NCBI GenBank assembly: GCA_949285665.1
Contig: CASDYC010000004.1
Span: forward strand, 1-38,142
DNA: 38,142 bases
Direction: 5' to 3'
Source: an uncultured bacterium
GTDB lineage: Bacteria > Bacillota_I > Bacilli_A > RFN20 > CAG-826
Positions 1-38,142 of this stretch are shown piece after piece; position 1 is the first letter of the stretch; every line of letters starts with the position of its first letter. The position numbers were made by a program, and so were the translations under genes. The notes beneath the pieces are model-generated. The model had not been told where the DNA came from. It worked only from the letters and a program-made list of their open reading frames with translations, and did not search any database.

Positions 1-86
1 GCAGAATACCACCACATCGATTGTTCGTTATCCCAAACCGCTCTAACTTCTTTCTTATTAAAATATCTAATTGAGTGTTTTATCAT
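1..86 (-). CDS. Bro-N family protein (phage antirepressor-like), N-terminus only
   Basis: The minus strand reads an open frame of 28 codons from ATG at 84-86 to the window edge, starting MIKHSIRYFNKKEVRAVWDN and continuing EQSMWWYS. The pattern of a short strand, then K-V-R-x-V-W-D, then WW-[FY]-S matches the start of Bro-N domains found in phage antirepressors and DinD-like DNA-damage proteins. Only the first third of the domain is visible, so the C-terminal domain and true function are unknown. No Shine-Dalgarno precedes the ATG; a promoter ends six bases before it (see 93-121). The gene lies just past the 3' end of a tRNA-Leu, a common place for phage or integrative elements. The family call is from my own motif recognition. 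Confidence 0.7.
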   Translation of the reverse strand, partial: MIKHSIRYFNKKEVRAVWDNEQSMWWYS

Positions 87-99
87 ATTAATATGATAA
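80..99. promoter_or_regulatory. Perfect 20-bp palindrome over the Bro-N start codon
   Basis: TTATCATATTAATATGATAA is its own reverse complement. It covers the -10 hexamer of the Bro-N promoter and the ATG, so it could be a repressor operator or, in RNA, a hairpin hiding the start codon. The sequence is certain; the role is inferred. Confidence 0.5.
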
Positions 100-121
100 C
101 ACATTAATATTCAGTTGTCCA
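93..121 (-). promoter_or_regulatory. Promoter of the Bro-N gene
   Basis: On the minus strand there is TGGACA (116-121), a 17-base spacer and TATCAT (93-98), each one base from the sigma-A consensus. Only six bases separate the -10 box from ATG, so transcription should begin at or next to the start codon. A 7-bp inverted repeat (AGTTGTC/GACAACT, 113-119 and 131-137) overlaps the -35 box. Confidence 0.5.
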
Positions 122-170
122 CAAATTGAAGACAACTCATCTAATTTTGTATTAAGACTTTTTTATATAA

Positions 171-199
171 TAAAAACCGAAATCTTGGTTCAATTTCGG
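171..199 (-). terminator. Rho-independent terminator after tRNA-Leu
   Basis: A 7-bp stem, CCGAAAT/ATTTCGG (177-183 and 193-199), is followed on the minus strand by TTTTTATT. It lies 14 bases past the encoded CCA of tRNA-Leu. Confidence 0.8.
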
Positions 200-212
200 C
201 ATACTGTACGAA

Positions 213-296
213 TGGTGCCGGCAACAAGACTCGAACTTGCACGGAAGAACCACTAGATTCTAAGTCTAGCGCGTATACCAATTTCGCCATGCCGGC
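213..296 (-). tRNA. tRNA-Leu(UAG)
   Basis: An 84-base gene with a 7-bp acceptor stem (GCCGGCA paired with TGCCGGC), discriminator A and an encoded CCA. The anticodon stem CTAGA/TCTAG holds the loop CTTAGAA, giving anticodon UAG for the Leu codon CUA. The long variable arm is as expected for a class II tRNA. A TATAAT box at 306-311 on the minus strand lies about ten bases upstream and is the likely -10 element. Confidence 0.97.
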
Positions 297-352
297 AGTA
301 AAATAATTATACAAAAATTTATGATTTTTATATAATTATTTTTTTATATATC

Positions 353-913
353 TTATTTAATTAATTTAGTACCATCTTTAAAAGCATTACCAACTACATC
401 TTTAACTAATAAATATTTAGCATTTACAATATCAAATGATATAGCTTGTAATTTATTTGGATCAATTTTACCATTACTTAAAATTGATTCATCTACATTA
501 GTATTAATTATTTTTCCAAACAATGCACAAGTGCTTTCATCATAAGAAATTAATTCACATTCTAAAGTTAATGGATATTCTAAAATAATTGGAGCATCAA
601 CATATTTAGATTTTTCAATATGAAAATTAACTTGTTCTACTTTATTTTTAATTTTATTACCACTAACAATTCCAAAATAATCAGATTCTGCTAGAGTTTT
701 TAAAGTACCAATACTAACTGTAAATGCTTTTCTATTTAAGATATTTTTAATTGTTTTGTGTTCTTTTGAAAGACACATAAATATCTTATCATCATCAGCA
801 ACACCACCCCAGGCAGCATTCATTGCATTAGCAGTATTATCTTCATTAAAAGTAGCAATAATTAATACAGGTTGAGGATATATATAAGGTTTATTTTTAA
901 AATCTTTTCTCAT
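353..913 (-). CDS. Flavin reductase-like FMN-binding protein
   Basis: A 186-residue cytoplasmic protein of the flavin reductase-like, split-barrel FMN-binding family. The start (PQPVLIIATFNEDNTANAMNAAWGG) has the family layout: a strand ending in a P-x-P-V-x-[IL]-[IV] segment and a small-residue A-W-G-G loop that contacts flavin. Length is normal for the family. Such proteins use NAD(P)H to reduce flavins or bind FMN for other oxidoreductions; the electron partner here is unknown. It begins three bases after the stop of the small membrane protein upstream and lacks a clear ribosome site, so it is probably translationally coupled. An oxygen-defence or redox role is an inference. Family call is firm, substrate is open. 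Confidence 0.8.
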   Translation of the reverse strand: MRKDFKNKPYIYPQPVLIIATFNEDNTANAMNAAWGGVADDDKIFMCLSKEHKTIKNILNRKAFTVSIGTLKTLAESDYFGIVSGNKIKNKVEQVNFHIEKSKYVDAPIILEYPLTLECELISYDESTCALFGKIINTNVDESILSNGKIDPNKLQAISFDIVNAKYLLVKDVVGNAFKDGTKLIK

Positions 914-916
914 ATA

Positions 917-1156
917 TTACTTAATTTCTTTATTACCGTTATTTTTATCTTTTTTAGAATAAGAATCTTTTAAAAAGAAAGAAACAATACTTCCAATTGC
1001 TCCAATAATTAATGATGCGATTCCTGTATCTCTAATTCCGGCTGCGTATCCATTTAAATCTTTTATTGCATCACTTAATATTGCTGATGAAAGAAATAAT
1101 GCACCACAGCAAATAAGAACTAAACTAAAAATAAATAACATTTTTTTAATTGACAT
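917..1156 (-). CDS. Small two-pass membrane protein, unknown function
   Basis: A 79-residue protein with a hydrophobic segment at about residues 5-27 (LFIFSLVLICCGALFL), a short loop, a second at about 46-62 (IASLIIGAIGSIVSFFL) and a Lys-rich tail. It resembles no family I can name. A strong ribosome site (CTTTAAAGGAGGGG reading order on the minus strand, 1167-1177) precedes it. It is the first gene of a probable two-gene unit with the flavin reductase-like gene. A perfect inverted repeat sits at its promoter. Two neighbouring Cys residues (about 16-17) lie inside the first membrane segment, and no lipobox is obvious. Confidence 0.6.
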   Translation of the reverse strand: MSIKKMLFIFSLVLICCGALFLSSAILSDAIKDLNGYAAGIRDTGIASLIIGAIGSIVSFFLKDSYSKKDKNNGNKEIK

Positions 1157-1176
1157 AATTTTGATTCCCCTCCTTT

Positions 1177-1206
1177 AAATATTATAGTATTGTTACTATA
1201 ATATTT
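1177..1206 (-). promoter_or_regulatory. Promoter with 13-bp perfect inverted repeat
   Basis: The arms AAATATTATAGTA (1177-1189) and TACTATAATATTT (1194-1206) are exact reverse complements with a 4-base centre. On the minus strand one arm contains TATAAT just ahead of the ribosome site of the 79-residue protein. A dimeric repressor operator over the -10 box is likely. The spacing differs from the PerR/Fur box. The regulator is not identifiable. Confidence 0.5.
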
Positions 1207-1278
1207 CTATCTATTAATATATTAAATTTAATTAATTTTTTATGAAAAGCTCTGCAAAACTCAAATATTTTTAATTAT

Positions 1279-2262
1279 TTAGTTCAATGTAAAATAGTTT
1301 CCAACTTTTAATTTAATTGTTATATCATCTTTATAAACTTGCAAAGAACTATACCTATTATCTACATCTTCATGAAGTAAATAATTTTCATATTCTTCTT
1401 CTCCATCTGTTAATAAACTAAACCAGATTCTTTCACTTACTTCTTCTCCTTCAACAAAGATATTTAAATTATAGGTATGAATACTTGCAAATTTAAAATC
1501 TTTAATTTCGATACTTTGAGGAATATTATTTAAATCAATTTCTACTTGTTTATTATAATCAGCAGTATATCCATATACTTCTTCTAAATCTGCGGTATCA
1601 CTAATATTAAAAGTAGCTGATGTAGGATTTTTAGATAATTCATTTATTTTATCTTTTAAACCATCTAAATTAACACTAATATTTGAAGTTACAAAAGGAC
1701 ACTCCAATTTTCCATATTCTACTACAAAAACTTCTAAACAAATTGTTGTAAGTTTAAAAATTGAAGAATTTCCACTATTTGGTTGAACTTGTAATTTAAT
1801 TCTACTAGAACCAGGTTTTAATAATTTTCTATTAAAAACAATATTAATTCCATCAATTTCATTACTACCACTTGATCCTACGATATTAGAATTTAATACT
1901 AATTCCAAAGTTATTGCATCAACTGGAATTACTTTTGTATCTTGAATTATAACTTTAGTAATTCTTTCATTTAATGATGAACACAAATCCCAAGTGCTAT
2001 CTGTTTTTAACTTAATTGTATATTTTGGAGGATTTTCATCATCTTCTTTTGCACAAGCAAAATTATAAAAATAATTCTCTGCGCTTAAGCCATTATCTTC
2101 AGTAATTATTGTAAAATCTTCACTACTTACACTTGTTGTAGTTGTTGTTTGAGTTGTTGTAGTTGTTGTCATAGTAGTATTAGAATCTTCTTCATTGCAA
2201 GAAGTAACACTTAATGACATAAGTAATGTTGTAAGAAATGTTAACAATATTTTTCTTTTCAT
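1279..2262 (-). CDS. Lipoprotein of the glycan island, unknown function
   Basis: A 327-residue secreted lipoprotein. The signal peptide ends in LSVTSC with lipid attachment predicted at Cys22. A Thr-rich linker (about residues 29-46) spaces the rest from the membrane. The body is rich in alternating strands with repeated I-x-L and V-x-I patterns, suggesting beta-sandwich or Ig-like folds; no catalytic motif is visible. It is the last gene of the minus-strand island, 79 bases after the ROK kinase, and has its own ribosome site (AGAGGTG) and a possible TATAAT box (2280s) in that gap. It shares its signal peptide plus Thr-linker architecture with three other lipoproteins upstream, so a glycan-binding or surface-assembly role is a reasonable guess. 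Confidence 0.7.
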   Translation of the reverse strand: MKRKILLTFLTTLLMSLSVTSCNEEDSNTTMTTTTTTQTTTTTSVSSEDFTIITEDNGLSAENYFYNFACAKEDDENPPKYTIKLKTDSTWDLCSSLNERITKVIIQDTKVIPVDAITLELVLNSNIVGSSGSNEIDGINIVFNRKLLKPGSSRIKLQVQPNSGNSSIFKLTTICLEVFVVEYGKLECPFVTSNISVNLDGLKDKINELSKNPTSATFNISDTADLEEVYGYTADYNKQVEIDLNNIPQSIEIKDFKFASIHTYNLNIFVEGEEVSERIWFSLLTDGEEEYENYLLHEDVDNRYSSLQVYKDDITIKLKVGNYFTLN

Positions 2263-2341
2263 AAAATCACCTCTTTTTTATTATACACATAATAAAAATA
2301 ATTAATTATTTTTTTATTAATTTATTAAAAATGAGTCGATG

Positions 2342-3340
2342 TTATTTTAAGTTTTCTAATGCAAAATAAGCAGCACCAATAATTCCAGCATCATTTTTCA
2401 AAGTAGCAGTTTTTATAAGAGGAATTGGTGTACTTTTAAATCCATAATTATAATTTTTACAATAATCATTAATTAAATTAACCAAATAATCACCTTGTTC
2501 AGATACTCCACCTCCAATTAAAATAATATCTGGTCTAAAAATATTACAATAATTTAAAATGCCTTCACTTAAGTATTTTATATATTTATTAACAACTTCT
2601 TTAGCTCCAAAATCATTAGGATATTTTTTAAGTGTTTCAAAAGAAACACTACCATTAATATTATTTATATCATTATTTATTTCACGCCACATCTTAGAAT
2701 CTTTATACTTATTAAGACCTTCTTTTGTATAATTAACAAGCGCTCTTGCGCTTGCATAAGCTTCAAAACAACCTTTTCTTCCACAAGTACATAATTTACC
2801 ATTAATATCAATTGACATATGACCTAATTCAGCACCCATAAATTGACTTCCAGCATATAATTTATGATTAATTATAATACCTCCACCAACTCCAGTTCCA
2901 AGAGTTAAAAAGACAACATTTGCATAATCTTTTGCAATACCTTTTCTTGCCTCTCCTAGAGTTGCAGCATTTGCATCGTTTAACATAAATATCGGTATAT
3001 TTTTATATTTATCTATTAATTCTTTTTTAAAATTTAAGTTTTCTAGATCTAAATTATTAGAATATTTTATAATTCCATGTTCTGTATCGATTGCCCCAGG
3101 AATACTAAAAGACATTGCTATAACTTTTTGATTATTTATTTTTGCTTTTATATTTAGTTTAGATATTAAATCAAAAATTGCACTTAAAAATTTCTCTTTA
3201 CTACCATAATCAGCAGCTTTTATTTTATATCTATAAATAATTTCACCATCTTTATTAACTAGTGCTCCTTTATAAGAAGTTCCACCAATATCTATTACTA
3301 AAATTACTTCGTTTAATGTATTATGGATTTTAAAAACCAT
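2342..3340 (-). CDS. ROK-family sugar kinase
   Basis: A 332-residue cytoplasmic kinase that should phosphorylate a hexose with ATP. The N-terminal phosphate loop is DIGGTSYKG (17-25), the catalytic pair is N121-D122, the sugar-binding E-x-G-H motif is ELGH (171-174) and the zinc motif has Cys184, Cys186 and Cys191 (CTCGRKGC). There is no N-terminal HTH, so it is an enzyme and not a ROK repressor. Length is normal. It is co-directional with mannose-6-phosphate isomerase and the sugar ABC transporter, which makes mannose the most likely substrate, with glucose and fructose as alternatives. Kinase call is firm; sugar specificity is inferred from context. Confidence 0.9.
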   Translation of the reverse strand: MVFKIHNTLNEVILVIDIGGTSYKGALVNKDGEIIYRYKIKAADYGSKEKFLSAIFDLISKLNIKAKINNQKVIAMSFSIPGAIDTEHGIIKYSNNLDLENLNFKKELIDKYKNIPIFMLNDANAATLGEARKGIAKDYANVVFLTLGTGVGGGIIINHKLYAGSQFMGAELGHMSIDINGKLCTCGRKGCFEAYASARALVNYTKEGLNKYKDSKMWREINNDINNINGSVSFETLKKYPNDFGAKEVVNKYIKYLSEGILNYCNIFRPDIILIGGGVSEQGDYLVNLINDYCKNYNYGFKSTPIPLIKTATLKNDAGIIGAAYFALENLK

Positions 3341-3388
3341 TGCAAAACCTCAATATTTTTTAAAATATATTTAATTTATTAATTTATT

Positions 3389-4804
3389 TTATTTAATAAC
3401 ATTAGTAGTCTCAGGATCAAAGAAATGAACTTTATCTAATTTTAATCTTACATAAAATTCTTGATGCTCTTTACTATTAACCTCATTTTCTGTTTTTAAG
3501 GTTAAGTTTTGATTGTTAATACTAGAATAAATAATAGTTTCATTACCTAATAATTCACTTAAATCACTTTCAACTTTAATAACATCACCTTCATTAGTAT
3601 TTTTACCTTTAAACAAAACTAAATCTTCTGGCCTGATTCCTAAAATGACATATTTATTGACGTAATCTTTTAATCTATTTCTTAATTCTTCATTTAATTT
3701 TATTTTTATTTCGCTATCTTTTAAAACTTCTTTTTTTGGATCGTTTATATCTTCTTCTACAATATAAATCATGAAATCTTTTCCATCGAAATATCCTTTT
3801 AAAAAGTTCATACTAGGAGCTCCAATAAATCCTGCAACAAAAATATTCACTGGATTAAAATATAATTCTTTTGGAGTTCCAATTTGTTGAATATAACCAT
3901 CTTTCATAACAACCATTCTATCAGCCATGGTCATTGCCTCTGTTTGGTCATGAGTAACATAAACAGTTGTTGCTCCAACTTTTTTATGAATTTTTGTAAT
4001 TTCAGAACGCATTTGAACTCTTAATTTAGCATCTAAATTACTTAAAGGCTCATCCATTAAAAATACTTTTGGATTTCTAACAATTGCTCGACCTAGAGCA
4101 ACTCTTTGTCTTTGACCACCAGATAAATTAGCTGGTTTTCTTTTTAAATATGGAGTTAATCCTAAAATTCTAGCGGCATAATTAACTTTTTCATCAATTT
4201 GTTCTTTTGGCATTTTAACCATTTTGTATTTATAGGTTGATGGATTGTTTTCTAATTTTTTAATTTCTTCTTGGTTTTTCTTTATATCTTCTTCTCGTTT
4301 TTCAATTATTTTATTTAATTCTTCTTCTCTTAATTTAATATTAAAACCATTTTTTGAAGCAAATATTTTTAATTTAGCCAAATTAATTTCTTTTTTATAT
4401 TTTTTAATATCATATTTTAAATCATTAATTTTATATTTATCGACAATTAAAATATGATTATTATTTTCATCTAATATTTCAACTGGAAATTTACGCATTT
4501 TTAAACCAAATGCTAAATTATCATAAACACTCATATGTGGATATAAGGCATAATTTTGAAATACCATTGCCATATTTCGATCAACTGGAGCAATATCATT
4601 AATTAATACATCATCTAAATATAATTCTCCACTTGTTATACTTTCAAGACCTGCTAACATTCTTAAAGTAGTTGACTTACCACATCCACTTGGTCCAACT
4701 AAAACAATAAATTCTTTGTCTTTAACTTCTAAATTAAAATCAAAAACGGCCTGAACATTATTTTCATATATCTTGTTTATGTTTTTAAATACAATATTTG
4801 CCAT
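3389..4804 (-). CDS. msmK: Sugar ABC transporter ATPase (MsmK/UgpC type) with a charged insert
   Basis: The ATP-hydrolysing subunit of a carbohydrate uptake system, 471 residues against about 365-380 for typical MsmK. Visible motifs: Walker [10 protein letters not shown] (37-45), Q-loop Gln83, signature LSGGQ (227-231), Walker B VFLMDEP (247-253), H-loop His285, and a C-terminal regulatory domain with IRPED. The extra length is an insert of about 90 residues (about 108-198), Lys/Glu-rich and predicted coiled coil, between the conserved KMRKFP and PKEQIDEKV. That lies in the helical subdomain near the permease contact. Mycoplasmas also have enlarged versions of this subunit. It shares the strand and probable transcript with the permeases at 10538-12380, so these are likely its partners. 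Confidence 0.92.
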
Positions 4805-4835
4805 AAATTTCCTCCAAAATATTATTTATTTTTAA

Positions 4836-5804
4836 TTAATTATTAAAATTAACGCTGCTAATAATTACTTTACCATCGCCATTTAACTTCACACTACTTG
4901 CTAAACTAGTTGAAATAAATGATTCTCCATAAGATATTTCATATTTATCATTAACAATTAATTTATCTTTGCATAAATTTGTATAAATTAAGAATTTATT
5001 ATTAGTATTAATAATTTCTTCTTTATATATATCTTTTTTATATAAAATAAAATATTTATTTTCTAATATTTTATCTTTATTAAATGTATTAATATTGATA
5101 ACTTTTTCATTATATTTACCAATATTAACTACATCTAAAGCTTTTTTAACATGTAATTCTCTTTTATTACCATTTTTATCAAGACGATCATAATCATAAA
5201 ATCTATAAGTAATATCACAAGATTGTTGAATTTCTAATATTAATAAATCTTTTCCAATCCCATGAATTGTTCCTGGATTCACAATATATAAATCTCCAAT
5301 ATTAACTTTAATTTCATTAATTAATTTTTCATATTGATTATTTTTAACTAAATTAATAAGATCTTGTTTATTTTTTGCATTATTTCCTAAAATTAAACTG
5401 CTATTTTCACTTTTATTTAAAATTAACCAACATTCAGATTTACCACTTGGATAATGTTCAACTTCTTGAGCATATTTGTCATTTGGATGAACTTGAATAC
5501 TTAATTTATCTTTAGTTGATATTAATTTTACAAGTAATGGAAAATTAATATCATTAATATTATTAAATAAATTTTTATTATTTTTATAAACTTCAGCTAG
5601 TGATTTATTTTTAAAAGGACCATTTTTAATAATACTAGAAAACGTATCATAACCACTACAACTCCACATTTCTCCAATACTATTATTATTTGTTAAATGA
5701 AGTGAATTATTAAAATAATCACTCCCCCAAATTGTCTCTTTAAGTGGTGAAGTAAGAGTTAATATTTCTAATTCGTTTTCATTAATTTTTTTATTATTTT
5801 CCAT
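4836..5804 (-). CDS. manA: Mannose-6-phosphate isomerase, class I
   Basis: Interconverts mannose-6-phosphate and fructose-6-phosphate in the cytoplasm, feeding mannose into glycolysis. The 322-residue length fits the short Firmicutes type I enzyme. Zinc ligands are visible: the QVHPND motif (His106), Glu124 in GKSECW and His181 in NPGTIHGIG. The later QQSCDITYRFYDYDR segment is also diagnostic. It sits between the sugar ABC ATPase (31-base gap) and a GxGYxYP lipoprotein (48-base gap), on the same strand. This enzyme is the strongest hint that the imported glycan contains mannose. It could also work in reverse for GDP-mannose supply, but no partner genes for that are present. Confidence 0.93.
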   Translation of the reverse strand: MENNKKINENELEILTLTSPLKETIWGSDYFNNSLHLTNNNSIGEMWSCSGYDTFSSIIKNGPFKNKSLAEVYKNNKNLFNNINDINFPLLVKLISTKDKLSIQVHPNDKYAQEVEHYPSGKSECWLILNKSENSSLILGNNAKNKQDLINLVKNNQYEKLINEIKVNIGDLYIVNPGTIHGIGKDLLILEIQQSCDITYRFYDYDRLDKNGNKRELHVKKALDVVNIGKYNEKVININTFNKDKILENKYFILYKKDIYKEEIINTNNKFLIYTNLCKDKLIVNDKYEISYGESFISTSLASSVKLNGDGKVIISSVNFNN

Positions 5805-5852
5805 AACTTAATCTTATTAATTAATGCAAAATATTAAGGAATTGTAGAGATT

Positions 5853-7523
5853 TTAAATAAGAACAGTATCTTTGTGTTCTACGTTGTCTTTAATTAATCT
5901 AATAAATTCATCAGCTGTTACAACTTCAACATGTTCGTCTAATTTATTAACTAAATCAACAACATCTTTATATTCCATACTCCAAGGATGTAAATTAATT
6001 GCCGTGTATGCTTCAATATTACTAACATCTGTTGAATAATTATTAATTCTATTTGCAATAACACTAGTGTCTGCATCCCATAAAGTTTCTCTAAAGGCTA
6101 CAAAAGGTTTATCATTTGCCCAATAAACACTACCTCTTCCTCCAGCATATTTATCACCATAACAATAAATACCACCATTTAACTCTGGTATTTTTGCATA
6201 TTGTTCAATTACGTCTTTATCTGGACCACCATCAAGAATTTGAACAACACTTAAATCAGTTCTTCTTAAGTATGCTGATAATCCATTTACAAAACTTTCT
6301 AGTGCTTCATCTGGATAAACTCTTGGATTCATATAACCTTGTCCTGATACACTACAGACATAAAAATCATTTTCATCTCTATTATCATAGACATAATTCA
6401 TTATATTTCTTCCTAAATCAGATAAACTTGGATTAATGCTCCAACCCATTTTAAAATCACCACGTTCTGCTGCTAAATATTTATTTGACATTGGAAATGT
6501 ATTATACCAAGTTTGAATATTATCGCCATCTGACATCATAATTGTTACATAATGTTTACCATCTTGTGCAACTATACTTTCATCATCTTTAATTGGATTA
6601 TTAAATCTTAATTCTCCAAAACTAGATTTTGCTGCAAATACCGACATATTTCTAGCCCAATCACTTGCAATCATAAATTGACCCATAGTTGAACATACAT
6701 TTATATCAGTTGGTTCATCAACTGGAACCCAACCAAAAATAGGCGAATCTTTTTTAGCCCATGTATGAACTTTACTTCTAAATTCTAAATCATCAACACC
6801 GTTATCAGGCCAAAAGAAGAAGAATTTTCCAGCAATTCCATAGTCTGTTAAAAATTCTTGTGTAGTTTCAGGATTTTGTTGAATAAGAGATGTATTATTG
6901 AATTCATTTTTATAAGTATCAAAGCAATCTTCTTCACTCATTCCTCTTGCATCAATTCCTAGTTCAAAACCTAAAGATTTAACTAAAGATTCTAACGAAA
7001 CATCTACTGGAATATAATCCTTAATACCAGCAATACTTCGAGCAACATTTAACTCTTTATTACTTGCATCATATAAAACATATTTATTAGTAAAATTATC
7101 TTTAAAATCTTTTAACATTTCTTCAAGACTTGTATCAGTAAAAGTAAATCCATAATTTTCTTTTAAATCATTAAGCCATGTATCATTACTTTCAAATTGA
7201 TAATAATATTTTCCATTTTCTCTAGCAAAAAATCCCTGAATTGCTGTTGCAATTACAAGCTCATTTTTATTTAAAGCTTTAGATTCGCCAACTTGAAAGT
7301 TTCTAAAAACTTTTAATTCTTTTTTATCATTTATTTTTGTTTCTAAATAATATGAAAAATCATCATCATAACCAGCATCACCACTAGTTGTTGTAGTTTG
7401 AGTATTAGTTGTTGTGGTTGTTGTATTATTATTTGATTGACTTATATCATTATTATTACAAGATACAATTAAAGTTGACATCAAACTTAATGATAACATT
7501 AATAATTTGTTTACTTTTTTCAT
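5853..7523 (-). CDS. GxGYxYP-family lipoprotein (putative glycan-active)
   Basis: A 556-residue secreted lipoprotein: signal peptide ending IVSC, lipid on Cys22, then a Thr-rich linker (about 34-46). The body matches the GxGYxYP family (N- and C-terminal domains). Seen directly are MMSDGDN (329-335), the GWSINPSLSDL block (360-370) and the name motif in variant form SGQGYMNP (393-400) followed by RVYP. A sugar-enzyme-like ending, INLHPWSMEY, follows. The family is associated with carbohydrate-active genes but no activity is established to my knowledge. The invariant Asp residues of SDGDN could be catalytic or metal ligands. It is paralogous to the genes at 7599 and 17658. A 13-bp hairpin lies just upstream of its ribosome site. 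Confidence 0.82.
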   Translation of the reverse strand: MKKVNKLLMLSLSLMSTLIVSCNNNDISQSNNNTTTTTTNTQTTTTSGDAGYDDDFSYYLETKINDKKELKVFRNFQVGESKALNKNELVIATAIQGFFARENGKYYYQFESNDTWLNDLKENYGFTFTDTSLEEMLKDFKDNFTNKYVLYDASNKELNVARSIAGIKDYIPVDVSLESLVKSLGFELGIDARGMSEEDCFDTYKNEFNNTSLIQQNPETTQEFLTDYGIAGKFFFFWPDNGVDDLEFRSKVHTWAKKDSPIFGWVPVDEPTDINVCSTMGQFMIASDWARNMSVFAAKSSFGELRFNNPIKDDESIVAQDGKHYVTIMMSDGDNIQTWYNTFPMSNKYLAAERGDFKMGWSINPSLSDLGRNIMNYVYDNRDENDFYVCSVSGQGYMNPRVYPDEALESFVNGLSAYLRRTDLSVVQILDGGPDKDVIEQYAKIPELNGGIYCYGDKYAGGRGSVYWANDKPFVAFRETLWDADTSVIANRINNYSTDVSNIEAYTAINLHPWSMEYKDVVDLVNKLDEHVEVVTADEFIRLIKDNVEHKDTVLI

Positions 7524-7551
7524 AATTCACCTTACTTTCCAATATTTATTG

Positions 7552-7583
7552 TTTTAGGGCTAGATTAATTTCTAGCCCTAAAA
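7552..7583 (-). promoter_or_regulatory. Intercistronic hairpin between the two GxGYxYP lipoprotein genes
   Basis: The perfect 13-bp arms TTTTAGGGCTAGA (7552-7564) and TCTAGCCCTAAAA (7571-7583) flank a 6-base loop. It lies after the stop of the 974-residue gene and before the ribosome site of the 556-residue gene. No proper U-run follows, so mRNA stabilisation or partial termination fits better than a full stop. Confidence 0.6.
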
Positions 7584-7598
7584 TATTTTATTTTTATT

Positions 7599-10523
7599 TT
7601 AAGCTGCTACAGTTTCAAAATAATCTAAACTACAAGCTTCACCAACACCATTATTGTTACCACCATCTCTTGCTTCAAAGAAAACAGTAACTTTTGTATT
7701 TGCCCAATCAACATTTGGATCTAAAGTTTGTAAATTAACACTATTAGTTGTATTATTTAATTCATTTCTAGCAACGTTCCAATCAAATAATACATAATAT
7801 TTTCCATTTGCATACAACGATACTTTTAACATTGCACCAGTTGGATTATCACTTGTTACTTTATAATTTAAAGTGATATTATTTGAATTTGGTAATGTGT
7901 AATATTTTGCCATCCACATATTTGTATTACCATTTCTTTTTTCATCACCACCACCATCAGAGCAGTCAATTTGAATAGTTCCGGTTTGTTCAAAACTTTC
8001 TCTATCAGTTGTACCCCACCAATAGTATTGACTTGTTTGATATTGTTCTCCAAGTAACCAATCTTCAGTTGATTCATCAAATGTATTGTTATAAATATCA
8101 ACATTACTTAAATCAATTGCAGGATCTACACTTCTTTCTGTTACAGTTACTTGATCTAGTCTTATTCCAACATCACTATTTGAAAGAACTTCAATTGAAA
8201 TAACACATTCTTTATTTTTATAATCTTCAAAATATTGAGAAATAGGGAATCCAAAACATTGCCAACCATTACCAGTTACATGTTGACTACCAGTTCCTCT
8301 AACACCATTAAGTGTTGCATTTTCAATTACAACTTTTTCTTCATCTCCAATTTTAACACTCACTTTAATGTATGCTTTTTGATTTTCATCTTGACTATCG
8401 CCTCTTGCGTTAAATGAAATCCAATAATTATCAATATTTGGTAATGTGAATGCATCTTTTACAGCTTTACTACCTTTTGCAATAGAAATATTTCCTTTAT
8501 ACATTGCACCAACATTACTACTTGCTGCATCACTTGAATTATAACTAACTCCACTTCCAGACCAATCTTCTTCCCATAATAAGAAGTCATTAAATAAAGG
8601 ATCTACTGGAATCAAAGATGGATTTTCTCTTAAATAATCTTCACTAATTGAAATACCATTTTTATCTGGAATATCAAATGTTTGTGTATTTTCTTGATGG
8701 TCAATATTATCAGTCATCATTTGCATAATTCGATCAACACTACAAACTTCAATATTGTCATTTAACATTCCAACAATTGTTCTAATATCTTCATAGCTAT
8801 GACTCCAAGGATGAACATTAATAATTGAATAGCCATCAACACTATGAATATCACTTTCATAAGTATTTAATCTTGCAGCAATATAAGCTGGAGTTGTTTC
8901 CCATAAAGAATCTCTTGGACCAACAAATGGTTTTCCATCAATCCACATGACACCACCTTGGACACTTCCAAAGTATTTATTTCCATCATAAACAATACCA
9001 CCAATTACATTATCTGCACTGGCATATCCTTTTAAAACTTGTGGTAAATTACCTTGAGAATTTCCACCAATTACAGTTACTGTTCTAAGTCCAGATTTGC
9101 CCATGTAAACGTCTAATTTTGAACAGAAATCTGCAAAATATGACCCATTATCTTGAGCAGCAAAATTTCCTGCATTTATATAACCTTGACCAGAAACTGG
9201 AGCGCAGAAATAATCATATTTATTACTAATTGTATTATAAACACTATCAATTACATTTGGCATTAAATCAACTAATGATGGAGTAATTGACCAAGTAACT
9301 GGGAATGTATCATCTTCTCGACCACTTGCGTTCATATAATTTGTTGCAAAAGGTGCAGTATTTTGCCAATAAGTTGCATTATCACCATCACTTACAACAA
9401 ATGCTACGTAATGTTTCCCTTCTTCTGCTGGTTTGTCAACGTCACTATTTGGTTGAGTAAATGTTTTTCCAGCAAATATGTCAGCAGCATGGAATGTTAA
9501 ATTACATGTATAATCAGTTGGAACTAAAAATTGTCCATATTGAGAGAAAAATGCAACATCTATATCTTCGCTAAATGCATAACCAAATATTGGACTATTA
9601 TCATCTAAAAATGAATGTAATGTCTTTTTAAATGAATTAGATACTGCGGTTGTATCATCATAATAAATATGGAAGAATTTATTACAAATTCCATAATCTT
9701 TTAAATATTTATTAGTATAACCTGTTCCATCATTATAATTTTGATGAATTAATCCTTTTGGACTTAATTCACCTAACACAATATTAAATAACCATCGATA
9801 TGATAATGCGACATTATCAAGATTAAATTTTTCTACTAAGCCTAAATCTTTATAAAATTCAACATCATCAATGCTAACTGGAATAAAACCAGTAATACCC
9901 GCTAATGTAGCTGCAGTATTTACACTAAAATTACCTGGTCTATATAAGATATATCCTGGGGTTGAATAACCTTCACCACTAGTTTCAGTGTATGCAGTTA
10001 CACCAACTGTATTATTATAACTTTCAAGAGGGATTTGACTTCCCCATGTGTTTTCTTTAACCATATCTGACCAGGAAGCAATATAATCTTGAACTGCTTT
10101 AGTTAATGTTATTGAAGTATATTCAAAATCATATTTTTCACTAGCTTCTTCAAGATAATATAAATCAGTATTTGTACCATTTGTTACATATGTTGAATCA
10201 ACATAATATGAAACTTCTTTTCTTGCAAATAAACCTTGAATTGCTTGAGCTGTATATAATCTATCATTGCTTGATAATTCTTGATCAATTAACTGTATTC
10301 CTTTTGATGTATCAAAATGTGTATTTTGATAATATGAAAATGTTTCTGGTGTAGGTGGTACATCAGGAATTGTAGTACTTGTTGTTGTAGTATTAGTTGT
10401 AGTTGTATTATCTGTTGTAGTTTGACTACTTGATGTGACATCGCTTCCATCACATGAAGTAATAGTTAAACTTAATAACAACAAACTAGCTAAACTAAGT
10501 AATTTTTGTTTGTTTTTCTTCAT
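7599..10523 (-). CDS. Large GxGYxYP-family lipoprotein with C-terminal binding domains
   Basis: A 974-residue secreted lipoprotein: lipobox ITSC with Cys24, a Thr-rich linker (about 35-51), then a GxGYxYP region. It carries VVSDGDN (376-382), TWSITPSLVDL and a divergent name motif SGQGYINA (444-451), and INVHPWSHSYEDI near residue 610. From about residue 650 there are two beta-rich domains of about 160 residues each, containing DEDWSGSG-type and CSDGGGD segments and many aromatics. They resemble carbohydrate-binding beta-sandwiches, though I cannot assign a CBM family. It begins 14 bases downstream of the permease gene stop. The likely job is processing or capture of a glycan on the cell surface before import. 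Activity is unknown. Confidence 0.82.
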   Translation of the reverse strand: MKKNKQKLLSLASLLLLSLTITSCDGSDVTSSSQTTTDNTTTTNTTTTSTTIPDVPPTPETFSYYQNTHFDTSKGIQLIDQELSSNDRLYTAQAIQGLFARKEVSYYVDSTYVTNGTNTDLYYLEEASEKYDFEYTSITLTKAVQDYIASWSDMVKENTWGSQIPLESYNNTVGVTAYTETSGEGYSTPGYILYRPGNFSVNTAATLAGITGFIPVSIDDVEFYKDLGLVEKFNLDNVALSYRWLFNIVLGELSPKGLIHQNYNDGTGYTNKYLKDYGICNKFFHIYYDDTTAVSNSFKKTLHSFLDDNSPIFGYAFSEDIDVAFFSQYGQFLVPTDYTCNLTFHAADIFAGKTFTQPNSDVDKPAEEGKHYVAFVVSDGDNATYWQNTAPFATNYMNASGREDDTFPVTWSITPSLVDLMPNVIDSVYNTISNKYDYFCAPVSGQGYINAGNFAAQDNGSYFADFCSKLDVYMGKSGLRTVTVIGGNSQGNLPQVLKGYASADNVIGGIVYDGNKYFGSVQGGVMWIDGKPFVGPRDSLWETTPAYIAARLNTYESDIHSVDGYSIINVHPWSHSYEDIRTIVGMLNDNIEVCSVDRIMQMMTDNIDHQENTQTFDIPDKNGISISEDYLRENPSLIPVDPLFNDFLLWEEDWSGSGVSYNSSDAASSNVGAMYKGNISIAKGSKAVKDAFTLPNIDNYWISFNARGDSQDENQKAYIKVSVKIGDEEKVVIENATLNGVRGTGSQHVTGNGWQCFGFPISQYFEDYKNKECVISIEVLSNSDVGIRLDQVTVTERSVDPAIDLSNVDIYNNTFDESTEDWLLGEQYQTSQYYWWGTTDRESFEQTGTIQIDCSDGGGDEKRNGNTNMWMAKYYTLPNSNNITLNYKVTSDNPTGAMLKVSLYANGKYYVLFDWNVARNELNNTTNSVNLQTLDPNVDWANTKVTVFFEARDGGNNNGVGEACSLDYFETVAA

Positions 10524-10537
10524 CTTTTTCTCCTTTT

Positions 10538-11458
10538 TTATTTCATTCCTGCAATATTATTTTGACTTAAGAAGTATTTTTGGAATACTCCATAAACTGT
10601 AATAATTGGTATAGTAATTAATATCATACCTGCGCTTCTAACAAAGCCATCTGCGTAATTCCCAAGTCCTGGATAAAACTTATACATAATAAGTTGTAAA
10701 GTTTGAACTGGACTTCCGCTTGATTGCATTATTAATGGCCATAAATATTCATTCCAAGTACTAACAACTGTTAAAATAACATATGTAATAATGACAGGTT
10801 TACTCATTGGAACAATTATTCTAAATATCTTTTTAAATTCATTGCATCCATCCATTTCAGCACTCTCTAGTACAGAATTTGGAATTGTTTGCATATATTG
10901 TTTTAATAAGAAAATACCAAATACATTGACAATACCTGGTAAAATTAATCCAAATACATTTTGGTTAATTCCCATTTTTAAAGCAATAATATAATTTGGT
11001 ATCATTAATACTTCACCAGGCACCATCATTGTTGCAAGTAGTAAACCTGAAACAATTTTTTTACCTTTAAATTCAAGTTTTGTTAAAGTATATGCAACAA
11101 TTATTGCAATAAATAATGAGATTGCTGTAAAACATACAGTATGACAAATTGTATAACCTAAAGCCATCCAAAAGCCACTTACATTCATTGCTGTCCAATA
11201 ATTACCAAGTGTAAAATTTTCAGGCCATAAATATAAAATATCAGCATTTGGTATTGTTTCTGGTGCTTGTAGAGAATCAATAAGTTTTAAATAGAATGGA
11301 AATACTTGGCAAAATGCAATAAAAGTTAAAAATACATATGCAAATATCTTAAAACCAATACTTCCAGCTCTTTTCGATTTTCTTTTATCAACTCTAAGTG
11401 CAATATTGTTAGAGGTTTCAAAATCAATTCTTCTAACAGTTTTTTCTTTATTATTCAA
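10538..11458 (-). CDS. Carbohydrate ABC permease, MalG type
   Basis: A 306-residue inner membrane subunit with about six membrane helices. The cytoplasmic EAA loop that docks to the ATPase is visible as LESAEMDGCNEFKKIFRIIV. The start is TTG at 11456-11458, supported by GGGAGG nine bases upstream and by its 8-base overlap with the end of the other permease gene, a coupling usual for these pairs. A charged N-terminal tail of about 30 residues precedes the first helix. The C-terminus QKYFLSQNNIAGMK is typical of this family. It pairs with the gene at 11451 and the binding lipoprotein at 12403. Oligosaccharide specificity is not readable from the permease. Confidence 0.93.
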   Translation of the reverse strand: MNNKEKTVRRIDFETSNNIALRVDKRKSKRAGSIGFKIFAYVFLTFIAFCQVFPFYLKLIDSLQAPETIPNADILYLWPENFTLGNYWTAMNVSGFWMALGYTICHTVCFTAISLFIAIIVAYTLTKLEFKGKKIVSGLLLATMMVPGEVLMIPNYIIALKMGINQNVFGLILPGIVNVFGIFLLKQYMQTIPNSVLESAEMDGCNEFKKIFRIIVPMSKPVIITYVILTVVSTWNEYLWPLIMQSSGSPVQTLQLIMYKFYPGLGNYADGFVRSAGMILITIPIITVYGVFQKYFLSQNNIAGMK

Positions 11459-12380
11459 TTGATTTTACCTCCCTTCCAGAAATAATTCTTTGGATAATTG
11501 TAAATATTAAAATAATTAAAAATAGTATCGTTGCATACGCACACGCTCGACCTATTTGTCCATCTTGAAATGCTGTATTATAAATGTAAAGCATTTCACT
11601 TGTTGTACCATATCCACCTTGGGTTACAAGTTGCATTGGTCCTAAAATTTTAAATCCATCAATAATTGATAAAATAACATTTAAAATAACTGCATTTTTC
11701 ATTAATGGTAATGTTATTTTAAAAAATACCTTACTTTGAGATTTACTTTCCATCATAGCTGCTTCTTTATAAGTATTTGGAATACTAATTAAAGAAGAAT
11801 AATAAATTAACATTTTGGTAGAAAATCCTAATAAAAACGGCATAACCATTAATGAAATTAATGCATATGATTCACTTGTTAACCATTGTATAGGTTCTCC
11901 TCCAAATGCCATTACTATTTGATTAGCCAGAGATGAATTTTGTGATCCAAAAACCATTTTAGTAACATCACTTCCAACAACACCACTAACTAATGATGGC
12001 CAAAATAATAATCCTAAGAATAATTTTTGTCCTCTTTTGATTGAATATATTAAAAAAGCACATAATAAAGCCATCAAATTATTTCCAACAGTCATTACAA
12101 GAGTCCAAACAATTGTAACACCCATTGCCGACCAATAATCTTGATCAAATCTTGGATTAGCTATATCAAACATTCTTATATAATTATTAAGTGTAAATTC
12201 AATCTCGCCGCCATTAGCAAGTTTTGCTAATGTTACGTTTGTAAAAGACATTACTAAAGCCGCAACAAATGCAATTACAAACCATATTGTCCACCAAGAC
12301 ATTGGAAAAGCCAAAAGCCCTGTAGCTTTTAGGGCTTGTCTATGTTTTCCAATTCTTCGTTTTTTAACTGAGATTTCCAT
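11451..12380 (-). CDS. Carbohydrate ABC permease, MalF type
   Basis: A 309-residue membrane subunit with six predicted helices and the EAA loop YKEAAMMESKSQSKVFFKITLP. It opens with a basic segment and a long first periplasm-type loop as in LacF/UgpA-like subunits. It lies 22 bases after the binding-protein gene and overlaps the following permease gene by 8 bases. The order binding protein, MalF type, MalG type is the standard CUT1 arrangement, which carries oligosaccharides or glycosides. Together with the ATPase at 3389 the importer is complete. Confidence 0.93.
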   Translation of the reverse strand: MEISVKKRRIGKHRQALKATGLLAFPMSWWTIWFVIAFVAALVMSFTNVTLAKLANGGEIEFTLNNYIRMFDIANPRFDQDYWSAMGVTIVWTLVMTVGNNLMALLCAFLIYSIKRGQKLFLGLLFWPSLVSGVVGSDVTKMVFGSQNSSLANQIVMAFGGEPIQWLTSESYALISLMVMPFLLGFSTKMLIYYSSLISIPNTYKEAAMMESKSQSKVFFKITLPLMKNAVILNVILSIIDGFKILGPMQLVTQGGYGTTSEMLYIYNTAFQDGQIGRACAYATILFLIILIFTIIQRIISGREVKSIE

Positions 12381-12402
12381 AAAATAATAATTTAATTAGA
12401 TA

Positions 12403-13725
12403 TTATTCAAAATCGTATAAAACTTCTTCTAATGCAGCTTGAATACTATATAAATAATTAGGTTCTCTTTCTCCATTAACTAAACCAGTTACAAATTGAG
12501 CTAATTCTTTTTCAATTGTTGGCCATGCAGCACTACCTGGTCTTGGAACAGAGCGATTAAGTTGTTCTTTATAAATTTCCCAATCAGCTGTATCATAAAA
12601 TTCATCTTCTAATGCTTCTTTTGTTGTTGGCATTAAATATTGAGTTGAATTATGTCCAACTTGAGTTTCATAATCTGTTGTAACAAATTTAATAAAGTCT
12701 GCAGCTAATGCTTGATTTTGTGATTTTCTTGTTAAAACAAGAGAATATAATCCGAGCCCACTACTAATATCTCCGCCTTCTTCATTTGGCATAATTGGAG
12801 CATATTTTATATTTATATCTGTATCATTATTCATTCTTGAATAATCAAGCATTTTCCATGAACCCATTTCAATAAAGGCAACTTTTCCAGTTTCAAATTT
12901 AGATTCACTAAATACTGTTGGTGTATATCCACCTTTTCCAAGTTGTTGAATTTTTGTTGCAGCGTTCATATTTTCTTGGCTTGATAATGTCATTTGAGTG
13001 AAATCATCATTCATAATTGTTCCACCTTCTCTTGCCGACATTCCAAGATAATACATTGCACCAAAGCTTTCAGCACCAGTACCAGCTGGGACTGTTGTTA
13101 AAAATAATTCTTCATTTCCGGTTAGATTATTTGCTTGATTATAAGCTTTAATTTTATCACCTAATTCTATATAAGATTCCCAATCAGTTGGTAAATCTTC
13201 TTCAGTTGTATCTTTATTTAAAACTTTATCTAATAAAGCTTTATTATAAACTCTTGTAATTGAATTTGCAGACATTGGAAGAGCATATAAATCTTCTTGA
13301 TATAAATTTGGTTCCCATAAAGAATCGATAAATAAATCTTTTGTATTTTGTAAACCAAAATTATTTAAATTTGCAATGCTTCCATCATATGCAAGTCTTT
13401 GAACATAAACATGGTCAATATATGCGACATCAGGAAATTCATTTCCTAATAATGCCATATTGTATGCAAAATAAAAGTCAGCTGTTGATTGAAATCTTAT
13501 ATCAATTGTTACTTGAGGATGTAATTCTTCATATCTATCAACTGCATCATTAATAACACTTTCAACAGCAGTACTACCTCCTGGCCACCATACAATAAGG
13601 TTCCCACTTAAGTTTGTATCATCATAACTTCCATCAAATGATGTAGTATTATTATTACAAGATGTTAAACAAAAACTACTAATCAATAAGGATGAAAGTA
13701 TAACTTTTTTTAATATTTTCTTCAT
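12403..13725 (-). CDS. Sugar-binding lipoprotein of ABC transporter
   Basis: A 440-residue extracellular solute-binding protein, family 1. The signal peptide ends CLTSC with lipid attachment at Cys23. The N-lobe has the family pattern NLIVWWPGGSTAVESVINDAVDRYEE and the middle has MSANSITRVYNKALLDK, the usual hinge-side block. Unlike its lipoprotein neighbours it lacks a Thr-rich linker, as expected when the protein must dock to the permeases. A GGGGGT ribosome site lies just upstream, preceded by a perfect hairpin. It should capture the oligosaccharide released by the surface proteins; mannose content is inferred from manA and GH38 nearby. Confidence 0.92.
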   Translation of the reverse strand: MKKILKKVILSSLLISSFCLTSCNNNTTSFDGSYDDTNLSGNLIVWWPGGSTAVESVINDAVDRYEELHPQVTIDIRFQSTADFYFAYNMALLGNEFPDVAYIDHVYVQRLAYDGSIANLNNFGLQNTKDLFIDSLWEPNLYQEDLYALPMSANSITRVYNKALLDKVLNKDTTEEDLPTDWESYIELGDKIKAYNQANNLTGNEELFLTTVPAGTGAESFGAMYYLGMSAREGGTIMNDDFTQMTLSSQENMNAATKIQQLGKGGYTPTVFSESKFETGKVAFIEMGSWKMLDYSRMNNDTDINIKYAPIMPNEEGGDISSGLGLYSLVLTRKSQNQALAADFIKFVTTDYETQVGHNSTQYLMPTTKEALEDEFYDTADWEIYKEQLNRSVPRPGSAAWPTIEKELAQFVTGLVNGEREPNYLYSIQAALEEVLYDFE

Positions 13726-13744
13726 AATTTACCCCCTAATTATC

Positions 13745-13774
13745 ATTTAAAGACCACAAAAGTGGTCTTTAAAT
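13745..13774 (-). promoter_or_regulatory. Intercistronic hairpin before the sugar-binding protein gene
   Basis: The exact 13-bp arms ATTTAAAGACCAC (13745-13757) and GTGGTCTTTAAAT (13762-13774) enclose four bases. It follows the 881-residue gene and precedes the binding-protein ribosome site. With no U-run on the minus strand, it is probably a processing or stability element that lets the transporter be expressed above the upstream gene; leaky termination is the alternative. Confidence 0.55.
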
Positions 13775-13795
13775 TAAATTTTACTTTTTTATTTA

Positions 13796-16441
13796 TTATG
13801 CAAATTGAATATCTGTAATAACACAATGGGTTGCATTATTTACAAGTTGAATTCTAAGTTCTACTCTTTTTCCAATAAAACTTGCAATATTATATGTAAA
13901 GTGTTGAATTTCATTTGTATCAACATGGACTGTATCACTATCTACACCATTTGCTTTAATGATAGTTTCACTTTCACCATCAACTACAACAAATTTAATA
14001 TCTGGATAAGTTTCACCATCTCTATGGAATGCTCTAAATCCAACTGTTACTTCATCATTATAAGCACCAATCATAAATGATTTAGATAAATATGAACCTG
14101 TGTCTTTAATATCAACACCTTCGCCAACACCTGCGTCTTGATTACCAGTAACTTTCCAGTTATCAGCTAAAATGTCAGTTTTATTCATCCATGAAGTATT
14201 TAAGCTATCATTTCCTTCAAAATGAATTTCAGTAATAACACCGTGGCCTCCAACTCTAATACCAATTTCTACTTTAACAGTTTGACCAATATATTCACTT
14301 AAATCATATCTTGGATGAACTACTTCATCTTTATTAACTAATAAATAATCTTGATCACTTCCAATTGCTCTAATAATTTTTGTTTCATTATCAGCATTTG
14401 TAACTTTAACTGCAAATTCTGGGAATGTCTCTTGTTCACTTGGATTTAATCTAACAAAAGTTCTAGCACCATAAGTTAAGATGAATGAACCGGTTTTTAT
14501 AGGTCTATTTTCTAAACCAATTGAAGTCCAGCCTTCGCTTCCTTCAACTCTTAAATCAGCACCTTGGCCAACGCCATCATCGTGTAAGTCGTTATTATAA
14601 ACCCATTTCTCTCCACCGACACCTTCTAAGATTTGTTGCTTATTATTCCAATCTTTAGTTTGTGAGCCAGAATCAACTGTTAATGTATAAGAAATTTTAA
14701 AATCAGAATTTGCAACTGATTCTGCCCAAATTACATATTGACCATCAGCAGCATCTTCGCTAATTGTTACATTACCATTATTATCGACAGTTACTCCTTT
14801 ATTTGCAGAAGCTTCATCTAAATAATAATTTATAGCACCATTTGTAACGTTTTCTGGAGTTACTTGAGCACCTAAATTAAATGTGTCTCCTGGTTTATAT
14901 GTTCCAGAAGTTTTGCTCATTGTGATACCAGTTGGATCGACTTGACCTTCAAAATTAAGAACTTTAATACTTAATTCTGCATTTGCATCTTTTGTTGGAA
15001 CTCTATGTTCAATAACCATTGCACCAGTTGTTCCTAATAATTCACTAGCTAATTCTAATTTAATAGTACTTTCTTGATTTGGACCAGTAAATCCTTTCCA
15101 ACCACTATTTTCATTTCCAGTTAATACATGAGCAATACCATCTTCTGTAACATAAACTACTCTATATTCACCTTGAACAGCACTACCAGTACTTCCAATT
15201 TTTACATTGAATGTTTTAGCGTTTTGTGGAACATTAACTTTAGCCCAGATCATACCAGAAGCTTTAGTTGTATCACCGCCATTGTTTGAATTTACTCTAT
15301 TTTCAATATCTATACCATATGGTTTTTCAGTTTGTCCCATATAATAAATCTTTTGATTTCCATCATCGCCGGTACTTCCACGTCTTTCATTTGTTTGCAT
15401 CATAACTAAATGCCAATCATCATATAAAGCATCGTGTTCAGCAGTACCTTTAATTTCATCTGCAGGATCTAAATTCCATGCAGATCTTAAAGATGTTTCA
15501 GTTGATTCATAAACATCTTTTAAAATTCCTGGATATAAAGTATCAGCAACTTCAACTTTAATTTTTGCCTCAACTTCTGGTTGAACGTAAGATTTAATTG
15601 TAACAACTGCTTCTCCAGCTCCAGTTACTTCATAAGTTCCATCTGTTTTTAATGTAAATACATCTTCATTAGAACTTTCTACTGTAAATGATCTATCTGA
15701 AGCATCTTCAGGAGCAATATTAATATTCATAGAATATAAATTTGGCCAATATGTTAAATTACGTGGGATTTGTTTACCTTTAACATTATCTAATCCGCCA
15801 CTTAAAATAACAGTCTTTCTATTCAATTCTTCTCCAGACATATCCCAAGTTGTTCCAAGGGCCGTTTTAAAGATGTAATCATATTCTTCTGTTTCATCTT
15901 CTAATAAACCTTCAACAGTAATATTGGTAACTGGTTTATATTCTTCAATATTAATATTAATGTATGTTTCAATATTTGAACCATCTTGTGTACTTGCTTT
16001 AACAGTAGCTACACCGCTTGCTGTTTCAGAAACACTAATTTCAGCTGGTGAAGTTGTTTTTGTAACAGTAACACCCGTATCTGTTGCAGTTGTAAACTTA
16101 CCATCTGTAATTTTTCCAACTTCCCATTTTAATTCTTTAATAGTTGCATCATTTGGTTGAACAACATATGGAACGCTTGTTGTAAATCCTTGAGAAACAG
16201 TAATTGTATAAGGATTTTCTAATGTACCTTCACCATTTTCATCTTCGACAGAGAAAATAACACCTGTAGCTTCTACTTTTATTTCAGAAGTCGTGATTGT
16301 TGTGGTAGGGTTAGTTGTTGTGGTTGTAGTTGTATTACTTTCAGTTGTAGTTAGACTTGATGTTGTATTATTATCACATGAAGCTAAAGTTAAACTTAAA
16401 AGTAATGCTGTTGCACACAATACAATTTTTCGTTTTTTCAT
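13796..16441 (-). CDS. Large Ig/CBM-like surface lipoprotein
   Basis: An 881-residue lipoprotein, first gene of the island operon. The lipobox is LASC (Cys22), then a Thr-rich linker (about 30-51). Domains, by pattern: a beta-domain with Big2-like strands (about 170-300), a carbohydrate-binding-like sandwich (about 320-500), another Big-like domain (about 502-592), and two tandem related domains at about 597-743 and 750-881. The tandem copies share W-x-N-K-x-x-I-L, D-x-G-V-G-x-G-x-D, the F-P-E/Y-P-D block and a final V-I-T-[ED]-I-x-F. No catalytic motif is visible, so binding of the target glycan is the likely role, though an unrecognised enzyme is possible. Its promoter carries both a CcpA-like and a LacI-type site. 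Confidence 0.75.
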   Translation of the reverse strand: MKKRKIVLCATALLLSLTLASCDNNTTSSLTTTESNTTTTTTTNPTTTITTSEIKVEATGVIFSVEDENGEGTLENPYTITVSQGFTTSVPYVVQPNDATIKELKWEVGKITDGKFTTATDTGVTVTKTTSPAEISVSETASGVATVKASTQDGSNIETYININIEEYKPVTNITVEGLLEDETEEYDYIFKTALGTTWDMSGEELNRKTVILSGGLDNVKGKQIPRNLTYWPNLYSMNINIAPEDASDRSFTVESSNEDVFTLKTDGTYEVTGAGEAVVTIKSYVQPEVEAKIKVEVADTLYPGILKDVYESTETSLRSAWNLDPADEIKGTAEHDALYDDWHLVMMQTNERRGSTGDDGNQKIYYMGQTEKPYGIDIENRVNSNNGGDTTKASGMIWAKVNVPQNAKTFNVKIGSTGSAVQGEYRVVYVTEDGIAHVLTGNENSGWKGFTGPNQESTIKLELASELLGTTGAMVIEHRVPTKDANAELSIKVLNFEGQVDPTGITMSKTSGTYKPGDTFNLGAQVTPENVTNGAINYYLDEASANKGVTVDNNGNVTISEDAADGQYVIWAESVANSDFKISYTLTVDSGSQTKDWNNKQQILEGVGGEKWVYNNDLHDDGVGQGADLRVEGSEGWTSIGLENRPIKTGSFILTYGARTFVRLNPSEQETFPEFAVKVTNADNETKIIRAIGSDQDYLLVNKDEVVHPRYDLSEYIGQTVKVEIGIRVGGHGVITEIHFEGNDSLNTSWMNKTDILADNWKVTGNQDAGVGEGVDIKDTGSYLSKSFMIGAYNDEVTVGFRAFHRDGETYPDIKFVVVDGESETIIKANGVDSDTVHVDTNEIQHFTYNIASFIGKRVELRIQLVNNATHCVITDIQFA

Positions 16442-16497
16442 AACTTTTCTCCCTTTTATTTTGATTTTTAATAAAACAATTGATCAGTTTGTTTCAT

Positions 16498-16513
16498 AGA
16501 AAATCGTTTTTCT
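16498..16513 (-). promoter_or_regulatory. LacI-type operator O1 (16 bp)
   Basis: The minus strand reads AGAAAAACGATTTTCT, a near-perfect palindrome with a central CG typical of LacI family operators. It starts at the predicted transcription start of the island operon, a classic blocking position. The identical 16 bases recur at 19218-19233 beside the lacI gene's own promoter region. Confidence 0.8.
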
Positions 16514-16519
16514 GTAATT

Positions 16520-16548
16520 ATTATAAAATGGAAGCGCTTACTTTACAA
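16520..16548 (-). promoter_or_regulatory. Main promoter of the glycan island operon
   Basis: On the minus strand, TTGTAA (16543-16548), exactly 17 bases, then TATAAT (16520-16525). The start would be near 16513, giving a leader of about 70 bases before an AGGGAG ribosome site and the 881-residue lipoprotein gene. Confidence 0.8.
16529..16542. promoter_or_regulatory. Catabolite-response (cre) site inside the promoter spacer
   Basis: The site AGTAAGCGCTTCCA (minus strand) matches 13 of 14 positions of the cre consensus TGWAARCGYTWNCW; the plus strand TGGAAGCGCTTACT also matches 13 of 14. It lies between the -35 and -10 boxes, so CcpA binding should repress. A CcpA gene is not in the window. 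Confidence 0.7.
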
Positions 16549-16575
16549 CATTATTTTTATGTTTTAGTAGAAACA

Positions 16576-16615
16576 TTAAAAAAACGTTAAATAAATGGGC
16601 TTTATTTTAACGTTT
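16576..16615 (-). terminator. Rho-independent terminator of the lacI unit
   Basis: On the minus strand a stem AAACGTTAAAATAAA paired with TTTATTTAACGTTT (one bulge, GCCCA loop) runs straight into TTTTTTT. It separates the lacI transcript from the island operon promoter. Confidence 0.75.
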
Positions 16616-16653
16616 GTATTAATAATATAAAAATTATATAAAAAACGTTTAAC

Positions 16654-17655
16654 TTATTCTTTAATTTTTCTAATAGAATCTGTTAATTTCCATTTAGATT
16701 TAATTAATACACAATGTGTACAATCCTTTTTTTCTAATTTATCAATTAACATTTCAGTAGCTTTTCGGCCGATAATTTTATAATCTTGAATTGCATAAGA
16801 TAATTTTGGTCCATTTAAATCATCGTTTTTTGACTTGCCAAGAGCAAATACTCCTACTTCGTTTCCGACTTTCAATCCTTTGTCGTGAATCGCTTTATAT
16901 AAACCAACTGCAACCCTTGAATTACAAGTTATAAAACAAGCATCTTTTTCAGCATATTTTAAGCCATAATTATATCCTTCTTCAATTACTCCTTGTAAAT
17001 TTTCAAAATAATAATCTTTTGGATCAACTTTATTTTTAATTAATGCATCAAAAAATCCATCTTTTCTATCTTCTGTAATTGTTAAAGACGATGAGGCATT
17101 TAATAAATATATTTTTTGGTAGCTCTTTGATAATAATTCTGTAATTTCTCTTGTTAAATTATAATTATCAACATCAATATAATCATAATGAATACCTCTT
17201 CCAGGTCTTCCAATAACTACACATTCAATTGATGAATTTTGAATTTCTTTTAATCGATCATCATCAATGTTTGGAGTTAATAATATTGCTCCATCAATTG
17301 GTGCTTTTCCATATTTTAGGTATTTAATTAATGTTTCATTATCAACATTTGTAAATAATAATACTGAATATTTCTTTTTTGCAGCCATTGAAAGAGAAGA
17401 TATAACTAAATCTCCATATAAAGAATGTTCTTCCATATCAGGACGATATTCTAATAAAATTGCAATAATATGTGTTTTTCTTTCACCCAATGATAAACTA
17501 GATGCATAAAAATTTGGAGTATAATCTAATTCATGACAAATTTTTAATACTTTTTCTTTTAATTCTGGACTAACGTATTTTCTACCTGTTAATACATTAG
17601 ATACTGTTGATTTAGCAACTCCAGCTTTTTTTGCAACATCATTTATACTAACCAT
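16654..17655 (-). CDS. LacI-family repressor of the glycan island
   Basis: A 333-residue regulator. The N-terminal helix-turn-helix (SINDVAKKAGVAKSTVSNVL, residues 3-22) and hinge helix region near 50-57 are standard, followed by a periplasmic-binding-protein-like sensor domain ending with the family motif for ligand and dimer contacts. Length is normal. It starts two bases after the stop of the cytoplasmic GxGYxYP gene and is translated with it, so it is probably controlled by its own operator at 19218-19233. The two identical 16-bp operators at 16498 and 19218 are the best candidates for its targets. The effector is probably a mannoside or mannose-phosphate derivative released by the pathway; that is inference. 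Confidence 0.92.
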   Translation of the reverse strand: MVSINDVAKKAGVAKSTVSNVLTGRKYVSPELKEKVLKICHELDYTPNFYASSLSLGERKTHIIAILLEYRPDMEEHSLYGDLVISSLSMAAKKKYSVLLFTNVDNETLIKYLKYGKAPIDGAILLTPNIDDDRLKEIQNSSIECVVIGRPGRGIHYDYIDVDNYNLTREITELLSKSYQKIYLLNASSSLTITEDRKDGFFDALIKNKVDPKDYYFENLQGVIEEGYNYGLKYAEKDACFITCNSRVAVGLYKAIHDKGLKVGNEVGVFALGKSKNDDLNGPKLSYAIQDYKIIGRKATEMLIDKLEKKDCTHCVLIKSKWKLTDSIRKIKE

Positions 17656-17657
17656 AA

Positions 17658-19139
17658 TTATTCCTTTCTTTTTACATTTTGATTAATAAGTTTTATTAAT
17701 TCATCAGCATATACTAATTCAATATCACTATTTAATTTAGACAAAACATATTCTAAATCATCAATTGAGATACTCCAAGGATGAAAATTTAAAACTGTAT
17801 AACCTTCTTCAGAATTGATATTTGGTTTTAATGAATTTAATTTTTCAACATATTCATCTAAAAAACTTTTTGGTGTAAACCCAACTTTTGCAAATGGACA
17901 CCAAAGTGAATATCTAACAGAGACAAATGGTTTATTATTTACATAAAAGATTTTACCATTTCCACTACTATATCTATCAGGGTCTATTTCCCAAATACCG
18001 CCAATTATTTTATCATTTTTTGCATAATATTTCAGTCTATTTTTAACATTGTCATCATTTTTAATATCTTGTATATTATCTAATAAACAAACAACATCAA
18101 GATCCATTTTTTTCATAGCATCAGTTGTAAATTTACAATATTTTTTTAAATACCTTTCTGGAAAAGACATTAAATTTGCATACCCTATACCTGATACACT
18201 AGAAATAAAATAATTACTTTTTTCACTACCATAAACTACATCTAAAACATTAGGACATAATTTATAAATAGAAGGCGATATAGTCCAAGTAATTTTATAA
18301 TCTAGTTTACTTCTTTCTCTACAACCAAAAGTTGAAGATGTTGTAAAGTCTCTTGAAAGCCACTGAATATTATCTCCATCTGACACAACTATAGATAAAT
18401 AATGTTTATTATTTTTAATTAACGATTTTTTTGTTTGTTGCTTATATATTTTTTTTCTTTTTATTTCAAAATAACTTTGATTTGAACACCAATCACTTGG
18501 TAAAGCATAATGGCCGTATTGAGAAATACATTTAATAAATGATATTTCATTATCGTTCCATCCATAAATTGGTGAAACAGGTTTTAAAAACGATAATACT
18601 TCTTTTCTAAATTCTAAATCTTCCTCATTTTCACTTGTATATATACATGCAAATCGATTTTTAATTGCAAAATCTCTTAAAACAATTAAAAAATTATTTT
18701 TTGAAACTACTTGATGAACAAGACCGGTTCTATTTAATTTATTTTTAACTTCATCGAAAATTATTTTTTGTCTATATGCTCTGCTTCCTTTTATATCATT
18801 CATATTTCTAACTACTTTTAAATTAGAAATTGATATAACTTTTTCTAATAATTTGTCTGGAACTCCTAAATAATCATATTTAGCACATATCATCGAAGCC
18901 ATATTTATTCCAATATCTTCACAATCTAATTTATAGGTAACAATTCCATCAAAATATTTTGAAGTTAATTTTATTAAATCATATAAATCAACATAATTAT
19001 AATTATCGTCTAAGTAATTAATATAATTTTCAACATCTATATAAACTTTTTCTTTTTTTCTATTTAAAACACCTTGAAGAAAAATACTAAGGGCTTTCTC
19101 ATCAAAACTTAATTTGTCCCATTTAATTACATGTGTCAT
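17658..19139 (-). CDS. Cytoplasmic GxGYxYP-family protein
   Basis: A 493-residue paralogue of the two secreted GxGYxYP lipoproteins, but with no signal peptide or membrane segment, so it should act in the cytoplasm. It has SIVVSDGDNIQWL (249-261), TWTISPSIYKLCP (285-296), a variant name motif SGIGYANL (316-323), and VLNFHPWSIS near the end. It keeps the N-terminal helical region (ALSIFLQGVLNRK) seen in the others after their linkers. It is transcribed divergently from the GH38-family gene and with lacI. A division of labour is implied: surface members handle the polymer, this one the imported fragment. Reaction unknown. Confidence 0.82.
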   Translation of the reverse strand: MTHVIKWDKLSFDEKALSIFLQGVLNRKKEKVYIDVENYINYLDDNYNYVDLYDLIKLTSKYFDGIVTYKLDCEDIGINMASMICAKYDYLGVPDKLLEKVISISNLKVVRNMNDIKGSRAYRQKIIFDEVKNKLNRTGLVHQVVSKNNFLIVLRDFAIKNRFACIYTSENEEDLEFRKEVLSFLKPVSPIYGWNDNEISFIKCISQYGHYALPSDWCSNQSYFEIKRKKIYKQQTKKSLIKNNKHYLSIVVSDGDNIQWLSRDFTTSSTFGCRERSKLDYKITWTISPSIYKLCPNVLDVVYGSEKSNYFISSVSGIGYANLMSFPERYLKKYCKFTTDAMKKMDLDVVCLLDNIQDIKNDDNVKNRLKYYAKNDKIIGGIWEIDPDRYSSGNGKIFYVNNKPFVSVRYSLWCPFAKVGFTPKSFLDEYVEKLNSLKPNINSEEGYTVLNFHPWSISIDDLEYVLSKLNSDIELVYADELIKLINQNVKRKE

Positions 19140-19217
19140 AAATTTTTCTCACTTCCTTAAATTGTTTAAAAAATAAATTTCTAATAATATTTTACAAAAA
19201 ACAAATTAAAAGAAAAT

Positions 19218-19233
19218 AGAAAAACGATTTTCT
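19218..19233. promoter_or_regulatory. LacI-type operator O2 (16 bp) in the divergent promoter
   Basis: AGAAAAACGATTTTCT on the plus strand, identical in all 16 bases to the reverse complement at 16498-16513. It lies between the divergent GxGYxYP/lacI and GH38/HAD units and its last base touches the -35 box of the GH38 promoter. Confidence 0.8.
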
Positions 19234-19261
19234 TGCTTTTTTAAAAGTCTTGTAATAAGAT
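19233..19261 (+). promoter_or_regulatory. Promoter of the GH38-HAD unit
   Basis: TTGCTT (19233-19238), 17 bases, TAAGAT (19256-19261). A GAGGTG ribosome site follows about ten bases later, so the leader would be only about 15 bases. I see no equally good promoter for the opposite strand. Confidence 0.55.
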
Positions 19262-19282
19262 GTTAAAAATAGAGGTGAATAT

Positions 19283-22117
19283 ATGAAAAAAATACATGTT
19301 ATTAGTGGCACTCACTGGGACAGAGAGTGGAGACATACCGCTGAACAAAGTAAATTAAGACTTTGTGATTTAATGGACAATATTATTAATATTTTAGAAA
19401 ATAAAGAAAATTATAAATATTTTTGTGTTGATGGCGGATCTATTGTTATTGAAGATTATTTAACAGTTAGACCAGAAAATAAAGAAAGAATTAAAAAATT
19501 AATTGAAGCAAAAAAAATCTTTATTGTTAATTGGTACACACTACCAGAAACAAATACTGTTGCACCAGAAGCTTTAATTAGAAATTTATTACTCGGTAAA
19601 AAAATGGGTAAAGAATACGGTGGTACTATAAAATCTGGTTATACTGCTACTTCTTATGGTCAACCTTCTCAACTTCCTCAATTATATAATGGTTTTAATA
19701 TTACAGATGCAATTTTTTATCGTGGAACAAATAAACATGTTTTAACTCCATTGTTTACATGGGTTGGAGCAGATGGTTCTACTCTTGATACTTTAAGAAC
19801 ATTTGACGAAGTCACAAGAACTAACTGGTTCTTTTATATTCATGGTCCAGCTGTACTTGGTAAAGGGCAAAAAGATTTAAGTTACAAATATGATAAATCA
19901 CAACTACCAGTACATATGGCTGATATGGGATCTTATGAAAAAGCATTTACTTTGTTACATGAAGATTTTGATTATATTCACGATAAGAAAGTCCAAAAAG
20001 ATGCATTAGATGCATTAATTAATCAAGCAGAACCTTATGCAATTAATAATGAAATATTAGCATTAAATATGGAAGATAACGATGAACCATATAGATTTTT
20101 GCCAGAATTAATTGATGATTTAAATAAAATTTATCCTGATAAATACGAAATTGTTCAAGATACTTTAGACGATTATATGAAAACAATTCGTAGCATTAAA
20201 GATTACAAGAAAGCTGTTCACCATGGTGAACTTAGATATACAACAATGGAATATAATAACTTTAATGCACTTCTTGGAGCAACTCATTCTTCAAGAATTA
20301 AAATTAAATTATTAAATGACGATTGTGAAAATAACTTAATTAATTTAGCAGAGCCACTTGCTTCTTTTGCAAAAACTTATGGAAAAGAATACCCAACAAA
20401 TAATCTGAATAGAGCATGGAAATATTTATTAAAATGTCATGCTCATGACTCAATTTGTGGTGCTGCCGTTGATAGAGCACACGAAGATATGCTTTATAAT
20501 TTTTCTCTTACAAAAACAGTTGCTGAAGAATGTACTAATAGAGCAGTTATAGGATTGTTTTCTAATATAAATACTAAAGAAAACTTCCAAGAAAATGATT
20601 ATGTTATGACTTTCTTTAATACGATGCCATTTGAAAGAGATGAAATTGTTGAAGCAGTATTTGATACTCCAAAAGGATCTGCTGCAAAAGTTGATATTGG
20701 TGTAGATGGAGCAAATCAAGGTGACCAATTCTACGATATAGTCGATGAAAACGGCAATAAAACTGAATATATAGAACTTTATAATGACGATATTTCAATT
20801 GGCGTTGAAAGAGAAATGGATACTAAAGCAATTAAATTTAATGCTAATAGAAAAAGAGTTTTAGTTCATGTTAAAGTACCTCAATTTGGATACAAATCAT
20901 ACGCATTAAGATTTAGAAAACCTGAATTTGAATTTCATCCAGAAATTATGGAAAACAGAAAACTCATCGCTAGAGAAAACGGGGTATTAGAAAACGAATT
21001 CTTAAAAGTTAGTATAAATTCAAATGGTACTATTAATTTATTAGATAAAGAAAACAATCGTTTAATGGAAAATATGATGTATTATACTGATGCTGGAGAA
21101 ACTGGTAGCGCTCATATTTCAACTCAACCAAAAAGAAATACAACTTATACAAGTTTAGGTTGTACTTCTCAAATAACAATGCTTGAAAGCAATGAATTAA
21201 GAGGTAAATATAAAATAGATATTCAATTAACAATTCCAGCTGCTGCAACAGTAAACGGCGACGACCGAACAAGAGAGATGAAAACTTTACCTATTTCTAC
21301 TATTTTAACTTTAGAAAAAGGTTGTAAATACTTAAAAGTTGAAACAACTCTAAATAATGAATGTAGAGATCATAAATTAGTCGTTAATTTCCCATCTAAT
21401 TTAGAAAAAGCAGACTGGGTTGATGTAGAATCTGCTTGGGATATTGCTCATAGAACAATAAAATGGAGAGATCATAAAGATAATTTTGAAGCATTTACTC
21501 CATTCCAACCAATGCAAAATTTTGTCGATGTTAGTGATAATAAATACGGTCTTGCAATTCTAACAAAGGGTTTAAGAGAATATGAAATTGCAGATGATAA
21601 TTTGAGAACAATTAAAATTACTCTTATTAGAACTCAAAGAGCTTACATGACTGCAAATAGTAAAATGAATGTTGAGGAATTAGATAAATATACAGGTCAA
21701 CATAGTTTTGGAAAAATTACTTATCAATATGCAATTTATCCACATAAAGGAAATTATAAAGACGGATTAGTATTATCAAAAGCATATGAAAATAAAGTTC
21801 CAGTCAAAGCAATTCAAGGTGTTGTTATGGATGGAATTTTAAAAAGTACTGATTCTTTTATTTCTATTAATCAGGAAAATAAAGTTTTCTTAAGTGGTAT
21901 TAAAGAAAGTGAAAATAAAGATGGCATTATTGTTAGATTATGGAACGAAACTGATCAAACTCTTCCTTTAAAAGTTAAAACAATATTACCAGTTAAAGAA
22001 ATTTTAAGAGTTAAATTAAACGAGGATTTCATTGAAGAAATGAATTTCAAAAATAATGAATTCGAACTCGAAATGAAACCTCATAAAATTGAAACTTTCT
22101 TATTTAAATTAAAATAA
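19283..22117 (+). CDS. GH38-family (alpha-mannosidase-like) protein lacking the catalytic Asp
   Basis: A 944-residue cytoplasmic protein, full length for bacterial GH38 enzymes that cleave alpha-mannosides. It has the zinc pair HWD (His11, Asp13), a block NLLLGKKMGKEYGG leading to GYTATSYGQPSQLPQ (119-133), and CHAHDSICGAAVD carrying the last zinc His. In ordinary members the block reads GYxPDSFGQ and that Asp is both nucleophile and zinc ligand; here the position is Thr123 (codon ACT at 19649-19651). The region that usually reads NG-x-DHQ-E-P is NMEDNDEP (262-269), so the acid/base-type Asp265 remains but His is Asn. It may be inactive, or act by a different mechanism on another substrate. 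A 21-base gap leads to a HAD gene. Confidence 0.85.
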   Translation: MKKIHVISGTHWDREWRHTAEQSKLRLCDLMDNIINILENKENYKYFCVDGGSIVIEDYLTVRPENKERIKKLIEAKKIFIVNWYTLPETNTVAPEALIRNLLLGKKMGKEYGGTIKSGYTATSYGQPSQLPQLYNGFNITDAIFYRGTNKHVLTPLFTWVGADGSTLDTLRTFDEVTRTNWFFYIHGPAVLGKGQKDLSYKYDKSQLPVHMADMGSYEKAFTLLHEDFDYIHDKKVQKDALDALINQAEPYAINNEILALNMEDNDEPYRFLPELIDDLNKIYPDKYEIVQDTLDDYMKTIRSIKDYKKAVHHGELRYTTMEYNNFNALLGATHSSRIKIKLLNDDCENNLINLAEPLASFAKTYGKEYPTNNLNRAWKYLLKCHAHDSICGAAVDRAHEDMLYNFSLTKTVAEECTNRAVIGLFSNINTKENFQENDYVMTFFNTMPFERDEIVEAVFDTPKGSAAKVDIGVDGANQGDQFYDIVDENGNKTEYIELYNDDISIGVEREMDTKAIKFNANRKRVLVHVKVPQFGYKSYALRFRKPEFEFHPEIMENRKLIARENGVLENEFLKVSINSNGTINLLDKENNRLMENMMYYTDAGETGSAHISTQPKRNTTYTSLGCTSQITMLESNELRGKYKIDIQLTIPAAATVNGDDRTREMKTLPISTILTLEKGCKYLKVETTLNNECRDHKLVVNFPSNLEKADWVDVESAWDIAHRTIKWRDHKDNFEAFTPFQPMQNFVDVSDNKYGLAILTKGLREYEIADDNLRTIKITLIRTQRAYMTANSKMNVEELDKYTGQHSFGKITYQYAIYPHKGNYKDGLVLSKAYENKVPVKAIQGVVMDGILKSTDSFISINQENKVFLSGIKESENKDGIIVRLWNETDQTLPLKVKTILPVKEILRVKLNEDFIEEMNFKNNEFELEMKPHKIETFLFKLK

Positions 22118-22138
22118 ATAATTAATTAAAAGGAAATT

Positions 22139-23140
22139 ATGAAATACTATATTAAAAATTTAGGCACTTTTGATAGTGAAAAAAATGGATTAATTAATAT
22201 TAAAAAATGTTCTGATGGCTATTTTCAAGAAGGAAAAGATGGTGTAATTGGAGTTTATGCAACTGGTGATAGAAAAGTTGAATTTATCGCCTTTAAGGAT
22301 CGAACTATTGCTTATGTTTTATCAAGCATTGGATATCCTGCATATTATCCAGTTAAAGAAATTAAATTAGAAGCTCCAATTAAAGCTGTTTTAATGGATT
22401 TAGATGGAACTAGTGTTAAAAGTGAAGAATTTTGGATTTATATTATTCAAAAAACAGTCCAATCTTTATTAAATGATGATACATTTAAATTTTCTAAAGA
22501 AGATTTACCATTTGTATCAGGTCATTCAGTTAGTGAACATTTACAATATTGCATTGAAAAATATGCTCCAAATTCTACATTAGAACAAGCAAGAGAATAT
22601 TATTTTAAGCATACTCATTATGAAATGAATGAAATTATGAAAGGAAGAGGAAAAAAAGGAGCCTTTACTCCTTCTTCTCATCTAAAAGAATTTTTATTAG
22701 GATTAAAAAAACTAGATGTAAAAATAGGTTTAGTTACAAGTGGTTTATATGAAAAAGCATGGCCAGAAATATTATCTGCTTTTAATACACTAGAAATGGG
22801 TGATCCAAAAGAATTTTATGATGCTTCTATTTCTGCTGGTTTTCCTATTAGAAAAGGCAGTGTTGGAACGCTTGGTGAATTAGAACCAAAACCACATCCT
22901 TGGTTATATGCTGAAACTTGTACAGTTGGATTAAATATCCCAGAATCAGAAAGAAATCATGTTATAGGAATTGAAGATTCAGGGGCAGGTGTTTGTTCTA
23001 TCGTTCTTGCTGGTTATACTTGTATTGGATATGATGGTGGAAATATAATTTCAAGCGGAACAAAAGAATTATGTTCTTATTATTTTAATGATTTATTAGA
23101 TATTTTAGAGTTTATAAAATCTATAAATGCCGAAAATTAA
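22139..23140 (+). CDS. HAD-superfamily hydrolase, beta-phosphoglucomutase-like, with N-terminal extension
   Basis: A 333-residue protein of which residues about 80-333 form a HAD phosphatase/phosphomutase domain with helical cap: motif I DLDGT (87-91), motif II with VTSG, motif III Lys in EPKPHP, and motif IV GIEDSGAG. The first 80 residues (MKYYIKNLGTFDSEKNGLIN onward) are an extra beta-rich domain that I do not recognise. It is co-transcribed with the GH38-family gene, with an AAGGA ribosome site. It probably dephosphorylates or isomerises a sugar phosphate made from the imported glycan. Substrate unknown; context favours mannose derivatives. No terminator is evident after it. Confidence 0.8.
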   Translation: MKYYIKNLGTFDSEKNGLINIKKCSDGYFQEGKDGVIGVYATGDRKVEFIAFKDRTIAYVLSSIGYPAYYPVKEIKLEAPIKAVLMDLDGTSVKSEEFWIYIIQKTVQSLLNDDTFKFSKEDLPFVSGHSVSEHLQYCIEKYAPNSTLEQAREYYFKHTHYEMNEIMKGRGKKGAFTPSSHLKEFLLGLKKLDVKIGLVTSGLYEKAWPEILSAFNTLEMGDPKEFYDASISAGFPIRKGSVGTLGELEPKPHPWLYAETCTVGLNIPESERNHVIGIEDSGAGVCSIVLAGYTCIGYDGGNIISSGTKELCSYYFNDLLDILEFIKSINAEN

Positions 23141-23746
23141 ATTAAATTTAAATCAATAAAACAAATATTAATAATTTATTCTTTATATTTTAATAGTTTC
23201 TCTATATTAATCTTTTGTTTATTTTTAAAAGCTATACCAATTTTAGAATTTTTAAAGACTAAATAATTCAATGAATATTCTAGTGCTTCAAAGCCATCAG
23301 TTTATGTTTTGAGTACCGTACTCTATTTAATTAATAATTTTGACCTTGGGAGCCATCTTTAAATTCTATCCTCTAAAATTTTTTGCGTGAATTTTCATTG
23401 ACTAATTTTAATTACAATTAAGTAAAAATTTTATCTATGATATTTTTTGATACAAATAATCGTTCTATTTTTAGAACTTTAAATCCATAAATAAAAACTT
23501 TATTTTTATAGTATATTTTAATGAAAATATATACGATTTTAAACAAGATATGTTTTACATTTGAATAAATCAACATTAGTAATATGAAATATAAAAAATT
23601 TTTTTAATTAATTGACAAATTATAAAAAGAAAAATTTTAATGATTTATTTTATGAATTTATTTAAAAATATAGGTTGTTCTCAAGATTTAAATTGTAATT
23701 TAAAATGTGAGACACATAAACTGATGGCTCCGAAGCGCTAGAATAT
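23141..23746. other. Gene-poor mobile-element debris
   Basis: About 600 bases without an intact gene. On the minus strand, 23176-23301 reads 41 codons (TDGFEALEYSLNYLVFKNSK and on to KLLKYKE, then TAA) that look like a coding remnant, unidentified. The ends of the region carry inverted repeats (listed separately) and a palindromic GAGTACCGTACTC at 23311-23323. The centre is very AT-rich and I see no RNA or CRISPR. Confidence 0.5.
23273..23307 (+). repeat. Inverted repeat, left copy (35 bp)
   Basis: It matches the reverse complement of 23714-23748 at 32 of 35 bases. The two copies enclose a 476-bp segment. Both contain codons for T-D-G-x-E-A-L-E-Y-S, so they may be duplicated coding sequence rather than transposon ends. 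No clear target-site duplication flanks them. Confidence 0.7.
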
Positions 23747-23748
23747 TC
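23714..23748 (-). repeat. Inverted repeat, right copy (35 bp)
   Basis: Partner of 23273-23307, three mismatches. It abuts the point where the istA fragment stops resembling a transposase, which marks a recombination junction. Confidence 0.7.
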
Positions 23749-24021
23749 AATTATAATGTTCTTCAAGAAGTTCTTTTATTCGAATTACAGAGTAAGGAGC
23801 TTCTTTTAATTTTCATTAATAAAATCCGCATAATCTTCAAGTATTTTGTGTCTTGGTTTTTTGTATGTATAAACTTGTTTTCTAACAGTTTTAGCATATT
23901 TTCTTGCTGTCTTCCTATCTATTGAATATCTTCTTGCTATTTCGTTAAATAAAATTCCTCTTAAATAATCATTTCTAATACTCATCCATAAATCTCCTTT
24001 AATCACTTTTTTTACCTCCAC
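23749..24021 (-). pseudogene. istA: IS21-family transposase istA, frameshifted 5' fragment
   Basis: The first 71 codons have the IstA N-terminal HTH (LRGILFNEIARRYSIDRKTA) followed by KKPRHKILEDYADFINEN and a stop at 23806. In a different frame directly downstream the minus strand continues LKEAPYSVIRIKELLEEHYN, the expected next block of IstA, so a small indel broke the gene. The sequence then ends at the inverted repeat near 23748, and the DDE core is missing. IstA normally moves the element with an IstB ATPase, absent here. Clearly a decayed, non-functional copy. A GGAGGT site precedes the start. Confidence 0.8.
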
Positions 24022-24159
24022 CTATTTTAATTATCTTAGTAGAGGGAGGGGAAAATTCAAAAGTGATTTATGGGTATTTTTACAAAATTATTAACAATCA
24101 AAAAACCATGAGTTGGACTACTATTAAAATCTGAATCTTTAAAAACACTTAAATATCTT

Positions 24160-24200
24160 AAAAAACAAAAAAAGCCTCAACACCAATAAAGGTATAAGGC
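24160..24200 (-). terminator. Rho-independent terminator of the tRNA pair
   Basis: On the minus strand the stem GCCTTATACC/GGTGTTGAGGC (24174-24200) is followed by TTTTTTTGTTTTTT. It lies 14 bases past tRNA-Phe. Confidence 0.8.
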
Positions 24201-24214
24201 ATAATTAACAACAA

Positions 24215-24290
24215 TGGTGGCCCAACCCAGGGTCGAACTGGGGACATACGGATTTTCAGTCCGCTACTCTACCTGCTGAGTTATCGGGCC
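24215..24290 (-). tRNA. tRNA-Phe(GAA)
   Basis: A 76-base gene with encoded CCA, acceptor arm GGCCCGA/TTGGGCC (one G-T pair) and anticodon loop CTGAAAA giving GAA for Phe. It follows tRNA-Asp by 45 bases, with a small CTAACTC-type hairpin between them (24305-24321). Confidence 0.97.
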
Positions 24291-24335
24291 GTTTAAATAA
24301 ATAAACTAACTCTAAGAGTTAGTGAATTTCAATAC

Positions 24336-24411
24336 TGGCGGACCTGACGAGAATCGAACTCGCGATCTTCTCCGTGACAGGGAGACATGTTAACCGCTAC
24401 ACCACAGGTCC
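24336..24411 (-). tRNA. tRNA-Asp(GUC)
   Basis: A 76-base gene with encoded CCA, discriminator G, and anticodon loop CTGTCAC giving GUC for Asp. The acceptor arm starts GGACCTG. It is the first gene of a two-tRNA transcript. Confidence 0.97.
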
Positions 24412-24423
24412 AAGCGCTCTAAT

Positions 24424-24452
24424 ATATTAATATATTTTAAAACGTTTTACAA
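24424..24452 (-). promoter_or_regulatory. Promoter of the tRNA-Asp/tRNA-Phe operon
   Basis: On the minus strand, TTGTAA (24447-24452), 17 bases, then TAATAT (24424-24429), about 12 bases before the tRNA 5' end. Confidence 0.65.
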
Positions 24453-24499
24453 GAAAAATATAATAATTTCTTGGCCTAGAAATTCTAAGCCAAGAAATT
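24453..24499 (-). terminator. Terminator after the rubrerythrin gene
   Basis: The 11-bp arms AATTTCTTGGC (24465-24475) and GCCAAGAAATT (24489-24499) with further pairing inside, followed on the minus strand by an AT-rich ATTATTATATTTTT run. Confidence 0.7.
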
Positions 24500-24510
24500 T
24501 TAATTAAAAA

Positions 24511-25050
24511 TTAATAATTTTCTGCGTTTAATTCAAAATAAGATTGAGCATGTTTACAAACTGGACAAATTTTTGGTGCAGTTTTTCCAACATGTAAATG
24601 ACCACAATTTCTACATTTCCAGACAACAACTTCTGTTTTTGCAAATACAGCATTGTTTTTTAAATTTTCAACTAATGCTCTATATCTTTCTTCGTGGTGT
24701 TTTTCAATTTTTGCAACACCTTCCATTTGAGCGGCAATTTCTAAGAAACCTTCTTCTCTTGCGATTTCTGCCATTTGTTTGTACATTTCTGTCCATTCAT
24801 AGTTTTCACCATTTGCAGCATCAACTAAATTTTCAACTGTTGTTGGCACAACGCCACCATGTAATGCTTTAAACCATAATTCAGCATGTTCTTTTTCATT
24901 TGCAGCAGTTTCTTCAAAAATAGCAGCGATTTGTTCAAAACCTTCTTTTCTTGCTTTTGAAGCATAGAAAGTATATTTATTTCTAGCTTGAGATTCTCCA
25001 GCAAATGCTTGCATTAAATTTTGTTCTGTTTTACTACCTTTTAATTCCAT
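24511..25050 (-). CDS. rbr: Rubrerythrin
   Basis: A 179-residue peroxide-scavenging di-iron protein typical of anaerobes. The N-terminal ferritin-like four-helix domain shows the metal-binding E-x-x-H pairs ([16 protein letters not shown]), and the C-terminal rubredoxin domain has [10 protein letters not shown] and [11 protein letters not shown], giving a C-x2-C pair on each side for one iron. It reduces hydrogen peroxide to water using electrons from rubredoxin or NADH-dependent partners. A strong AGGAGG ribosome site sits upstream. It lies only 22 bases downstream of the acyltransferase-glycosyltransferase gene, so it may be co-transcribed or have a promoter inside it. Confidence 0.97.
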
Positions 25051-25072
25051 TTTAAATACCTCCTAAAAAATA

Positions 25073-27055
25073 CTAAACAGCTTTATTTTTATTTCTCTTT
25101 ACTTTATCAATGAAAGTTTTTAACATCATGTCTTCCATAGAAGACATACATACATTATACGTGAATTTATCGATTAAACTAGCATAATGCTTAGAACAAA
25201 TTTCTCTTTCTTCTTTATGTTCAAGCCAATAATCTATTTTTTTAGCTAAATCTTTGGCATTATTATGCTTAAATATGTTTCGATCATCTAAAGCAAAATA
25301 TCTACTTGATGATTTCTTTGAATCGCTAACTAATAGCGTACAGCCACAACAAATTGCTTCAATTATTGATACTGATTCAATATCAATGCCACTTGGATGA
25401 ACATATAAATCACATAAATTATAGTATCTTACAAGTTCATTTAAATTATAAAAACCAAATATAGGTTGATTTGTTAATTTTTTACTCATCTTTTTAACTT
25501 TATCAATTAATGGACCTCTACCAGGTAAGAATAATTGAATTTTATCCTTATATTTTGAATATTTAATAGCTTTTATTAAGGTTTTGTGGCATTTTTCTTT
25601 TGAAAATCTAGCATTATAAACTATTAAATATTTATCTTTAAATTCATCAGGATTTTCAATTTGACTTCTATCTAACTTTTTATAACCTTCTTTTACACAA
25701 TTTGAAATTACAATACCATTACCTAATTTTGAAATTTTTTCAAAAGTTGTTTTCATAAATTCACTAGGATAGGCAATTGTATCAACATATCGATAAAGTT
25801 TTAAATAAAAATCTTTGTAAATCAATCTATTTACAAAATCAACATTTTGCATAAAGAAGTGATTTGTAACATTTTCAGCTTGGCAGTGAAATCCGGCAGT
25901 AATTGGAATTCCCATATGATGAGCATATTTTGCTGCCATTTTACCAAGCATAAATGGCATCATAACATGAACTAGATCAACACCTTTTAATGAAGCTAAA
26001 ATTACTTCAGTATCTTTTTTTGCCAATTGAACACCATTTCTTTTAATATAATCATTAAATATATAGAAATTTCTTGTTTGAGTAACATAAAATCCTTCTT
26101 TTCCTCGTTGATTTTGATCACAACAAAGAACTCTAACAGTATGTCCTCTTTCTTTTAAATATTTAATCAAATTAATACTTGCAACAATTGTTCCATTATT
26201 TTCTTCACCATAAACATCACAAACAACAAGTATTGTAAGTTTTAAATCATTTTTATCTCGATAAATATATTTAACATAAACTTCTTGATTAATAGAATTT
26301 GATAAATTAACTAGTGAATTATAACAACTTTCACCTAAATAATTTATGTTTTCTCTTTCACTAAGCTCTTTTTTTGGATAAATTGGATCACCAATTAAAA
26401 CACTTAATCTAGGTTTTCTAAATAATTTCCAAAAACCTTTTTTAACTCTACGAGCATAAAATACTGGAACTACAGGAGCATTAATTCTTGCTGGATATCT
26501 AAAAGATGAATATTTGAAATGTCTAATTTTTGTATAATATGGCCAAAGTGTTGCCTCTGGAAAAATTGCAACAATTTGTTTTTGATTTTTAACTAAATCT
26601 TCAATTGTAGATTGAAAATTAAGTAAATATCTTGGTGAATTTGGAAGTGGTAAATAACCTAATAATCTTAAAAATGGTCTAGCTGCAATTATTGAAAATG
26701 CTCCACTATGACCAACGGTATTTACTCTTTTTTTACCACCAACATAAAGATTACAAATTACATCAAAAACACCTTCATGATTTGAGTAAATAAAATAACC
26801 TTGATTTGATTTTTTTAATTCTTTTAATTTTGATTTATTTTCAATTTTAACACCAATAAAAAATGCAATAATTTTTGTTAATGGGATTGCAAAACCATAA
26901 GTAAAAATATACGAAATAAAAGCATAAAATTTGCTTCTTTTATATTTAAACTTATCTCCTAACTCTTCTTTTGGCAATTCTTCTCCAAAATCATCTATTA
27001 ATTGATTTGGATCTTCATAATATCTAATTTTACTAAATTTGCTATCAATTCTCAT
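25073..27055 (-). CDS. Fused PlsC-type acyltransferase and GT4 glycosyltransferase
   Basis: A 660-residue protein with two enzyme domains. Residues about 45-260 are a lysophosphatidic-acid-type acyltransferase: the catalytic HX4D is NHEGVFD (His93, Asp98) and the substrate block is FPEATLWP (165-172). Residues about 272-655 are a GT4, GT-B fold glycosyltransferase, with DVYGEENNGT at the acceptor loop and a D-x7-E motif (DIESVSIIE) where the family usually has E-x7-E. This looks like glycolipid or phosphatidate-linked lipid synthesis at the membrane: one domain acylates, the other adds a sugar. Such fusions are uncommon. There are two or three hydrophobic stretches near the N-terminus. Promoter at 27112-27139. 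Confidence 0.85.
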   Translation of the reverse strand: MRIDSKFSKIRYYEDPNQLIDDFGEELPKEELGDKFKYKRSKFYAFISYIFTYGFAIPLTKIIAFFIGVKIENKSKLKELKKSNQGYFIYSNHEGVFDVICNLYVGGKKRVNTVGHSGAFSIIAARPFLRLLGYLPLPNSPRYLLNFQSTIEDLVKNQKQIVAIFPEATLWPYYTKIRHFKYSSFRYPARINAPVVPVFYARRVKKGFWKLFRKPRLSVLIGDPIYPKKELSERENINYLGESCYNSLVNLSNSINQEVYVKYIYRDKNDLKLTILVVCDVYGEENNGTIVASINLIKYLKERGHTVRVLCCDQNQRGKEGFYVTQTRNFYIFNDYIKRNGVQLAKKDTEVILASLKGVDLVHVMMPFMLGKMAAKYAHHMGIPITAGFHCQAENVTNHFFMQNVDFVNRLIYKDFYLKLYRYVDTIAYPSEFMKTTFEKISKLGNGIVISNCVKEGYKKLDRSQIENPDEFKDKYLIVYNARFSKEKCHKTLIKAIKYSKYKDKIQLFLPGRGPLIDKVKKMSKKLTNQPIFGFYNLNELVRYYNLCDLYVHPSGIDIESVSIIEAICCGCTLLVSDSKKSSSRYFALDDRNIFKHNNAKDLAKKIDYWLEHKEEREICSKHYASLIDKFTYNVCMSSMEDMMLKTFIDKVKRNKNKAV

Positions 27056-27093
27056 ACACTAAATATTTTATCAAAAAGTCTATTTAAAAGTAT

Positions 27094-27118
27094 ATATATT
27101 TATTCAAAATAAATATAT
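27094..27118. promoter_or_regulatory. 11-bp inverted repeat over the -10 box
   Basis: ATATATTTATT (27094-27104) and AATAAATATAT (27108-27118) with a CAA centre. It spans the -10 hexamer and start site of the promoter at 27112. It may be an operator, although AT-rich palindromes arise by chance here. Confidence 0.3.
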
Positions 27119-27139
27119 TATTTTGAAAAAACCTGTCAA
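27112..27139 (-). promoter_or_regulatory. Promoter of the acyltransferase-glycosyltransferase gene
   Basis: On the minus strand, a perfect TTGACA (27134-27139), 16 bases, then TATATT (27112-27117). It lies about 55 bases before the start codon. Confidence 0.6.
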
Positions 27140-27160
27140 ACTTTAATATTTTTATTTAGT

Positions 27161-27189
27161 TTTTAATACTAACACTCTTAGTATTAAAA
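27161..27189 (-). terminator. Hairpin at the trxB stop codon
   Basis: The perfect 12-bp arms TTTTAATACTAA (27161-27172) and TTAGTATTAAAA (27178-27189) with a 5-base loop; the stop codon of the thioredoxin reductase gene is within the stem. No clear U-run follows, so termination is plausible but weakly supported. Confidence 0.4.
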
Positions 27190-28104
27190 ATTAATACTTA
27201 AATAATCCTCGATAAACTTAACGGCAACTGCTCCATCACTACATGCAGTTATAATTTGTCTTAATGGTTTTGATCTAATATCTCCAACAGCATAAACTCC
27301 ATCAATGTTTGTTTTTGTTGTTTCATCAGCGTCAATATAACCTTCTTTTGTTAAAGTAATTTGATCCATAAATAGTTCATTATTTGGATCTCTTCCAATT
27401 GCAATAAATAAACCGTCTGTTTTAATATCTAAAAATTTATTATCTAATTTATTAAATATTGTGATTTCACTTATCTTATCATCATTTAATTTTATATCTT
27501 TAACTTCAGAATTATAAAATAAACTAACATTATTAAGTTTTTTAATTTTTTCCATATAAATTTTAGAAGCTTTAAATTTATCACCTCTATAAACAACATT
27601 AACGTGTTTTGCTAAATTAATTAAAATTAATAAATCAGCAATTGCAGAATTACCGCCACCTACTATTGTAACAATTTTATCTTTATAAAAATTCCCATCA
27701 CAAGTCGCACAATATGATAAACCTTTGCCTAAGTAAAATTCTTCGTTTTTAATTCCCAATTTTCTTTCGCTTGCACCAGTTGCAAGAATAACAGTCTTTG
27801 CTTCAAACACGATATTTGATAAGGTATATATTTTTTTAATTTTATCTTTTAATTCTAATTTATTTATATTTTCATAAACAAAATTACAACCTAAATTTCT
27901 GGCTTGTTCATCCATTTTTAGACTTAATTCATAACCTTCAATTTCTTTAATTCCAGGATAATTTTCAATCTTACTAGTTAATAACATTTGGCCACCTGGT
28001 GCCATTTTTTCAATTAATAATACACTAAATCCACTTCTTAATGCATATATTGCAGAAGTTAATCCGCCTGGTCCTCCACCAATTATTGCTACGTCATATA
28101 TCAT
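27184..28104 (-). CDS. trxB: Thioredoxin reductase
   Basis: A 306-residue NADPH-dependent flavoprotein that keeps thioredoxin reduced. It has the FAD-binding GGGPGG (9-14), the redox-active CATCDG (Cys132, Cys135) and the NADPH-binding GGGNSA (149-154). The ending KPLRQIITACSDGAVAVKF is the FAD-side closing motif of low-molecular-weight bacterial TrxB. GAGAG precedes the start. A TATAAT box near 28160 may drive it. Ferredoxin-NADP reductase-like proteins are similar but lack the CATC motif, so the call is firm. Confidence 0.96.
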   Translation of the reverse strand: MIYDVAIIGGGPGGLTSAIYALRSGFSVLLIEKMAPGGQMLLTSKIENYPGIKEIEGYELSLKMDEQARNLGCNFVYENINKLELKDKIKKIYTLSNIVFEAKTVILATGASERKLGIKNEEFYLGKGLSYCATCDGNFYKDKIVTIVGGGNSAIADLLILINLAKHVNVVYRGDKFKASKIYMEKIKKLNNVSLFYNSEVKDIKLNDDKISEITIFNKLDNKFLDIKTDGLFIAIGRDPNNELFMDQITLTKEGYIDADETTKTNIDGVYAVGDIRSKPLRQIITACSDGAVAVKFIEDYLSINF

Positions 28105-28270
28105 AAAATTTCTCTCCTTAAATGAAATGTTTCCTAATGTATTTAATTATACTAGATTAATCATTTTAATTTTTTATATATGCTTAAAAAGAAAAAATTA
28201 TTTATCAAAAATTAACCAACTTTAAATAGATTAATTAGATAAATAATTAATTCATTATCAAAATAATTAA

Positions 28271-28300
28271 AAAATCTTAATGCTTACGCATAAAGATTTT
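28271..28300 (-). terminator. Terminator after the histidine phosphatase gene
   Basis: On the minus strand AAAATCTTTATGC and GCATTAAGATTTT form a 13-bp stem with one mismatch and a GTAA loop, then TTAATTATTT. It overlaps the stop codon. Confidence 0.65.
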
Positions 28301-28907
28301 ATAACTCATTGATATCGTTAATATAAATGTCGTCGTCAATAATATCAATTAGAATAGATTCGCCGCAACCAACGTGCATAATTGGCATAGCCTTATTTGA
28401 CCATTGTCTCTTGTATAAAATAGTCATAAGGATATCAATTACACCTTTATGAGTAACAAGAATTACTGTTTTGTCATTGTATTTGTTTACAAAATTTTCA
28501 AAACCAGTGGTAACTCTTGAAAAGAATTGAGCTGGAGATTCACCATTTGGATAGCATTCATCATATTTAAGTGTAAAGAAGTATAAACCAGGATATTTTT
28601 CTTTTGTTTGCTCTTTGCTAAGATTTTTCAAATCACCATTATTAATTTCTCTGAATTCTGCATCATAAGAAACTGGCAATCCTAATTCAGAAGCTAAAAT
28701 TTCTGAAGTTTCTTTAGCTCGAGGCAAATCACTTGAAACAATTTCATCAAATTTAAAATTCAATTTTTTAATTGTTTCACCTAATTTTTTTGCTTCTTCT
28801 TTACCAAGAACGCTTAAAGTTGAATCACTCCATCCGCCCACTCTTAAAGGGACATCTTTGCCGTGTCTAACCAAAAGAATCTTGATCTTTTTATTTTTGA
28901 AATCCAT
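28299..28907 (-). CDS. Histidine phosphatase family protein (phosphoglycerate mutase-like)
   Basis: A small cytoplasmic phosphatase of about 202 residues. The catalytic LVRHG motif (phospho-His) lies at residues 12-16, the second Arg is in SSDLPRAKETSEIL, and the second His is in VTHKGVID. I choose ATG at 28905-28907: the frame extends to TTG at 28937, but there the added ten residues are unlike the family and run through the promoter. A TATAGT box lies nine bases ahead of the ATG, so the mRNA may be almost leaderless, with no ribosome site seen. Substrate unknown; alpha-ribazole or sugar phosphatase is possible as well as mutase. Confidence 0.85.
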   Translation of the reverse strand: MDFKNKKIKILLVRHGKDVPLRVGGWSDSTLSVLGKEEAKKLGETIKKLNFKFDEIVSSDLPRAKETSEILASELGLPVSYDAEFREINNGDLKNLSKEQTKEKYPGLYFFTLKYDECYPNGESPAQFFSRVTTGFENFVNKYNDKTVILVTHKGVIDILMTILYKRQWSNKAMPIMHVGCGESILIDIIDDDIYINDINEL

Positions 28908-29049
28908 CTTGTTAAAACTATAACATAGATTGATCAATTAATAAAGACATTGAAAAAATTTTTTTATTTTTTTATTTTGACAGTGTAAAAATTTCTTATT
29001 TTTCACTTGATAAAATTTTTATTAAATTTTTCATAAAAAACTACTTAAA

Positions 29050-29071
29050 ACTTAAATATTTTAAGTATAAT
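29050..29071 (+). promoter_or_regulatory. Promoter of the endonuclease I gene, with palindrome
   Basis: TATAAT (29066-29071) stands only six bases before ATG, with no Shine-Dalgarno, so a leaderless mRNA is likely. Just upstream, ACTTAAATATTTTAAGT (29050-29066) is a 7-bp-arm palindrome and possible operator. The -35 region is weak. Confidence 0.5.
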
Positions 29072-29077
29072 TATAAT

Positions 29078-31156
29078 ATGATTAAACAAATTTTTTTAAG
29101 TAGCTTAATTCTATTATCACCATATGTTTCTAAGACATATGATAATAATAATGTCAATCAATCTTTTTCAATTTCAGATCAAAATCAAATAGCACAATAT
29201 TACAAAAATATTGATACATCAAGTAATGAAAATACTTTAATTTCATTACACAATTTATTAAAAACAAATCAAACAAAAGTTAATTATGAATCTGGTGATA
29301 CAACTTCTACTTCTTGGAGTGGTTTTTCATTAGCTGATAGAAATTTAGAGCTTTCACCATTCACTCAAGAAGAATTAAATAGCAAAAAATTTAAAACTAG
29401 CGATATTTGGGTAAATATCATGTATGTTGATCGCCCAATATATGTTAGTAACAAATTAAATTCAGGTGAATATAAATATTATTCTAATATAACAAAAGGG
29501 GATTTAATTTCAGGTCAATTTAATTCTAATTCTTTAGGAAGAGAACATGTCTTTCCAAAATTTTATGGATTTAATGGACAAGACGGAGATGAATATAAGA
29601 AATATTTTGCTGGTGTAGATATGCACAATTTGCACACCTCTGATGGAAGAAATAATTCAATTGGTCATAGAAATTATCCCTATGGATTTGTTGATGAAAC
29701 TCAAAATGGTAAAATTTTAGAAGTTAGCAATAACTTAACTAACACTATTACTGGATATCGACAAGAAAGCGATAAGTATGAATATATTTATGAGCCAGAA
29801 GATGATATTAAAGGCGATATTGCAAGAAGTATATTTTATATGGTTGCAAGATATTATGTCTATGAAGAAAAAGATGCAATTAATCAGCCATCACCAGCTT
29901 TAAGGCTTGGAAATGATATATCAATGCAAGCAGTTGAACCAAATGATACAAAAAATAATCCAGCTGTTTATGGAATCTTAGATGATTTATTATTATGGAA
30001 TGAATTAGATCCAGTCAGTGAACAAGAAAAACAAAGAAACGAAATTGTTTATCAATTTATTCAAAATAATAGAAATCCATTTATTGATTATCCAAATTGG
30101 GTGAATATTTTATTTTCAAATTCTCAAGATAAAATAAATTTAAATATTGAAAATGGTATTGATGAATATGGATTTAAAATAAAACTTCCAAGTGATTTTA
30201 ATACTTCTTATAAAATTAATGATACTGTTAATTTATCAAAAATTACTTTTGAATACATTAATAATGATAAATCAAGTCAAGTTATTGATCCAAATTTAGT
30301 TAATACTTATATTTTAGATGATAATGGTAATTTTAATAAATTAGATGAAACTGAATTTGACATAACTAAAAACACATTAATTAGATATGAATACAAAATT
30401 AATAATCAAACATATTTTGATGATTTAACACTTACTACTTCTGATAATCCTCTTGGAAATATTTCATTAAGCATTTCAAGCGATAATTTAAAAACAACAT
30501 ATAGATTAAATGATTCTATATCTTTAGATGTTATCAGTGTTAAATTAAATAATAATGGTATCTTAAATGAACTAAAAAAAGATGAATTTGATTTATTTAT
30601 TAAAGGCCCAAAAGATAAAGAATTTAGGTTAATTGACACTAATCCATATACACTTAATTTACCTGGGAAATATCAATTATATGCAACTTATATGTTTGAT
30701 GATACTTTAATTACATCAAATAAATTAGAAATTAATGTAATTGATCAAGAAAACACATACATAAAAATAAATTCAAATAATTTATTCAAATTAAATTACG
30801 GAATATTTGAACCACTTGAATTAAATAAATTAGATATTGAATTTTACTTTAATAATTCATTAATTAATTTAGATGATTCGATATCTGTTTCATACATATT
30901 AACAGGACCAAATAATATTAATGAATTATTAAATGTAAAAGATGAATATATGTTATCAAGTCTTGGAGAATATAATTTACATGTTGAAATAACTTATTTT
31001 GATACAACTATTTCATCAAATACAATCACTTTAAATGTTGCTATCTCTACTTTCCAATATATTTTAATAATTGTTGGTGTTTTAATTATTTTAATTATAG
31101 TTATTGTTACATTTGTCTTAAAAAATAAAAAGAAATCAAAGAAAAGAAAAAAATAA
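29078..31156 (+). CDS. Membrane-anchored endonuclease I family protein
   Basis: A 692-residue secreted protein: signal peptide (1-20), endonuclease I (His-Me finger) domain at about 100-345, two or three Ig-like domains (about 350-650), a membrane helix (about 655-683) and a Lys/Arg-rich cytoplasmic tail. The catalytic block GREHVFPKFYG (His157) and DMHNLHTSDGRNNSIGHRNYPYG with the metal-binding Asn match the family that degrades DNA and RNA outside the cell. It probably scavenges nucleotides for an organism with limited synthesis. It is longer than standalone endonuclease I (about 230 residues) because of the stalk and anchor. Convergent with the MFS gene; shared terminator follows. Confidence 0.87.
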   Translation: MIKQIFLSSLILLSPYVSKTYDNNNVNQSFSISDQNQIAQYYKNIDTSSNENTLISLHNLLKTNQTKVNYESGDTTSTSWSGFSLADRNLELSPFTQEELNSKKFKTSDIWVNIMYVDRPIYVSNKLNSGEYKYYSNITKGDLISGQFNSNSLGREHVFPKFYGFNGQDGDEYKKYFAGVDMHNLHTSDGRNNSIGHRNYPYGFVDETQNGKILEVSNNLTNTITGYRQESDKYEYIYEPEDDIKGDIARSIFYMVARYYVYEEKDAINQPSPALRLGNDISMQAVEPNDTKNNPAVYGILDDLLLWNELDPVSEQEKQRNEIVYQFIQNNRNPFIDYPNWVNILFSNSQDKINLNIENGIDEYGFKIKLPSDFNTSYKINDTVNLSKITFEYINNDKSSQVIDPNLVNTYILDDNGNFNKLDETEFDITKNTLIRYEYKINNQTYFDDLTLTTSDNPLGNISLSISSDNLKTTYRLNDSISLDVISVKLNNNGILNELKKDEFDLFIKGPKDKEFRLIDTNPYTLNLPGKYQLYATYMFDDTLITSNKLEINVIDQENTYIKINSNNLFKLNYGIFEPLELNKLDIEFYFNNSLINLDDSISVSYILTGPNNINELLNVKDEYMLSSLGEYNLHVEITYFDTTISSNTITLNVAISTFQYILIIVGVLIILIIVIVTFVLKNKKKSKKRKK

Positions 31157-31192
31157 ATAACTAATATTACACTAAAAATTAACTAAATTTAT

Positions 31193-31256
31193 AAATAAAA
31201 ACAACTAATTAATTACTTGCTATTTAATTTAATTAAGTTGTTTTTATTTTTTGTCT
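31193..31256. terminator. Bidirectional terminator between convergent genes
   Basis: A long stem AAATAAAAACAACT/AGTTGTTTTTATTT with further TTAATT pairing (31193-31212 and about 31229-31249) runs into TTTTTTG on the plus strand. The reverse strand end lies inside the last codons of the MFS gene. Confidence 0.6.
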
Positions 31257-32472
31257 GAATTAATACTAATTCATTACCAACTGTTAACAAAACTAAGAAA
31301 ATTAATGTCACATAAGGAAGAATTAAAAATCCCTCATGGAATTCACTACTTCCAATATTAATATTTTCTCCAATTATTCCAAATAATGGAGCTGCAGTTA
31401 TATTTGCAATATAAGCACAACCAATTTGAATTGACATAATATTTTGTGATAATTCTTTTGTAAATCTATCTGGTGTTGCATGAACAATCGCAGGATAAAC
31501 TGGCCCACAACCAAAACCAACTAAACAAACTCCCATAGGCATTAAAATGCTATTAACATTCATTCCAAATCCATTAAACATTAATAAAATTAATCCTACT
31601 AAAATTATTGCTTCTCCAATCCTAATTCTATTATTATCAGAAATTAAAGATGAAACAAAGCCAGCTACAAATCTACCAGTAGCAATTCCAATAAAGAAGT
31701 ATGCTGTCCACTGTGTTGCAACTTCATAGCTAATTCCAATTGAAGTATATGCCATCATACTTGAAAACCATAAGGCAATTAATTGCTCAACAGCAATATA
31801 TGAAAAGAAGGCAATAATTGTAAAAACAGCACCTTTAATTGTAAACGATTTAAAAAATCCAAGACTAATTTCATTTACTTCTTGATGTTTTTCTTCCGCA
31901 ATTCTAATAAATTGTTTTTCAGCTTTATCCCAGACAAAGATTGTTGACAAAACAAATAAAAATATTGCTGTTTGAATTGAAGCTAAAACCCACAAACCAA
32001 TTCTCCAACCACTATCAGCATCTAATGCTAAAAATGCAGATAAAATAAATGGAGAGACGACTGTTCCTAATCCCCAAAATCCATGTAAAAAGTTCATGTG
32101 TTCAGCTTTATAATGAAGTGCTACATAATTATTTAGTGTACAATCAATTGCTCCTGCTCCAAGTCCAAAAGGAATTGCCGATAAACATAGTAATAAGAAA
32201 CTACTTGAAAATGACATACAAATAATTCCAATACAAGTTAGAGCAACAGAAAAGCAACATACCCATTTAGATGAGAATATTTTAATTAATTTTATTGTTA
32301 AAAATGATGAAATTATTGTACAAAGAGATATCGTTACAGTTAAAAATCCTTGATAATCTGGAGATACATTAAGACTTTGAGCAATTGATGGCCAAGATGA
32401 GCCAACAATTGAATCTGGTAATCCTAATGAAACAAATACAACATAAATAATAACTAGTAAAAATATTGTCAT
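31213..32472 (-). CDS. MFS transporter, substrate unknown
   Basis: A 419-residue membrane protein with about twelve helices of the major facilitator superfamily. The first part (LPDSIVGSSWPSIAQSLNVS, then SSKWVCCFSVALTCIG) resembles sugar- or drug-type MFS proteins of Firmicutes, and the segment GFGCGPVYPAIVHATPD near residue 330 is typical of the fucose/glucose transporter-like branch. There is no helpful operon partner. The ATG at 32470-32472 has no clear ribosome site; a possible TATTAT box is five bases away. The hairpin at 32519-32541 separates it from the acyl-CoA synthetase gene upstream. I cannot assign a cargo. Confidence 0.8.
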   Translation of the reverse strand: MTIFLLVIIYVVFVSLGLPDSIVGSSWPSIAQSLNVSPDYQGFLTVTISLCTIISSFLTIKLIKIFSSKWVCCFSVALTCIGIICMSFSSSFLLLCLSAIPFGLGAGAIDCTLNNYVALHYKAEHMNFLHGFWGLGTVVSPFILSAFLALDADSGWRIGLWVLASIQTAIFLFVLSTIFVWDKAEKQFIRIAEEKHQEVNEISLGFFKSFTIKGAVFTIIAFFSYIAVEQLIALWFSSMMAYTSIGISYEVATQWTAYFFIGIATGRFVAGFVSSLISDNNRIRIGEAIILVGLILLMFNGFGMNVNSILMPMGVCLVGFGCGPVYPAIVHATPDRFTKELSQNIMSIQIGCAYIANITAAPLFGIIGENINIGSSEFHEGFLILPYVTLIFLVLLTVGNELVLIQTKNKNNLIKLNSK

Positions 32473-32518
32473 ACAAGATAATAAGATACTATCAAATTTA
32501 TTAAAATCAATACGTTAT

Positions 32519-32541
32519 GTATATTATTTTTAATAATATAC
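32519..32541. other. 10-bp perfect hairpin between the acyl-CoA synthetase and MFS genes
   Basis: GTATATTATT (32519-32528) and AATAATATAC (32532-32541) with a 3-base loop, eight bases after the synthetase stop. There is no U-run on the minus strand. It may be a weak terminator or an operator of the MFS gene. Confidence 0.4.
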
Positions 32542-32548
32542 AAGTAAA

Positions 32549-34144
32549 TTAATATTTATTTAAAGCATTTATATCAATTTTCCCAATACTAGTTTTTGGT
32601 AATTTATCAACATAAATTATTTCTTTTGGAAGGGCATATCTTCCACAATATTTATCAATAATTTGTTTTATTTCATTAACATCTTTATGGTTTTTGTGAT
32701 TTCTATCTAATACTATAAATAATTTAACTCGGTGTCCAAACTCTTTATCCTCAACTCCAATTGCAGCACAATCAAAAATAAAATCATATTTTTTTAATGC
32801 TTCTTCAATATCACTTGGAAAAACATTAATTCCTTTTACTTTTATAATATTCTTAATTCTTTGTTTATAAAATAAGAAATTTTCTTCATCAATATAACCA
32901 AAATCACCAGTTTCAACCCATTTAATATTATCTTTATCAATATAAAATGAATTTTTTTCATCATTTAAATAATGATTCATAATTGTTTCACCAGTTATAT
33001 AAATTTCACCTGGTTTATTAAAACCAAGATCATTTTTATTTTGATCTAATATTTTCATTTTTACATTAGTTAATATTTTTCCAACACTATTATCTTTATG
33101 ATATAAATTTGTATTTACAGCACACACTCCAGTTGTCTCAGTTAATCCATATCCTTCATATAATCTAGCTTTTGAATTATGTTTAATCATTAAATTATTA
33201 AATTTATTTCTTAATGAAGAAGACACAAAATCTCCACCAACAAAACAAATGTATAAATCTTTTAAACCTTTATTATCAAATTTTTTATTTCTTAACAATG
33301 CTTCATATAAAATTGGAATTCCAATCATAAATGACATATAACCTTTTTTTATTAATTTACACACTTCATTACTAGAAAATTTTGGCATTAAAATATCACA
33401 TCCACCATGATAAATACAAACGTGAATTCCCATTGCAAGACCATAAGCATGGAAAAATGGTAAAACAGCTAACATATATTTTCCAACACCATTTTTTAAT
33501 TCTAGTAATACATTAAACTGATCTGTTAATGCATTTAAGGCGAAATTTGATATCGCAATTGTTTTTGTATTTCCACTAGTTCCTCCAGATTGTAAATAAA
33601 ATGAATCTTTTAAATAATCATTATCGAATTCTTTTAATTCACTTTTAATATTAAAATCACTACTAGTTATTTTTGCTTGCTTGATATTTTTTAGTTTATT
33701 TTTATTCAGTAATTTATATCCTGATTTTAAAAATATATTAAGCTCATCACTAACAATGCATGGGATTACTAAAATATTGTCATTTTTAAAATCTTTAAAT
33801 TCAACATATGACGTGTCAAGACAAAATAATATTTTAGAATTAACTTTGTCCATAACTAATTTTAAGTTTGTTGCATTCATTAAAGGATGAATTAAATTTC
33901 CAATTGCTCCAATTTGATTAATTGCATATAAAAGATAAATTGCTTGAGGAATATTTGGAAGACATAACGTAATCACATCGTTTCTTTTAATTCCTAGTTC
34001 TTTTAATTTATAAGCATATTGATTTATTTTTTTAATAAATTTAGAAAACTTAATAAATTTACCTTTAAAATATAAGGCATTTTTATTTGGATATAATTTA
34101 GCACTTCTTAAAATTGCTTCATAAGCTGTTAATTTATAATTCAT
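32549..34144 (-). CDS. Acyl-CoA synthetase (AMP-forming), substrate unknown
   Basis: A 531-residue enzyme that activates a carboxylic acid with ATP. It shows the AMP-binding motif YLQSGGTSGNTKTIA, the core GYGLTETTGV, TGDFGYID and the C-terminal catalytic Lys in KTSIGKIDINAL. Length is normal for a soluble medium- or long-chain ligase. The start overlaps the TGA of the upstream acyltransferase gene by four bases (ATGA), so the two are translated together. Together they may activate and transfer an acyl group onto a membrane or surface molecule. Specificity cannot be read from the sequence. Confidence 0.88.
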   Translation of the reverse strand: MNYKLTAYEAILRSAKLYPNKNALYFKGKFIKFSKFIKKINQYAYKLKELGIKRNDVITLCLPNIPQAIYLLYAINQIGAIGNLIHPLMNATNLKLVMDKVNSKILFCLDTSYVEFKDFKNDNILVIPCIVSDELNIFLKSGYKLLNKNKLKNIKQAKITSSDFNIKSELKEFDNDYLKDSFYLQSGGTSGNTKTIAISNFALNALTDQFNVLLELKNGVGKYMLAVLPFFHAYGLAMGIHVCIYHGGCDILMPKFSSNEVCKLIKKGYMSFMIGIPILYEALLRNKKFDNKGLKDLYICFVGGDFVSSSLRNKFNNLMIKHNSKARLYEGYGLTETTGVCAVNTNLYHKDNSVGKILTNVKMKILDQNKNDLGFNKPGEIYITGETIMNHYLNDEKNSFYIDKDNIKWVETGDFGYIDEENFLFYKQRIKNIIKVKGINVFPSDIEEALKKYDFIFDCAAIGVEDKEFGHRVKLFIVLDRNHKNHKDVNEIKQIIDKYCGRYALPKEIIYVDKLPKTSIGKIDINALNKY

Positions 34145-35196
34145 ATACTAAAAGAATAACCTAGAGATAACATTAATATAAACACAAATATTATAATCAA
34201 AACTTGATGAACTACATAAATAATTAATGGGTATTTTCCAACATAACATACACCTTTAGCAAAATATTTAAATGGTAATAATAAGTAATTTAAGATCTTT
34301 TTTGATTTTTTAGCTGAGTTTTTATTATTTGAAAAATCTAGCATAAGTTCATTATTTTTATTATCTACATCATTTGAAAAAGTCTGCAATTCTTCATTAT
34401 TTTTATTTTTTTGAGTATCAGTTTTTGTTTTTATAAAGTTATTAATTTGTGTAAATATTGATATCTTATCTTTATAAATAATACTTCCTAGACCGCCAGC
34501 TGCAAACATAAATCCAAGATAAGGAAATAAACACAACCAATCTATATCTTGCTTAACGTGTAAACTTCCAATTACTGAACCTAAAAAATTTAAAAAGCTC
34601 ATTTCTGATACATCATATGTATCATTTGCAAAATAATTAATTCCAAAATATCCAATAAAAATAATAATTAAACCGATAATTATTGATATATATTTTGTAT
34701 AAACATTATTTTTATCAAACTTTTGCATTATTTTTAAATATATTGCATAAATTAAAATACAGCTTCCAATTGCAAGTATTGTTCCAAAAGTCATATAAAA
34801 GTTTGCATTTAACATATAAGATAACATATAAGATCCAATACTTAAAAAAGCTCCAACAATTGTTATAAAATATCCTCTTTTTAAATTATTTCTTGAAAAA
34901 TTAGTTGAAAAACCAGAACTAATTAAAAACATCGCCAAAACTCCATATCTAAAACTAGCTCTAAAATCCCAATTTCTATAAAAAACAGCAGAATTATGTA
35001 AATCAATTAACCATTGATATTGACAAGTAAATTCATTAAATCCAAAAACACTAACGATCAAATATGCAAAATCATAAAAGAAATGATCAAAAATCATTAA
35101 AATTATGCAAATACCTCTAACAAAATCTATTTCAGGAATTCTTTTTTTCTTTTGTGGTTCAATTCTTGGAATAAAAAATGGATAATTCTTAACCAT
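34141..35196 (-). CDS. Membrane acyltransferase, HGSNAT/DUF1624-like
   Basis: A 351-residue protein with many membrane helices. The start RIPEIDFVRGICIILMIFDHFFYD holds the family's first block (Asp-Phe-x-Arg-Gly and the conserved His), and the C-terminus GKYPLIIYVVHQ its last. Members acetylate or acylate sugars across a membrane, such as heparan glucosamine. A charged insert (about residues 255-300, many Asn, Lys, Ser) lies in a cytoplasmic loop. It is coupled to the acyl-CoA synthetase gene by a 4-base overlap. The extended -10 element TGATATAAT lies seven bases from ATG with no ribosome site, so the transcript may be leaderless. Acceptor unknown. Confidence 0.75.
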   Translation of the reverse strand: MVKNYPFFIPRIEPQKKKRIPEIDFVRGICIILMIFDHFFYDFAYLIVSVFGFNEFTCQYQWLIDLHNSAVFYRNWDFRASFRYGVLAMFLISSGFSTNFSRNNLKRGYFITIVGAFLSIGSYMLSYMLNANFYMTFGTILAIGSCILIYAIYLKIMQKFDKNNVYTKYISIIIGLIIIFIGYFGINYFANDTYDVSEMSFLNFLGSVIGSLHVKQDIDWLCLFPYLGFMFAAGGLGSIIYKDKISIFTQINNFIKTKTDTQKNKNNEELQTFSNDVDNKNNELMLDFSNNKNSAKKSKKILNYLLLPFKYFAKGVCYVGKYPLIIYVVHQVLIIIFVFILMLSLGYSFSI

Positions 35197-35203
35197 AATT
35201 AAA

Positions 35204-35212
35204 ATTATATCA
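35204..35212 (-). promoter_or_regulatory. Extended -10 element of the acyltransferase gene
   Basis: TGATATAAT on the minus strand, seven bases before ATG (35194-35196). The TG one base ahead of the hexamer is the extended -10 form, which can work without a -35 box. Confidence 0.5.
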
Positions 35213-35307
35213 TTTAAAAATATTTATAATATTATTAATTTTAATACATATAAAATTAAACACTAAACGATAATATTTTTAAAAAAATTGATGTTTTGCA
35301 TAATTTT

Positions 35308-35682
35308 TTAATTATTTACTAAACATTTAATAACTAAATTAGCAGTTGATTCATTTGTTGCAATTGGAATATCATAAACAACTGCAATTCTTAATAATGC
35401 TTTAATATCTGGATCATGAGGTTGTGTTTCAAGTGGATCCCAAAAGAAAATTACCACATCAATTTTTCCTTCTGCAATATGAGCACCAATTTGTTGGTCA
35501 CCACCTAATGGACCAGGTAGAAATGTTGTAACTTCTAAATCAGTTGCTTTTTTAACTAAATTAGCAGTATGTCCAGTTCCACATAAATTATAATTTTTTA
35601 AAATTTCTTTATTTTTTGTTGCCCATATAACTATTTCTTCTTTTTTATGATCATGGGCAATTAATGCGATAGTTTTAGCCAT
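35308..35682 (-). CDS. mgsA: Methylglyoxal synthase
   Basis: A 124-residue cytoplasmic enzyme converting dihydroxyacetone phosphate to methylglyoxal and phosphate, a bypass that relieves sugar-phosphate overload and restores phosphate. It has the IALIAHD start, [22 protein letters not shown] (catalytic Asp62) and [14 protein letters not shown] (Asp82, His89). The size fits the family. An overflow valve would suit a cell taking up large amounts of hexose, and this gene is near but not in the glycan island. AAAGAGAGG upstream is the ribosome site. Confidence 0.96.
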
Positions 35683-35835
35683 TTTAAAACCTCTCTTTTA
35701 ATTATTATTACAAAATATAAGATAAAAATAAACCACAATTAATTCAGTAAATTATCATAAATTGTCAATTTTTATATAAAATTTTTATGTAAATACATGC
35801 ATTATATGAGTTATAATAATTTTTAGGTAAAAATT

Positions 35836-37221
35836 ATGGAAAAAACCAATAAAGTTAAAGAAAATTTGAAAAAAGCATACGATGCAACTGATAATTTTTT
35901 AGATAAAACAAGCAATAGTTTTATAGATTTTGTCAAAAAATATGACATATTAATTTTTATGATAATTATTTCACTTCTTGGAATAGTAATGAGAATTTTA
36001 ATATTTCCATGTGTTAGAGGTGATTACACAAACTTTTTAACTCCATGGTATGAAAATATTTATAAATACGGATTTGCTGCATTAGGATGGCAATTTGGAG
36101 ATTACACCCCAGCTTATAATTATTTTCTTTGGTTCATTAGTTTATTTGGGTATGAACCAGGTGGAGTTAGTTTTGAAATTCAATTATTTGGTGAACCTTT
36201 TGTAATCGATTCGGTCTTATTTTCAATAAAAGCAATTTCATGTATGTTCGATTTTGGAATTGCAATTTTTGTTTATTTCATAATTAAAAAAATATCATTA
36301 TCTAAATTAAAAGCTGCGATTGGTTATGCTTTAACCATATTTGGATTAACTATATTTTTAAACTCCGCTCTTTGGGGACAATGTGATTCAATTTATGTTT
36401 TCTTTATAATTGGATCAATTTATTTTTTATTAATTAAAAAACAACATTTAGCTTTTATTTTCTTAGGTTTATCATTTTGTTTTAAACTACAAGCTATATT
36501 TGCTTTACCAGCTTTTATTGTTTTATATTTCAAAAAGTATGTAAAACTTAGATATTTTTTATATATTCCGCTTGTTTATATTATAGTTGCACTTCCAGCG
36601 GCATTTGCAGCCGGTAGTGGCTTCTTTGATAGATTAGGTCAAATATTATCCGTTTATTTTAATCAAACAGTAAATGGGTATAAAGAAGTAACTCTTAATG
36701 CTGGTACTTTTTATGCTTTAATTTTTACAAATTATAAACAAGAAGAATTTGTATCTTCTTTTGCTTTATTTTTAGCATTAGCAATTAATGGTACTATCAT
36801 GTTTTTAATGATGAGAGATAAAAAGAAATTTAGTGAAAATAAATTAATTAAAATGTTTTTAATTTTTTCAATGACTATGCCATATTTCTTACCATATATG
36901 CATGAAAGATATTTTTATTTAGCAGATGTTTTAGTATTAATTTATGTTGCTTTAAATCCTAAAAAATTCTATGTTGCAATACTTGAAATGCTAAATTCAA
37001 TGATTGGCTATATGGTATATTTGTGGAACGTTCCATTCTTTAATGTTGTACCTCAAGATAATTACACAATCCCAGATAATACAAAAGCAATGTCATTAAG
37101 AGTTGGATCAATATTCTATTTAAGCGCAATAGCAATCCTATTAATTGACTACTTTAATAACAAAGAAGAAAACGAAGAATTATCTAATAATAGAATTAAA
37201 CGTAAAATAACTTCTAAATAA
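35836..37221 (+). CDS. GT-C glycosyltransferase, Gpi18/PIG-V-like
   Basis: A 461-residue membrane protein with about ten helices. An Asp in the first extracytoplasmic loop (GDYTNF, Asp63), a second loop Asp (GDYTPAY, Asp89) and the motif ALWGQCDSIY (178-187) are those of bacterial Gpi18-like mannosyltransferases, which use lipid-linked sugars to decorate surface molecules. The N-terminal 35 residues are charged and cytoplasmic. A TATAAT box lies 18 bases upstream with TTAGGT as ribosome site. Sugar and acceptor unknown. Thr-rich linkers of the lipoproteins in this window are conceivable acceptors, but that is speculation. Confidence 0.78.
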   Translation: MEKTNKVKENLKKAYDATDNFLDKTSNSFIDFVKKYDILIFMIIISLLGIVMRILIFPCVRGDYTNFLTPWYENIYKYGFAALGWQFGDYTPAYNYFLWFISLFGYEPGGVSFEIQLFGEPFVIDSVLFSIKAISCMFDFGIAIFVYFIIKKISLSKLKAAIGYALTIFGLTIFLNSALWGQCDSIYVFFIIGSIYFLLIKKQHLAFIFLGLSFCFKLQAIFALPAFIVLYFKKYVKLRYFLYIPLVYIIVALPAAFAAGSGFFDRLGQILSVYFNQTVNGYKEVTLNAGTFYALIFTNYKQEEFVSSFALFLALAINGTIMFLMMRDKKKFSENKLIKMFLIFSMTMPYFLPYMHERYFYLADVLVLIYVALNPKKFYVAILEMLNSMIGYMVYLWNVPFFNVVPQDNYTIPDNTKAMSLRVGSIFYLSAIAILLIDYFNNKEENEELSNNRIKRKITSK

Positions 37222-37334
37222 CTTAAAATTAACAATATAATAAATTTTGAATAATATAATTAAATTTTTTGGTAGAAAAGATTTAATGATGTTTTAATTA
37301 AACTCATTTTTTCTAGTAATAAAACATCAATAAA

Positions 37335-37359
37335 TAAAAAAAATCCGATTTCTCGGATT
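37335..37359 (-). terminator. Terminator-like hairpin
   Basis: On the minus strand AATCCGA-GAAA-TCGGATT runs into TTTTTTATTT. A clear Rho-independent form, but its parent transcript is uncertain; the decayed recombinase upstream has its own terminator, so an unseen small RNA is possible. Confidence 0.6.
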
Positions 37360-37428
37360 AATATCATAACTTTGGTAATAATTAACCAAATTTTATTTTT
37401 TAATGTCTTTGTGTTATCGCTTTAATAC

Positions 37429-37484
37429 AAAACGACACCCCTACTAGTAAAACGACACCCCTACTAGATAAACGAAACCCCTTA
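37429..37484. repeat. Tandem repeat array, 20-bp period
   Basis: Two exact copies of AAAACGACACCCCTACTAG (37429-37447, 37449-37467) and a decayed third (AAACGAAACCCCTTA, 37470-37484). The GC content is above its surroundings. IS21 family ends carry such repeated transposase sites, and an istA fragment exists at 23749, so this may be a relic end; not proven. Confidence 0.6.
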
Positions 37485-37603
37485 ATAAATGATAAATGCC
37501 ACTTCTTTGTCTATATTTTAAGTTGTTTAATTATAGAGTTTTTTAATTCAACTTAATGAAATTGACACAAAAGAAGGCAAACGTAAACGCTTTGTGAGGC
37601 TAT

Positions 37604-37634
37604 TAAAAAAGACTAGGATTCTTACTTCCTAGCC
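37604..37634 (-). terminator. Terminator after the recombinase relic
   Basis: On the minus strand GGCTAGGA and TCCTAGTC pair, followed by TTTTTT. It overlaps the last codons of the relic. Confidence 0.65.
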
Positions 37635-37825
37635 TCAACTTTTACTTTGTATCCTGAATTAAATATAAACTCTAAAACTCTATTAGAATGAGCGAAGATT
37701 ACTTTTATTTTGTCTTTTACTAATTTTGAAATTACTTCATCCACTTCTAAAGCTTCCTTAGTTTTTTCAGTCAAAATGGATTCTGGTAAACCTATAGTTT
37801 TACATCTATCGCTTTTAGCTGAATT
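37622..37825 (-). pseudogene. Serine recombinase C-terminal relic
   Basis: The minus strand reads 67 open codons from 37825 to a TAA at 37622, including KTIGLPESILTEKTKEALEV, a middle run of Lys/Val-rich residues and the ending LEFIFNSGYKVKVEARK. It lacks a start and has a stop just upstream. The pattern (LPESIL-x-EKTKEAL, then an IxxHxNRxLEFIF strand pair) resembles the C-terminal tail of large serine site-specific recombinases. The catalytic N-terminus and zinc-ribbon are missing. A decayed fragment of a mobile element, family call tentative. Confidence 0.5.
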
Positions 37826-37841
37826 TTATTAAAGAAAACTA

Positions 37842-37869
37842 TTGTATTTTTCGTTAATAAGAATAAAAT
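37842..37869 (+). promoter_or_regulatory. Candidate promoter of the GH3 gene
   Basis: TTGTAT (37842-37847), 16 bases, then TAAAAT (37864-37869), six bases ahead of ATG. There is no Shine-Dalgarno, so leaderless translation is possible. The -35 box is weak. Confidence 0.35.
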
Positions 37870-37875
37870 TTAATT

Positions 37876-38142
37876 ATGGTTAAAACTTTTTCTTATATTA
37901 AAGCCGATGAAATAGAAACAAATAATAGAAAATTGGCATTAAAAGCCGCTATCGAAGGTATTGTTTTATTAAAAAACGATGAAAATTGTTTACCTATAAA
38001 AAGTAAATGTGTTGCTTTATTTGGAGCTGGAATACAACACGCATCAAAAGGTGGTACTGGTTCTGGAGAAGTAAATAATCGTTTTAACGTTTCAATTTAT
38101 GATTCTTTTAAAAATAATGGTTATCAAATAAGAAGTGAGAAA
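37876..38142 (+). CDS. GH3 beta-glucosidase, domain-swapped type, N-terminus only
   Basis: An open frame of 89 codons runs to the window edge. It reads ALKAAIEGIVLLKNDENCLP and later VALFGAGIQHASKGGTGSGE followed by VNNRF. These are the features of the alpha/beta sandwich domain of GH3 enzymes, which in the common form lies C-terminal but in a domain-swapped group of Firmicutes comes first. A cytoplasmic enzyme hydrolysing beta-glucosides is expected (no signal peptide). The catalytic TIM barrel with its Asp nucleophile would lie beyond the window, so activity cannot be judged. Upstream promoter elements are at 37842-37869. Confidence 0.85.
   Translation, partial: MVKTFSYIKADEIETNNRKLALKAAIEGIVLLKNDENCLPIKSKCVALFGAGIQHASKGGTGSGEVNNRFNVSIYDSFKNNGYQIRSEK

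Follow-up and report, generated by a model that had tools for sequence, protein, structure and literature searches.

A conserved GH38 branch without the catalytic Asp, accompanied by a HAD-superfamily partner

Bacterial GH38 enzymes with solved structures include SpGH38 (2wyh) and the E. faecalis protein (3lvt/5kbp), and mannosylglycerate hydrolase MngB is represented by the NCBIfam model NF007331. In SpGH38, D125 acts as the nucleophile and is also one of four zinc ligands, together with H13, D15 and H351; D232 is the acid/base residue, Y192 hydrogen-bonds the nucleophile, and W18 stacks on the ligand (PMC2815779). In GH130, three basic residues hold a phosphate nucleophile, and members with carboxylates at these places are hydrolases (PMC4599007). 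Genes for GxGYxYP proteins have earlier been recorded near mannosidases (PMC4071793).

The window, a stretch of 38,142 nucleotides from an uncultured bacterium (contig CASDYC010000004.1), encodes a GH38 protein that shares with SpGH38, the E. faecalis enzyme and MngB the fold, the domain order, the H/D/H zinc ligands, the acid/base Asp and D389. It differs from bacterial GH38 enzymes in the Thr that stands for the Asp, in Arg residues at 17, 172 and 179, in an insertion around residues 174–222, in the His at the Y574 place of SpGH38, and in its HAD partner.

A GH38 protein with Thr at the nucleophile position

The gene (19283–22117, forward strand) was found to be an intact, full-length ORF for 944 residues, as the initial annotation had stated. 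A profile search matched all four GH38 Pfam domains to its product. The AlphaFold model (pLDDT 89.9, pTM 0.92) keeps the GH38 fold and matched 5kbp and 2wyi in a fold search with a TM of 0.84; domains and structural match together place the protein in GH38. The nearest NCBIfam model was that of MngB, against which the protein scored 408 at a cut-off of 1138.

Alignment by HMMER to 3lvt/5kbp and 2wyh set T123 (codon 19649–19651), within the motif GYTATSYGQ (residues 119–127, 19637–19663), under the Asp of GYFPDTFGN without gaps. The Asp that is nucleophile and fourth zinc ligand in GH38 retaining alpha-mannosidases is thus replaced by Thr, which agrees with the initial annotation. Misalignment of the motif was ruled out, as it was gap-free in the HMMER alignment and in two MAFFT alignments. 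With the offset between the two numberings counted by hand, T123 corresponds to D125 of SpGH38, H11, D13 and H388 to H13, D15 and H351, and D265 to D232. The two motifs said to be kept were indeed present, HWD at residues 11–13 (19313–19321), supplying H11 and D13, and HDSICG from residue 388, where the zinc ligand H388 is followed by D389 (20444–20449). The His after the acid/base Asp had been reported as lost. It was observed that D265 (20075–20077) aligns with the Asp of NGxDH and is followed by Asn, so the acid/base Asp itself is kept and the change is confined to the next residue.

A second GH38 in the same genome (L148:1-2487) is canonical, with the Asp nucleophile present (KPDTFGH), and has its own LacI gene upstream, away from the island; the Thr protein is thus not the sole GH38 of this organism.

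A branch that lost one acidic residue and gained arginines

One scan of a genome collection yielded 27 relatives, mostly from animal-gut Clostridia; a further Thr-type protein came from a sample of 391 Clostridia genomes, giving 28 in total. Thr123 was invariant in all 28 (59–84% identity), in the motif GYTAT[SA]YGQ, and dN/dS of the window protein against its nearest relative was about 0.17. The view that the protein is selected and not decayed was thus upheld; decay or sequencing error was ruled out by the intact ORF, the 28 Thr-type relatives and the dN/dS value.

The Asp was also absent from the 20 Clostridial proteins next in similarity (near 30% identity), found in the same 391-genome sample, which carry Phe, Ser or Ala instead, in motifs such as GYNVFSFGQ, GYSIFSFGQ, GYESFGWGQ, GYSPFGWGQ and AYTPSSWGQ, whereas all 38 controls have Asp at position 123. 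Because Phe, Ser and Ala occupy this place in sister clades, Thr is unlikely to be a true nucleophile. In the tree, the Asp-type GH38 proteins near the branch formed a separate supported group. When the tree was rooted, the nucleophile-less proteins needed two changes, and a single clade was not rejected (AU p = 0.46).

The zinc site (H11, D13, H388) was kept in every aligned row with a residue there, HWD being retained in Thr-, Phe-, Ser- and Ala-type proteins alike. The general acid D265 was Asp in 48 of 48 nucleophile-less proteins, among which neither the acid/base Asp, nor the zinc ligands, nor D389 showed an exception. The place of SpGH38 Y574 is His or Trp across the branch.

Every alignment column was scanned, with no positions chosen in advance. 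In the main alignment, 123 was the sole column to have lost its acidic residue throughout the nucleophile-less proteins. No branch-wide gain of an acidic column that could replace the Asp was found in the scan of two alignments, so that sequence gives no support to another Asp having taken the nucleophile position. Basic residues were gained at three places. R17 (19331–19333) is Arg or Lys throughout the branch, where 34 of the 38 Asp-type proteins have Tyr, and it directly follows W16, which aligns with W18 of SpGH38. R172 (19796–19798), where a core strand ends, is Arg in 44, Lys in one and His in three of the 48 proteins. R179 (19817–19819), present in 48 of 48, lies in the insertion; F183, four residues further on, is the counterpart of Y192 of SpGH38. 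By homology, all three would be near the active site. Weaker basic gains were seen at columns 194, 211 and 786. In the second alignment, which has fewer Asp-type rows, the gains at 17, 179, 194, 211 and 786 recurred; column 172 was equally conserved within the branch and fell under the cut-off owing to six Asp-type rows with Lys or His. This alignment added a lost acid at 353 and basic gains at 318 and 935.

The initial annotation had suggested that the protein could belong to a GH38 branch that differs in mechanism or substrate, or that has a role in binding. The branch proved to be large and conserved, while its mechanism is a matter of prediction, taken up below. Beyond what had been annotated, the branch includes the Phe-, Ser- and Ala-type proteins, has gained three arginines and has a HAD enzyme as its near-constant partner.

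The HAD partner and the island genes

The partner gene (22139–23140, forward strand) starts 21 nt downstream of the GH38 gene and encodes a HAD-superfamily enzyme of 333 residues, of the beta-phosphoglucomutase/sugar-phosphatase type according to profile and fold searches. Like beta-phosphoglucomutase and HAD phosphatases (4gib, 3nas, the MtlD phosphatase domain), it has intact core motifs (DLDGT, TSG, KPHP and EDS) and a helical cap. It is unlike beta-phosphoglucomutase in forming a family of its own (55–79% identity internally), in an extra N-terminal region and in a cap motif, SGHSVxEHL, without Arg; the cap Arg (R49) of beta-phosphoglucomutase, which grips the second phosphate, appears to be absent from that place, as judged by eye from the alignment, and His129, His134 or Arg152 could substitute for it. 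The HAD profile matched only beta-phosphoglucomutases in the PDB, and the curated cut-off for these enzymes was not reached (23.5 bits vs 189.4). The fold search with the model gave mannitol-1-phosphate phosphatase, beta-phosphoglucomutase, hexitol phosphatase and others. No signal sequence was seen on either the GH38 protein or the HAD partner.

With a family HMM, the HAD was found at 21 of 28 Thr-type and 13 of 20 Phe/Ser/Ala-type loci, and at none of 20 Asp-type loci. Taken together, 34 of 48 nucleophile-less loci against 0 of 20 gave a Fisher p of 3e-8. Among the 391 Clostridia genomes, 18 had a nucleophile-less GH38, 18 had the HAD and 16 had both (p = 2e-24); both tests ignore shared ancestry, and one GH38 split over contigs (G797) was classed by its HD motif alone. 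The HAD gene was mostly directly adjacent to GH38, and at a few loci some 2–3 kb off. Four of the seven Thr-type loci without it had fewer than 300 bases of contig left after GH38. In the two HAD-only Clostridia genomes, gene fragments were found; as to the GH38-only genomes, the contig of G640 ends 43 bases past the gene, and G535, with a Phe-type protein, is a genuine exception. HAD genes away from GH38 adjoin or are near mannose-6-phosphate isomerase genes (L139, L142, L147 and L110). Among 392 genomes of the window's phylum, the HAD occurred in the window's genome and in G043 only. The G043 gene (L138:8298-9161; 46% identity) stands alone with housekeeping-like genes alongside, and no nucleophile-less GH38 was found in that genome.

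On the reverse strand, the island comprises a ROK-family sugar kinase (2342–3340), a MalK-type ABC ATPase (3389–4804), a mannose-6-phosphate isomerase, ManA, scoring over its curated cut-off (4836–5804), two lipoprotein-like GxGYxYP proteins (5853–7523 and 7599–10523; together 5853–10523), an ABC sugar importer of two permeases and a binding lipoprotein (10538–13725), and a LacI-family regulator (16654–17655). A third GxGYxYP protein of 493 residues (17658–19139), divergent to the GH38 gene, had no visible signal sequence and a second N-terminal domain below threshold. A check proposed with the initial annotation, whether Thr-sharing homologues also neighbour GxGYxYP genes, turned out positive: such genes were present at 13 of 28 Thr-type loci, in addition to the three copies in the window. 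None was found near Phe/Ser/Ala-type loci, so GxGYxYP is probably tied to the substrate of the Thr type alone. Other related loci contain a GH92 mannosidase or a hexokinase. In L098 and L100, a GH94 phosphorylase and a GH88-family gene are followed by a Phe-type GH38–HAD pair in one apparent operon. Elsewhere in the window, 25073–27055 encodes a fusion of an acyltransferase domain with a GT4-type glycosyltransferase (660 residues), and 29078–31156 a protein of 692 residues whose first half carries an Endonuclease I domain, while no domain was recognised in the remainder.

The GH38 gene had been placed under the island regulator. A LacI-type palindrome, GAAAAWCGWTTTTC, was read by eye from the GH38 promoter and then searched genome-wide. 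It had exactly two sites in the 1.03-Mb genome, both in the island: the candidate operator GAAAAACGATTTTC upstream of the GH38–HAD pair (19219–19232), 50 nt from the GH38 gene, and a second copy upstream of the lipoprotein/importer operon (16499–16512). The restriction of the palindrome to these two promoters suggests that the pair and the importer probably both answer to the LacI protein of the island, in line with the earlier placement. LacI-family genes also occur at 11 of 28 Thr-type loci, and loosely similar CG-centred palindromes lie upstream of GH38 in L010, L011, L012 and L014.

Proposed phosphorolysis and alternative readings

A general acid kept with neither an enzymatic nucleophile nor a base, as found in these sequences, is the pattern of an inverting phosphorylase. 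Together with the kept zinc site, the three arginines and the HAD partner, it would be best fitted by an inverting glycoside phosphorylase, most likely cytoplasmic and acting on alpha-mannosides, whose sugar 1-phosphate the HAD would process; we give this reading about an even chance. The lack of signal sequences would suit a phosphorylase that needs cytoplasmic phosphate. Zinc, bound by H11, D13 and H388, would still hold O2 and O3 of the sugar, D265 would still protonate the leaving group, and inorganic phosphate gripped by R17, R172 and R179 would attack C1 from the beta face. Attack from the side of the former Asp would yield beta-mannose 1-phosphate. A HAD resembling beta-phosphoglucomutase would naturally accept this compound and might convert it as a mutase to mannose 6-phosphate (or, as a phosphatase, free the sugar). 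Mannose-6-phosphate isomerase would then lead through fructose 6-phosphate into glycolysis. We infer phosphate as the nucleophile, beta-mannose 1-phosphate as the product, the mutase role, and mannose as the glycone, the last because the zinc and O2/O3 contacts are kept and mannose genes are present; with His or Trp in place of Y574, another manno-configured sugar is possible.

The change in GH130 may serve as a mirror-image precedent by analogy. If the phosphorylase reading is right, the GH38 branch would resemble GH130 mannoside phosphorylases in a single displacement by phosphate, three basic residues, a cytoplasmic location and a mannose pathway. GH130 is however another family, which converts beta-mannosides to alpha-Man-1-P, whereas the GH38 branch would be expected to convert alpha-mannosides to beta-Man-1-P. 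No GH38 phosphorylase or alpha-mannoside phosphorylase was found in the non-subscription literature that was searched. That these proteins are, as far as is known, the first such branch for alpha-mannosides, with the Asp traded for an Arg phosphate site and a dedicated HAD beta-phosphomannomutase, is put forward tentatively, its probability falling a little short of even. Phe123 of some relatives might crowd the phosphate, which is the main structural worry. The Phe-type GH38 of G535 without a HAD and the HAD of G043 without a nucleophile-less GH38 also speak against the reading. The apparent absence of the cap Arg, and a model that is also phosphatase-like, would count against the mutase role, the fold matches agreeing with a mutase and a phosphatase alike.

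The chief rival, which we consider unlikely, holds that the anion bound by the arginines, a phosphate or another, belongs to the substrate, for example a phosphomannosyl glycan, with the HAD as a phosphatase before or after cleavage and inversion by zinc-bound water. The same Arg gains and HAD association would agree with it, as would the hexitol phosphatase among the HAD fold matches and the MngB model as the nearest one, the natural substrate of E. coli MngB being 6-phosphorylated. On its own, this rival leaves the missing nucleophile unexplained, and the island importer is of the ABC type and not a substrate-phosphorylating PTS. A hydrolase with another mechanism, by inverting attack of zinc-bound water or by attack of the substrate O2 on zinc (a 1,2-anhydro route, for whose neighbouring-group chemistry GH99 is the precedent), also has a low probability: both the O2/O3-binding zinc and the general acid are still in place, but there is no new branch-wide acidic column to act as the base, and the arginines and the HAD would go unexplained. 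A descendant of GH38 that binds sugar or regulates without being a catalyst appears improbable; the classical nucleophile is lost and the genome has a second, Asp-keeping GH38, yet the cytoplasmic location argues against a binder, as do the acid/base Asp, zinc ligands and D389 kept in all 48 proteins, which a binder would not need. Least probable is an ordinary retaining alpha-mannosidase with a nucleophile from another carboxylate. The Thr clade does have specific invariant acids near the motifs (E89, E264, D267 and E268), but the branch has gained no common acidic column, the motif is gap-free and the GH38 fold is preserved in the model.

If the members of the branch are phosphorylases, they would let many gut Clostridia, along with some Bacilli, gain mannose from glycans with a saving of ATP, and a family of retaining hydrolases would have given rise to an inverting phosphorylase through the loss of one residue and the gain of a few. 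An enzyme would then be at hand for making alpha-mannosides from a sugar phosphate. Current sequence models name such proteins alpha-mannosidases or mannosylglycerate hydrolases, and the uncharacterised GxGYxYP proteins gain a testable context.
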